In this document: piece after piece, positions 1 through 38,432 of the stretch
How the letters are laid out: each line of letters opens with the position of its first letter
Numbering within the stretch: position 1 is the stretch's first letter
DNA from: a virus
DNA: 38,432 nt
Virus record (IMG/VR): IMGVR_UViG_3300031951_000495
Coordinates: 1-38,432 of that record
Reading direction: 5' to 3' (one strand)
Notes under the pieces: generated by a model
Told to the model about the DNA's origin: nothing
The model's database searches: none
The model's input: only the letters and a program-made list of their open reading frames with translations
Program-made: the position numbers and the translations under genes

Positions 1-120
1 CCCCTCCAAGCACGGAACACAGGTCTTCCTCACGTTTGCATTGACAGGTATATGAAAAGAAAGGCTTTTCTAAAAATTAAAAATTCGTACCTGCGCTCGA
101 ATGTAAGAAGTGACACAATT

Positions 121-136
121 GTTAAGAAAACTTAAC
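121..136. repeat. Terminal palindrome, left copy (operator-like)
   Basis: Perfect 6-bp inverted repeat GTTAAG-AAAA-CTTAAC, followed by ATGTAAC. The same layout, GTTAAG-ACAT-CTTAAC followed by AATGTAAC, occurs at 38370-38385. Here it ends 9 bases upstream of the TTGACA of the leftward-end promoter. Position and symmetry suggest a dimeric regulator or replication-protein site; the binding protein is unknown. Confidence 0.65.
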
Positions 137-145
137 ATGTAACTT

Positions 146-177
146 TTGACAAAAAACCCCTGTTTTCGTGGTTATAT
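146..177 (+). promoter_or_regulatory. Promoter candidate for the left + strand operon
   Basis: TTGACA at 146-151 and an extended -10, TG-G-TTATAT, with the hexamer at 172-177. The spacer is 20 bases, longer than the usual 17, so a helper protein or reliance on the TG extension is possible. It is the only upstream promoter candidate for the gene block starting at 309, and it sits just downstream of the palindrome at 121-136. Transcription would start near 184, giving a leader of about 125 bases. Confidence 0.5.
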
Positions 178-204
178 ATGGGGGGATAAAGGGGGGCGAG
201 GAAA

Positions 205-249
205 GGCTCCCCGACAGGCATAGCAGTTACGCTAAACCAACGGGGAGCC
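205..249 (+). other. Structured 5' leader hairpin
   Basis: GGCTCCCCG (205-213) pairs perfectly with CGGGGAGCC (241-249). The 27-base loop can form a small inner stem, TAGC/GCTA, around AGTTAC. There is no U-tract, so it is not a standard terminator. It lies in the predicted leader of the first operon and could stabilise the mRNA, act as a regulatory RNA element, or be a protein site. No known riboswitch class is recognised. Confidence 0.55.
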
Positions 250-265
250 GAAGAATGCCAGATAT

Positions 266-285
266 CCCCTCCGTTTAAGGAGGGG
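266..285 (+). other. Short leader hairpin
   Basis: CCCCTCC (266-272) and GGAGGGG (279-285) form a perfect 7-bp stem with the loop GTTTAA. The right arm contains a GGAGG Shine-Dalgarno-like string sequestered in the stem, 23 bases upstream of the first start codon. It may mask an accessory ribosome landing site. No T-run follows, so termination is unlikely. Confidence 0.5.
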
Positions 286-308
286 TCTAACCAAATACAG
301 GAGAATCA

Positions 309-620
309 ATGGCAGTAGACCGAGGCTATGGATCTGGTGCGGCTAAGCGCAGCAAGAGGCGACCGCTAAGCGGCGCCGAGCGTGCTCGCGCAAAGGGTCT
401 ACGAGAAGGTACCATTGGTCGCCGTTCTGATGCGTCGCCGTTCAACGACATCAAGGGTCGGGCGATTGGCTGGGACGAACTGGCGAGTCTAGCCGCCGCC
501 GCTGGGTTCTCGATCGCTGGAACTGGAATGGTTCGGACGAGGTCGTCAAACCCGTCACCGTCCAGGTCTTCATACGGGTATTTTGGCAAACCAATCAAAC
601 AACCAAAGAGAGGTCGATAA
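309..620 (+). CDS. Small basic protein, unknown function
   Basis: A 103-aa protein with roughly a fifth Lys/Arg, no membrane segment and no recognised domain. Residues 19-26 (RPLSGAER) resemble the PMSGAEY stretch of the protein at 1312-1590, suggesting a shared short binding motif among these neighbours. The start follows AGGAG at 299-303. It is the first gene of the left operon and shares TAATG with the next gene, whose ribosome site is written in its C-terminal RGR codons. The basic character suggests nucleic-acid or scaffold contact, which is inference. Confidence 0.75.
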   Translation: MAVDRGYGSGAAKRSKRRPLSGAERARAKGLREGTIGRRSDASPFNDIKGRAIGWDELASLAAAAGFSIAGTGMVRTRSSNPSPSRSSYGYFGKPIKQPKRGR

Positions 621-1312
621 TGGCACGACGATTGAACCCAGATAACGCTACCGCCAACGCTCGGGCGCAGAAGGTCACCATCGGCAAGAAGAAGTTGACT
701 AGCACTCAGGTCATCAAGCGCAACAACCGCAAGTTGGCTGCATCGCCAATTGGTAAGGCTGCTGGTCTTGCCATGGCATTCCTGCCAGTTGGACGCGCTG
801 CGCAGATCGCATCACGACTGAACGCAACTGGTCAGGCTGGAAAGGCTGCAATGATTGCCCGTCGATCGGCAGCAGCAGAGGCTGGTCGTACGTCGTCAAA
901 ACTATTTGCCGAAGCAACTGCAAAGTCACGTTCTCTTGGTAACAAGAGGTTCCAGAAACTTGCTCAAGAGGCATGGGACCAGAAGTGGCTTGGTCAGAAT
1001 CTTAGAGATTCTGCACGTAACCTTCCAAAGGTTGCAAGTCTTGCTGTCCGACCAACCATTGGTAAGAACTTGGCAAGGGCTAACCGAGCAAGTTCAGAGG
1101 TTAAGCAGGCACAAGCAGAGTTTAGTGCGGCTCAAACGGCTGCAAGGCAAGGTCGACCTGGTTCACTTGCGGAACTTGAACGAGCAAATTCAGTGCTTCG
1201 TCGTCTACAGACTCGCGGCGTTGGAAAAGGAACTGTAAGTGTCGGCAAGGGTACGATCAACAAGAAGGGTCTTGCAGCACTTAACAAGAAACCATTCCCA
1301 GGTGGTCGATAA
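620..1312 (+). CDS. Ala/Lys/Arg-rich basic protein, unknown
   Basis: A 230-aa, highly basic, alanine-rich and probably helical protein. Its N-terminus (MARRLNPD) resembles that of the protein at 3287-3985 (MARRISPD), hinting at a duplicated N-terminal tag. Residues 45-65 form a mildly hydrophobic stretch (AAGLAMAFLPVGRAA) that could be a short amphipathic or membrane-touching helix. It starts at the TAATG overlap with the upstream stop and ends in GGR, whose codons carry the next gene's ribosome site. No family is recognised. A DNA-binding or virion-internal role is possible but unproven. Confidence 0.75.
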   Translation: MARRLNPDNATANARAQKVTIGKKKLTSTQVIKRNNRKLAASPIGKAAGLAMAFLPVGRAAQIASRLNATGQAGKAAMIARRSAAAEAGRTSSKLFAEATAKSRSLGNKRFQKLAQEAWDQKWLGQNLRDSARNLPKVASLAVRPTIGKNLARANRASSEVKQAQAEFSAAQTAARQGRPGSLAELERANSVLRRLQTRGVGKGTVSVGKGTINKKGLAALNKKPFPGGR

Positions 1313-1590
1313 TGCCAGGTAAGATGATTCCACGTAAGATACGGGTAAAGCGCCAGGTCAAGGGCAGCAAGCCGAACAATCGACCTATGTCTGGTGCAGA
1401 GTATGACCGCAGCCGAAGCGGAGCCAACACGCTTGGTCCTAACTTCGCTGACAAGCGCCGCGCTACTGGCGGAAATGTATACGACCCAAAGAAGGTCGAC
1501 CTTTTCAACATGAGCGGTTTTATCGGTAAATACAAGTACGTCTATCCAGAGCGCCTAGAGGCGAAGCGTGGGGGACGCAAGAAGGTCTGA
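1312..1590 (+). CDS. Small basic protein with MPGKMIP N-terminus
   Basis: A 92-aa basic protein beginning MPGKMIPRKIR; the protein at 2994-3287 begins MPGKMIPVKGR. The shared eight-residue opening in two otherwise different proteins of one operon looks like a functional tag (for example for packaging into the virion) or the trace of a duplication. Residues about 24-30 (PMSGAEY) echo the first gene of the operon. The start is fixed by the TAATG overlap with the upstream gene. The stop TGA overlaps the next ATG. No enzymatic motif is visible. Confidence 0.75.
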   Translation: MPGKMIPRKIRVKRQVKGSKPNNRPMSGAEYDRSRSGANTLGPNFADKRRATGGNVYDPKKVDLFNMSGFIGKYKYVYPERLEAKRGGRKKV

Positions 1591-2231
1591 TGGCAAAGCG
1601 AGGGTTTACCAAGGGTAAGAAGCGAGAGATTCCACTCAGCCAGATGAGCAGAGCGGAATACAACGCAAGGATCGTTCAGTCTCAGGGCGCAAAGCGAGTT
1701 CAGCAGCGCCGAAACGATATCTCTGCAAATGCCCTCGAGTTTGCCACTGGATTCAATAAGCGCGACGGCGTAGACCTTGGTGACATTGGCGGTCTAGCGA
1801 TCACCGCAGCCACGCTAGGGTCTGGGTCCCTCATTAGGGGCGCAGCGCGACGAGCAACTGCCGCTGGGCTTAAGGATACCATCATTGCCAAGGGCGGGGT
1901 TACGATTAACGCTAACTCAATGAAGGTCGTTTCCCCTAAGCGCGGATACTCAGTTGGAATCACTAACAAGACGGCGATTAAGATCCCTGTTAAGAAGGCT
2001 AACGCTGGTAACATTGCAGACGCCTTTGACAAGATTAAGAAGCAGTACAACCCGAAGAACATGGGTGCATGGGTCGAGCGTGGTCAGATCCACATCGATC
2101 CAACCCGCATTGTAAAATCATACGGAAAGGCACAGAGGATCGGTCGAAAGATGAATCAAGACAGCGTCTACTCATTTGGTGCCAACCGTGGAAAAGGTGC
2201 AAGCCTAAAAGTCATTAGGCGAGCAAAATGA
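1590..2231 (+). CDS. Basic protein, unknown
   Basis: A 213-aa Lys/Arg-rich protein. The N-terminal 45 residues are very basic. Residues about 65-90 are Gly/Ala-rich and weakly hydrophobic. The C-terminal half reads as a mixed alpha/beta segment with IHIDPTRIVKSYGK near residues 165-178. I recognise no family. It starts within TGATG shared with the preceding stop and ends in an ATGA overlap with the HELLH protein, so the genes are probably translationally coupled. Placement between small basic genes suggests an accessory virion or DNA-binding role, by context only. Confidence 0.75.
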   Translation: MAKRGFTKGKKREIPLSQMSRAEYNARIVQSQGAKRVQQRRNDISANALEFATGFNKRDGVDLGDIGGLAITAATLGSGSLIRGAARRATAAGLKDTIIAKGGVTINANSMKVVSPKRGYSVGITNKTAIKIPVKKANAGNIADAFDKIKKQYNPKNMGAWVERGQIHIDPTRIVKSYGKAQRIGRKMNQDSVYSFGANRGKGASLKVIRRAK

Positions 2232-2629
2232 GCACGCGCCTAGAAGAGGCGCAGCGGTATGTCGACAACGCGAAGCGCATTCTGAACCTCTCTCAGTGGG
2301 AGATCAAGGTCAAGGACTACCCTTCGGCTGAGGATGCGTATGCGGACATCGAGCCGCACGATCAACTCTGGCACGCGAAGTTGCGCCTCTCCGAGGACTT
2401 CTTCAAGGAGCCCGCTGTCGAGCAGCGGAAGATCATCGCCCATGAGTTGCTCCACCTGCACTATGCAGGAGTGGAGCGGCTGGTAAACAGTACCGAGTCC
2501 GTCATGGGGACGGCAGCGTACGACCTCTACTCGAAGGTCTGGGATATCGAGATCGAGCGGGCAGCGGATGCGCTGTCTGGACCAGTCGGCGGTCTGTTGC
2601 CGATTCCAAAGTTCAAGGGGACAAAGTAA
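2228..2629 (+). CDS. Putative zinc metalloprotease (HELLH)
   Basis: A 133-aa protein with the zincin signature HELLH at residues 72-76, followed by LH (H78), and a later glutamate cluster in DIEIERAAD (E108/E110) that could supply the third zinc ligand. This layout fits small SprT-like or phage metallopeptidases, so peptide-bond hydrolysis with bound zinc is likely; the substrate is unknown. Codon choice looks more GC-rich than in its neighbours, so it may have been acquired separately. It starts in ATGA overlap with the upstream gene and ends in TAATG overlap with the next. Possible roles include virion protein processing or degradation of a host protein. Confidence 0.7.
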   Translation: MSTRLEEAQRYVDNAKRILNLSQWEIKVKDYPSAEDAYADIEPHDQLWHAKLRLSEDFFKEPAVEQRKIIAHELLHLHYAGVERLVNSTESVMGTAAYDLYSKVWDIEIERAADALSGPVGGLLPIPKFKGTK

Positions 2630-2994
2630 TGGCAATTCGAAATGTTCGACGACCAGTTGGTCCAAAGCCGCCGAGCGAATCTGGCGACGGTCGAGTATAC
2701 GCTGGCGGGTCTCCATACTTCAATGAGGCAACTGGAACCTATCGACCAGGAACCCCAAAGGATATCCTTGACCGAGTCTACGGTCGAGGTCGTAAGGGAG
2801 ATAGACCTGATCGCGGAATTAACCCGCCTCGTCCACCACGCGGACGAAAGCCAAAGCCTGGAAAGGTTGACGATGGTCGTAGGACCATCATGCCAGTCCC
2901 GCCAAAGGGTGGAAAGCGACGACCGATGATTGATCCAGAGGATCGGGGTCGTAAACTGACAACTAGAAAGCAGACTAATAAGGGGTGGCGATAA
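2629..2994 (+). CDS. Pro/Arg/Gly-rich basic protein
   Basis: A 121-aa low-complexity protein rich in Arg, Pro, Gly and Lys, probably largely disordered. Residues about 47-80 are a run of RGRKGDRP and PPRPPRGRKPK-type motifs that look like an RNA- or DNA-binding tail. No folded domain is recognised. It is linked by TAATG overlaps on both sides. The C-terminal codons for KGWR hold the ribosome site of the next gene. Its nature agrees with the other basic proteins of this operon. Confidence 0.7.
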   Translation: MAIRNVRRPVGPKPPSESGDGRVYAGGSPYFNEATGTYRPGTPKDILDRVYGRGRKGDRPDRGINPPRPPRGRKPKPGKVDDGRRTIMPVPPKGGKRRPMIDPEDRGRKLTTRKQTNKGWR

Positions 2995-3287
2995 TGCCAG
3001 GTAAGATGATTCCAGTAAAAGGTAGGGTTGTCGGAAGAAGGGGCGGGAAGAATAAGAATAAGCAAAATCCTACTCGCGGAGTTCCATCGAGGGAGCAGCG
3101 ACAACTTCCATACACACCAATCAACAAGCCAGGAATTAAGGGTGGTCCTCGATCAACCGCACCTGGATACAATCCAAAGAAGCCAATGATTCTCACTCCA
3201 ATTGGGAAAAAGTCTGGCGATATGGGAAGCAAATCAAGAAATCAAAGATTCCCACAGAGACTTCCAAGTAGGCGCGGAGGTCGATAA
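2994..3287 (+). CDS. Small basic protein, second MPGKMIP protein
   Basis: A 97-aa Lys/Arg/Gly/Pro-rich protein opening with MPGKMIPVKGR, almost the same first eight residues as the protein at 1312. A GTG at 2985 lies in frame, but the ATG at 2994 is preferred because it forms the TAATG overlap used across this operon and matches the paralogous N-terminus. The rest shows no similarity to the first copy, so only the tag is shared. It ends with RRGGR, whose codons contain GGAGGT for the next gene. Function unknown. Confidence 0.72.
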   Translation: MPGKMIPVKGRVVGRRGGKNKNKQNPTRGVPSREQRQLPYTPINKPGIKGGPRSTAPGYNPKKPMILTPIGKKSGDMGSKSRNQRFPQRLPSRRGGR

Positions 3288-3985
3288 TGGCACGTCGAAT
3301 CAGCCCAGATACGTATAAGAAGAAGAAAAGTAATCCTTCTCAGCCTGAGCAATTCCCCAAAATGACCCCTACGGCTGAGGGATTCCTTCGTCCGTTTGCA
3401 AACGAAACGTACCGACGTGCCTACAAGAAGACACAGGTACAGAACGAACGATCTGGCGCTAAGCCAGTCGTAAAGGCTGCGAACAAGGAGCGTGAACTTC
3501 AACGTATTGCAGCACGTCAAAGGCTGCGAGGGAATCCTTTTGCCACTGTAAATAGCGCGAAGAAAAATTATGCAAAGCGGGCAAAGCAACGTGCCGAAAT
3601 TGGTCCAAAAACCGATAAGGCTGTTGGAACCAGGCAGCGTGGATTCGTCAACGACACCATGGACACATCGCTCAATCCTTTGGGCGGTGGTCCTCGACCG
3701 ACAAAGAACCGATTCCTCAATACATGGGTAAGTCCTGATGTTGCGTCACCAAAGCGACCAACACAGATTAGCGTAAAGACACGTGTGTACAGTGGCGGTA
3801 AGCACGGCGGTAACGTGAGCGGGGATGTAAATCGACCAAACAAGGGAATTAAGCAGGACAATAGTGGTGTATATGCCGTGAAGAACGAGTACACACTCTA
3901 CGGTCCAAACGCACAGAAGAGAAGCCTCCCGTTCTGGGGGAAGCGTGGTGCCGCTGACAAGGGCACCAGAAAGACAGGACGATAA
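3287..3985 (+). CDS. Basic protein, unknown (MARRISPD N-terminus)
   Basis: A 232-aa Lys/Arg/Asn-rich protein without membrane segments or known catalytic motifs. The N-terminal MARRISPD resembles MARRLNPD of the protein at 620. Residues about 60-105 are Lys/Arg/Ala-rich and probably helical; the second half is Gly/Asn/Thr-rich and may be beta-structured or disordered. It starts inside TAATG after GGAGGT and ends in the same way before the 49-aa protein. Membership of the basic operon suggests co-packaging with DNA or virion assembly, by inference only. Confidence 0.72.
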   Translation: MARRISPDTYKKKKSNPSQPEQFPKMTPTAEGFLRPFANETYRRAYKKTQVQNERSGAKPVVKAANKERELQRIAARQRLRGNPFATVNSAKKNYAKRAKQRAEIGPKTDKAVGTRQRGFVNDTMDTSLNPLGGGPRPTKNRFLNTWVSPDVASPKRPTQISVKTRVYSGGKHGGNVSGDVNRPNKGIKQDNSGVYAVKNEYTLYGPNAQKRSLPFWGKRGAADKGTRKTGR

Positions 3986-4134
3986 TGCCAATGATCGAGG
4001 GGAAGAAGTTCCCATATACCAAGGCTGGTAAGAAGGCTGCCAAGGCTTATGCTGCAAAGCATGAGAAGGGCGAGTCTAAGAAGGAACAGATCATGGAGTA
4101 CGGCAAGGTCAAGCGCAAGGGCAAGAAGAAGTGA
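3985..4134 (+). CDS. 49-aa conserved phage-type basic protein
   Basis: ATG at 3985 overlaps the upstream stop (TAATG) and TGA ends at 4134. The product begins MPMIEGKKFPYTKAGKKAA and ends in a KRKGKKK tail. From general knowledge, proteins with a K-x-F/Y-P-Y-T-x-x-G opening are widespread in tailed phages next to head genes, with no assigned function. The protein is helical and basic. It forms a three-gene cassette with the two following genes, sharing GTGA with the next one. Confidence 0.65.
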   Translation: MPMIEGKKFPYTKAGKKAAKAYAAKHEKGESKKEQIMEYGKVKRKGKKK

Positions 4135-4292
4135 AGCCAGGTCTATACGCGAATATCAACGCTAAGCGCAAGCGAATTGCTGCTGGCTCTGGCGAGAAGA
4201 TGCGTAAACCTGGATCTAAGGGCGCTCCTACGGCAAAAGACTTTAAAGATTCTGCTAAAACAGCAAAGGGGCGTAAGAAGCGTGGCGCGTAA
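4131..4292 (+). CDS. 53-aa conserved phage protein (KPGLYANI type)
   Basis: GTG at 4131 overlaps the TGA of the previous gene, giving a 53-aa basic protein that opens KPGLYANINAKRKRI and continues with GSGEKMRKPGSKGAPTA. I recognise this pattern from many unrelated tailed phages, where it is a small conserved hypothetical protein usually beside the HNH-like protein that also follows here. Its function is unknown. The Gly/Lys-rich centre suggests nucleic-acid contact. It ends at TAA 4290-4292 inside the start region of the next gene. Confidence 0.7.
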   Translation: MKPGLYANINAKRKRIAAGSGEKMRKPGSKGAPTAKDFKDSAKTAKGRKKRGA

Positions 4293-4503
4293 CTACGCCC
4301 GAGAGTACGCAACGTACCAGGGAACACCAGAACAGATCAAGAATCGAGCCTCCAGAAACGCCGCACGGCGCAAAATGGAGAAGAAGCACGGTAAGGCAGC
4401 CCTCAACGGCAAGGATGTCGACCACAAAGATGGCAATCCTCGCAACAATGGGCACAAGAACCTTCGTGTGACATCAAAATCGCTGAATCGAAGCAAGAAA
4501 TAA
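4282..4503 (+). CDS. Small HNH-domain protein
   Basis: A 73-aa protein starting at GTG 4282 and overlapping the previous gene by 11 bases. The C-terminal half carries an HNH-type core: DH at residues 47-48 in the strand DVDHKDG, asparagines at 55-56, and KNLRV at 59-63. The N-terminal half is an Arg/Lys-rich helix. Proteins of this size with R-N-Y-x-x-E-Y at the start are common in phages and are usually annotated as HNH endonucleases. The metal-binding histidines are few, so nuclease activity needs proof. It may act in packaging or genome processing. Confidence 0.7.
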   Translation: MARNYAREYATYQGTPEQIKNRASRNAARRKMEKKHGKAALNGKDVDHKDGNPRNNGHKNLRVTSKSLNRSKK

Positions 4504-4512
4504 CGGAGTAGA

Positions 4513-5919
4513 ATGGCAACATTTAGGTTTGTCAATCGAGATATTGACATTCACTGGAACGGATACGACATCACTGGTCCAGCAGGGACAGTGTTCAGCA
4601 TCCCAGACCAACTTTATGAGGAGTTCGAGGGCGACCTTCGCCCTGTCGAGCCGTCCCTTGAGTGGATTGACACCAATGAGTTCCAGACGCTGGAAAATCA
4701 GGTGTCTACTGCAAATCTATTTGCCACACTGCCGATTGCAATTGCAAGCAGCACCACTGGAAAGACGATTTCGCTCAACTCTGGCACTGCGCTCAACGGG
4801 TATCTGCTTGTTGCAGACGGTGCTGGTGGAACGATCTGGAACCCAGCGTCAACTTCTGGTCTCACATCGGTTGTTGGAGTATCTCCAATCTCAACCACGA
4901 TCGCTGGTGGCGTGGCTTCTGTATCCCTTTCTGCAAACTACCAGACCGCAGGTACCTACGTCAATGCCGTTATCGGCACATCGCCCGCGTCCGTATCAAC
5001 ATCATCTGGCACATCGACGGTGTCGATCGATCAGGCGGCAATCACTGGTGCAACAGCGGCGACAAACGCCCAAGTCGTTCGATTCTACGTCAAGAATACT
5101 ACAGGTTCGACGATTCCAAAGGGGTCTGCCGTCTACGTCTCTGGCGCAACTGGCGACAATGCCCTTATCTCGCTTGCCTCAGCCACCGCAGACCCTACGT
5201 CATCCAAGACGCTTGGTATCACTTTGGCGGATATCGCAAATGATGCCTTCGGATACGTCGTCGAGTCGGGTTACATTACCGACATTGATACATCATCTAC
5301 CACTGCTGGAGCAGCCGTTTGGCTTGGGAACACTCCTGGATCGCTAGTATTCGTAAGCCCACCAGCAGAGCCAAGCCATGCTGTATACCTTGGAGTAGTG
5401 GTCCGAGTTCAGTCACAAAACGGATCCATCCTTGTCAAGGTGCAGAACGGCTACGAACTTGACGAACTCCATGACGTGTTTGTTGGTGGCGTAAGCACTG
5501 CATTGCCACTCGTATACAGCAGCACGTCATCTGGGTGGATTGCCCAGGCTCTCAGTTCTGTGGGCATTGCGGACAACGCCATCGTATCCTCCAAGATCAT
5601 CGATGGAGCAGTAACGTCCGCTAAGGTGGCAGATAATGCCATCGTCACATCCAAGATCGTCGATGCCGCAGTTACTTCTGCAAAGATCGGCGCTGACGCG
5701 ATCAACTCAACGCACATTGGACCCAATGCCGTTGTCGCAGGTGATATTGCAGCAAATGCCGTCACGACAGGAAACATCCTAGACGGATCGGTAACGGTTG
5801 CAAAGATCAACTCTGGTGCTGCCGCTGCCGATACGTTCCTGGCATCCAATGGTGACGGTACGGCTTCGTTTAAGACTGTTGAAAGCGGATTTAATCCTCT
5901 ACTTCTGATGGGAGCATAA
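4513..5919 (+). CDS. Tail fibre/collar protein with decapeptide repeats
   Basis: A 468-aa beta-rich structural protein. The N-terminal 60 residues form a separate small domain, likely the virion attachment part. Residues about 190-320 form a beta domain (opening KNTTGSTIPKGSAVYV, ending ELDELHDV) that I know from many phage tail fibres. Residues 353-432 are eight near-decapeptide repeats of the form x-D/N-x-A-I/V-x4-I/V, expected to fold as a beta-helix. The tail TFLASNGDGTASF is typical of fibre tips. No chaperone or peptidase domain is seen. It is the first gene of the fibre module, 9 bases after the HNH gene. Confidence 0.8.
   Translation: MATFRFVNRDIDIHWNGYDITGPAGTVFSIPDQLYEEFEGDLRPVEPSLEWIDTNEFQTLENQVSTANLFATLPIAIASSTTGKTISLNSGTALNGYLLVADGAGGTIWNPASTSGLTSVVGVSPISTTIAGGVASVSLSANYQTAGTYVNAVIGTSPASVSTSSGTSTVSIDQAAITGATAATNAQVVRFYVKNTTGSTIPKGSAVYVSGATGDNALISLASATADPTSSKTLGITLADIANDAFGYVVESGYITDIDTSSTTAGAAVWLGNTPGSLVFVSPPAEPSHAVYLGVVVRVQSQNGSILVKVQNGYELDELHDVFVGGVSTALPLVYSSTSSGWIAQALSSVGIADNAIVSSKIIDGAVTSAKVADNAIVTSKIVDAAVTSAKIGADAINSTHIGPNAVVAGDIAANAVTTGNILDGSVTVAKINSGAAAADTFLASNGDGTASFKTVESGFNPLLLMGA
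5569..5808 (+). repeat. Eight decapeptide-coding repeats in tail fibre
   Basis: Eight tandem 30-base units encode residues 353-432 of the fibre protein. The units read like ADNAIVSSKI, IDGAVTSAKV, ADNAIVTSKI and VDAAVTSAKI, with more diverged final units. The first four alternate between two subtypes, which suggests doubling of a 20-residue unit. Such tracts can expand or contract by recombination and so change fibre length. Confidence 0.75.
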
Positions 5920-6251
5920 TGGCAACAACATACAAGATCCTCGGTCAAATCTCTCCAAGTGATTCGTCATATACGACAATCTACACAGCGCCAGCGTCAA
6001 CGAGCGCAGTCGTCTCAACGATTGCTGTCTGCAATCAGCGACTAGACGCCACAAGGTATCGACTCGCTATTCTTCCGTCTGGGACAACCACTCCGACGGC
6101 GATGCACTTCATTGCCTACGACGCTGCAATCTCGGCATATGAAACTCACTACATTACGATTGGAATTACGCTTGGAACTGGAGATAGTCTGATTGCGTAC
6201 TCAAACGGTACGCCGCTTTCGTTCTCCGCATTTGGATCTGAGGTGGTATAA
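5919..6251 (+). CDS. Putative fibre-associated beta-sandwich protein
   Basis: A 110-aa Thr/Ser/Ala-rich protein with alternating beta-strand patterns and no basic tail, unlike the left-arm proteins. It starts in TAATG overlap with the fibre and ends in the same overlap with the glycine-rich adhesin. Similar-looking small proteins (YTAPASTSAVVSTIAVCNQ) occur beside tail fibres in other phages and are often annotated as virion proteins. Likely a fibre cap, trimeric tip or decoration unit. The placement is strong, the molecular role is not. Confidence 0.6.
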   Translation: MATTYKILGQISPSDSSYTTIYTAPASTSAVVSTIAVCNQRLDATRYRLAILPSGTTTPTAMHFIAYDAAISAYETHYITIGITLGTGDSLIAYSNGTPLSFSAFGSEVV

Positions 6252-7294
6252 TGGCTGCAAATAATATCGGCGCTTCGTCGTCAGCAATCCCAAATCTTGG
6301 TCAGTGGACCGTTGTTGAAATCAATACAACCACAACATGGACTGTTCCAACTGGTGCAAGAAAACTTAGTATCTTTGGATACTCCGCTGGATCAAGCGGC
6401 GCAAACGGCAACGTCGGTACTGGTAACGCATCTGGTGGTCAAGGCGGTGTCGGTGGTGTAGCATTTTTTGTTAAAGAACTTGACGTAACCGACTTCAATG
6501 GTGAAGTCCTCTATGCAACAATTGGCGCAGGCGGTGTTGCAACCACTACGTCAGCGGCAGCGGGGGTGCGAGGCGGGTCCACGTCGATAAATTTTGGCTC
6601 CACAACCTCATCGCTGACAATTGTTATGGCAAACTCAACTGTCTCTAATGCCATCCCAGAAGGCGGTCAAAGTAGTATTGCGACCACAAAAACAAATACT
6701 GGACTCCCAACGGTAAGTATCCCGTACAAACTAACATCACCAACAATTTCTAATGCTAATACATTTACATATTTCCTTAATCAAGGATTAACATCTCAGG
6801 CTATATCCGCATCTGGTGCAAGCGCAACATATCCAACATCATCCGATGCAGCACAGATTTATTATTTTACTGGCGGTATTGCAACCAACACAACAAGCAC
6901 AAACCCAGGAACTGACGGCGTTGCGCCGACGTTCCTTGTTGACAAGGCTATTTCTTGGTCATCGATTTCAACGCTTGGATCTGTTGGTTCTAGTGCCACC
7001 AGCACAAGCCCTGGAACTGGCGGTGGAGTTGGAACTGCTGGAATTCTTGGACCTGGAGGAAATGGCGGAGGATCAGTAACAGTAGGCGTAACCAGAAATG
7101 GTCGATCTACGACTCATGGAGGTGGTAGTGGCGGTGGAGGAACCAACCTCTCTGGAGCCTCTGGGGGAAATGGCGGTAATGCAGCAGCAAACTCTGGTGC
7201 TGGTGGAGGCGGCGGCGGATCAGGTCACACCGCGCCAGCGGGTGTCGGTGGAACTGGTGGATCTGGTAAACTATTTATTTTCTGGAGATCATAA
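6251..7294 (+). CDS. Glycine-rich tail tip adhesin
   Basis: A 347-aa protein. The segment near residues 18-40 (TVVEINTTTTWTVPTGARK) is the lead-in common to phage and bacterial Gly-rich adhesins (a W-T-V-P-x-G-x-x strand). Residues about 45-80 and 265-340 hold glycine-rich stretches, including GGGGGG, ending in KLFIFW. In T-even-like adhesins such regions form polyglycine helices that display variable receptor-binding loops, so receptor recognition is the expected role. Part of the middle (around 6590-6900) is more AT-rich than its surroundings, consistent with exchange of the recognition segment. Confidence 0.75.
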   Translation: MAANNIGASSSAIPNLGQWTVVEINTTTTWTVPTGARKLSIFGYSAGSSGANGNVGTGNASGGQGGVGGVAFFVKELDVTDFNGEVLYATIGAGGVATTTSAAAGVRGGSTSINFGSTTSSLTIVMANSTVSNAIPEGGQSSIATTKTNTGLPTVSIPYKLTSPTISNANTFTYFLNQGLTSQAISASGASATYPTSSDAAQIYYFTGGIATNTTSTNPGTDGVAPTFLVDKAISWSSISTLGSVGSSATSTSPGTGGGVGTAGILGPGGNGGGSVTVGVTRNGRSTTHGGGSGGGGTNLSGASGGNGGNAAANSGAGGGGGGSGHTAPAGVGGTGGSGKLFIFWRS

Positions 7295-7470
7295 TGGCTG
7301 AGAAAACATTTGCAATCGTCAGGGATGGAATGGTAGAAAACGTCATTGTCGCAGAGTCTATTGACATAGCAAAACTTGTATCTCCACCAGATGTAACCGT
7401 TGTCTCAACGGAAGACATCCCTGGCGCTTGGATTGGATCAGTAGTAGAAGATGCCCCGTCTCAAGATTAG
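7294..7470 (+). CDS. 58-aa tail fibre-linked small protein
   Basis: ATG at 7294 overlaps the adhesin stop (TAATG) and TAG ends at 7470. The product starts MAEKTFAIVRDGMVENVIVAE and has PGAWIGS near residues 43-49. The pattern 'aVVrdGvVeNviva' is common in small proteins next to tail fibres, some related to fibre-assembly chaperones. It is acidic and probably a two- or three-strand sheet. The last 20 bases overlap the next gene in another frame. The function as a fibre-folding helper or tip component is inferred. Confidence 0.65.
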   Translation: MAEKTFAIVRDGMVENVIVAESIDIAKLVSPPDVTVVSTEDIPGAWIGSVVEDAPSQD

Positions 7471-8020
7471 GTCGCAACTCCCACTCGTCGAGAAGGGCGG
7501 CATCCTCGATGACTGTGGACCAGCATCCTGTGCAGCCGCAGTCTCGTGGCTCCTAAACAAGGAGATCACCGCAAAAGAGGGAGTAGCCGCCAAGGAGAAG
7601 GCAACTGGGCGAAAGGATAAGCCTGGAGTCGCAGACAATGCCACCGACCTCTCCGAGATCATCAAGACCTGCAAGGTTTTAGGAGCGAATGGTCGATGGG
7701 CGCGAGACTGGGACGATGTGGTCAAGAGCCTCAAGGGTGGCGCTGCCGTCATCATCAACGTACAGGCTGCGCGATTCTACCCGCCACAGGCAATCAGCGC
7801 GTGGCACAAGCGGTTTGTCGGTCGCCATGCAAGTGCTACCTACGGACACATGACTGCTGCTGTGTGGGACGAAGAGTTCGGATTCCAGTTTGCTGACCCG
7901 ACATTCTCAGGTCTCAAGGCAGAGAAGTATGCCTGTCTTGTCTCTGAGAAAGAGTTGAAGGCAATCGCATCAAGCAAGGGTGAGGCTCCGCATCGTCGGT
8001 GCGTCATCATCAAGAAGTAA
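7451..8020 (+). CDS. C39-like cysteine peptidase, candidate endolysin
   Basis: A 189-aa protein with the papain-like C39 pattern: nucleophile C22 in DDCGPAS, general base H133 in YGHMTAA, and D149 in FADPTFSG. No signal peptide, wall-binding domain or ABC-transporter part is seen, so it is a single-domain peptidase. It would cleave a peptide bond, most simply in peptidoglycan crosslinks. The adjacent holin 9 bases downstream supports a lysis role, with access through holin pores. Alternatively it could process a phage or host protein. It overlaps the preceding gene by 20 bases. Confidence 0.75.
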   Translation: MPRLKIRSQLPLVEKGGILDDCGPASCAAAVSWLLNKEITAKEGVAAKEKATGRKDKPGVADNATDLSEIIKTCKVLGANGRWARDWDDVVKSLKGGAAVIINVQAARFYPPQAISAWHKRFVGRHASATYGHMTAAVWDEEFGFQFADPTFSGLKAEKYACLVSEKELKAIASSKGEAPHRRCVIIKK

Positions 8021-8029
8021 GGAGAGATC

Positions 8030-8239
8030 ATGAGCAAGTCAACTAAGGCAGTACTCGCATCGTGGGGACGCTCGTTCCTCGCCGCATGCCTCGCACAGTT
8101 CATCGCCCTCGGTGGCGGCGCATTCGATTTCGGCGCTGACGGATGGAAGTCCATCGTGTCCGCTGGTCTTGCAGCCGTCGTCCCAGTCGTTATCCGCTGG
8201 CTGAACCCAGAGGACAAGGCGTTCGGCGTCAAGGAATAA
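8030..8239 (+). CDS. Holin-like membrane protein
   Basis: A 69-aa protein with two hydrophobic segments, about residues 9-30 (VLASWGRSFLAACLAQFIALGGG) in part and 41-57 (IVSAGLAAVVPVVIRWL), separated by a short polar turn and followed by a charged tail (NPEDKAF). Size, hairpin topology and position directly after the peptidase match phage holins that permeabilise the inner membrane. A ribosome site GGAGAG lies before the ATG. Its C-terminal codons (AAGGAATAA) overlap the ribosome site for the GTG-started gene that follows. Confidence 0.75.
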   Translation: MSKSTKAVLASWGRSFLAACLAQFIALGGGAFDFGADGWKSIVSAGLAAVVPVVIRWLNPEDKAFGVKE

Positions 8240-8725
8240 GTGGACGTCAAGGACCTCGCACCAGTACTCACTGGGTGCCATGTCTGCCGATCCCCGCTCG
8301 TTGAGTTAATCAACAAGCGCATGAAGGATGGAATGCCAGACATGAAGATTGCTGAGTGGCTAAAGACTGAAGGATACTACATTAGTCGCAATACGCTCGG
8401 CAAGCACAAGCGAGAACACTTGACCAGCCCGCACGAGGCGGCACGAATCGTCGCCGTCAAGAAAATGGAGCAGGCGCAGCGCACCATCAAGGCGCAGCAC
8501 CGAGACCTAGCGAACCTCGTAAGGGATTTCGTATTCTCAGAAGTAGAGTCTGGAAACATGACTCCGACACTCTCCGAGGGTCTGCGAGCACAAGAGATGA
8601 TCGATAAGCGGAACGATAAGACCGCCGATCGAGACCTCATGGTCTCACTAGCGCAGATCCTCGGTGGTGCAACGACTACGTACGAGGTTATCGAGGCAAA
8701 GCCAGTGCAGGCAATCGAAGAATGA
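8240..8725 (+). CDS. Zinc/HTH DNA-binding protein, possible terminase small subunit
   Basis: A 161-aa protein starting at GTG 8240, directly after the holin stop. The N-terminus has a C-x2-C pair (C13, C16) and an H-x3-H pair (H56, H60) framing a helix-turn-helix-like segment (MKIAEWLKTEGYYISRNTL). Residues 64-125 are helical and could be an oligomerisation region. Phage proteins with this Cys/His plus HTH layout are often next to packaging genes. With the large terminase 1.4 kb downstream and no other candidate, it is my best guess for the small terminase subunit, but it could be a regulator. Confidence 0.45.
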   Translation: MDVKDLAPVLTGCHVCRSPLVELINKRMKDGMPDMKIAEWLKTEGYYISRNTLGKHKREHLTSPHEAARIVAVKKMEQAQRTIKAQHRDLANLVRDFVFSEVESGNMTPTLSEGLRAQEMIDKRNDKTADRDLMVSLAQILGGATTTYEVIEAKPVQAIEE

Positions 8726-9180
8726 CCAAAGACTGGGTGTACGTCGGCGGAACGTTTGACCTTTTCCACTATGGGCACGTTAAGTTTCTGGAAGAGTGCC
8801 GAAAGTACGGTCCAGTGCTAGTGTCGCTGAACACTGATGACTTCGCAGCACGATACAAGAGGGAGCCAATCCTAACGCTCGGTGAGCGTCTTGAGTCACT
8901 GAAGGCATGCAAGTTTGTCGATGACATTTGCGTCAACATTGGCGACGAGAACACTGGTCTAACGATAGACAAGATCACCGACAGGAGTATCGCCTACATT
9001 GCCCACGGGGACGACTGGTTTGGAGAGGACCTCCTGCATCAATTGGGAATTAGCGAGCAGTGGCTCTCCGATCGGGCGATTAAGATGCTTTACGTTCCAT
9101 ATACGCAAGGAATTTCCACTAGCGACATCATTGGGAGGATTACTAGTGAAACTGGCTGCAATTGCCACAATGTACGGTAG
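8722..9180 (+). CDS. Glycerol-3-phosphate/sugar-phosphate cytidylyltransferase-like protein
   Basis: A 152-aa nucleotidyltransferase. Residues 9-19 (GGTFDLFHYGH) give the HxGH motif at 16-19, and residues 131-137 give the ISTSDII motif; both bind the nucleotide triphosphate in the TagD/RfaE-II family. It should couple CTP (or ATP) to a phosphorylated polyol or sugar, releasing pyrophosphate. Length is close to TagD. It starts in ATGA overlap with the upstream gene and is followed by a glycosyltransferase that begins inside its 3' end, so both likely act in one glycan step. The exact substrate cannot be read from the sequence. Confidence 0.8.
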   Translation: MTKDWVYVGGTFDLFHYGHVKFLEECRKYGPVLVSLNTDDFAARYKREPILTLGERLESLKACKFVDDICVNIGDENTGLTIDKITDRSIAYIAHGDDWFGEDLLHQLGISEQWLSDRAIKMLYVPYTQGISTSDIIGRITSETGCNCHNVR

Positions 9181-9790
9181 GCACGACAAGACCCTTCCGT
9201 TACTAGAGCAGATATTCGAATCTTCCAGGGTTCCAGACGAACTATGGATTATGTGCGAGGGGATTGACGACGCTGATGTTGCTATCAATTCCCTCAAGAT
9301 ACTCGGCAAGGAGTCGAATGGGGTCGTGGTCCTGCCAACCGACTTGACAGCCCTCGGGCAATATGCTATAATTCCTTATTCCCACAAGATCAACTGGGTT
9401 CTTAATCGGACTGGCGCAGATGCCATTGTATACGTTGACAACGGATCGATGCCATCGAGGGAAAAGTATCAGGTCATGATCGAGGCTCTTGAGAACAACC
9501 CGTCGTGGGGAGCCGTATACTGCTCTCAGACAAGGAGCGGGATCGATAGTCGGACTGAATGGGCTGATCGAGTTGTTGACAATGCATATGCAGTTCTGAA
9601 TTACACTCAGGTAATGCACAGGAAAACAGACGACCGATGGACGACGAATATGGCTCACGCAAATCCAGACGTTGCAGATGCAATGTTCTGGCAGAGCCTA
9701 CACAAGTCTATTGGAAAATTCTATCCAGTTGATGGTGAAAGAGTGCATGATTGGCACCACATCCCATCACACGCAGCACAGGGTATTTAA
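9146..9790 (+). CDS. Putative GT-A type glycosyltransferase
   Basis: A 214-aa protein from GTG 9146, preceded by GGGAGG; an internal ATG at 9170 is a weaker choice. The opening KLAAIATMYGRHDKTLPLLEQ and the following DELWIMCEG segment match the first Rossmann-like half of family-2 glycosyltransferases. YVDNGSMPS near residues 98-106 is the likely metal/nucleotide-sugar site in place of DxD. It probably uses the nucleotide-activated product of the upstream cytidylyltransferase. It overlaps that gene by 35 bases. A full-consensus promoter (9344-9372) lies within its coding sequence. Confidence 0.6.
   Translation: MKLAAIATMYGRHDKTLPLLEQIFESSRVPDELWIMCEGIDDADVAINSLKILGKESNGVVVLPTDLTALGQYAIIPYSHKINWVLNRTGADAIVYVDNGSMPSREKYQVMIEALENNPSWGAVYCSQTRSGIDSRTEWADRVVDNAYAVLNYTQVMHRKTDDRWTTNMAHANPDVADAMFWQSLHKSIGKFYPVDGERVHDWHHIPSHAAQGI
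9344..9372 (+). promoter_or_regulatory. Consensus sigma70 promoter inside the glycosyltransferase gene
   Basis: TTGACA at 9344-9349, a spacer of exactly 17 bases and TATAAT at 9367-9372, with an extended TG-C just before the -10. The spacer begins with the small dyad GCCC-TC-GGGC (9350-9359). This is the best match to consensus in the window and points toward the terminase-portal block. Transcription would start near 9379, 412 bases before the next gene. It may drive late packaging and head genes. Confidence 0.7.
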
Positions 9791-10102
9791 ATGCCAAAGA
9801 CAGCAGCATGGCAACGAAAAGAAGGTCAGAGCGCCAAGGGCGGCTTGAACGCCAAAGGTCGCGCATCGTATAAGGCGCAGACTGGCGGAACGCTCAAGGC
9901 TCCAGTCAAGCGGGGAGATAACCCGCGTCGCGCATCGTTCCTTGCGCGCATGGGCGGAATGCCAGGACCAGAGCGTGATGAGAAGGGTCGACCAACCCGA
10001 CTACTCCTAAGCCTCCAAGCATGGGGCGCAAGCAGCAAGGCTGATGCCAAGCGCAAGGCTGCTGCAATTAGCGCACGCAACAAGGGGACTCGTGGTCGGT
10101 AA
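9791..10102 (+). CDS. DUF6321-like small basic phage protein
   Basis: A 103-aa basic protein that begins MPKTAAWQRKEGQSAKGGLN. It contains DNPRRASFLARMGGMPGP (residues 43-60) and a KPTRLLLSL-like strand (PTRLLLSLQAWG), which I recognise from a conserved phage family (DUF6321). The function of the family is unknown; it typically lies near terminase or head genes, as here. The arginine- and lysine-rich sequence suggests nucleic-acid binding. It starts one base after the glycosyltransferase stop and overlaps the terminase start by 11 bases. Confidence 0.75.
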   Translation: MPKTAAWQRKEGQSAKGGLNAKGRASYKAQTGGTLKAPVKRGDNPRRASFLARMGGMPGPERDEKGRPTRLLLSLQAWGASSKADAKRKAAAISARNKGTRGR

Positions 10103-11588
10103 TGAAACTGCACGAGATCTGGCTCTCGGTCGCACTGACATCGAGTTCTTTGCTCGGCGCTGGCTCAATATCAGTGGGCACAAAGGGCAAGTGGAATGGT
10201 GGAGAGCCTGTGCGGAACGTGATGACTCGGGGTATCGACCAAAATACCTTACCACGGTTGTTTCCGCGGGAAATCGTGCGGGGAAAACGATGGCGATGGC
10301 GATCCTCTGCCTTCACCACGCCTTGTACAAAATGGGCGTTCAGCAGCCAAAAACTGACGATCCCTCAGACGCCCGAAGATGGGCAAACATCCCGTACGAG
10401 TGGTACCACGTAGGAATCCAGCAAGAAACTGCTGAGTTGGTCCACCGAGAGATCAGCACGATCCTCAACGGCAATCATCAGGCACAGAAGGGCAACGGAT
10501 GCCCGCTAACAAAAGAACTCGGGAACATTGCCACCATCGACAAGAAGTATCGTGGTGAGTATCTTTGGATCAAGTTCCACCCGATTGTTGGGGGTGCAAG
10601 CATCCACTTCCGAACTACGCAGGAGAAAGCGAAGGCGCTTCTCGGGAAGGACATGAATGGGATCTCGTTCGACGAGGCGGCATTCGAGCCCCACTTGGTG
10701 GAGATCTACCAAGAGGTCCTCAACCTCCGACGCCTCTCCACGGGTGGTCCGCTCCACTTCATCGGCACGCCGACGGAAGGCATCGGAGACTACTCGGACC
10801 TCTGGGAAATGGGAAATCCCGAAAACCCAGGACGGGATCCACAGTTTATCTCCTTTCGGCTTTCAACCCGCGAAAATGTTGGATACGGACTCACAAGAGA
10901 AAACTTCGACTCCATTGTCCGACAGCAAGCCGAATACCTCGTCCCGCAGAACGTCGACGGATACTTCATCGAAGCGAGAGACTCATACTTCTCAGCCCAG
11001 TCTGTCGACGGAGCCTTTGATCCTGACGCTCCTTCAGAGTGTCCGCCACAAAGGGGACATCGGTATGTCCAGGGATGTGACCCAGGTATTTCTTCTGACT
11101 CAACATGGTCGGTCGTACTCGATTACACAGACCGATCCAGAATCCGAGCAGTCCGAGCACGACGACGTATTGGTAAGCAAACCATTCCGTCTGTGGTGAA
11201 CATGGTCCGAGAGAACGCCCTGCTCTACCAGCAGGATGGAGCGTTCTGCACGACCATCGTGGATGAGACTGGGCTTGGCGGTCGACTCTTTCGACAAGAG
11301 TTCAACGTCATCAAGCCACTCAGGGGGTACGACTTCGGCGGAACAAAGTCGAAGAAGTTGGTGCTCCTTGCAACACTAAAGTCGATGCTTGACAAGAAGC
11401 AGTTGGTGATCCCGAGAGGACAGCCGTGGGATGACCTTCGGAGGCAATTGCTGTCGTACAAGTTGAACGATAAAAAGTTGGAGACAGATGCAGTCATGGC
11501 TCTCGCGCTTGCCGTATGGCACGCCGCAAGGAACCCAGACCAGCCAGTAAAGGATCCAGTATTTTCCTATTATGGAGGCATTGATTAA
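10092..11588 (+). CDS. terL: Terminase large subunit
   Basis: A 498-aa packaging motor from GTG 10092, chosen because AAGGGG lies five bases upstream and it starts just inside the previous gene; earlier in-frame starts would be buried in that gene. ATPase domain: Walker A GNRAGKT at residues 60-66, Walker B with the D-E pair at 194-195 (ISFDEA), and a GTP-like coupling loop (IGTPTEG) near 224-230. Nuclease domain: acidic residues D330 (GCDPGIS), D391 (IVDETG) and D466 (ETDAVM). It translocates DNA into the prohead at the portal and cuts the concatemer. It overlaps the portal gene by TAATG. Confidence 0.93.
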   Translation: MVGNETARDLALGRTDIEFFARRWLNISGHKGQVEWWRACAERDDSGYRPKYLTTVVSAGNRAGKTMAMAILCLHHALYKMGVQQPKTDDPSDARRWANIPYEWYHVGIQQETAELVHREISTILNGNHQAQKGNGCPLTKELGNIATIDKKYRGEYLWIKFHPIVGGASIHFRTTQEKAKALLGKDMNGISFDEAAFEPHLVEIYQEVLNLRRLSTGGPLHFIGTPTEGIGDYSDLWEMGNPENPGRDPQFISFRLSTRENVGYGLTRENFDSIVRQQAEYLVPQNVDGYFIEARDSYFSAQSVDGAFDPDAPSECPPQRGHRYVQGCDPGISSDSTWSVVLDYTDRSRIRAVRARRRIGKQTIPSVVNMVRENALLYQQDGAFCTTIVDETGLGGRLFRQEFNVIKPLRGYDFGGTKSKKLVLLATLKSMLDKKQLVIPRGQPWDDLRRQLLSYKLNDKKLETDAVMALALAVWHAARNPDQPVKDPVFSYYGGID

Positions 11589-13822
11589 TGGCTAAGGTAC
11601 GAGCAGTTCCACGAGCGTTCCAGGGGACGCGAGCAATCCCAGGTCAGTACACGACTGACCCAGATATCGCTACGCCAGAACAGATCAGGTCAATCGGGAC
11701 GTCGCTGGACAAGGCAAAGCGCATTGGTAAGGGCGAGCGCGTCATCACCCCAATGCCGCAGGGCAAGCCAGTTGTGTCCAGCCTCAAGGCTCCGAAGACC
11801 AAGTACGGATCTACCGCAGCCTCAATTCCGCTGGCAAAGGATGGTATTGCCCCAGATATCGCCACATCACCAACGATCGTAAACTACACTACTGGCGCAA
11901 AGGGCACGCCAATCAAGAAGCAGTTCGCCAAGTTGGATGTCGAGCGCCTAACCGAGTCGCAGGCAGCATCGGTGAAGATGCTGAAGACCAGCCTCGAAGT
12001 ACAGGACATCAACCCAGACACGAACTTCGAGTTCAATCTCTTTGGGGAAGTCCTGATGCGAAAGCAGACGGGCGAGCCAGAGCAGAACCGACTCCGCGCT
12101 TTGTTCCGACGCTTTGATAACCTCTACCACCCTAACGTCATCACCCTCGGCGGTGCTGACCACTGGGCGGATGATGCAACGGCTCGTACTGCTGGTCGAG
12201 CGCACGTCTCAGTCAACGTGCATGCCGCATACGTCAACATCCCTGCCTCACTTCAGGCAGTCATGCCAGTCATCAACTACATTCCAGCGGGCGAGGATAA
12301 AGACTCTCGAATGCTGGCGGCAAACGCAGAACGCCTGTTCTTCCGATGGGCTGAAGAGAATCAGTTCGATCTACTCCTGGAAGATGCGTGCTTCATCAAG
12401 TCGCTGTACGGGTACACGGCTGGCAAGATCTACTGGGATGCCGAGAACAAGATTCCTCGCCTGCGCATCGTCGAGATGCCAGAGAACCTGTACCTTGGGT
12501 TCGGAATGTCGGACTTCAGCCGCCTTGACTGGGCGATCTACACCTACGGCATGAGCCCGCAGGCTGTTGAGGAGGATTACGGCATCAGGGTCGTCGCCAC
12601 GCAACAGGGTGGCAAGTGGTACAACTACACCGCCTCGACGCACGATGACCCAATCGCCAACGTCTACCAGAACCAGTTCGAGCGCAACCCGCTACGACGC
12701 GAGACGCCGTACGAGATGCAGCAGGTCGAAGTGTACGACTATTGGTACAAGGTGCCAGGAGCCGCTGGCAAGGCACCGACGGTCTACAACGCCATCTTCG
12801 TCGGCAACACGCTGGTAAAGAACACGGCGCATCCAGAGTACCGAGGCGAGATCCCATACATCCTGCTGTCGAACGCGAAGGTTCCTGGCAGCCCGTATGG
12901 TAAGCCAGAACTCTACGACGTGGAGCAGTTGCTCCGAGAGAAGGATGAACGCATCACCAACCAGGCGCAGATGATCCACTCGGTCATCGGCGGACAGATG
13001 TTCCAGTTGGTTGGACCAGAAGCGCCAGACGAAGTCCCAGCAAACGCGATCCCAAAGCCAGGGAAGATGGCGGCGCCTGGACCTGGCAACGAGATCCGAT
13101 CGATCTCGCCATTCATCCCGCAGTTCCAGATCGAAGACTACAACAGACGAGTCGACAGAGAGATCGCGGTGGTCACGGGGCTTAATGACCTCCTCCTCGG
13201 GCTTGCCCCTTCGGGCGTGCTCGGGTCATCCCGTGCCATCGCGTCTCTCGTCGCAAACTACGAGGCACGCATTGCCCCGAAGCGCAAGTTGCTCTACGCC
13301 TGGGTGAAGAAGGTGTGGAAGATGTGCGCCCAGATGTGGGAGACAAAGCAGCCAGAAGTTGGTCTTGTCTTCGAGGGCAACTACCGACTTGAGATTACGC
13401 CGCCTGAACTCACGCCACGAGATACACTCGAACTGGCGCAGACAGCAATCAACCTTGTCCAGAACCGCATCTGGAGCGCGGAGCGCGCAATGGATCGCGT
13501 GGGCGTAGAGGACCCAGAGGGCGAGATGATTGTGATCCGCGAAGAGCAGACGGACGCTACACTGAACCCATCCTCGGTGATGGCAATGGCAAACCTGATG
13601 CAGATGTTCCAGCAGATGGGACTCCAGCAACAGCAGATGGCTGCCGAGCAGTTCGCTCAACAGCAGGCAAGCGTTGCCAATACCGCACGTACGTTACAAT
13701 CACCAGCGGCTGGTACGCAGTCGCTTAACCAGCCAGAGAATCAGGCGCAGCCTCCAGCAGAGGCTATCCCAGAGAACGCGCTCGCACAAAACGCAGCGCC
13801 AGAAGGTGAGGTACCCGCATAA
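11588..13822 (+). CDS. Portal protein
   Basis: A 744-aa protein in the usual place directly after the large terminase. Residues about 195-330 (SVNVHAAYVNIPASLQAV to YTYGMSP) and 500-560 (VVTGLNDLLLGLAPSGVLGSSRA) match the portal core known from podovirus-like and other phages. The C-terminal 100 residues are Gln/Ala/Pro-rich and probably disordered. The first ~110 residues form a basic extension with repeated IPxxxxPDIATPxxI-like phrases. The dodecameric portal forms the DNA channel and the docking site for the terminase and connector. It is joined by TAATG overlaps on both sides. Confidence 0.85.
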   Translation: MAKVRAVPRAFQGTRAIPGQYTTDPDIATPEQIRSIGTSLDKAKRIGKGERVITPMPQGKPVVSSLKAPKTKYGSTAASIPLAKDGIAPDIATSPTIVNYTTGAKGTPIKKQFAKLDVERLTESQAASVKMLKTSLEVQDINPDTNFEFNLFGEVLMRKQTGEPEQNRLRALFRRFDNLYHPNVITLGGADHWADDATARTAGRAHVSVNVHAAYVNIPASLQAVMPVINYIPAGEDKDSRMLAANAERLFFRWAEENQFDLLLEDACFIKSLYGYTAGKIYWDAENKIPRLRIVEMPENLYLGFGMSDFSRLDWAIYTYGMSPQAVEEDYGIRVVATQQGGKWYNYTASTHDDPIANVYQNQFERNPLRRETPYEMQQVEVYDYWYKVPGAAGKAPTVYNAIFVGNTLVKNTAHPEYRGEIPYILLSNAKVPGSPYGKPELYDVEQLLREKDERITNQAQMIHSVIGGQMFQLVGPEAPDEVPANAIPKPGKMAAPGPGNEIRSISPFIPQFQIEDYNRRVDREIAVVTGLNDLLLGLAPSGVLGSSRAIASLVANYEARIAPKRKLLYAWVKKVWKMCAQMWETKQPEVGLVFEGNYRLEITPPELTPRDTLELAQTAINLVQNRIWSAERAMDRVGVEDPEGEMIVIREEQTDATLNPSSVMAMANLMQMFQQMGLQQQQMAAEQFAQQQASVANTARTLQSPAAGTQSLNQPENQAQPPAEAIPENALAQNAAPEGEVPA

Positions 13823-16800
13823 TGGCACGACGTGGACGATTTGGACAAGCAACAACTGGGGGATCTAACCTAAGTTCTTTCATGAACAGTTTGATTCAGC
13901 AGAGCATCAATATGCGCGAGCGTGCGCTTCTTAACGCATTCAATGACCAGACCACGTACGGTGGCGGGGTCCCTAACTCATCTGACATCGAAGATTATGT
14001 GAACTCGCGAACTGAGGGCATGGACCCGAACTCGGCAGAGTACGCATACTATCAGAACATGTTGGAGAACGCGAAGCGACAGGAACGCGCTCGACAGGCA
14101 CAGTCTGCTACCACGGCGTTCAACGCCACCATGGGCGATAACTTCGACGACTTCATCGATCAGATCTCATCGCTGTTGAGCGGCGATATTAGCGAGACTG
14201 AGCGACAGGAGTTCCAGGCGTTGCTTGCGCAGAAGACTGCTGAGTACGTCGACATTGTTGCTGGTCAGTATGAGAATGGATCGGTAACCTACGACGAGTT
14301 GCTCCAGAAGACCGACAAGGCGATCGGGATGCTCACTGGTACACCGCAAGAAAATGCCATCGTGCTTCGAGCGGATTCCATCATGAAGCGCGAGGCGCAG
14401 TCGATGGACACTGGCATGCTCTCTGGCGACGACTACCGCCTCCGAGTGCAGGCTGCGTTCAGGGGCATTGACCCAACGTCACCGACGTGGTTTGACCTTA
14501 ACAACAAGTTGTTTACCACCATCTGGAATCGTGAGATCGATAATCAGTATGGTAAGGTGATGGCTGCCCAGGACAAGCCGACTGGGACGCAGATCAAGAA
14601 GACCCAGGCGTACCTAGAATGGGCGAGGGGAAAACTAAACGACCTGCGTGCTTCTGGCATCACTGGCGGAGAACTGTTCGACGCAATCAGGAACAACATC
14701 AGGGAGTACGCAAACAATCTGTCTAGCCTGAGAATCAAGGCTGGTCATGAATTGTACAACGCAAGGCTTGCAAATACGCAGGCTTCACAGAAGACACTTG
14801 ACCTATTCGCAAATCAGGCTGCCGTCTATATCTCGACAGAAGCGTCTAAGGATCTTATGTCGATGGAAGGCGGAGTTACAATGAGCAACTTGCTCAGCGT
14901 TGACCCATTTGCCATGGTCAGGTATTTCGACTTGAACCCAGCGGCACAGGCTGAATTCGATACTGTGCTTTCAGAGTATCGAGACAACTCCAATGGGCTC
15001 ATGGCAACGGCAAAGTCAATAGGCGTAAGCACCAGTGAGGCTGCTGGATTCAGAACCTACGGTACTGAAGTTGCGCGACGAACTGGTCAAGACACGACTC
15101 TCGAAGATTACGAGGACGCCTTTGAGGTTAAGCAGCGTCTCATCTCCGAGGCTCAGGGCGATGACTTTGCCATCAACATCATCAATAACGACTGGAGAAA
15201 ATTCCTTCAGGGAAACGCAACTGGGACATTCGGTAAGGGAATCGCTCCTACATCCAGTTCACTGTTTGCTGGTCTTGTTGGAAACGAGGCTGCCCTTTAC
15301 GAATACGGGGTACGTGGAGCGCAGTTCGATGGCGTTGGGACAACGTTCGTAGACTTCATTATTCCGAGGATGGCAGAAGAAGGGGACGATCGGTCAAACA
15401 GCCAGATCGAGGCTGAGTACGCTGCAAAGACTGCGCAGAACTCGCAACTTCTTCTTGATGGAAAGGCTGTTCGATACATCGACTCTGCTGGCAGGGGCTC
15501 TACCATCGGTCTCCGACAGGCTGACCAAGGAGTTGGAGAGTACATCTTTGCAGAACCAAATAAGTATGGCAAGGTGCTCCCGACCATCCGACAGGGTATC
15601 CGAGTGGTTGGCACAAACAGGGGATCTGAGGTTGCTGGCGCAACATGGGGATTCTACTACCCAGACACTGGCGTGTGGGTTGAGGCAAGCACTGGAAATA
15701 AGTTTACCAAGCCGCCTATCCAGATGAGGAACGGTGGCGCCCCAGAATACGATGACAACGGAAATCCAGTTCGGGTTACGTTTGATATTGACCCAGGCAT
15801 GCTGGGACCAGACGGTGTCAGCCTGGCAAAGAACACCGACGGATCAACCATTAGCGTTGCTTCAGCGGCAAAGTACAAGGCTGTTGCTCCAGTAGCAGTG
15901 TCCGAGGCTGTTGCCGTACTAGGCAGGAATGCATGGATGACGGGCGGTCCTGGATCGATTATCGGCAAGCAGACCCTCGATGCGATTACCTATTCCATGG
16001 ACGAGAAGCAGAAGGCTGAAGTTGAGGCTGAGGTTGCAATCAACAACGAGCGTCTGTCAAGGTTCGATGTTGGGTATGGCGAAAGCAGGCTTACAAAGGA
16101 AACTCGACCAACCGATGTCACTACGACCTTCGATAAGTTCCTTGGATCTGGTGCCACGGAAAACGGTCAGCCGAAGTACGCATCAATCATTGTCCCAGGG
16201 GCAAAGCCTGGGACGTGGGTGTTCAAGCGTGTCAACTACGCTGACGCATACGACCAGGTTGCGCCTGGCGTGTTCGTCCGAAAAGAGTCTGCAACTGCGA
16301 TTGGCGATCCAAAAACTGGTGCTATTGCAGACGAAAGCAAGCAGTTCTTCCCGAAGACTATTGACGTCTCTGGAATGGTCAACACTCCAGCGATTAAGCC
16401 GTATGTCGACTCTGGCGTTGTCAAGGTTCCTCAGGCAAGTGGCGCGGACGCCTCGGTTGGTATCCAAAACTACTTCTTCAGGAACTCGTCCATGCCTTCG
16501 GCTAATAACCAAGACATTGTTGCGTCACGCGCTGGAACATCGTCCAGTGCCCCGCAGATTCAGATGTACAGCAACCTAATGTCGGCACAGCCAATTATTG
16601 ACTTCAGGGCTTCTGAGCGAGCATCGCTCGGTACGCTTGGGGTTTCATCTGGTGCGCCAACAATTAGCATGCCATCTGTCCCAAGGCTTGGGTTGCCATC
16701 GCTTAGCGGCGTGGCTGGTGACTCGTCAAGGGAGCGTAGCAGCGTAATTGGAGGAATGCAGACTCCGACGATTAGGATGCCTAGCATTTCATCTCCGACC

Positions 16801-16824
16801 CCAGGTAGTATTGGAGGGCGTTAA
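13822..16824 (+). CDS. Large virion protein (1000 aa), possible ejection protein
   Basis: An exactly 1000-residue protein placed between portal and scaffold. The first ~350 residues are helical and charged. Residues about 480-800 are beta-rich. The last ~120 are Ser/Pro-rich and disordered, with two copies of the phrase P-T-I-x-M-P-S (APTISMPSVP and TPTIRMPSIS). No lysozyme, transglycosylase or peptidase motif is visible, and no membrane segment. Size and position fit an internal virion or ejection protein, loaded with the head. A tape-measure role is less likely because long hydrophobic coiled-coil stretches are missing. Family not recognised. Confidence 0.75.
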   Translation: MARRGRFGQATTGGSNLSSFMNSLIQQSINMRERALLNAFNDQTTYGGGVPNSSDIEDYVNSRTEGMDPNSAEYAYYQNMLENAKRQERARQAQSATTAFNATMGDNFDDFIDQISSLLSGDISETERQEFQALLAQKTAEYVDIVAGQYENGSVTYDELLQKTDKAIGMLTGTPQENAIVLRADSIMKREAQSMDTGMLSGDDYRLRVQAAFRGIDPTSPTWFDLNNKLFTTIWNREIDNQYGKVMAAQDKPTGTQIKKTQAYLEWARGKLNDLRASGITGGELFDAIRNNIREYANNLSSLRIKAGHELYNARLANTQASQKTLDLFANQAAVYISTEASKDLMSMEGGVTMSNLLSVDPFAMVRYFDLNPAAQAEFDTVLSEYRDNSNGLMATAKSIGVSTSEAAGFRTYGTEVARRTGQDTTLEDYEDAFEVKQRLISEAQGDDFAINIINNDWRKFLQGNATGTFGKGIAPTSSSLFAGLVGNEAALYEYGVRGAQFDGVGTTFVDFIIPRMAEEGDDRSNSQIEAEYAAKTAQNSQLLLDGKAVRYIDSAGRGSTIGLRQADQGVGEYIFAEPNKYGKVLPTIRQGIRVVGTNRGSEVAGATWGFYYPDTGVWVEASTGNKFTKPPIQMRNGGAPEYDDNGNPVRVTFDIDPGMLGPDGVSLAKNTDGSTISVASAAKYKAVAPVAVSEAVAVLGRNAWMTGGPGSIIGKQTLDAITYSMDEKQKAEVEAEVAINNERLSRFDVGYGESRLTKETRPTDVTTTFDKFLGSGATENGQPKYASIIVPGAKPGTWVFKRVNYADAYDQVAPGVFVRKESATAIGDPKTGAIADESKQFFPKTIDVSGMVNTPAIKPYVDSGVVKVPQASGADASVGIQNYFFRNSSMPSANNQDIVASRAGTSSSAPQIQMYSNLMSAQPIIDFRASERASLGTLGVSSGAPTISMPSVPRLGLPSLSGVAGDSSRERSSVIGGMQTPTIRMPSISSPTPGSIGGR

Positions 16825-19800
16825 TGCCGTCAATCGTTGATCCGAACCGAGGCGCTCCGCGTTCCTCGACGTCGATAAGTATCCCAAAGGTTGCACTAAG
16901 CGCGTATGCTCCAAGGACTGCCGAGTCTCCAGGGAAGGTAGATGTTTCGTTTGGTGGTCGACCAGAGGATGTGACATCTGCTGCTGGCTCTCTTGCCAGC
17001 GCAGCCACTGGACTTGCTGGTGGTCTTGTTCGATCCATTCCGCTAATCGGAAACCCAATCGCTGACTTCATTGGTGGGGCAACAAACGCTGTCGCCAACG
17101 TCGGTATCCCTGGCGGTCCAAAGGTTGGCGACATCGGGGCTATCCCGATCAAGAGTCTTGAGAATGTTGGTAATCTTGCGCTTAGCGCAATATCACTACC
17201 AGGCGATATCGTCGAGCGAGGAATGGCTGAGTTCAAGGTCCGATACCGACAGCCAGGCACAACCGCGTTTGAAGAACTACCCGCAGAGGTGCGGGATCTC
17301 ATTCGTGCTGGCAAGCATGGCGAGGCTGCCGCAAAATTGCAGGAAAGCGGGAAGACGTATGGCGACGGGTTCAGCGCACTTGCGCTATCCCTCGTGCTCG
17401 ACCCACTCAACTATATCCCGCTAACGTGGGTTACCAAGCCATTTGGGGTGGCGGCAAAGGGTGTTCGCGCAATCACAAAGGTCGCAACGACTGCTGAGGA
17501 AGTCATGCTCAAGGTTGCATCTAACCGAGCGCAGACTGTTCTTCGATCTTCCGTCAATACGAAGGTATGGGACGATTTGTCCACCGTTGCTGGTGGCGTA
17601 AAGAAGGTCGTCAACGGGAAGACGATTAACCTCGGAGAAGAGGCTACACTAAACATCAACTCCACGCTTGCTGGGCTTGAGAAGGCTGCCGCTAGAAACG
17701 GATTCGTTGCAGACTCAATGCTGTCGGCAGAGGAGAGCGCAGAGGACGTATTCAATATCATTGTTACTTCGGTTGACCCAAGACTTGCGTCAAAGGGTGA
17801 GAAGGTGGCGTCGCTCAGTAAGGCTCGCCAAATTTGGGACGGTATCTTCCCAGATGACGCTGCTGGATTTGATGAACTTACTTCCAGAATCAGGCAGGGC
17901 ATTACAGAAGATGAGGCGTTCTCAGAAATTAATCGTATTAAGAAGGCTGTGCAAGAGCGTGTTGTCAAGGCTGAAGTCGCAGAGCGGACATCAGCCGAGG
18001 TCCTTAAGTCACGTGCGCAGCACTTCGTTGATGACATCGACGCAGAGGCTGCCCGAATTATCCGAGAGAATAAACTGGAACTCAACAACCTCGTCGATGA
18101 TGCGGTTGGTGCGGAGATCCAAGTCAGGGAATGGATTAAGTACGGCTTCGGTCTCTCGGACGAGGCTGCTGCGCCAATTGTTCGTTCGGTCATGTCTAAG
18201 GTTACTGCGACTGGCAAGAACGCACGCGAAGATGCCCTGGACGCACTTGAGTGGACGAGGCAGCAGGCATTCGGTAGGCTTCGCCGTGAGATCGGTGAGA
18301 TCCGAGCGTCTGGAATTTCTAAGAGCCCAAAGACGGTCGAGCAGATCGATCTCATTGATCGACTTACGATTGCAAGTTCGCGGTCCCTAACCAAGGAGGC
18401 TGTTTCCGCAATTAGGAAAACAATCTCATCCACCAGCGAGGCTAAACTCCCGCAGGCGTTGAAGGCAATCGTTAACAAGTACGATGAACTATACGCTAAG
18501 TTTGGGAATACCCCAGTCAGTGAACTTGACGCAAAGAGGATCTTGAAGTTCCTTGACGAAAACAGGGCTGAGATCCGAGTGATCGACAAGGCAACACTTG
18601 CCAAAATGCCGCGCTCGGTGCAGGAACTATATCGAAGATCCGCTCGCGCTGGATATACCCTTGCCCTTGCACCAGAGGGCGGGATCAAGGTAGTTGAGGA
18701 CGTGGTTGAAACGCTTTCTGGACGAGAGGTAGTCACCAAGATGGTTGCCCCGTATGCGGACCTTGCTGACGACGTCTTTAAGCCAGGTCTCGCTCTTCGA
18801 CCAGCCGATGGAGTCAAGGATACAAGAAACGGATTCCAGAAGATGGTGGAGATTGCCTTCGGTGAACGGAGATCCGCAACGATCCGCCAGCGTGCGTACG
18901 ATAGGTTCCTCTTGTCTGCCGCAAACGCAAACATCTCTAGGTATGAGGCAAGGGACCTTTGGGTCGCCCTCCACCGTGCCGCGACAGAAAAGAACATCTC
19001 CGTCAAGGGGCTTGCTGGTATTTCGTCCTGGACAAATGAAGTAGATACCATTGCTAAAGAAACCCTTGGAGAAGCGGCATACGGTAGGCTTCTTCGTGGC
19101 GTTGGCACAGAAAGGAAGCCAGCACTTCGTGCCCTTCTTCGTGCATACGATGGAGATCTTTCACAGGTCGGTATTATACCACGGTTTACCGCTGGTGTCA
19201 AGACCAGTGTCCCGCAAATCATGATCTTGACAGATTTCCTATACCCGCTGTTTAGGTTCACAGCCCTTAACCCGTTCTTCAGGTTTGTTCAAGAGAACAT
19301 CGAGCCAAAGTTCTTCCAGTATCTCCGCGGTATCTACGGTGACACGCGGGATGAGATCCTTGCGGAGAGCAAGTCAAGGATCATTGCCCGTGCGTTCGCT
19401 GGGCGAAGGTCCGTCATCAGGGAGTTTGGCGATATGCAACAGTCAGTTATGCGTGCAACGATGTATTCAACCGCAGAAGTTGGCAAGAGAAACCTTGAGT
19501 TTGTAACGGCTTTGGAGAAGTTCACCAGCAATCCAATTGCCAAGAGTATCCTCGATGTTGGCGGCAGGAAGCGTGGAGCATTTGAGAAGATCGCCTCCAG
19601 GGAGGCTGCCGAACAGTTTATCAAGGACCTAGAGATTCGATCTCCGAAGACCGTCGAGAACCTCGTGAAGTTTTACAAGACTGACGACCCCTACGAAATC
19701 GCGTACAACCTTGCGGTCGACTACTCGATTAGGAACAATCCAGTTGCCGCATCAAAGTACATCGATGATCTTGCTGGCAAGCACGTTGCCGAGAGGATGG

Positions 19801-20438
19801 TGGGAGCAACCGACGGAGAGTTGCAGACGTACTATGAGGCGATTGATGCGTTCAAGTATGCCTTTGACCGTGGGGCGAAAGTAGCCAATCGATCGATTTA
19901 CTACGCCCAGGAAATCCCATATATCGTCCGATCATTCAACCATCCATTCCTTGGGGTGTATCCTCTGTCGTACATGACAACGAAGATTATCCCAGAGTTC
20001 TCTCGTGCTCTATTCACGAGAATTCCATTTGTCCCATCAAAGACCCCGCTCATCGGAGGGGAGCGACTAGGCGCTGGATTCAATGCCTACCGCGAGATCT
20101 CTGAGGCGGTGCAGCAAGAGTTGGAGTACGGAGATGGCGGGCTTATTGAGTTCATCAATAGCCAGCCAGACCTCCTTTACTTCATCAACATGCTGTTCCC
20201 AGCCATCCCGTCGCAGATCGGGTTTAGCGTTCCTGCGTGGATTCGCAAGTCCGCTATCGAGCCTGCTGCGGAAGGAAAGGGAATTCAATGGGAGGATGCC
20301 CTTCGACGAATCCAGGACCAGGTCGGCAGAGGAACCGCTGCTGGTGCTGCTGAGGTCGTTGTTCGGGCTATCAACGATGTGTTCGGTGAGTTTTCAGGCG
20401 ATCCGAACGATCCGAAGTACAATCGCTTCGGACAATAA
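16824..20438 (+). CDS. Very large virion protein (1204 aa), possible ejection protein
   Basis: The largest protein of the window, 1204 aa, translated from a TAATG overlap with the previous large gene. The first ~130 residues contain Gly/Ala-rich hydrophobic stretches (SLASAATGLAGGLVRSIPLIG and PIADFIGGATNAV) that could insert in a membrane. LVLDPLNYIPLTW (residues ~192-204) is a phrase seen in large internal phage proteins. The rest is mostly helical and Lys/Glu-rich. No catalytic domain is recognised. I infer a role in DNA ejection or the internal core. A 616-residue open frame on the opposite strand is a by-product of codon bias. Confidence 0.75.
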   Translation: MPSIVDPNRGAPRSSTSISIPKVALSAYAPRTAESPGKVDVSFGGRPEDVTSAAGSLASAATGLAGGLVRSIPLIGNPIADFIGGATNAVANVGIPGGPKVGDIGAIPIKSLENVGNLALSAISLPGDIVERGMAEFKVRYRQPGTTAFEELPAEVRDLIRAGKHGEAAAKLQESGKTYGDGFSALALSLVLDPLNYIPLTWVTKPFGVAAKGVRAITKVATTAEEVMLKVASNRAQTVLRSSVNTKVWDDLSTVAGGVKKVVNGKTINLGEEATLNINSTLAGLEKAAARNGFVADSMLSAEESAEDVFNIIVTSVDPRLASKGEKVASLSKARQIWDGIFPDDAAGFDELTSRIRQGITEDEAFSEINRIKKAVQERVVKAEVAERTSAEVLKSRAQHFVDDIDAEAARIIRENKLELNNLVDDAVGAEIQVREWIKYGFGLSDEAAAPIVRSVMSKVTATGKNAREDALDALEWTRQQAFGRLRREIGEIRASGISKSPKTVEQIDLIDRLTIASSRSLTKEAVSAIRKTISSTSEAKLPQALKAIVNKYDELYAKFGNTPVSELDAKRILKFLDENRAEIRVIDKATLAKMPRSVQELYRRSARAGYTLALAPEGGIKVVEDVVETLSGREVVTKMVAPYADLADDVFKPGLALRPADGVKDTRNGFQKMVEIAFGERRSATIRQRAYDRFLLSAANANISRYEARDLWVALHRAATEKNISVKGLAGISSWTNEVDTIAKETLGEAAYGRLLRGVGTERKPALRALLRAYDGDLSQVGIIPRFTAGVKTSVPQIMILTDFLYPLFRFTALNPFFRFVQENIEPKFFQYLRGIYGDTRDEILAESKSRIIARAFAGRRSVIREFGDMQQSVMRATMYSTAEVGKRNLEFVTALEKFTSNPIAKSILDVGGRKRGAFEKIASREAAEQFIKDLEIRSPKTVENLVKFYKTDDPYEIAYNLAVDYSIRNNPVAASKYIDDLAGKHVAERMVGATDGELQTYYEAIDAFKYAFDRGAKVANRSIYYAQEIPYIVRSFNHPFLGVYPLSYMTTKIIPEFSRALFTRIPFVPSKTPLIGGERLGAGFNAYREISEAVQQELEYGDGGLIEFINSQPDLLYFINMLFPAIPSQIGFSVPAWIRKSAIEPAAEGKGIQWEDALRRIQDQVGRGTAAGAAEVVVRAINDVFGEFSGDPNDPKYNRFGQ

Positions 20439-20481
20439 TGATTAACCCCAGAAAATCTGGGGAGGAAGTAGGAGAACAGTA
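20439..20481 (+). other. Intergenic hairpin before scaffold gene
   Basis: CCCCAG (20446-20451) and CTGGGG (20457-20462) form a perfect 6-bp stem with loop AAAAT. It lies in the 43-base gap between the 1204-aa protein and the scaffold and is followed by AGGAAGTAGGAG, the scaffold's ribosome region. There is no T-run. It may be an RNA processing or stability element that raises expression of scaffold and capsid over the upstream genes. Confidence 0.45.
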
Positions 20482-21042
20482 ATGCCCGATGAAGTCGTGA
20501 CTCAGGCTCCAGTAGAGTCGGCTAATGCTCCTGTCGAGGCTGTTGAGGCAGCCGTCGAGGAGACGCCCACTCAGGCTGAGGGCGAGGATGTCGCCACTTA
20601 CAAGAAGCGGCTGGCTGGTAAGGACCAAGCCCTGACCGCCACCAAGAAGGAACTCGACGCCCTGAAGAAGGAAGCCGAGGACCTGAAGCGGTGGAAGGCT
20701 GAGATCGAAGAGAAAAACCTTTCGGAATACGAGAGGGCTCAACTCAAGATCAAGGCACTAGAGGATACTCTTGCTCGACAGCAAGAGGAAGCCCGTCAGG
20801 AGCGGCTCGCAAGGCAGCACCCACTCTACGCACAGTTCCGCCAGGACACTGCGAACTTGGATGAGGAGGCTCGAGCAGCCGCCTTTGAGAAGTTCCTTGA
20901 CTCCCGCGTTGCTGAGGTTGAGTCGGCGCCTCGCATTGATCCAAACAATCCACGACGAGAGCCCGTGGTGGAAAAGGCAAAGCCAACGAGTGCTGATATC
21001 GCTGAGCGATTGAAGGCTCTTGGTAATCCATTTAGTAGATAA
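20482..21042 (+). CDS. Capsid scaffold protein
   Basis: A 186-aa acidic, Ala/Glu/Lys-rich protein immediately upstream of the major capsid gene. Residues 1-40 are Pro/Ala/Glu-rich and disordered. Residues about 44-110 form a coiled coil (KKELDALKKEAEDLKRWKAE and following). A C-terminal basic/aromatic segment (ERLKALGNPFSR) probably binds the capsid shell. Such proteins guide coat assembly and then leave or are degraded. No protease domain is fused here and no separate prohead protease is evident, except perhaps the HELLH protein at 2228. GGAG precedes the ATG. Confidence 0.85.
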   Translation: MPDEVVTQAPVESANAPVEAVEAAVEETPTQAEGEDVATYKKRLAGKDQALTATKKELDALKKEAEDLKRWKAEIEEKNLSEYERAQLKIKALEDTLARQQEEARQERLARQHPLYAQFRQDTANLDEEARAAAFEKFLDSRVAEVESAPRIDPNNPRREPVVEKAKPTSADIAERLKALGNPFSR

Positions 21043-21058
21043 ACAAAGGAGCATGTAG

Positions 21059-22030
21059 ATGGCTACCACCACTACGGCAACCTCGGGTTTTTCTGATCTC
21101 GTACAGGAACTTGTTTCTGCTCGAGCCGCGGAAGAACTGCGAGCACGTGCCGTCCACGCGATGCCAGGGCTTTACGTCCCTGCTCGCTTCATCAAGGGGA
21201 CGAACACCCTCCGCTACGCTCGCTACGCTGACCTCGCGGTCAACACGACGGCGCTTACGGAAGGCACTGCCCCAACTGACGGCGAACTGACGATCTCGTC
21301 CGAGTTCTTTACTGCGAAGCAGTACGGAGCCACGGTCGCGGTTTCGGACCTCGCCCAGATCGATTCGCCGCATGATCTGATCTCGATCGCCGCGGAGCGC
21401 ATTGCTTACAATGCAACCCGCTCGATGGACGTTCTTGTCCGCGACGAAATTCACTCAACCGCACTCACGAGCGCCGTCTTCGGTGCAACGGGTGCAACCA
21501 CGCTGACGCAGAATACTGCAAACAGCGCGGTCGCCACGACTGGCGTGCTCACGGGCGCGTTTGTCAAGAACATGGTTGCCCGCCTCAAGGGTGCGAACGT
21601 TCCTCAGTTTGCTGACGGCACGTATCGCTGCATCATCCACCCTTCGCAGGAGTATGACCTCGTGTCAGACACCAGCGTGAGCGGCTGGATCGAGGCAAAC
21701 AAGTACGTCAACAACACGCCACTTCTCACGAATGAGATTGGTATGTTCGCTGGCGTGCGATTCATCGTGTCCTCGGACGCCAAGGTCTACGCGACCGCTG
21801 GTGCTTCAAGCGGCAACGTGTACAACGCGCTGTTCCTCGGACCAGACGCTTACACGATCGGTGACTCACAGACGCTCCAGTCGTACTTTGTTGCGCCAGG
21901 TGGGGATCACACCGATCCGCTGGCACAGAAGGCGCTGGTTGGCTACAAGATGCGCTTCGGCTCGCTCCTGCTCGACAATGCAGGCGCCCGCTACCGCATC
22001 CTGAAGACTCAGGCTACGGTCGCAGTCTAA
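21059..22030 (+). CDS. Major capsid protein, N4-gp56-like
   Basis: A 323-aa shell protein of the HK97 fold, most like the N4-gp56 family: an N-terminal arm of ~40 residues, LTEGTAPTDGELTISSEF (residues ~64-81), a QYGATVAVSDLAQ strand, and a C-terminal part with GPDAYTIGDSQTLQSYF and DPLAQKALVGYKMRFGSLLLDNAG. AAAGGAG precedes the ATG at close to ideal distance, as expected for the most abundant protein. It follows the scaffold by 16 bases and is followed by a strong hairpin. It forms the icosahedral shell with the portal at one vertex. Confidence 0.88.
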   Translation: MATTTTATSGFSDLVQELVSARAAEELRARAVHAMPGLYVPARFIKGTNTLRYARYADLAVNTTALTEGTAPTDGELTISSEFFTAKQYGATVAVSDLAQIDSPHDLISIAAERIAYNATRSMDVLVRDEIHSTALTSAVFGATGATTLTQNTANSAVATTGVLTGAFVKNMVARLKGANVPQFADGTYRCIIHPSQEYDLVSDTSVSGWIEANKYVNNTPLLTNEIGMFAGVRFIVSSDAKVYATAGASSGNVYNALFLGPDAYTIGDSQTLQSYFVAPGGDHTDPLAQKALVGYKMRFGSLLLDNAGARYRILKTQATVAV

Positions 22031-22049
22031 GCCAGTAGGCAGGTAAGTA

Positions 22050-22075
22050 CCCCCGATGTCGCTTGACATCGGGGG
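22050..22075. terminator. Strong dyad after capsid gene (terminator or operator)
   Basis: CCCCCGATGTC (22050-22060) and GACATCGGGGG (22065-22075) form a perfect 11-bp stem with loop GCTT. No T-run follows, so intrinsic termination would be weak. The -35 box of the next promoter (22063-22068) lies inside the loop and right arm. The element may therefore be an operator for a dimeric repressor, or combine mRNA 3' protection of the capsid message with promoter control. Confidence 0.6.
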
Positions 22076-22091
22076 GAACACCCTCTATGCT
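22063..22091 (+). promoter_or_regulatory. Promoter of the glycosyltransferase moron
   Basis: TTGACA at 22063-22068, a 17-base spacer and TATGCT at 22086-22091. Transcription would start near 22098, giving a leader of about 30 bases with GAGGAG before the ATG at 22128. The -35 is embedded in the 26-bp dyad at 22050-22075, so repressor or hairpin control is plausible. Spacing and position make this one of the more credible promoters of the window. Confidence 0.75.
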
Positions 22092-22127
22092 ACTTGTGGG
22101 TAATAATGCCCAAATCTGAGGAGTAGC

Positions 22128-23402
22128 ATGAATATTCTCGTTTGGGGGACCGCAGAGCAAGGTCCTTGCGCTTACTTCCGCGGTCATATGTTCGACGAAG
22201 AGTGGTCGAAAATGGGCATCAACGTTCGCCACATCGACAAAGTAAACTTCATTGCGAACAAAGATGCGATTGGGATGACCCAAAGCGAAGCGATAGCAAA
22301 GGGTCTCCTAAAAGTAGATACCAGTGACATCGACTGGGCAGACGCCATCATGTTTAGGCGTTACTACAACTGTTCTGCAAAGTGCGATACGTGCGGAGCG
22401 GCGTCAAAAGACCCGCAATTTATCACCAAGCATGAGCACTCCATGAAGATTCGGGACTCAGTTACAGACTGGATGTACCCAGCCTTCGAGAGCGAAAACA
22501 ACACGAAGGCGATGATCTACGAAACGGACGACAATCACTTCCAGATCCGTACGTGGAATGGCTACTTCCCAGACGTTGTTGCAGAACGACCACTTATCGA
22601 AAGGATGGCTCGGAGAGCCGACCTAGTCACCGTTAGCACAGGACCAATTAAAGATGCGTATTCTCATCTCAACAGTAACATTAGGGTTATCCGCAATGCA
22701 ATCGATCCTTCAATCTATACTACTGGCGCTTCTCGCCCCGAGCATGGTGGCGAAAAGCCTCGCGTGGTCTATTACGGTAGCACCGCGAGAATGCGAGACT
22801 ACGCAGGATACCCAAGCGGAGTCGGTGGCAAGTGGGAGGGCGGGTACGCTGCAAAAGCCATCGAAGACTTCCGAAAGGAACTCTGGAACGTTTTCATTGG
22901 AGTAAACCCAGGGACTGAGCACGTTATCGCTCCGTTCTTCGACGAGGCGTTCCACTACGTAGAAAACATCAAGCAGTTTGCCGAGAATCTTGCAAAGAGT
23001 TATCCAGACATCGGGATTGCCCCGCTTGGCGGCGACAGTTTCGATAGATGTAAATCAGAGTTGCACTGGCTGGAATACTCCATGGTTGGTGCAGCATTTA
23101 TCGGTGAGCGGTTCAAGTACGGAGAGGCTCCGTATTCAATGGTTCGGCATGGCGTTGACGGCATGCTTGCCAAGGGGAGGCAGGAATGGCACGACGCAGT
23201 CAAGGCGCTAGTCCGCAGTAAGGACTTGCGCGAGCAACTGGCTGGGGCTGCGAAGGAGCGTGTCCTCAAGGAATACGATTACAAGGATCGAGCAAAAGAA
23301 TGGGCGGACGCCTTCAAGTGGGCAGTAGAGCATAAGGGGATTTGGAAGCATGGCAGAGACACTAAGCAGCATTCGGACAATGGTCCGTCGGGACCTTCGT
23401 GA
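22128..23402 (+). CDS. GT-B glycosyltransferase (moron)
   Basis: A 424-aa protein with a GT4-like GT-B shape: an N-terminal Rossmann opening NILVWGTAEQGPCAYFRG, a middle linker with VIRNAIDPS and VVYYGSTARM (residues ~190-220), and a C-terminal donor half containing IAPLGGDSFDRCKSELHWLEYSMVGA, the region that binds the nucleotide sugar. A Cys cluster (CSAKCDTCG, residues ~78-86) could hold zinc, unusual for the family. It is inserted between capsid and connector with its own promoter. Its last 53 bases overlap the connector gene, so the C-terminal ~17 residues (GRDTKQHSDNGPSGPS) may be a read-through tail. Confidence 0.75.
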   Translation: MNILVWGTAEQGPCAYFRGHMFDEEWSKMGINVRHIDKVNFIANKDAIGMTQSEAIAKGLLKVDTSDIDWADAIMFRRYYNCSAKCDTCGAASKDPQFITKHEHSMKIRDSVTDWMYPAFESENNTKAMIYETDDNHFQIRTWNGYFPDVVAERPLIERMARRADLVTVSTGPIKDAYSHLNSNIRVIRNAIDPSIYTTGASRPEHGGEKPRVVYYGSTARMRDYAGYPSGVGGKWEGGYAAKAIEDFRKELWNVFIGVNPGTEHVIAPFFDEAFHYVENIKQFAENLAKSYPDIGIAPLGGDSFDRCKSELHWLEYSMVGAAFIGERFKYGEAPYSMVRHGVDGMLAKGRQEWHDAVKALVRSKDLREQLAGAAKERVLKEYDYKDRAKEWADAFKWAVEHKGIWKHGRDTKQHSDNGPSGPS

Positions 23403-23985
23403 TCCTAACGGCGCAACGTGGAGCGATAACGAGGTAAACGACCTCATTAACTCAGGCATTGACTGGGTCAATGGTCTGTACCCAAAGGACGCTATCCAGA
23501 CGACCGCGTTCACCCAGCCAGTATCTGGATCGGTGTTCTCTGTTGCGCTAAGCGACGTCTCGTGGGTATTCCGAGTTGACTCCTACGATGGGAGCGGCAA
23601 GTTCAAGGAGACGGTGCTCCCGTCTACCTCTGATGGTCCGAACTCTGGGTGGGAGGTCCACAACAACATCCTTTTCCTTCCTCCCCACTACACGCTTTCA
23701 TCCCCAGGGACGTTGCGTATCTTCGGGTATAGCACGTTCATTCAACTATCATCGGATTCCACCACGACGGACATGGACGTGACCGCGCTTAATGCCGTCC
23801 GCGTCTGGGCGCAGGCTGAGGCATTTAGCCGACTGCTTTCTGATCGTGTTGCATTCCAGCAGTGGCAGGTGCAGTCGGGCAACTCCGATGTCTCTGCGCT
23901 CTCCATGAACCAGATCGCCCTGTCTAACCAGCAGCGCGTGAGGCGAGAAGAAATCCGTCTCCGCAGGATGCGGAGGCTTGGCTAA
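23350..23985 (+). CDS. Head-tail connector/adaptor protein
   Basis: A 211-aa protein. The opening SIRTMVRRDLRDPNGATWSD followed by NEVNDLINSGIDWVNGLYP is typical of head-tail adaptors that bind beneath the portal (gp6/P22 gp4-like). A beta-rich middle and a helical end with Arg-rich QQRVRREEIRLRRMRRLG follow. It starts at ATG 23350 with GGAAG upstream, inside the 3' end of the glycosyltransferase gene, which supports the idea that the latter was inserted. It ends in TAATG overlap with the Dit-like gene. It seals the portal and gives the tail its docking surface. Confidence 0.7.
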   Translation: MAETLSSIRTMVRRDLRDPNGATWSDNEVNDLINSGIDWVNGLYPKDAIQTTAFTQPVSGSVFSVALSDVSWVFRVDSYDGSGKFKETVLPSTSDGPNSGWEVHNNILFLPPHYTLSSPGTLRIFGYSTFIQLSSDSTTTDMDVTALNAVRVWAQAEAFSRLLSDRVAFQQWQVQSGNSDVSALSMNQIALSNQQRVRREEIRLRRMRRLG

Positions 23986-24953
23986 TGGATTTTAATCGAC
24001 CAATCACATATCAACTTGGCGATGGAACGACCCTTGATCTAAACTCTATTGCCGCGTCGGACGTAACTACCCCTGCTCCTCGTGGCGGGTACAAGGTCAT
24101 GTCCGCACGATTCAACGAGGTTCCCATGGTCGGGTACATCGACAAGCGTGCGCTCCAAGACGGAGTGGACGTTGGGGACTCGTTCCTTGCGATGCGGTCG
24201 ATGTCGATCGTCTGTGGTGTCTTTGGGACTTCCACTGGAGATCTTCACGACAAGGTAACTAAACTCCTCGGTGCGCTTCGCCCAATCCCTCGTCGGTATG
24301 AGGATGACTACGGCTTTAGGGAGTTGGCGTTCTCCCAGGCTACCATCGATACCTCGACCTACACTTCTGGATTCATTGACATGGTGATGCTGGTTCGACC
24401 AGCGAGCCTGCCAGAGGTAACATACACATCATCTCAATCCATTGGCATAAGCGCCAAGGGATTTGCCGTCATGGTCGGCTTCTCGTTTATTGCCCAGACG
24501 CCGTATCGATTTAGGTCGACAGAGCGGTCAATCGCCATTACGTCATCGTCGGCAACGACGTCGCTACCGAACGTCGGAACCGCCCCAGCCTATCCAGAGT
24601 TCGAACTTATCTATTCGTCTTCCGTGTCGTACGCTGCCGCTACCGTGGCTTCTGTAACATTCACGATGGACGGTCAGGCGCTGAAACTAAACTCGCTGGT
24701 GTTCCCAGACAAGGACACAAACAACGAAGTTAGGTGGTACATCAACTTCAAAGACCAGACTGTGTACAGGGGCGTCAGAAGTACGGCAGGGGGAGATTTT
24801 GTTAGGACCCTGCGACAAGATGTCATTGACACGTCTTCCTACTCGTTTGGGTCAATCCCGCCATCGGACGATGCGACCACGACCCTGACAACGACATATA
24901 CTGGAAACGCGCTTGGACTAATCAATGTAACATACCGTGAGGCGTGGTACTAA
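23985..24953 (+). CDS. Distal tail (Dit-like) protein
   Basis: A 322-aa beta-rich protein. The N-terminal half resembles the RIFT-like domain of siphovirus distal tail proteins (RGGYKVMSARF, YIDKRALQDGVDVGDSFL, and a DKVTKLLGALRPIPRRYEDD helix). The C-terminal half resembles a galectin-like module with TPYRFRSTERS and NVGTAPAYPEFEL, as in the Sipho_tail family. Dit forms hexameric rings joining tail tube and tip. TAATG overlaps connect it with both neighbours. Oddly, no tail tube or tape measure gene is recognised next to it. Confidence 0.65.
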   Translation: MDFNRPITYQLGDGTTLDLNSIAASDVTTPAPRGGYKVMSARFNEVPMVGYIDKRALQDGVDVGDSFLAMRSMSIVCGVFGTSTGDLHDKVTKLLGALRPIPRRYEDDYGFRELAFSQATIDTSTYTSGFIDMVMLVRPASLPEVTYTSSQSIGISAKGFAVMVGFSFIAQTPYRFRSTERSIAITSSSATTSLPNVGTAPAYPEFELIYSSSVSYAAATVASVTFTMDGQALKLNSLVFPDKDTNNEVRWYINFKDQTVYRGVRSTAGGDFVRTLRQDVIDTSSYSFGSIPPSDDATTTLTTTYTGNALGLINVTYREAWY

Positions 24954-26401
24954 TGGCGGCGGTACAGCCGTTCCGAATCACGCTCTGGGATACCAGCGGC
25001 ACTGGGAGGGGTCGAGGGTCTGTTAAGGCTGTCATCTCGCACGCAAAGTATATCGGCGTCTCGTCGTACCTCAATGAGGGCGGCGAGATATTTTTTACCC
25101 TGCCATACAACCACCCTCAGATTAGTGAGTGCTTGCCCCTAGAACGGCATTATCGGGTTGAGCGATACGACGAAGCAGACGAGATCTATCGGACAATCTC
25201 CACTGGGCTTCTGCACGACTACCAAGCAACGGACAACGAGGTTGTCTTCTACGGGATCGACTACATGTCGGTCCTGAACCAGACACTCACCGACGTTGCT
25301 GGAATCATCTCGAATCCGTCGACGACTGTAACATATGACAACCAGACGGCATCTGCCATTTGGCAGGCTGAGATGAGCGCGGCAAAGAACGCTGCAAACT
25401 CCAGGCTTGGGTTCATCAACATCGAAGCCACAATCAGCGCAGAGACGAAGACATACGACATCTTTACCGCTGGAGAGCAGCGTGGTTCGTTCCTGTTCAA
25501 CATCATGGCAATCGCCCAAGAGGGCACGACCAACAAGATCGTATTTGGAAACAGAATCGAGAGCAGTACGCAGTCGTATAACTCGTTCTTCCTAAACATG
25601 AACTTTTCTCCAACAGCCAACAACAAAGTCAGGCTGGTCTACGGGGCAAATGTCAAACGGTTCTCGTACAGTCCTAACTTTAGGTCGTTGCGTACCAGAG
25701 CGGTCTTGATTGCGACAAGCATCTTTGGATCTACATCGTCGAAGATCTGGTCTAACTTTGCCACCTCTTCGTTAATACCGACCTATGGGGTAATCGATCG
25801 CGTAGACGTTCAAGAGGACCTAATCTCACAAGACTCGGTGTCTGCACGTGCTGCATACAACCTTAACGAGTCAAGTCCAGACAAGATCAAGGTTATTAGC
25901 CTTTCGATTACCGACGGTTCTATTGTCCCGTACAAGGACTACTCCTTGGGCGATGACGTTCGGGTGGTCATCAAGCGCGGTCCAGTCAATGTCGATTCGA
26001 CGTTTACCATCCGTGGGCAACAGTGGATCGGGCGCGAGGACGGATCAGAAGAACTTGCCTTTGACTTCTACAACCGATCGGTCAAGCAGTTTGAGTTGTC
26101 TCCATACCGAGACGCAAGTCCGCTAACCTCTGTCCCAACAGAGGCGTCCACGTTCTTGCCAAATACTGAGACTGGTCCAGAACATCTTTCGTCTCCTCCG
26201 CTTGGCGTTGACGATCAAGAGGATCTGACGTCTCCAAAGGGTGAAGATGATATGGACGGTCAAGACCCGCTTAACCCACCAGACAAGCCAGAGCGCGGAT
26301 CAAAGAAATCCAAGGACAAAGAGAGGCGCATACGCGACAAGAAGGATGCTGAGAAAAAGGCATCTAAAAAGGAAGAAAAGAAGAAAAAGAAAAAGAAGTG
26401 A
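24953..26401 (+). CDS. Tail hub (Tal/minor tail) protein
   Basis: A 482-aa protein from ATG 24953 (TAATG with the Dit-like gene; an in-frame GTG at 24944 is less likely). The start PFRITLWDTSGTGRGRGSVK, then FFTLPYNHPQ, YRVERYDE and LLHDYQATDNEVVFYGIDYM match the hub domains of siphovirus Tal/gp18-like proteins. IVPYKDYSLGDDVRVVIKRG and QQWIGREDGSEELAFDF (residues ~325-370) form the final beta domain. The last ~60 residues are a Lys/Glu/Asp-rich tail ending in a polylysine run (KKEEKKKKKKK). No peptidase part is visible. It would close the tail tip. Confidence 0.65.
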   Translation: MAAVQPFRITLWDTSGTGRGRGSVKAVISHAKYIGVSSYLNEGGEIFFTLPYNHPQISECLPLERHYRVERYDEADEIYRTISTGLLHDYQATDNEVVFYGIDYMSVLNQTLTDVAGIISNPSTTVTYDNQTASAIWQAEMSAAKNAANSRLGFINIEATISAETKTYDIFTAGEQRGSFLFNIMAIAQEGTTNKIVFGNRIESSTQSYNSFFLNMNFSPTANNKVRLVYGANVKRFSYSPNFRSLRTRAVLIATSIFGSTSSKIWSNFATSSLIPTYGVIDRVDVQEDLISQDSVSARAAYNLNESSPDKIKVISLSITDGSIVPYKDYSLGDDVRVVIKRGPVNVDSTFTIRGQQWIGREDGSEELAFDFYNRSVKQFELSPYRDASPLTSVPTEASTFLPNTETGPEHLSSPPLGVDDQEDLTSPKGEDDMDGQDPLNPPDKPERGSKKSKDKERRIRDKKDAEKKASKKEEKKKKKKK

Positions 26402-26643
26402 CATCATCCCATTTCCATTCTCTCCTCAACGCAATCAACGAGGTCAGGTCCGACTTATCAGAGCGGCTTGACCGTATCGAGGAGCGCCTTCGAGAGGTTG
26501 AGAAGTTTCAGCATCAGGCTGAGGCGGCAGATGAGACTAGACAAGATGCGTCACTTTCGCTACGATGGAAGATAGGGATTGCTGTAAGCGCAATCGGTAC
26601 AATTGTTACCGTAGCCTTGCGGTTCCTCGAGGTTGGTAAATAG
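26398..26643 (+). CDS. XhlA-like coiled-coil membrane protein
   Basis: An 81-aa protein starting at GTG 26398, overlapping the upstream stop (GTGA). Residues ~12-45 are a coiled coil (EVRSDLSERLDRIEERLREV) and residues 58-75 (WKIGIAVSAIGTIVTVAL) one membrane helix. This coil-plus-single-helix layout matches the hemolysin XhlA family and other lysis accessory proteins. It may help the holin at 8030, or anchor the tail hub during DNA entry given its place right after the hub gene. Both readings are inferences. Confidence 0.55.
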   Translation: MTSSHFHSLLNAINEVRSDLSERLDRIEERLREVEKFQHQAEAADETRQDASLSLRWKIGIAVSAIGTIVTVALRFLEVGK

Positions 26644-26651
26644 GGGGTTAC

Positions 26652-27788
26652 ATGTCGCTAGAAACCAAGATTGCTGCGCTCCGAGCGCGAGGGCTATCGT
26701 TCTCGGAAATCGGCACAGTCCTAGGGATTACCAAGGACAAGGCACAGAAGCGATACATGAGACTTGACAAGGCAGAAATCGATGATTATACTTTGGAAAG
26801 TCTTTCCAACGAAAGAATTCTTCCTAAGGAAGTAGATGATTCTAACTATAAGAATCTAAATACTTCCTATGGAAGTAGGGTTCCACATCTCATTCAATCA
26901 GCAGATCCAGTGACCATTGACTACATCCCTCGGGTTGGAGACAGCCCTTCCTCCTCCCGAGGGAACCTCGTCGTCTGCGCTGGGGACTTTCAGTTCCCGT
27001 TCGAGGACGGTGACGTCTTTGCTTCGTTCCTAACATTCCTCGCCGCAGAAAAGCCAGACCGCATCGTGCTCACTGGCGACATCCTTGACCTTACGTCGGT
27101 CTCGTCGTACGACAAGGACCCACGCCTTGGGCTGCCAGTGCAGGACGAGATTGCGTACGCACATCGACGGCTTGCCGAGATCCGTGCAGCCGCTGGTCGA
27201 GAGGCGCAGATCTTCTTTCTCTACGGGAATCACGAAGCGCGGTTCTCCAAGTGGCTCGCAAAGCGGGCTCCAGAACTGGTCGGTCTGACCGACGCAAATG
27301 GCAACGAGGTCCTTTCGCTGGCGACGTTGCTTCGGTTCGACCATCTCAACATCATCCCGTGCATCGACGAAAAGACGATCTACACGGGACCAGAGAGCCT
27401 TCGCTCGTACTACAAGATCACGGAAGATCTTATCGCAACGCACGGCACATACTCCCGCACGACAGGTGGTGGATCGTCAATCGTCCCCATTGCTGACGCA
27501 GCGGGAGTTTCTGTTGTCGGCGGTCACGACCATTCGCAGGGGATCTCGTTCAGGACTATCGGCGGGTTTGCCGATCTCCCAGAGAAGCGCCTTGCCGCAA
27601 TCTCCACGGGCATGATGTGCATGCGAACGGATCTGGGCTACCTTGCCCAGCATCAGGTCAGCCGCTGGTCGGCTGGGTTCGCGGTCATCGAACTGTGGGG
27701 CGACCGCGCAGGTGAATGGCAGCCAGACTTCGCCTCATGGACGGGGTCGGAGATCGTCTGGCGTGGCAAGCGATACGAACCGAAGTGA
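26652..27788 (+). CDS. HTH-metallophosphoesterase
   Basis: A 378-aa two-domain protein. Residues ~5-38 are a helix-turn-helix (LRARGLSFSEIGTVLGITKD). Residues ~105-375 are a calcineurin-like phosphoesterase with GDFQ (D112), GDILD (D143), GNHE (N193-H194), ATHG (H264) and GHDH (H292, H294), a complete two-metal site. It should hydrolyse phosphodiesters or phosphomonoesters, perhaps DNA ends or a cyclic nucleotide. The linker at residues ~42-95 is coded by an AT-rich stretch holding a promoter and four dyads, so the gene may contain its own or a downstream control region. Confidence 0.8.
   Translation: MSLETKIAALRARGLSFSEIGTVLGITKDKAQKRYMRLDKAEIDDYTLESLSNERILPKEVDDSNYKNLNTSYGSRVPHLIQSADPVTIDYIPRVGDSPSSSRGNLVVCAGDFQFPFEDGDVFASFLTFLAAEKPDRIVLTGDILDLTSVSSYDKDPRLGLPVQDEIAYAHRRLAEIRAAAGREAQIFFLYGNHEARFSKWLAKRAPELVGLTDANGNEVLSLATLLRFDHLNIIPCIDEKTIYTGPESLRSYYKITEDLIATHGTYSRTTGGGSSIVPIADAAGVSVVGGHDHSQGISFRTIGGFADLPEKRLAAISTGMMCMRTDLGYLAQHQVSRWSAGFAVIELWGDRAGEWQPDFASWTGSEIVWRGKRYEPK
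26764..26792 (+). promoter_or_regulatory. Intragenic promoter in the phosphoesterase gene
   Basis: TTGACA at 26764-26769, a 17-base spacer and TATACT at 26787-26792, one base off the -10 consensus. The start would fall near 26799, inside the 17-bp dyad at 26793-26809. It could drive the HAD/SDR/epimerase genes that follow, or an N-terminally shortened phosphoesterase. It lies in a locally AT-rich island within GC-richer coding sequence. Confidence 0.65.
26793..26809. promoter_or_regulatory. Operator-like dyad at the intragenic promoter
   Basis: TTGGAAAG-T-CTTTCCAA, an 8+1+8 perfect dyad centred at 26801. It begins immediately after the -10 box and covers the expected start of transcription, the usual place for a repressor site. 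Coding constraint alone would not produce such symmetry. The binding protein is unknown; the HTH domain of the same gene is a candidate for autoregulation. Confidence 0.6.
26820..26832. repeat. Dyad repeat 1 (CTTCCTAAGGAAG)
   Basis: CTTCC-TAA-GGAAG followed by TAG. The 16-base string CTTCCTAwGGAAGTAG occurs here (from 26820) and again from 26863, differing at one base. The centres are 43 bp apart, about four helical turns, so two dimers could bind on one DNA face. The site lies downstream of the intragenic promoter. Confidence 0.6.
26838..26856. repeat. Inverted repeat between the two dyads
   Basis: GATTCT (26838-26843) and AGAATC (26851-26856) are perfect inverted arms with a 7-base AT-rich loop. 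It sits midway between the two CTTCC/GGAAG dyads. It may be a third protein site of another type or part of a larger RNA fold. Support is weaker than for the flanking repeats. Confidence 0.4.
26861..26877. repeat. Dyad repeat 2 (TACTTCCTATGGAAGTA)
   Basis: TACTTCC-TAT-GGAAGTA, a perfect 7+3+7 dyad centred at 26869. It shares 15 of 16 bases with the dyad from 26820. Together with the dyad at 26793 it makes a promoter-proximal array of operator-like sites in about 85 bp of coding DNA. Confidence 0.6.
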
Positions 27789-28180
27789 GCGATCTAGACA
27801 CCATCATCTCGAAGCAGATTGCCGTCGACTTCGACGATACGCTGGCGATCGATGTGCTTGGCGAGATCGTCCCGACGAACGGGGCGAAAGAGGCAATGTC
27901 TCGTCTTTGGCAGGCTGGGTACATCATCGTCGTGCACTCGGCTCGGGCATGGGAGGGATTCCCTGACCGAGGGGAAAAGACGCGCTGGATGGCGGAGTGG
28001 CTGCACAAGCACCACATCCCGTACCACAGGATTCATACAGGGTACGGGAAGCCAGCGGCGATTGCGTACGTCGACGACAAGGCGATCAAGTACGACAACA
28101 ATTGGAAGGAGATCGTGGATTGGCTCATTGCCCGCAAAGGCGTGGAGTTTAGCCACGGGAAGACGGGAGTGAAGAAGTGA
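27785..28180 (+). CDS. HAD-family phosphatase
   Basis: A 131-aa protein from GTG 27785 (overlapping the phosphoesterase stop). HAD motif I is DFDDT (D15, D17, T19), motif II is around S52 (HSARAW), the lysine of motif III is K89 (GYGKPAA) and motif IV is the D97-D98 pair (YVDDKAI). All catalytic residues are present, so it should remove phosphate from a small substrate. The next two genes are sugar-nucleotide enzymes, which suggests a sugar-phosphate, as GmhB does in heptose synthesis. A nucleotide phosphatase is the alternative. It shares GTGA with the next gene. Confidence 0.7.
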   Translation: MSDLDTIISKQIAVDFDDTLAIDVLGEIVPTNGAKEAMSRLWQAGYIIVVHSARAWEGFPDRGEKTRWMAEWLHKHHIPYHRIHTGYGKPAAIAYVDDKAIKYDNNWKEIVDWLIARKGVEFSHGKTGVKK

Positions 28181-28968
28181 TTGTCATCCTAGGGAGTGGA
28201 CAGGCATCGCAACATGTACAGGCGGAACTCGACAGCCAGAACGTCAAGTACGTAGTCTTGAGCCGCAACCACTGGGCGGACTACGAGGAACTGCTCGGGC
28301 TCATCGCGGATGCCGACCCGAAAGCGGTCATTAACTGCGCGGCTCAGCGGGACATCGCCCTCTGCGAGGAGCAGCCGCATACGGCGATCGAGGCAAACGT
28401 GAATCTTCCTCGGCTTGTCTCGGTGGCTGGCTTCAAGCAGATCTACATTAGCACCGACTACGTCTACGACCTGAACAAGGAGAACCGCGTCCTGCATGAG
28501 GACGAGCCGAGCAAAGGTGCGCTCTCGGTCTATGGTCATAGCAAGTTGGAGGGCGAGAAGGCGGTCCTTGAGAACGGCGGCATCGTCGCTCGTATCAGCA
28601 GCCCGTTTGGTCCGAAGAAGTCCCCATTCAAGCCGTCGTTCGTGGACTTTGTGGCTTCGTCGTTTAAGAACCTAGAACTGCCGATCGACCAGCACTTCCG
28701 CCCGACGTACATGCCAGACGCAGCCAAGGTGCTTGCGTCGTTGGCGCTTGACGAGATCCCAAGCGGCGTGTACCATGTCGTCAACGAAGGCACGACCGAC
28801 TGGGCAATGCTCGCTCGTTTCGTGCGTGAGAAGGTCGGTAACAAATACAAGATCATGCCAGTAACACGGAAGGATACGACTCGACCAGAGTGGGGCAACC
28901 TAAAGAACACAAAGTTGGGGAAACTGCGCCACTGGTCGGATGCAATGCTGGAATACCTGGGGAGGTAG
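28177..28968 (+). CDS. rmlD: dTDP-4-dehydrorhamnose reductase-like SDR
   Basis: A 263-aa extended short-chain dehydrogenase. The nucleotide-binding loop is GSGQAS (residues 6-11). ISTDYVYD (91-98) and the catalytic Y119-x3-K123 (VYGHSKLEGE) match RmlD, which reduces dTDP-4-keto-rhamnose with NAD(P)H. FRPTYMPDAAKVLASLAL and the GVYHVVNEGTTDW segment are also RmlD-like. The product could be an activated deoxysugar for the phage glycosyltransferases, together with the RmlC homologue at 32275. No RmlA or RmlB homologue is seen, so the host must supply dTDP-4-keto-deoxyglucose. Start GTG overlaps the previous stop. Confidence 0.75.
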   Translation: MIVILGSGQASQHVQAELDSQNVKYVVLSRNHWADYEELLGLIADADPKAVINCAAQRDIALCEEQPHTAIEANVNLPRLVSVAGFKQIYISTDYVYDLNKENRVLHEDEPSKGALSVYGHSKLEGEKAVLENGGIVARISSPFGPKKSPFKPSFVDFVASSFKNLELPIDQHFRPTYMPDAAKVLASLALDEIPSGVYHVVNEGTTDWAMLARFVREKVGNKYKIMPVTRKDTTRPEWGNLKNTKLGKLRHWSDAMLEYLGR

Positions 28969-28969
28969 G

Positions 28970-29929
28970 ATGCGCGTTCTAGTCACGGGTAACCTTGGTT
29001 ACCTTGGTCCCATCGTCGTCAATCGCCTGAAGGAACTCGGGCACTACGTCATTGGCATCGACGCTGGCTGGTACTTGCCAACGATGGATCTGAAGGATAC
29101 TCACTATTTGCCAAACGAGCAGATCTTTGCTGATCTGCGTGACGTCGAGAAGCGGCTGCCAGAAGACATTCACGCCGTCGTGCACCTTGCTGGTCTGTCC
29201 AACGACCCGATGTCGGAGATCGACGAGACGCTGACGCGGCGCATCAACGTGATGTCGACAATCCAGATCGTGGAGAAGTACGAGCACGCGACGCACGTCG
29301 TGGCGTCTTCTGCCTCCGTGTACGGTGCGTCGGCACGCAACCGCCTGTCGCACGAGACGGACACCCCTGCGCCATTGACAGCATACGCCAAGGCGAAGAA
29401 CGACATCGACATCTGGCTCGAGCGCAACCAGTACGTCGATGGCTACGGCGGGTACTACTCGACGTCGCTACGCTTCGGCACCCTGTGGGGCTGGAGCCCG
29501 AACATGCGCAGAGACATCGTAGTGAACGCCTTTTGCTGGCAGGCAGCATTCAATTACGAGATTGCTCCGAACTCTACGGCTCGACGCCCGATGCTGCACG
29601 TCAATGACGCAGCAGAGGTCATCGCGTACTTTGTCGGCAGGAACCTTCCTGGGATCTACAACGTCTCTGGCGAGAACACCGACGTCTCGCAGATTGCGGT
29701 AAAGGTTGCGACCGCGACCGAGGCGGCGCTTGTCCCGTGCCCAGAGTCGCTGGTCGACAGTCGGGACTACTGGTTGGACACGAGCAAGTTGCATAAGGTT
29801 ATGCGACACGACTTTGTTACATTAGACAGCACCGCTGAGATCCGCAAGGTGTTCGACGCAGCCAAGGCGCTTGGCAAGGATTACCCTACCAGAATCCAGC
29901 GAGCAAAGGAAATTCTTACCCGAGAATAG
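28970..29929 (+). CDS. NAD-dependent sugar epimerase/dehydratase
   Basis: A 319-aa extended SDR from ATG 28970, with GGGGAGG upstream. TGNLGYLG (residues 6-13) is the NAD loop; SSASVYG (113-119) and Y139-x3-K143 give the active site Ser/Thr-Tyr-Lys. RRPMLHVNDAAEVIAYFV and IYNVSGENTD are the sugar-nucleotide-binding part. It most likely epimerises or dehydrates a nucleotide sugar. The family also includes UDP-glucose 4-epimerase and heptose epimerases, and I cannot choose the substrate. It starts one base after the RmlD-like stop and ends the operon; a new promoter follows. Confidence 0.75.
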   Translation: MRVLVTGNLGYLGPIVVNRLKELGHYVIGIDAGWYLPTMDLKDTHYLPNEQIFADLRDVEKRLPEDIHAVVHLAGLSNDPMSEIDETLTRRINVMSTIQIVEKYEHATHVVASSASVYGASARNRLSHETDTPAPLTAYAKAKNDIDIWLERNQYVDGYGGYYSTSLRFGTLWGWSPNMRRDIVVNAFCWQAAFNYEIAPNSTARRPMLHVNDAAEVIAYFVGRNLPGIYNVSGENTDVSQIAVKVATATEAALVPCPESLVDSRDYWLDTSKLHKVMRHDFVTLDSTAEIRKVFDAAKALGKDYPTRIQRAKEILTRE

Positions 29930-29933
29930 ACAC

Positions 29934-29962
29934 TTGACGGCGAGGGACTTTTCTGCTAGGCT
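29934..29962 (+). promoter_or_regulatory. Promoter of the recombination operon
   Basis: TTGACG at 29934-29939, a 17-base spacer and TAGGCT at 29957-29962. The expected start is at or very close to the ATG at 29969, so the transcript would be leaderless. A 14-bp dyad follows at 29961-29974. The promoter opens the 40-base gap between the epimerase and the nuclease gene and would drive the early genes to 34152. Confidence 0.7.
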
Positions 29963-29974
29963 CCATGTATGGAG
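29961..29974. promoter_or_regulatory. Operator-like dyad over the start codon
   Basis: CTCCAT-GT-ATGGAG, a perfect 6+2+6 dyad that overlaps the last bases of the -10, the expected transcription start and the ATG of the nuclease gene (29969). This position suits repressor control, and on RNA it would put the start codon in a hairpin only if transcription began upstream. Its TCC...GGA arms resemble the CTTCC/GGAAG dyads at 26820 and 26863. Confidence 0.5.
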
Positions 29975-30646
29975 AGCGTGAAGAGTTCAATCGAAGAGGT
30001 CCTAGCAAAGCGTGAACCACGTCCTTCCAAGCGGAAGTGGCGTGGTTCTTTGCTTGGTGGGTGCATCCGTGCGCATTGGTATGATGCGAACGGTGTGCCA
30101 GAGACGGAGCCATTCGACGACAAACTCTACGGCGTCTTCAAGGTGGGCAACATGTTTGGCGAAGAGATCGTCAAGATGCTTTCGGAATCTGAGGCAATCT
30201 CATCTCTTGAGGCTGAGGTTCCCGTGGAGATCGACGACATGGACTTCGCTGGCAACATCGACGCCCTTGTAACATGGAAGAGCGGCAAGGTCTCACTCTT
30301 GGAGTTCAAGAGCGAGTCCGCGAACGCTCGCAAGTACAGGGGCGGTGAGCCCAAGAAGGAGCACCTTGTGCAGGCGGCGTCCTATGGGGTGGCGCTGCGC
30401 AGGGCGGGCAAGAAGGTAGATGACGTCCGCGTCGTCTACTTCGACAAGGACTCGTTCACTCCAGACGAGTACCTCGTGCCAGATGAGTGGGGCGAACGAG
30501 CCTTGCGCATCTTGCGGGTCATGAACTATTATGGAGACAGGAAGCCCCCTCGGATTCCCGAGGAGGTAGCCTCAAATGGCAAGGGCGGGTGGAAGTACCC
30601 CTGCTCCTACTGCCGATGGAAGACGGAGTGTAGAGGTAGCCGATGA
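29969..30646 (+). CDS. Cas4/RecB-like nuclease with Fe-S cysteines
   Basis: A 225-aa PD-(D/E)XK nuclease. Active-site residues are D98 (GNIDAL), E112 and K114 (LLEFKSES), and Q135 of the QAASYG helix. Four cysteines, C32 (LGGCIRA) and C212, C215, C221 (YPCSYCRWKTEC), are spaced as in Cas4/AddB-type 4Fe-4S nucleases. It likely resects DNA ends to give single strands for the ERF annealing protein encoded just downstream. No ribosome site precedes the ATG, which falls at the predicted transcription start. No CRISPR genes are near. It ends with ATGA overlap. Confidence 0.8.
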   Translation: MESVKSSIEEVLAKREPRPSKRKWRGSLLGGCIRAHWYDANGVPETEPFDDKLYGVFKVGNMFGEEIVKMLSESEAISSLEAEVPVEIDDMDFAGNIDALVTWKSGKVSLLEFKSESANARKYRGGEPKKEHLVQAASYGVALRRAGKKVDDVRVVYFDKDSFTPDEYLVPDEWGERALRILRVMNYYGDRKPPRIPEEVASNGKGGWKYPCSYCRWKTECRGSR

Positions 30647-31146
30647 AACTCGCAGCGAAACTTTCACAGGTAATGGGAAAGGTAGGGTACGTCCAGAAGG
30701 GCGGTACCAATTCAGCACAGGGATACAAGTACGTGATGGCGTCCGACGTTGCGGACAAGGTGCGCACGGCGCTTGGTGAACTGAACGTCATCATGGTGCC
30801 AGCGGGCGTCGACGTGGTGTCGGAGGGTCTGACGCCGAAGGGTACGCAGGCAATCGTGACGGCTCGGTATACGTGGCGCTTCATCGATGGTGATAGTGGC
30901 GAGACGCTGGACATCCAGACGCTCGGCTCTGGCGCCGATAGCGGTGACAAGCACGTGTACAAGTCGTCGACTGGTGCGCTCAAGTATGCGCTCCTGACGA
31001 CGTTCCTGATCCCGACGGGCGATGACCCAGAGAACGACAGCGCCGATGCCACGGTGGCTCGCGCTGCCGAGAAGATCTTTGGGAGCAGCGTCAAGACGGC
31101 ATCGAAGCCAGCCGCAAAGAGTAGCCTTGAGGAGGTAGACTTCTAA
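30643..31146 (+). CDS. ERF-family single-strand annealing protein
   Basis: A 167-aa recombinase. The region HVYKSSTGALKYALLTTFL (residues 104-122) followed by IPTGDDPEND is the hallmark of ERF proteins, together with a central beta segment (AIVTARYTWRFID). It should bind single-stranded DNA as rings and anneal complementary strands, useful for genome circularisation, concatemer formation and repair. The C-terminal Ser/Lys/Ala-rich tail (residues ~140-160) probably contacts SSB. It sits between a nuclease and an SSB-like protein, a classic phage recombination set. The start overlaps the preceding TGA. Confidence 0.85.
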   Translation: MKLAAKLSQVMGKVGYVQKGGTNSAQGYKYVMASDVADKVRTALGELNVIMVPAGVDVVSEGLTPKGTQAIVTARYTWRFIDGDSGETLDIQTLGSGADSGDKHVYKSSTGALKYALLTTFLIPTGDDPENDSADATVARAAEKIFGSSVKTASKPAAKSSLEEVDF

Positions 31147-31532
31147 TGGAAACCATTCTGTTCTGGTTCAGCGACAAGTTTGAGCCAGAGTTCAAGACGC
31201 TCCCATCAGGGGCGAAGATCATGTCATTCAAGGGATCGATGAACGCCTACGATTATCAGGCGTGGGTTGATGGCGGCAAAAAGGGCGAGAAGCCAGCGAA
31301 CCGCTATCTCTACGTCACGTTCACGGTGTTCGACGAGCCGACGTGGGAGCACGTCACGAAGATCCGAGACTGGGCTGTTGCCAAGGACGAGGGCGATCCT
31401 CGTGCGGATGCAGTAGCCATCGGCAAGTGGGGCAAGACGGTAGAGGTGAACGGCAAGAACTATGCTGACTTCACTCTGCGCGAGATCTCTCGCTGCGTCT
31501 GGGGTCCGCTTAACAACAGGGCGAGCAAGTGA
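31146..31532 (+). CDS. Putative single-stranded DNA-binding protein
   Basis: A 128-aa protein in the place where SSB is usual after an ERF gene. It is beta-rich with aromatic residues (ILFWFSDKF, NRYLYVTFTVFDEP, YADFTLREISRCVWG) that could line an OB-fold. The acidic C-terminal tip normal for bacterial SSB is absent (it ends NNRASK), so this would be a divergent SSB or a phage annealing partner. It starts in TAATG overlap with ERF. I do not recognise the family with certainty. Confidence 0.45.
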   Translation: METILFWFSDKFEPEFKTLPSGAKIMSFKGSMNAYDYQAWVDGGKKGEKPANRYLYVTFTVFDEPTWEHVTKIRDWAVAKDEGDPRADAVAIGKWGKTVEVNGKNYADFTLREISRCVWGPLNNRASK

Positions 31533-31744
31533 CGATCGAAACGGCAGCCGACGCGATCGAGGCATCGAAGTGTGCTCTCGACCGTTTGACCAAGGATAGC
31601 AACTCGAAGTGCGCACTGGCGGCTGTCGGCTGTCGCTGGTGCGCCACTTCGGTTAAGCCACTGCTGCGGATGGTTCGCAATTACCTTGACGACCCGTCCA
31701 ACGCTGGAGCCATTGCCACCAATCGTAAGGGAGTACTGCTATGA
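31529..31744 (+). CDS. Small Cys-containing protein, unknown
   Basis: A 71-aa protein from GTG 31529 (GTGA overlap). Cysteines occur as KCALDRL, KCALAAVGCRWCATS; the C-x2-C in GCRWC plus the preceding cysteines could bind a metal or form disulfides. It is helical otherwise. It lies between the SSB-like protein and another small zinc-type protein in the early operon. Function unknown; many phage early genes of this size are host takeover factors. Confidence 0.6.
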   Translation: MTIETAADAIEASKCALDRLTKDSNSKCALAAVGCRWCATSVKPLLRMVRNYLDDPSNAGAIATNRKGVLL

Positions 31745-31932
31745 GCCCAGCGGTTAAGGCTGGAAAGGGTGACCGCAAGGCTGCGCCATGGACGGTTCGA
31801 CCGTGCATCAAGTGCGCGCTGGTCATCGAGAAGCAAGCGGATTCGTATCGCGTCCAGTCGATTGAATTCATTGGATTCAGGAAGAGCACTGAGTGGCACT
31901 GGGTGCACCGCAAGTGCATGGGGGAGAAGTAA
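31741..31932 (+). CDS. Small zinc-finger-like protein
   Basis: A 63-aa basic protein with a likely zinc site: C-x2-C (RPCIKCALV, residues ~22-25) and H-x3-C (WVHRKCMG, ~56-60). The spacing suggests one folded treble-clef or PARP-like finger. It starts in ATGA overlap with the previous gene and ends in TAATG overlap with the resolvase-like gene. Probably binds nucleic acid or a host protein. Family not recognised. Confidence 0.6.
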   Translation: MSPAVKAGKGDRKAAPWTVRPCIKCALVIEKQADSYRVQSIEFIGFRKSTEWHWVHRKCMGEK

Positions 31933-32294
31933 TGGGAGTCATGAAGGATCTTCAGATTCAGGAGGAGAACGAGAAGTGGGAAAAATCTCGAAGAGGAAAG
32001 AACAACAGGAAGCGCGGGAACTCTATCGAACTCTCCGTAGCCAAGACCATTGGCGGGAAAAGAGTCGGCATGTTCGGGGGGAAGGTCGACGTGGAGAACG
32101 ACCACCTTCAGTTTCAGGTGAAGAGCGGAAGCGCATTTCCAGAACGTATCTGGTCACTATTACAATCGATCGAGTATCGGACGGACAGGCTCCGCGGAGT
32201 GGTACACGTGAGCGCGGAGGGGTCTGGTATTAAGCGCAGGGCGCTAGTCACATTTGATTTGGAGGAGTATCTCAATGACAAACCATCTCGCTAA
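31932..32294 (+). CDS. PD-(D/E)XK resolvase-like nuclease
   Basis: A 120-aa protein from ATG 31932 (TAATG). The pattern RKRGNSIELSVAKTIGGKR, KVDVEND and LQFQVKSG follows small Holliday-junction resolvases and related phage nucleases: E33, D53, and Q62-x-K64, where Gln takes the place of the usual Glu. The substitution is tolerated in some members of the superfamily. A role in resolving recombination or replication branches fits the neighbouring nuclease, ERF and SSB-like genes. It overlaps the RmlC gene by 20 bases. Confidence 0.55.
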   Translation: MGVMKDLQIQEENEKWEKSRRGKNNRKRGNSIELSVAKTIGGKRVGMFGGKVDVENDHLQFQVKSGSAFPERIWSLLQSIEYRTDRLRGVVHVSAEGSGIKRRALVTFDLEEYLNDKPSR

Positions 32295-32826
32295 TGTTTC
32301 GCTGGAGCCGCGGGTCATCTACGGCGGTGTGTATCAAGATAACCGAGGGTACTTCTCGGAGGTCATCAAGGACCCGTACCGAGCAATCCCTGGGTTTGAC
32401 ATCAAGCAAGTCAATGCTTCGTGGTCACGCGCTGGTGTGTTCCGTGGGCTACATGCGCAACTATTCATGGACAAGGCAATGTATGTCTCGTCAGGCAAGG
32501 CGGTCATCTTCGCGGTCGACATCGACCCGCTGTCTAAACTGTACGGCAAGGTCATCTCGGAAGAGATGGAGGCTGGCGACGGCAAGTTGTTCTACGCGCC
32601 GTGGTGGTGGGCTCGCGGGTTCATTGCAGTCACCGACGCAACCGTGACGTACTTCTGCTCGGCAAAGTATGACGGCAAGAGCGAGGTTGCAGTGAACTAT
32701 CGATCGTTCCCAGAAGTCGTCCACGAGGTCAATCGACTCGATGCAAACATCATCTCCGAAAAAGATACGATCTCTCCGCTTGCCGACAAGGAAACGTTGG
32801 AGTCGTGGATCAAGGGGGGACGATGA
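32275..32826 (+). CDS. rmlC: dTDP-4-dehydrorhamnose 3,5-epimerase-like protein
   Basis: A 183-aa cupin protein from ATG 32275 with GGAGG nine bases upstream. RGYFSEV (24-30), QVNASWSRAGVFRGLHAQ (45-62, catalytic-type His60) and WWWARGFIAVTDATVTYF match RmlC, which epimerises dTDP-4-keto-6-deoxyglucose at C3 and C5. It would work before the RmlD-like enzyme at 28177, but is in a different operon. Its location inside a recombination operon is odd and points to horizontal acquisition or a need for early sugar synthesis. It ends in ATGA overlap. Confidence 0.8.
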   Translation: MTNHLANVSLEPRVIYGGVYQDNRGYFSEVIKDPYRAIPGFDIKQVNASWSRAGVFRGLHAQLFMDKAMYVSSGKAVIFAVDIDPLSKLYGKVISEEMEAGDGKLFYAPWWWARGFIAVTDATVTYFCSAKYDGKSEVAVNYRSFPEVVHEVNRLDANIISEKDTISPLADKETLESWIKGGR

Positions 32827-33029
32827 GCGTACCATACGCAAAGAAGAAGCCGCAAGTTGAAGACGCGCTCCTTGCATGGAGTCGGGCATTCGAGTTTGTC
32901 TACCTTGCAATGGAAGAGAAGGTCGGTAAACTTCCCGAACAATTCGAGGCTGCGGCAAAGATGACGCGGGCAACGTGCGCCGCGCAGGAGGCGACCAAAC
33001 TGGTCGGGGAGGTATCAATTGGCGACTAA
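32823..33029 (+). CDS. Small helical protein, unknown
   Basis: A 68-aa protein from ATG 32823 (ATGA overlap with RmlC). It is helical with a basic N-terminus and an Ala/Glu-rich body (FEFVYLAMEEKVGKLPEQFE). No motif is recognised. Its last codons contain GGGGAGG, the ribosome site of the TTG-started membrane gene that overlaps it by 11 bases. Function unknown. Confidence 0.6.
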   Translation: MSVPYAKKKPQVEDALLAWSRAFEFVYLAMEEKVGKLPEQFEAAAKMTRATCAAQEATKLVGEVSIGD

Positions 33030-33222
33030 TCCAGAGGATCAGGAAATCAACCCCTCCGCCATCGAAAAGGTAGTCAGGGCTATCCAGACCCCATTAAAGG
33101 GCAAACGCTCGCGTACGGGCTTCCTGCTGGCATTTGCGGGGCTTCTAGCAGCCCTTGCTCCCTTCCCGTGGGGCTCATTTGCCTGCGCTGCCCTGATCTT
33201 GGTGGCGCTGGATAGGGACTGA
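33019..33222 (+). CDS. Small two-helix membrane protein
   Basis: A 67-aa protein read from TTG 33019, with GGGGAGG eight bases upstream; no ATG or GTG gives a better start. The last ~30 residues form two closely spaced hydrophobic helices (FLLAFAGLLAALAPF and SFACAALILVALD) joined by PWG. The N-terminus is charged and cytoplasmic. Such hairpins are seen in holins and antiholins and in superinfection-exclusion proteins. Early placement argues against being the main holin. Confidence 0.55.
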   Translation: MATNPEDQEINPSAIEKVVRAIQTPLKGKRSRTGFLLAFAGLLAALAPFPWGSFACAALILVALDRD

Positions 33223-33437
33223 TGCAGACGGGCATCGCGTGCCCGAGGTGCGGGTCGATGAGCATCAAGACGTCGAGAAAGCCATACAAGATGATTACGT
33301 CGACGCTCTCCCTTCGGCTGTGGCAGTGCGAAGAGTGTCCAGCGCGATTCATCATCGCAAACGTTTTGGTCAAGGACAGGACAGCAGAGAAGTTGGAGGA
33401 TCTTTATGAGCAGGAAGGTACCAAAGGAATTCATTGA
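33222..33437 (+). CDS. Zinc-ribbon protein
   Basis: A 71-aa protein with two C-x2-C knuckles: CPRCGS (residues 7-10) and CEECPA (~36-39), separated by beta strands, a typical zinc ribbon like those of transcription elongation or host-takeover proteins. The C-terminal half is helical and acidic. The start ATG overlaps the upstream stop (TGATG). The last 32 bases overlap the DUF1599-like gene. May bind RNA polymerase or nucleic acid. Confidence 0.65.
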   Translation: MQTGIACPRCGSMSIKTSRKPYKMITSTLSLRLWQCEECPARFIIANVLVKDRTAEKLEDLYEQEGTKGIH

Positions 33438-33768
33438 GTACTTCGCAGATTTAAGCCAAGAGTCGTACGACATTCTTATCCAGCGGCAGGAGGGATACGG
33501 TCCGTCGAACATCGAAGGTCTTGGACCGTATGGCGTCTTCTCTCGTCTTGCATTGGACAAGTGCGGTCGCATTGCAACGTCACTCAACGGAACGATTAAG
33601 TCTGGTGTGCCACAGGTAAGCCCAGACTGGTTCAATGACGGCGTGCGTGATGCACTGATCGACATCTCGAACTACGCGCTGATCCTCATCGCGCTTGGCG
33701 AAGGTAAGTGGTCAGAGGTTGCTCGCGCTGGCGAAAAGGATGATGAGGTGTCGGAGGATTGCGAGTGA
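33406..33768 (+). CDS. DUF1599/Nmad1- or MazG-like protein
   Basis: A 120-aa helical protein. ILIQRQEGYGPSNIEGLG (24-40), VFSRLALDKCGRI (44-56) and RDALIDISNYALILIALG (81-98) form the pattern of a phage family known as DUF1599, listed as a nucleotide-modification-associated domain, and similar in layout to MazG nucleotide pyrophosphohydrolases. It may bind or hydrolyse a modified nucleotide. Presence beside sugar genes makes a DNA-modification role worth testing. The start ATG lies inside the upstream gene with AGGATC before it. Confidence 0.6.
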   Translation: MSRKVPKEFIEYFADLSQESYDILIQRQEGYGPSNIEGLGPYGVFSRLALDKCGRIATSLNGTIKSGVPQVSPDWFNDGVRDALIDISNYALILIALGEGKWSEVARAGEKDDEVSEDCE

Positions 33769-33974
33769 GCGAACTAGAAGAAGCGCGCAAGAGAATCATA
33801 GGGATCATTGGGCAGACAAACTTACCTACGTCGGAGGTCAAGACCAACCTTATCAAGATGCTTGGCAACCCGACACTGATGCAGGAACGGTACTTGCAGA
33901 ACGTACGGTATGGGCTGATACTGGCGGTCGATGTCTTGGATGACATGATTGGACAGTCCAGTGCTCAAAGATAA
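33765..33974 (+). CDS. Small helical protein, unknown
   Basis: A 69-aa protein from GTG 33765, overlapping the TGA of the previous gene (GTGA). It is fully helical with amphipathic patterns (ELEEARKRIIGIIGQTN; LILAVDVLDDMIG) and may be a dimeric binding protein. No family is recognised. It overlaps the last + strand gene by 14 bases. Confidence 0.55.
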   Translation: MSELEEARKRIIGIIGQTNLPTSEVKTNLIKMLGNPTLMQERYLQNVRYGLILAVDVLDDMIGQSSAQR

Positions 33975-34152
33975 GCCAGAGAAATACTTCAAGGAAGAGG
34001 CAAAGCGCCTAGGGCTAGGAATCAGGGAGTACTGCCGACGGTTCGGCATCGTCTACTCCACGCTCATCGGTAAGGACGTCAACTACGGTGAGCCCACCGT
34101 GCCGTTGTCCTCGCTCGACGAGCGGGAGTTGGACAAGAAGACCAAGCGTTAG
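33961..34152 (+). CDS. Small HTH-like protein, last + strand gene
   Basis: A 63-aa basic protein. GTG 33961 is my choice; an in-frame TTG at 33949 is possible. Residues ~16-40 (RLGLGIREYCRRFGIVYSTL) have helix-turn-helix spacing and could bind DNA. It is the final gene of the rightward operon, and its TAG overlaps the stop of the converging leftward operon (34149-34152), leaving no room for a terminator. Confidence 0.5.
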   Translation: MLKDKPEKYFKEEAKRLGLGIREYCRRFGIVYSTLIGKDVNYGEPTVPLSSLDERELDKKTKR

Positions 34153-34325
34153 TCATCCCCCTGTTCGGTAATACCATCCTCCATCAGGTCGTCCTCGAAG
34201 ATCGACCCTAGCAGATCCGCTTCACAGGACTTGCAGTAAGCGTCCTCCTCATTGACGACATCGACGTCATCAATGTTTCCGAGCGGATACTTGCACAAAT
34301 AGCACACCACAACTTCTAGATCCAT
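34149..34325 (-). CDS. Small acidic zinc-finger-like protein
   Basis: A 58-aa acidic protein from ATG at 34325 with GGAGGGG upstream. C-x2-C pairs CYLC and CKSC (about 24 residues apart) suggest one zinc knuckle; the C-terminal part is rich in Asp and Glu (LGSIFEDDLMEDGITEQGDD). It follows the DnaB stop by one base, so it is probably co-expressed with the helicase. The acidic tail could mimic DNA. Function unknown. Confidence 0.6.
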   Translation of the reverse strand: MDLEVVVCYLCKYPLGNIDDVDVVNEEDAYCKSCEADLLGSIFEDDLMEDGITEQGDD

Positions 34326-34326
34326 C

Positions 34327-35640
34327 TCACCCCTCCTTATCAATGAAGGTCGTTGTCGCCTTCTTGAATAGCAGATCGACCATGCCAGTCGGTCCGTTTC
34401 TGTGTTTTGCCACGATTGCCTTGACGTCCTCATACTCGTTCATGATGTCTGGCTGGCTCTGACGCCATAGCATCAGCACCACGTCGGCATCCTGCTCAAT
34501 CGCACCGCTGTCCCGAAGATCGGAGAGACGCGGCTGCCCGCCCTCCCGATGCTCCGATGAGCGGCTCAACTGCGACAGCGCGATCACTGGGACGTTCAAC
34601 TCCCGAGCCAGTCGCTTCAACCCACGGCTGATGTCTGACGTCTCGGAGACTCGGTTCGCATCCTTCGTCGCCCGATCCGCCGTCATCAACTGCAAGTAGT
34701 CCACGACGATCAGGTCAAGCCCGTGCTCTGACTCAATGCGCCGCGACCGACCGCGCAACTCCGATGGCGTCGCCACTGGGGTGTCGTCGATCACGATCTT
34801 GGCATCCAGCAACGAGCCAGCCGACGCTGCGATACGGGCGAGGTCGATGCCCTCGATGTCCCCGCGTCGGATACGCCCGATGTCGATGCCAGACACGCCC
34901 GCTACGAGCCTCGTGGACAACTGCTCCTTGCTCATCTCCAACGAGAACACGGCGACGCTCTTGCCCTGATGCAGGGCTGCATGCTGCGCCATGTTCAACG
35001 CAAGGCTCGTCTTGCCGACCGACGGTCGCGCTGCGACGATGATGAGGTCGGACTTCTGCCATCCGCCCGTGATGCGGTCGATGCTCGCCAGCCCTGATGG
35101 GATGCCGAGACGCTGACCCTTGTGCTCCAACATGAACTTGATCCGCTCGATCGTCTCTGGGATAAGGCGGTCAAGGACGACCGCGCTATCCGCACTGCGC
35201 TTACGGTTCAGGTTGTAGATGATTGACTCCGCCTCGTCGATCGCACGATCTACCTCATGCGAGTCCGAGTAGCCAATCTCCGCAATCTTGTGCGCACTGC
35301 TGATGAGCGCACGCATCACCGCCTTGCGCTGGACGATGCCCATGTACTCTTCCGCATTGACTGACGTCGGCACTGCGTTCGCTAGGTCGGTCAAGGCGGT
35401 AGCCCAGCCTTGACTATCATCAGGAGATCCAGACATTGAGTCCATGACGGACACGATGTCGGGCGTCCCTCCACGCTGGATGACGCTGCGGATCGCGTTG
35501 AATACGGATCGGTTGTCGGTTGAGTAAAAGTCCTCGTCCGTCAACCGCTCACAGGCGAGCGTCGCAACCTCTGGGTCAATCAACATTGCCCCGAGGACGC
35601 TGCGTTCAGCCTCCTTTGATACTGGCGTTATTCTGCTCAT
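34327..35640 (-). CDS. dnaB: Replicative DNA helicase DnaB
   Basis: A 437-aa full-length DnaB. Residues ~1-150 are the N-terminal primase-interacting domain. The RecA-like ATPase has Walker A ARPSVGKT (204-211), VFSLEMS (231-237), Walker B VVDYLQL (312-318, D314), the SQLSR/RDSGAIEQDAD sensor region (356-386) and the arginine-finger segment AKHRNGPTG (411-419). As hexamer it would unwind the replication fork. No phage primase, loader or polymerase is found, so it must recruit host DnaG and the host replisome. ATG overlaps the stop of the upstream gene (ATGA). Confidence 0.95.
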   Translation of the reverse strand: MSRITPVSKEAERSVLGAMLIDPEVATLACERLTDEDFYSTDNRSVFNAIRSVIQRGGTPDIVSVMDSMSGSPDDSQGWATALTDLANAVPTSVNAEEYMGIVQRKAVMRALISSAHKIAEIGYSDSHEVDRAIDEAESIIYNLNRKRSADSAVVLDRLIPETIERIKFMLEHKGQRLGIPSGLASIDRITGGWQKSDLIIVAARPSVGKTSLALNMAQHAALHQGKSVAVFSLEMSKEQLSTRLVAGVSGIDIGRIRRGDIEGIDLARIAASAGSLLDAKIVIDDTPVATPSELRGRSRRIESEHGLDLIVVDYLQLMTADRATKDANRVSETSDISRGLKRLARELNVPVIALSQLSRSSEHREGGQPRLSDLRDSGAIEQDADVVLMLWRQSQPDIMNEYEDVKAIVAKHRNGPTGMVDLLFKKATTTFIDKEG

Positions 35641-35873
35641 ACCCCTCCCATCAGGAACACCATGTAGAGAAACACAAGGATGCTGCCAAGGATGGCATCA
35701 CCCCACCTGTCAAAGAACACCGTTGAACCACTCTTCTCTTCGATGATGCGCCATTGTCCACCCGCATCCTCCGTCGGATGGATCGCAGAACCCACCGTCT
35801 GCCTCTGGGTGCTGGCACCGCGGACACGGCTCAACCGAGTAGCGCGGGTGGTAGAGCCGCCAGTGCGCGGCAT
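35637..35873 (-). CDS. Ambiguous small gene, membrane C-terminus
   Basis: From ATG at 35873 (TGATG overlap, GGAGGGG upstream) a 78-aa product runs to the DnaB start. The C-terminal 27 residues form one membrane helix (ILGSILVFLYMVFLMGGV). The N-terminal ~38 residues are Ser/Thr/Arg-rich and look like a shadow of the other frame, which codes for a much more convincing zinc ribbon (35710 to ~35882). A start at GTG 35720 would give only the 27-residue membrane piece. Either two genes overlap here, or a frameshift separates the parts. Confidence 0.4.
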   Translation of the reverse strand: MPRTGGSTTRATRLSRVRGASTQRQTVGSAIHPTEDAGGQWRIIEEKSGSTVFFDRWGDAILGSILVFLYMVFLMGGV

Positions 35874-35882
35874 CAGGATTCC
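35710..35882 (-). other. Open frame coding a zinc ribbon without a start codon
   Basis: In the frame ending at 35710 the sequence reads HWRLYHPRYSVEPCPRC, then GGFCDPSDGGCGW and HHRREEWFNGVL: C-x2-C plus two later cysteines, protein-like composition and codon use like the rest of the phage. No ATG, GTG or TTG lies in frame after the upstream stop. The preceding gene would enter this frame by a +1 shift in its last codons, near the GGAGGGG run. A sequencing indel, a programmed shift or decay are all possible. Confidence 0.4.
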
Positions 35883-36319
35883 CCTCCCTTGCGACGCCCG
35901 TTGAAACTCCACGCCTTACCCTTCTTGTACCTTGTTTGCGGCGAGATGAGATCTTCATTTCTAACCTCCTTCGGCTCATACCCTACGTCAGCGAACATCG
36001 CTGGCAGATTGATTGTATCACTAAACTGTCGCATGCGCAACGCCTCATCACCGTGTATCCTGCTGACCGCATCTGTACTACATGTTGCGGTGAGCACCGA
36101 CCCAGCGATTTCGTTTGGCGTCCGTGACCGATCCGCCAACGGTTGGAGGATGACCCTGCCCCAGAGCCCGCAATCGTCGCAACCGATCGCACCCTCCGTG
36201 GGCTCGTCATGCACCCAGAACACCCTGTGCCCTAGCCCCCGTGCCACTGCCATCGCCTTGTCGCGCTCTGCCCTGAACTTTCGCTCTAACGACTCCTGAC
36301 CAAAGTTTGTCCGTCTCAT
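35873..36319 (-). CDS. Zinc-site protein, unknown
   Basis: A 148-aa protein from ATG at 36319 with GAGGAGG upstream. A basic helical N-terminus (ESLERKFRAERDKAMAVARG) precedes GCDDCGLWGRVIL, a C-x2-C knuckle, and a later cysteine in TATCSTD. C-terminal residues (RYKKGKAWSFNGRRKGG) are basic. A nucleic-acid-binding role is plausible. It overlaps the RlpA-like gene by ATGA. Its last codons lie next to the possible +1 frameshift into the zinc-ribbon frame. Confidence 0.6.
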   Translation of the reverse strand: MRRTNFGQESLERKFRAERDKAMAVARGLGHRVFWVHDEPTEGAIGCDDCGLWGRVILQPLADRSRTPNEIAGSVLTATCSTDAVSRIHGDEALRMRQFSDTINLPAMFADVGYEPKEVRNEDLISPQTRYKKGKAWSFNGRRKGGES

Positions 36320-36714
36320 CGCACCTCCTCGTACCTGATTGATACCCTCGTTACGCCCCTGCCCAACTCGTGCCCGAGGGCAACGAAGACCCACGGGCTC
36401 ATGTCCACCAATGCCCTATTCTTGTCACATGCCCTGCAATAGTCCCTGATTTGCACCCGTACCGACCTCCCCGTGATCTTGCTAGTGATGACGGCATTGA
36501 CGGGGGACATGCCGTATCTGAACCATCCCACGGCTGCATACCACTTCGTCTCTCCGCCACGACCACCGTGAGCCTTGCTCACGTATGGGCTACACGTGTC
36601 CGCCCTCCCGAGCGACGTCACACCTGCTTGGCACCGAGCCCCGTACCACGTCCCACGATCGGAGACGGGAGACTGCCCGACGACCATCGCCGCCGCAAGA
36701 ATCGCGGCGATCAA
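36316..36714 (-). CDS. Secreted RlpA/expansin-like double-psi barrel protein
   Basis: A 132-aa protein from TTG at 36714, overlapping the upstream TGA (TTGA) with GGCGGGAAGG ahead. Residues 1-18 (IAAILAAAMVVGQS...) look like a signal peptide. The remainder is one double-psi beta-barrel: GTWYGARC (21-28), cysteines C28/C41, and VQIRDYCRACDKNRALVDMS (87-106) with the paired D91 and D104 that mark RlpA lytic transglycosylases and expansins. It probably binds or cleaves peptidoglycan outside the cell. Presence in the early/replication arm rather than the lysis module suggests wall remodelling or exclusion of other phages. Confidence 0.75.
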   Translation of the reverse strand: MIAAILAAAMVVGQSPVSDRGTWYGARCQAGVTSLGRADTCSPYVSKAHGGRGGETKWYAAVGWFRYGMSPVNAVITSKITGRSVRVQIRDYCRACDKNRALVDMSPWVFVALGHELGRGVTRVSIRYEEVR

Positions 36715-36947
36715 ACCTTCCCGCCAATCTCGTTGCCTTCAATGACGCTGAACTCGTGATCCTCTTTCCACCCGCACGACGTGCAGACGAACGTGTACGG
36801 TGCCGAATCGTCTGGCACGTGGTAGGAGATGTTTCCAGCATAGTCCCATCCACCAGCCCCGTCCGACACAATCTCGTAGCCCGTGAAGATCAACTCCTCG
36901 CTGACGACATCGCCGCCACAGCCCTTGTGCTTAATCGGTTCGCTCAT
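36711..36947 (-). CDS. Small zinc-ribbon-like protein
   Basis: A 78-aa acidic protein from ATG at 36947 with AGGAGGAGG upstream. HKGCGGDVVS (residues ~7-16) and FVCTSCGWKEDHEF (~53-66) supply Cys and His for one zinc site. The middle is beta-rich (YEIVSDGAGGWDYAGNISYH). Similar 'CGG...C-x2-CG' small proteins are common in actinophage-type genomes and unassigned. The codons for its neighbour's EEVK end form its own ribosome site. Confidence 0.6.
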   Translation of the reverse strand: MSEPIKHKGCGGDVVSEELIFTGYEIVSDGAGGWDYAGNISYHVPDDSAPYTFVCTSCGWKEDHEFSVIEGNEIGGKV

Positions 36948-37234
36948 TTGACCTCCTCCTTCTCCGAATCTTCTATCGCCTTGTAGATGCTTTGCTCAAT
37001 GACGATGTCGTGGCACTCGTCGCACGTCCCATCGTACCACAACCCGTCAAGGTCTGGGAACCCGCACAGCGAGCACTCCTCGTCCTCGTTGTACGGCTTG
37101 CGATCGCTCACTTGATCTGCCCCCATCTCCAAATCCTCTATCGCCTTGTGATCGCAGCAGTTTCCTTCGCTGCAACCAATGCAGCCGCAAGTACACGAGT
37201 CTTCTCCCTCGCTATACAGATTTAGATCAATCAC
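36944..37234 (-). CDS. Cys-rich tandem zinc-knuckle protein
   Basis: A 96-aa protein from GTG at 37234, chosen over an in-frame GTG at 37249 because AGGAGG lies at ideal distance and GTGA overlaps the upstream stop. Two Cys-rich blocks are visible: SCTCGCIGCSEGNCC (residues ~12-26) and ECSLCGFPDLDGLWYDGTCDEC (~58-79), each followed by KAIEDxE. The repeated KAIEDLE/KAIEDSE phrase suggests internal duplication. It is strongly acidic. Zinc binding is likely; function unknown. Confidence 0.6.
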   Translation of the reverse strand: MIDLNLYSEGEDSCTCGCIGCSEGNCCDHKAIEDLEMGADQVSDRKPYNEDEECSLCGFPDLDGLWYDGTCDECHDIVIEQSIYKAIEDSEKEEVK

Positions 37235-37494
37235 TTGACCTCCTGCCACCCATCAAACGAGAGCACAATGTAGTTGCTCAATGCCTCAATCTCATTGACC
37301 AGATGTGTTGCCGAGAGACCCTCATACATCTCGCATGCCGACAGCGTCGGATGAACCAGCGGATAATACGTCTCGTTTGACGCAACCTTCTTCAACTCCT
37401 CAATGACCTCCTCTGGCGTTAGATCCCCATAGAACGCCATGTAATGATTGATCGCAATCCTGTTCGCCTTTTCCACCAACTGAATCTCACTCAT
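37231..37494 (-). CDS. Small helical protein, unknown
   Basis: An 87-aa protein from ATG at 37494 with GGAGGG upstream. It is helical with an aromatic core (NHYMAFYGDLTPEEVIEELKK; LVHPTLSACEMYEGLSATHLVNEIEAL). No known motif. It ends in WQEVK, codons that form the next ribosome site. Probably a soluble early protein of unknown role. Confidence 0.6.
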   Translation of the reverse strand: MSEIQLVEKANRIAINHYMAFYGDLTPEEVIEELKKVASNETYYPLVHPTLSACEMYEGLSATHLVNEIEALSNYIVLSFDGWQEVK

Positions 37495-37609
37495 GTTTGC
37501 CCTCCTTCCAACAATCTTCACACAGGATACCCTGCACATCGACAATAGCATCATCCTCTGGATAATGCAAGACCTTGTTGCACACCTTGCAACGACCCAT
37601 TTCAACCAT
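37487..37609 (-). CDS. 40-aa zinc-ribbon protein
   Basis: A short open frame from ATG at 37609 (GGAAGG upstream) to TGA at 37487. It reads GRCKVCNKVL, an acidic linker, then ILCEDCWKEG: two C-x2-C knuckles 24 residues apart, the minimal zinc ribbon. It overlaps both neighbours by 8 bases, in line with the operon's spacing. Its size makes it easy to miss. A second in-frame ATG at 37600 would remove three residues. Confidence 0.6.
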   Translation of the reverse strand: MVEMGRCKVCNKVLHYPEDDAIVDVQGILCEDCWKEGKHE

Positions 37610-38030
37610 AGACAACCTTCCCGAAGACCGCTAACTGCACGATGACGTCGCATGACGTGGCGTCAAAGTCGCACTCAATGTCCCCGTTCCCACGATTGCT
37701 CACCCCATGGATAAGGTGAGGATAATTCTCAATCAACCCAATGACCCCCTTCTCCAATACGCCCCTCGTCAACTGGAACCACTTTTTGTCTGGAACATCC
37801 TCGCCAATCGCGTCCTCGTCCTCCATGATCTCAACGAACACGTAATCGTCTGGAAGATCTTTGATCTTATCCCACGTGTACCTCTCCGTTGATCGCTCCT
37901 CATCCTTCTCGTACCAATCTTTCCAATTGTAGTTTCTGCACTCTGCCCAATAGCCCGTGCCACCTTCAATGGCACCGTGCACAATGTCCGCCGCGTCCTC
38001 GTTGGTGAGAACCAATCCCGTGATCTTCAT
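37602..38030 (-). CDS. Conserved-looking acidic phage protein
   Basis: A 142-aa acidic protein beginning MKITGLVLTNEDAADIVHGA, with GGTGYWAECRNYNW and YVFVEIMEDED further on and a C-terminal half with CDFDATSCDVIVQLAVFG. The opening and the W/Y-rich block look like a conserved early phage family, but I cannot name it or its function. ATG overlaps the upstream TAA (TAATG). It may fold as alpha/beta with an acidic surface mimicking DNA. Confidence 0.6.
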   Translation of the reverse strand: MKITGLVLTNEDAADIVHGAIEGGTGYWAECRNYNWKDWYEKDEERSTERYTWDKIKDLPDDYVFVEIMEDEDAIGEDVPDKKWFQLTRGVLEKGVIGLIENYPHLIHGVSNRGNGDIECDFDATSCDVIVQLAVFGKVVYG

Positions 38031-38260
38031 TATTCCCCCTTCACTCTATAAAAGTGCTCAACTATTCCCTCCGCGATCGTAAAGTCCCCAGACCTGCTGG
38101 CGATCTGCACCGAACCGCCGATCACCTTGCGCGCATCCTTCTCCGTCTTCGTCTTCTTCAATGCTGTCGCCGCATCCTCGCCCGTCCACCAATACACCTC
38201 GCCCAGCATCTCCAAAAGATCCACGTCCTTCTTCAACCTACTCAACAGACTCAACGACAT
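38030..38260 (-). CDS. Small protein, unknown
   Basis: A 76-aa protein from ATG at 38260 with GGAGG upstream. The N-terminus is helical (LSLLSRLKKDVDLLEMLGEVYWW), and the rest is a small sheet (KVIGGSVQIASRSGDFTIAEGIVEHFY). A longer in-frame reading to 38329 has poor composition and no ribosome site, so the shorter start is used. First sizable gene of the leftward operon. Confidence 0.6.
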   Translation of the reverse strand: MSLSLLSRLKKDVDLLEMLGEVYWWTGEDAATALKKTKTEKDARKVIGGSVQIASRSGDFTIAEGIVEHFYRVKGE

Positions 38261-38261
38261 C

Positions 38262-38324
38262 TTACGCCTCCTCGTGCTCATCATCGCCGTGCACTTCGTG
38301 CAACGATCCCGATAAGTGAACCAT
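38262..38324 (-). CDS. Possible 20-aa leader peptide
   Basis: An ATG at 38324 opens a 20-codon frame (MVHLSGSLHEVHGDDEHEEA) that ends at TAA two bases before the next ATG. Its final codons (GAG GAG GCG) hold the ribosome site GAGGAGG of the next gene, the same arrangement as in the rest of this operon. The His/Glu/Asp-rich peptide could sense translation, or be a chance frame. No clear ribosome site of its own. Confidence 0.3.
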   Translation of the reverse strand: MVHLSGSLHEVHGDDEHEEA

Positions 38325-38432
38325 AACACACCCAGCCGCTACGATCAACCAAGAAACGGATAAGATTAGGTTAAGACATCTTAACAATGTAACAATCCGA
38401 CTATCATAAGGAACTATCACTTTATTAACTAT
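38325..38432. other. Right-end non-coding region
   Basis: The last 108 bases hold no gene. They are AT-rich and contain the second copy of the 16-bp palindrome (38370-38385). Several TTGTTA-like -35 boxes on the minus strand have no well-spaced -10, so the promoter of the leftward operon cannot be placed with confidence. The very end shows no repeat with the left end. Confidence 0.75.
38370..38385. repeat. Terminal palindrome, right copy (operator-like)
   Basis: GTTAAG-ACAT-CTTAAC, followed by AATGTAAC. Arms and flank match the left copy at 121-136; only the 4-base centre differs, and one A is inserted in the flank. It lies about 50 bases upstream of the first leftward reading frame. The pair may serve coordinated control of both divergent arms or replication initiation if the ends are joined. 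Confidence 0.65.

Follow-up and report, generated by a model that had tools for sequence, protein, structure and literature searches.

The closest described precedent for small proteins carried in a phage head is that of bacteriophage T4, whose internal proteins are bound to DNA in the head and injected into the host (PMC3012670). In internal proteins I to III of T4, the capsid targeting sequence is a short conserved N-terminal peptide borne by otherwise diverse small proteins. In phage P1, the first 30 residues of DarB are enough to send a reporter to the capsid, and BLAST gave no consensus among Dar N-termini (PMC9024508). DarB is a 250 kDa protein, and the Dar system counters restriction. 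Small basic proteins of the families phrog_16028 and DUF6321 are encoded near the capsid genes of HTVC031P, S-RIP2 and P-SCSP1u, and beside the terminase gene of MW202483; a literature search for DUF6321, within the sources it reached, returned no paper naming the family. Tail-fibre anchors and polymorphic toxins, in turn, keep a docking N-terminus while the working C-terminus is exchanged.

Here we describe a gene cluster from an uncultured phage known from metagenomes only, contained in a window that comprises the whole stretch analysed (38,432 nt, IMG/VR record IMGVR_UViG_3300031951_000495). As in T4, short conserved N-terminal peptides (hereafter tags) stand on otherwise diverse small proteins. 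Unlike T4, this phage is probably podovirus-like, its group having records no longer than about 42 kb, several tag classes occur in each phage, and no prohead protease was recognised among the proteins scanned. What sets the present proteins apart from Dar is that they have tags in common and are small. Two proteins of the window belong to phrog_16028 and DUF6321. The evolutionary pattern is that of tail-fibre anchors and polymorphic toxins, and the fibre N-terminus of this same phage shows it too; the bodies differ in their small size and basic charge, in that no enzymatic domain was recognised in any but g11, and in standing behind several interchangeable tags.

Organization of the cluster

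Eleven plus-strand open reading frames occupy positions 309-4503, overlap by 1-11 nt at all ten junctions and form the start of the structural-gene operon, with the fibre, terminase, portal and capsid genes directly downstream in the same orientation. A preliminary description had called most of these genes Lys/Arg-rich, and ten of the eleven proteins are indeed basic (K+R 20-35%, net charge +12 to +36, pI 10.1-12.0), g5 (2228-2629, 133 aa) being the acidic exception (net -5, pI 5.5). The tag classes are M-x-x-D-[KR]-[GS]-Y-G-[ST]-G (A), ..[LI][NS]PD (B), MPGKMIPVKGR (C) and GKKFPYT (D). Tag A opens g1 (309-620, 103 aa, net +15) as MAVDRGYGSG, ahead of a hydrophobic Ala-rich segment at residues 57-75. 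Tag B opens g2 (620-1312, 230 aa, net +36) as MARRLNPD and g8 (3287-3985, 232 aa, net +35) as MARRISPD, and tag C opens g3 (1312-1590, 92 aa, net +17) as MPGKMIP and g7 (2994-3287, 97 aa, net +23) as MPGKMIPVKGR. Both pairs of starts had been noticed before, as had the SGAE phrase, found at residues 21-24 of g1 and 27-30 of g3 and, as a variant SRAE, in g4 (1590-2231, 213 aa, net +30), which itself begins MAKRGFTKGKK. Tag D is carried by g9 (3985-4134, 49 aa, net +12; MPMIEGKKFPYT). The remaining members are the Pro/Gly/Arg-rich g6 (2629-2994, 121 aa, net +20), g10 (4131-4292, 53 aa, net +14), of the GLYANI family, and g11 (4282-4503, 73 aa, net +14), which has a GTG start. The list of open reading frames has g7 starting at the GTG in position 2985; we prefer the ATG at 2994 because it fits the junctions.

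Upstream of g1 lies a plus-strand leader (116-308) with two hairpins, GGCTCCCCG/CGGGGAGCC and CCCCTCC/GGAGGGG, and the motif TTTTCGTGGTTATATATGGGGGGA at 163, its single occurrence in the window. The motif is found in 14 distinct sequences (13 relatives and the window's own), 122-170 nt 5' of the first predicted gene, and four relatives (L115, L104, L089 and L086) have a leader of a different type. The leader had no Rfam match; RNAalifold recovered the second hairpin and not the first, which MAFFT had misaligned. It is probably the operon promoter together with a structured 5' leader, and we infer the promoter role.

Tags and bodies are exchanged among relatives

The same tags are found on bodies that are unrelated, and bodies that are homologous stand behind different tags. 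Relatives were drawn from IMG/VR, mostly through the fibre start or g5, a route that favours clusters adjoining these genes; their basic proteins were predicted with an in-house gene finder whose training set was this window, some starts may be wrong, and redundancy was removed by an 80% collapse only. The likeness of the starts exceeds chance. A degenerate pattern was written for MPGKMIP, and its 20-nt core occurs in eight IMG/VR stretches, six of which are the source phage or its relatives. Tag A is present on 15 proteins of more than 60 aa that fall into seven body clusters, and extends beyond 18 residues in several of them; at least three kinds of body carry tag D, and GK[KE]FPYT is directly fused to the g10 body in seven loci. 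Conversely, the body of g2 (residues 50-203), under tag B, matches residues 89-240 of a protein in L081 (L081_5609; E 1.5e-31) that starts with tag A (MAVDKSYGSG). L081 is the nearest relative among those whose cluster was read, and its homologues of g4 and g8 are 79% and 78% identical. Elsewhere, L112_1334, with tag A, shares its body at 68% with L089_6689, without it; L108_788 and L110_1762 have a common C-terminus (74%) and different N-termini; and a single C-terminal module is found after tag C, after an NPD tag and after neither. Within the window, the tags of g2 and g8 have six of eight residues in common, and blastp found no match between the two proteins at E<=1e-3. MARR starts are absent from 272 control N-termini of the same loci and open three of 124 basic proteins, g2 and g8 themselves accounting for two of these.

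The same pattern is seen when blastp pairs are counted, ten regions out of one set of 20 having entered this analysis. Pairs among 122 non-redundant basic proteins were full-length in 65 cases, N-anchored partial in 61, C-anchored partial in 20 and of other types in 39, whereas the control, made up of the 272 proteins in these loci that are not basic, gave 441, 20, 34 and 68 (Fisher p 3e-30, for pairs that are not independent). Not all members are made of a tag and a variable body, since g10 and many copies of g9 are conserved almost end to end.

The preliminary description had offered, as one of its two readings, a duplication family, in which one ancestral basic protein was copied and its bodies then changed fast and its N-terminus slowly. 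Pairs of tag-A genes do exist: they flank a g5 relative in L115, L114 and L153/L155 (L155 not rechecked), L121 also has two, and eight of the 15 tag-A bodies form one cluster under single linkage. A duplication family is nevertheless insufficient because homologous bodies carry different tags, and the seven body clusters under tag A and the several kinds of body under tag D point the same way; with only 65 of 185 matching pairs full-length and 61 N-anchored partial, its simple form was rejected, and we regard any version of it as very improbable.

Three tag classes are kept as peptides

Tags A, C and D are kept as peptides while their codons diverge synonymously. Among hand-chosen representatives (13 for tag A, seven for tag C and ten for tag D, the three classes so examined), pN/pS was 0.20 for tag A, 0.20 for tag C (0.04 when four of its sequences were compared over 11 codons) and 0.13 for tag D. 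The two tag-A genes of L115 have an identical 18-residue tag on unrelated bodies, and across codons 2-18 they differ at 11 synonymous and 0 non-synonymous positions. The preliminary description had proposed to look in relatives for the tags on different bodies; they were found there and are conserved at the level of the protein, which supports its interpretation in part.

The DNA of the gene junctions has to be weighed here, for the shared starts might be linkers for both recombination and translation, in which the junction GGTCGATAATG (ribosome site, stop and start) and the first codons supply homology for the swapping of cassettes, and the first residues are passive. GATAATG stands at five of the cluster's 11 gene starts and at not one of the 32 other starts listed, with two more occurrences on the plus strand of the window and one on the minus strand (25154). 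A 27-nt identity links positions 1299-1325 of the window to 7794-7820 of L081, at the starts of different genes, and the two tag-A genes of L153 differ at just 10 nt over 28 codons. The same 21 nt encode MPGKMIP in both g3 and g7; the match between g3 and g7 is in part the junction sequence GGTCGATAATG and not the tag, and the identity at the DNA level was counted against reading the tags as address labels because recent copying suffices for it. Against passive first residues stand the synonymous divergence under a constant peptide, most sharply in the L115 pair, the length of tag A, and the 40 nt upstream of the paired tag-A genes, which differ within both L115 and L153. Shared junction DNA was rejected as the sole cause because the tags diverge synonymously, and we consider the linker explanation as a whole unlikely.

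A possible route into the phage head

We suggest that the tags may be portable address peptides which load small DNA-binding or ejected proteins into the head, much as the internal proteins of T4 are loaded, and we advance this reading tentatively, as one whose chances we place near balance, if slightly on the doubtful side. The cluster would be an array of cassettes, each made of a short portable N-terminal peptide and an exchangeable basic body. While the head is being built, the labels would dock on its scaffold, portal or shell, so that the labelled proteins would be packed inside together with the DNA and would pass into the host with it. The body would vary because its target, in defence, membrane or nucleic acid, lies in a varied host; the label would stay constant because it must keep fitting a conserved particle. 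The presence of four tag classes in one phage was counted against this reading, as was the almost complete conservation of g10 and many g9 copies. Capsid targeting of a histone-like cargo had been the other reading of the preliminary description: for the histone-like element the positive charge is the one point in favour, and profile searches matched no histone-like family.

A similar start is found on a large protein that may belong to the particle. A 1000-aa protein (13822-16824, plus strand), encoded between the portal and scaffold/capsid genes and a putative ejection protein to judge by gene position, starts with MARRGRFG ahead of a diverging body; over 39 sequences, the majority fraction is 0.86 for residues 1-10 and about 0.3 beyond residue 100. 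In two relatives, small basic proteins resemble at their start the large protein encoded on their own contig, with similarity scores of 46.0 (reached by none of 786 null scores) and 36.5 (reached by 0.13%). The tags of g2 and g8 themselves showed no significant similarity to the N-terminus of the large protein beyond MARR (fractions 0.064 and 0.36), and a search of solved structures with the large protein gave weak matches, the best of which, influenza HA2 at E 0.079, we take as chance. Our literature search, within the sources it reached, did not find virion proteomics of this phage group or of phages with the g10 family.

Alternatively, the proteins could act in the infected cell rather than in the particle, as basic binders of nucleic acid, ribosome or membrane that are the first products of a strong promoter and whose tags direct them to a host target such as the nucleoid or ribosome. 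The cluster genes come first after the leader, and g1 has very weak matches to ribosome modulation factor, both below cut-off (E 0.044 and 0.0059; 14.3 vs 27.9 bits and 16.5 vs 40). Hydrophobic clustering at p<0.01 was seen in seven of 103 basic proteins, g1 included, and in none of 150 controls, whereas an absolute hydropathy of 1 was passed more by controls (60/150 vs 30/103); a general hydrophobic segment in the basic proteins was sought but did not emerge, given these seven of 103, with p 0.10 for g2 and 0.39 for g4. Action in the cell fits less well with an operon that runs on into structural genes, with g10 and DUF6321 relatives that adjoin capsid genes elsewhere, and with a tag-like N-terminus on the large, probable virion protein, and we hold it to be a minority possibility.

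Returning to loading into the head, the likeness to T4 is one of arrangement, the same short N-terminal peptide being found on unrelated bodies. The role proposed here is the known role of the T4 proteins. At the profile level, no named head or internal-protein family was found for g1-g10 in PHROGs or g1-g11 in Pfam, and no prohead protease of known family among the scanned proteins, a subset of the window's open reading frames. It is plausible, in about equal measure with its opposite or a little less, that the cluster proteins work like T4 internal proteins; by the profile searches they are not members of that family. The AlphaFold model of g2 is helical and of low confidence (mean pLDDT 61.6), and that of g4 is unusable (pLDDT 37.8), with no match for g4 among solved structures.

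If the tags are head-loading labels, they would provide a sequence handle on the injected proteins of viruses that have not been cultured, together with several peptides ready for use in loading and a natural set of bodies for testing against host defences. If they are not, peptide-level selection on swappable starts remains and needs another cause. Small Lys/Arg-rich genes near phage structural genes are easily overlooked as unknown.

Families of individual proteins

The acidic g5 may be a zincin of the SprT/ImmA-like kind, since it has an HExxH motif and a downstream acidic residue, both conserved: HEL[LI]H and E-R-x-A-D are kept in 12 of 12 aligned sequences, with H72, E73, L74, H76, E110, R111, A113 and D114 invariant. 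Its SprT-like Pfam match (15.2 bits) is below the cut-off of 25.6, and the best hit among solved structures, a WD repeat at E 0.022, is taken as chance. A g5 relative lies between two tag-A genes in three relatives. In a more elaborate, and in our estimate unlikely, form of the head-loading reading, at least five labels (tags A-D and RGRF) would each fit a separate site on the growing head and load small basic effectors that are exchanged fast as stop-start cassettes through GGTCGATAATG; g5 would then be a candidate protease for trimming or releasing them.

A pattern scan of genome contigs in search of a host returned 28 stretches, none of them a relative, and tblastn of TerL, g8 and g9 against a phage collection gave no match, under a low-complexity filter that may hide Lys-rich queries. 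Small neighbouring genes were also translated for five regions of phrog_16028/DUF6321 phages, and none of tags A-D was found in them.

The match of g10 to phrog_16028 (GLYANI) covers almost all of the protein (residues 1-47 of 53; E 3.7e-27, 95 bits), and this family is also present in cyanopodoviruses, pelagiphages and roseophages. A DUF6321 small basic protein (PF19846, 2.9e-23) is encoded ahead of the terminase gene in the window (9791-10102, plus strand), and in other phages from aquatic habitats its family adjoins that of g10 close to the genes for capsid or terminase. Relatives of both stand between the scaffold gene and the capsid gene in HTVC031P, and right behind the capsid gene in P-SCSP1u. 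Lastly, g11, a phrog_4590 protein, matches HNH_3 at 35.3 bits (Pfam cut-off 24.8) and is predicted to be an HNH_3 endonuclease.

Tagged basic proteins at the left end

The left end of the window carries eleven plus-strand genes (g1-g11, 309-4503), ten of them encoding basic proteins, whose neighbours overlap by 1-11 nt and which head a co-oriented gene run extending into the fibre, terminase, portal and capsid genes. A preliminary description had pointed to shared N-termini among these proteins, and those matches are exact in the window sequence. We term these short starts tags A (M-x-x-D-[KR]-[GS]-Y-G-[ST]-G), B (..[LI][NS]PD), C (MPGKMIPVKGR) and D (GKKFPYT), and the rest of each protein its body; their portability between bodies, the conservation of A, C and D as peptides and their genomic setting are established here.

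The window also encodes a terminase large subunit, a portal, a phrog_1357 capsid protein, a Dit-like protein and an SU10-type adaptor, and relatives of the capsid protein in the phage collection include those of Bacillus megaterium phages Page, Pony and Pascal, which we take to be podoviruses. Because no tape-measure or tail-tube gene was noticed among the window proteins scanned, we infer a podovirus-like phage, although the Dit-like match points to a longer tail. Reading by eye also found cytidylyltransferase-like, glycosyltransferase-like and nucleotide-sugar epimerase/reductase-like genes (8722-9180, 22128-23402, 28177-29929, 32254-32826).

Relatives' loci (L numbers) were fetched from IMG/VR with the capsid protein, g8, g5 and a conserved fibre-protein start as queries, together with regions of further records; the basic proteins came from 34 loci including the window, 20 further regions (ten used in the all-against-all comparison) and L153/L155. 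L080 is a contig with the same cluster (g8 100% identical), and L081, the closest of the non-identical relatives with a cluster that was read, has identities of 78% in g8, 79% in g4 and 90% in g5. Cluster content differs between phages. Clusters lie mostly just upstream of the fibre gene, an adjacency that is partly selection, since many of the loci had been located by means of it.

Tags move between bodies

The 252 basic proteins reduced to 128 at 80% identity and, minus six DUF6321 (a small basic family) or peptidase-like members, to 122. Comparing these all against all gave 65 full-length matches, 61 partial matches anchored at the N-terminus of both proteins, 20 C-anchored and 39 others; the corresponding counts for 272 non-basic proteins encoded in these loci were 441, 20, 34 and 68, and six of the 20 N-anchored partial pairs there were fibre proteins. 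The pair classes differ at a Fisher p of 3e-30; as blast pairs are not independent, the effect size weighs more than this value.

Individual cases follow the same pattern. Tag A occurs on 15 proteins longer than 60 aa that fall into seven body clusters; the g2 body bears tag B in the window and tag A in L081, and a body common to L112_1334 and L089_6689 (named by gene start) has tag A on one alone. L108_788 and L110_1762 have different N-termini and a common C-terminus, and one C-terminal module follows tag C (L110_2862, L114_2147), an NPD tag (L105_7507, L120_7513) or neither (L123_1547). At the g7 position in L081, preceding the g8 homologue, a gene with a tag-C-like start (MPGKIAP) encodes a different protein of 64 residues, and the g9 start GK[KE]FPYT is joined directly to the g10 body in L108, L114, L133, L135, L137, L140 and L153.

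Two bodies deserve separate mention. The basic protein encoded without tag A at L089 6689-7084 and with it at L112 1334-1690 has a Gly/Ala-rich hydrophobic stretch resembling a membrane hairpin. g1 (309-620) and its L114 relative (1494-2147) have a common stretch around SPFN..KG.AI.W.E; matches of g1 to ribosome modulation factor were weak and below cut-off.

Conservation of the tag peptides

Nei-Gojobori proportions over the tag codons gave pN/pS values of 0.20 for tag A (13 sequences; 0.18 over codons 2-18 in 8 sequences), 0.20 for tag C (7 sequences; 0.04 over 11 codons in 4 sequences) and 0.13 for tag D (10 sequences), and these three tags are thus kept as peptides. In L115, the tag-A genes at 2795 and 3780 both carry MGVDKGYGSGKPRSAANS; the differences between them number 11 over 13.8 synonymous sites and 0 over 37.2 non-synonymous sites, and the blastp match of the two proteins ends at residue 41. 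Recent copying also occurs, since the g3 and g7 tags share an identical 21 nt and the DNA of the L153 tag-A pair has diverged little (10 differences over 28 codons). The tag-C pattern was found in eight IMG/VR stretches (six in the group, one a 62-aa frame in another contig and one an 11-codon frame) and tag A, restricted to DKGYGSGK, in eight stretches of seven contigs, all in the group; both look particular to these phages.

The sequence GATAATG, usually inside GGTCGATAATG, lies at five of the 11 starts in the cluster and at none of the 32 other gene starts listed in the window, and at 26 of 167 basic-ORF starts across the window and 28 relatives' loci. One gene's end and the next gene's start both fall in this junction, together with a ribosome-site-like stretch, an arrangement that would explain the recurring C-terminal -GR. 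The junction may act as a site of translation coupling and cassette exchange.

A possible link to the particle

We propose that the tags would dock cargo on the assembling head; packaging, a docking partner, ejection and action in the host are putative parts of this mechanism. Between the portal and scaffold genes, 13822-16824 encodes a 1000-aa protein with a hyperconserved start (MARRGRFG....G..NLS..I) and a fast-diverging body: across 39 sequences the majority-residue fraction is 0.86 over residues 1-10, 0.62 over 11-25 and 0.27-0.36 beyond 100, and its 1204-aa neighbour has no such N-terminal peak. In two relatives, small basic proteins encoded close to the terminase gene start like their own contig's large protein (scores 46.0, above all 786 null scores, and 36.5, reached by 0.13% of null scores), and a small basic protein of L120 scores 30.0 against the window's large protein (null maximum 29.5); the g2 and g8 tags did not pass the test against that start (6.4% and 36%).

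g10, g11 and the DUF6321 protein (9791-10102) are members of known families. In Pelagibacter phage HTVC031P, relatives of g10 and DUF6321 are placed between the scaffold and capsid genes; in S-RIP2 they lie between the head-tail connector and capsid genes, preceded by a large acidic protein; and in P-SCSP1u they directly follow the capsid gene. The words "mass spectrometry" do not appear in the main text of the paper on the P-SCSP1u structure (PMC10575957).

The motifs HEL[LI]H and E-R-x-A-D of the acidic zincin-like g5 (2228-2629) are invariant in 12 of 12 aligned relatives, and the g5 relatives in L115 (3373-3777), L114 (1100-1492) and L153 (1461-1853) are each flanked by two tag-A genes; g5 is a putative processing protease. 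No description of tagged basic-protein arrays was found in literature on virion proteomics, capsid targeting and DUF6321 that covered few subscription journals; if the mechanism holds, the tags would be a new form of a known principle.

A structured leader

The window holds a single copy of the motif TTTTC[GC]TGGTTATATgGGGGGA, at 163; the fetched loci, window included, have 14 distinct copies, each 122-170 nt before the first predicted gene, which encodes a basic protein in 14 of 14. It belongs to a structured leader (163-296) found also in L081, L105, L108, L109, L110, L116, L120, L121, L132, L134, L135, L137 and L139; L115, L104, L089 and L086 have a leader of another kind. The first stem varies in sequence and keeps its pairing (GGCTCCCCG/CGGGGAGCC; ACGAACCC/GGGTTCGT; GATCCAGTG/CACTGGATC; ACCTCCCCG/CGGGGAGGT), and a second hairpin with double changes follows it; in 11 of 14 leaders a script selected the first stem, and RNAalifold supports the second hairpin only. 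The leader had no Rfam match and may be a regulatory RNA not yet described. In L081, the DNA upstream of the leader, where the called genes are on the minus strand, matches the right end of the window, which places the leader between divergent gene sets. Stretches of 38267-38432 recur at five L081 sites upstream of the leader (2032-2196, 2893-2953, 3583-3650, 4179-4229, 4787-4818), perhaps as a repeated intergenic element.

Follow-up and report, generated by a model that had tools for sequence, protein, structure and literature searches.

The pac sites of phages P22 and P1 lie inside the small-terminase or pacA genes. To our knowledge, most sigma70 promoters located within genes are not known to be conserved. 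In lambdoid phages, the origin of replication is located in mid-gene O and is made up of iterons and an AT-rich tract (PMC7466680), and a promoter, pO, is found at the start of gene O in phage lambda (PMC3985674). In the phage gene described here, which encodes an HTH domain joined to a metallophosphoesterase (MPE), one piece of DNA appears, judging from its sequence, to be gene and switch at once.

The HTH-MPE gene and its linker

The window, that is, the whole stretch of 38,432 bp analysed here, is the contig of an uncultured tailed phage, taken from a virus record. It carries terminase, portal, capsid and tail genes, followed by sugar and DNA-metabolism genes on the + strand. No near phage DNA relative of the window was found in INPHARED, and a search of bacterial genomes for the MPE yielded just two weak matches, so no host was assigned. 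The features discussed are the following:

10044-11588: terminase large subunit, far from the linker element
22063, within 22050-22091: conserved promoter in the intergenic gap behind the capsid gene
26652-27788, + strand: HTH-MPE gene carrying the element, an open reading frame of 378 aa; HTH at residues 3-42, disordered linker (predicted) at residues 43-75, calcineurin-like MPE from about residue 100
26764-26769, + strand: putative -35 hexamer TTGACA, in the codons of L38-D39-K40
26787-26792, + strand: putative -10 hexamer TATACT, in codons Y46-T47, with a spacer of 17 bp from the -35
26793-26809, + strand: dyad 0, TTGGAAAGTCTTTCCAA, 8+1+8, across the predicted start
26793-26882, + strand: strongest synonymous-site constraint in the HTH-MPE gene, by codon identity
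26799, + strand: predicted transcription start, an A 7 nt past the -10
26820-26835, + strand: dyad 1, CTTCCTAAGGAAGTAG, centre 26826
26838-26856, + strand: minor inverted repeat GATTCTAACTATAAGAATC, 6-bp arms and 7-nt loop, between dyads 1 and 2
26861-26878, + strand: dyad 2, TACTTCCTATGGAAGTAG; as CTTCCTATGGAAGTAG at 26863-26878, centre 26869
29934-29971: conserved intergenic promoter before the Cas4-like gene

The MPE domain of the product is assigned to Metallophos PF00149 and phrog_221. In the AlphaFold model of the protein, obtained with 32 relatives as input, helices at residues 3-12, 17-24 and 28-49 are followed by the MPE fold, and pLDDT falls below 50 only at residues 43-75; the promoter and dyads coincide almost exactly with this segment. 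A sequence search of the PDB gave no match to the protein, and a fold search returned generic MPE folds only (Vps29, LpxH and PolD DP1).

The preliminary description had reported a TTGACA-17-TATACT promoter followed by an 8+1+8 dyad over the expected start, two near-identical dyads with centres 43 bp apart and an inverted repeat between these two, all in an AT-rich stretch coding for the linker between the HTH and the phosphoesterase. Each of these features was found again at the positions listed above, and the GC content of the stretch is about 0.34, versus about 0.55 in its flanks. The putative promoter matches the sigma70 consensus at 11 of 12 positions, and no other site in the scanned region scores better. 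The separation of its hexamers falls within the 16–18 bp of sigma70-type promoters, and the purine at the predicted start lies within the 6–8 nt expected past the -10. CTTCC-N3-GGAAG sites occur in the whole 38-kb window at dyads 1 and 2 only.

Conservation of the element in group 1

A search for related loci in IMG/VR gave about 50 close relatives, forming three sets on the basis of their N-terminus and linker. Group 1 comprises seven distinct versions: the window (W), which matches L002 at 100%, L003, L043, L005, L004, L006/L008 and L052. The promoter scores 11–12 of 12 at the same codon offset in six of the seven, and 9 of 12 in L043; the spacer between the hexamers is 17 bp in all seven. 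The -35 is TTGACA in six versions and TTGACG in L043, and the -10 is TATACT, TACAAT, TATAAT or, in L043, TACACT. The six residues separating the hexamers vary freely (inside the spacer, AEIDD, IARDL, NNSSI, QLKDS, MNQVN), and only D39 and Y46, the codons of which make up parts of the hexamers, are invariant around it. All seven versions have an A seven bases past the -10 and a GGAA-n-TTCC dyad beginning 2–3 bp past it, with an imperfect copy (TTGC) in L004. Dyad 0 reads GGAAAGTCTTTCC in W and GGAAGTCTTCC in L006; these forms differ by one base absent per arm and lie in different reading frames, with symmetry kept in both. The arms of dyad 1 are matched at 4–6 of 6 positions, and the centres of dyads 1 and 2 are 43 bp apart in every version (166 and 209 in L006, for example), some copies of CTTCC-N3-GGAAG being imperfect. 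The left half of dyad 2, TACTTCCT, is unchanged in all group 1 homologues, and the minor inverted repeat is kept in L003, the other homologues lacking the same form. Thus, as expected of an operator array, symmetric sites are conserved in fixed register with the promoter, with imperfect symmetry in L005 and L004.

Two further conserved promoters of the TTGACA-17/18-TATACT type lie in intergenic gaps of group 1 phages, at 22063 and at 29934-29971, the latter being weaker in W, L003 and L043. The linker promoter is located between these two, has the same orientation and, by its sequence, fits the phage's own promoter class. At 22050-22091, the -35 TTGACA is contained in the right arm of a strong hairpin, CCCCCGATGTC-n4-GACATCGGGGGG; hairpin and promoter are kept in L043 and L052, and at least the right arm is kept in G005. 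An ATG is found six bases past the -10 of the 29934 promoter, the transcript of which is therefore probably leaderless, and a dyad, CTCCATGTATGGAG, spans the predicted start of this promoter in W. Full 12/12 matches to the sigma70 consensus are also present inside coding regions, at 9344-9372 (+ strand) and 19201-19173 (- strand); the second is antisense to a 1204-aa open reading frame and has a degraded version in G006.

Selection on the nucleotides of the linker

A comparison of homologues at synonymous sites, as proposed in the preliminary description, indicates that the linkers do not vary freely at the nucleotide level. Codon identity at matching residues in group 1 is 0.83 in the linker, versus 0.50 in the rest of the gene. 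It reaches 0.91 in the best run of 28 codons (26793-26876), and runs outside the linker have a mean of 0.50 (sd 0.07) and a best value of 0.68. When the close relative L003 is left out, codon identity in the linker is 0.835, about six sd above a null based on the AT-rich codon usage of the linker itself (0.593, sd 0.038, maximum of 2000 draws 0.727). The linker peptide is the least conserved part of the HTH-MPE protein in group 1, and the high codon identity of so poorly conserved a peptide implies selection on the nucleotides. Synonymous conservation has a second, weaker peak (0.67–0.77) at 27336-27434 in the group 1 MPE gene.

Synonymous redraws were also made, with codons taken from the phage's own usage. 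None of 3000 redraws reached the observed dyad content (21 paired bases observed, mean 0.7 in the redraws), and about 1% reached an 11/12 promoter. Dyad content exceeds that of all 3000 redraws in W, L003 and L006, and the corresponding p-values are 0.001–0.002 in L043 and L004; the dyads of L005 are no better than chance. As the homologues are related, the resampling p-values of single homologues cannot be multiplied. Every homologue with a Leu at the corresponding position of dyad 2 encodes it by TTA, a rare codon (1% usage). The element is not due to chance, and the linker very probably contains an element defined by its nucleotides. Of the earlier proposal of a control region written into the coding sequence, the part concerning selection on the nucleotides is therefore strongly supported, and the part concerning a promoter with operators is the role that the sequence suggests.

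An overlapping gene is unlikely because the other frames are closed by stop codons: the other two + frames and two of the three - frames are closed in all seven group 1 versions, and the remaining - frame across the linker is open only in L043 and L005. Several other candidates were rejected. An internal in-frame start for a phosphoesterase-only product would be the GTG at V87, which is missing in L052 and has no Shine-Dalgarno sequence before it. A small open reading frame could begin at the ATG at 26835, which has a good Shine-Dalgarno sequence; this ATG is lost in L003, L043, L005 and L006. A scan for intrinsic terminators (stem and U-run) at the dyads found none on the + strand and two weak candidates on the - strand, where no antisense unit is known. 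A dispersed mobile palindrome was dismissed, as these phages contain no other copies of it; the 16-mer has 52 matches in IMG/VR, seven of them in the HTH-MPE family, and this total is estimated to be about that expected by chance for a collection of that size.

Groups 2 and 3

Group 2 (L009-L026 and fragments) has the same HTH and the same gene order as group 1: GT, tail genes, a holin-like gene, MPE, RmlD, epimerase, Cas4-like and Erf genes. Its linker peptide has the form PLPHTPSPEGD...VKKDLTPPTPP, and synonymous identity is 0.81–1.00 in the linker, versus about 0.4–0.75 over the rest of the gene. Despite the common gene order, the linker promoter is not present in group 2, and the element found there is unrelated to that of group 1. 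It consists of two G-quadruplex motifs on the - (template) strand, present in 11 of the 11 loci tested: G4-A-G5-TRT-G5-A-G5 (with small variants) and G7-TA(A)-G7. An example is as follows:

L009, 5126-5149 and 5215-5231, template strand of the MPE linker: the two G-quadruplex motifs

No further G-quadruplex motifs were found in the 7–11 kb around group 2 linkers, and the whole contig G001 has one additional, weaker match. Both motifs were recovered in at most 2 of 5000 synonymous redraws. Group 2 linkers contain C5TC5 / GAGGGGGA arrays of variable copy number, and the element is rich in G and C, without an AT-rich stretch.

Six group 2 contigs (L033-L036, L038 and L039) stop within the C7 runs in the MPE linker or just past them. 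Both sides of the break are found on the L033 contig (L206), which indicates a circular or permuted genome broken at this place and fits a sequencing barrier at the C7 runs. A cos site, that is, a physical genome end, in the group 2 linker was rejected because the contigs break at positions tens of bases apart and one contig contains both sides of a break; more probably, sequencing or assembly was interrupted at the C7 runs.

Group 3 differs in its N-terminal domains and in its gene neighbourhood, and its linkers show no constraint of this kind (synonymous identity 0.38–0.70). In the group 3 loci L027-L051, which belong to other phages, the same phosphoesterase domain is joined to unrelated N-terminal domains; homologous MPEs with different N-terminal domains imply that domain exchange took place at the linker.

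Possible functions of the linker element

The best reading of the sequence, held with somewhat better than even confidence, is that of a sigma70-type promoter that lies, together with an array of operators, inside the coding linker. The promoter would start transcription near 26799 and read toward the phosphoesterase half and the downstream sugar genes, and it probably fires. The dyads would be palindromic protein-binding sites, one across the start and two downstream in fixed register, an assignment with a little less than an even chance of being correct. A dimeric DNA-binding protein, encoded by the phage or the host, would occupy the start-site dyad and the pair spaced 43 bp apart, and would repress the internal promoter or set its timing. 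A distance of 43 bp corresponds to roughly four turns of the helix, which places dyads 1 and 2 on the same face of the DNA. The unstructured linker may tolerate whatever residues the DNA element dictates. No internal start codon is conserved after the promoter in group 1; a new product, if there is one, would therefore be an RNA or that of a gene further downstream. The genome has no operator copies elsewhere, and thus no regulon.

The preliminary description had suggested that the HTH encoded by the gene itself may read the dyads. This HTH is an attractive candidate because nucleotide constraint is seen only in groups 1 and 2, both of which have this HTH type. However, the recognition helix is near-identical in the two groups (ITKDxAQKRY in group 1 and LTKDQAQKRY in group 2), whereas the linker DNA has no common motif and the sites do not co-vary with the DNA-binding domain between the groups. 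Possession of nearly the same recognition helix alongside unrelated DNA counts against simple self-recognition.

The dyads could instead work in the mRNA, as a structured RNA element controlling translation, processing or stability; they would then form local hairpins, or dyads 1 and 2 would pair with each other in a single long stem of 15 bp, which is perfect in L006. Such an element agrees with the folding z-scores of W, L003, L006 and L052 (-3.5 to -4.8), with the prediction of the long stem in these same four versions and with the pairing of dyads 1 and 2 at 12–15 of 15 positions in most homologues. It nevertheless seems unlikely: the z-score does not discriminate, since any DNA palindrome folds as RNA, and that of L005 is -0.3; the arms carry single changes without compensation (GTAAGT in L005 and L052, GAAAG in L005), and the window has no Rfam match at gathering thresholds. 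Moreover, dyad 0 straddles the predicted start, and would therefore be neither whole in the new transcript nor a hairpin of it. A replication origin inside an initiator gene, in the manner of lambda ori and gene O, would have the HTH bind the dyads, the AT-rich stretch melt and the promoter provide transcriptional activation or a primer. The architecture is similar, with a DNA-binding N-terminus, repeats in the linker DNA and an AT-rich stretch, and constraint occurs only together with this HTH type. This analogy is improbable, though, given that the group 2 element is rich in G and C and has no AT-rich stretch, GC skew makes no turn at 26.8 kb, the DnaB-like helicase of the window lies about 8 kb from the element on the - strand, and the recognition helix is common to both groups but the DNA motif is not; we know of no initiator precedent for the MPE half.

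Two explanations without a function for the DNA element are both very improbable. The dyads might follow from the protein sequence or from codon bias, with palindromic codons happening to be used for the linker peptides, and L043 and L005 each do lack one part of the signal; this explanation is already contradicted by the failure of synonymous redraws to reproduce the dyads, by the margin of about six sd over the linker-specific codon null and by the good conservation of the DNA where the peptide is poorly conserved. The linker might also gather small palindromic repeats or recombine often, conservation then reflecting the recent spread of a segment rather than function. The arrays of variable copy number in group 2, and the exchange at the linker indicated by the different N-terminal domains of homologous MPEs, would fit this. 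Yet recent spread would homogenize the peptide too, and the peptide is the variable part; outside the linker, these phages contain no member of either motif family except one C-rich match in G007, and the group 1 motif occurs at about chance level in IMG/VR outside the HTH-MPE family. There is, lastly, a small chance that the HTH-MPE linker is a slot reserved for DNA elements that act in cis, unrelated in sequence between sister clades and doing the same job in both, such as marking where an HTH-guided phosphoesterase acts on its own DNA to begin replication or some other DNA transaction.

The internal promoter with operators thus remains the preferred reading, on an evidence base of seven related group 1 versions, one with a weak promoter (L043) and another with weak dyads (L005). 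In this phage gene, DNA-level information outranks protein sequence: the peptide drifts, and the hexamers, spacing and palindromes stay. The sister clade fills the same linker slot with a different nucleotide-level element. The slot raises the question whether disordered linkers offer free room for control elements, and opens dual-coding DNA and the role of the HTH-metallophosphoesterase to direct testing with short synthetic DNA.

Comparison with known systems

The MPEs of cluster A mycobacteriophages (the Bxb1 gp47 RDF and A10ZJ24 gp48; PMC12287305), compared by their MPE domain, have about 24–27% identity to the protein described here, a distant homology only. The pac sites of P22 and P1, cis sites within the gene of the protein that reads them, resemble the linker element, which may likewise be read by its own gene product; in the window, the large terminase gene is far off, and nothing at the linker points to packaging. 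The origin of lambda and lambdoid phages in gene O is similar in its repeated cis sites, located in a gene whose product binds DNA through its N-terminal part, and the AT-rich stretch and nearby promoter of lambda ori have counterparts in the group 1 linker, the AT-rich stretch being absent from group 2. However, the repeated sites of lambda ori are four 19-bp iterons and its initiator is proven, whereas group 1 has three dyads, a promoter inside the linker, a C-terminal metallophosphoesterase domain and a hypothetical role in replication. Intragenic sigma70 promoters share near-consensus -35 and -10 hexamers inside coding sequence with the putative linker promoter, which differs from most of them in that its hexamers and spacing are kept while the peptide changes, and in its ordered dyads.
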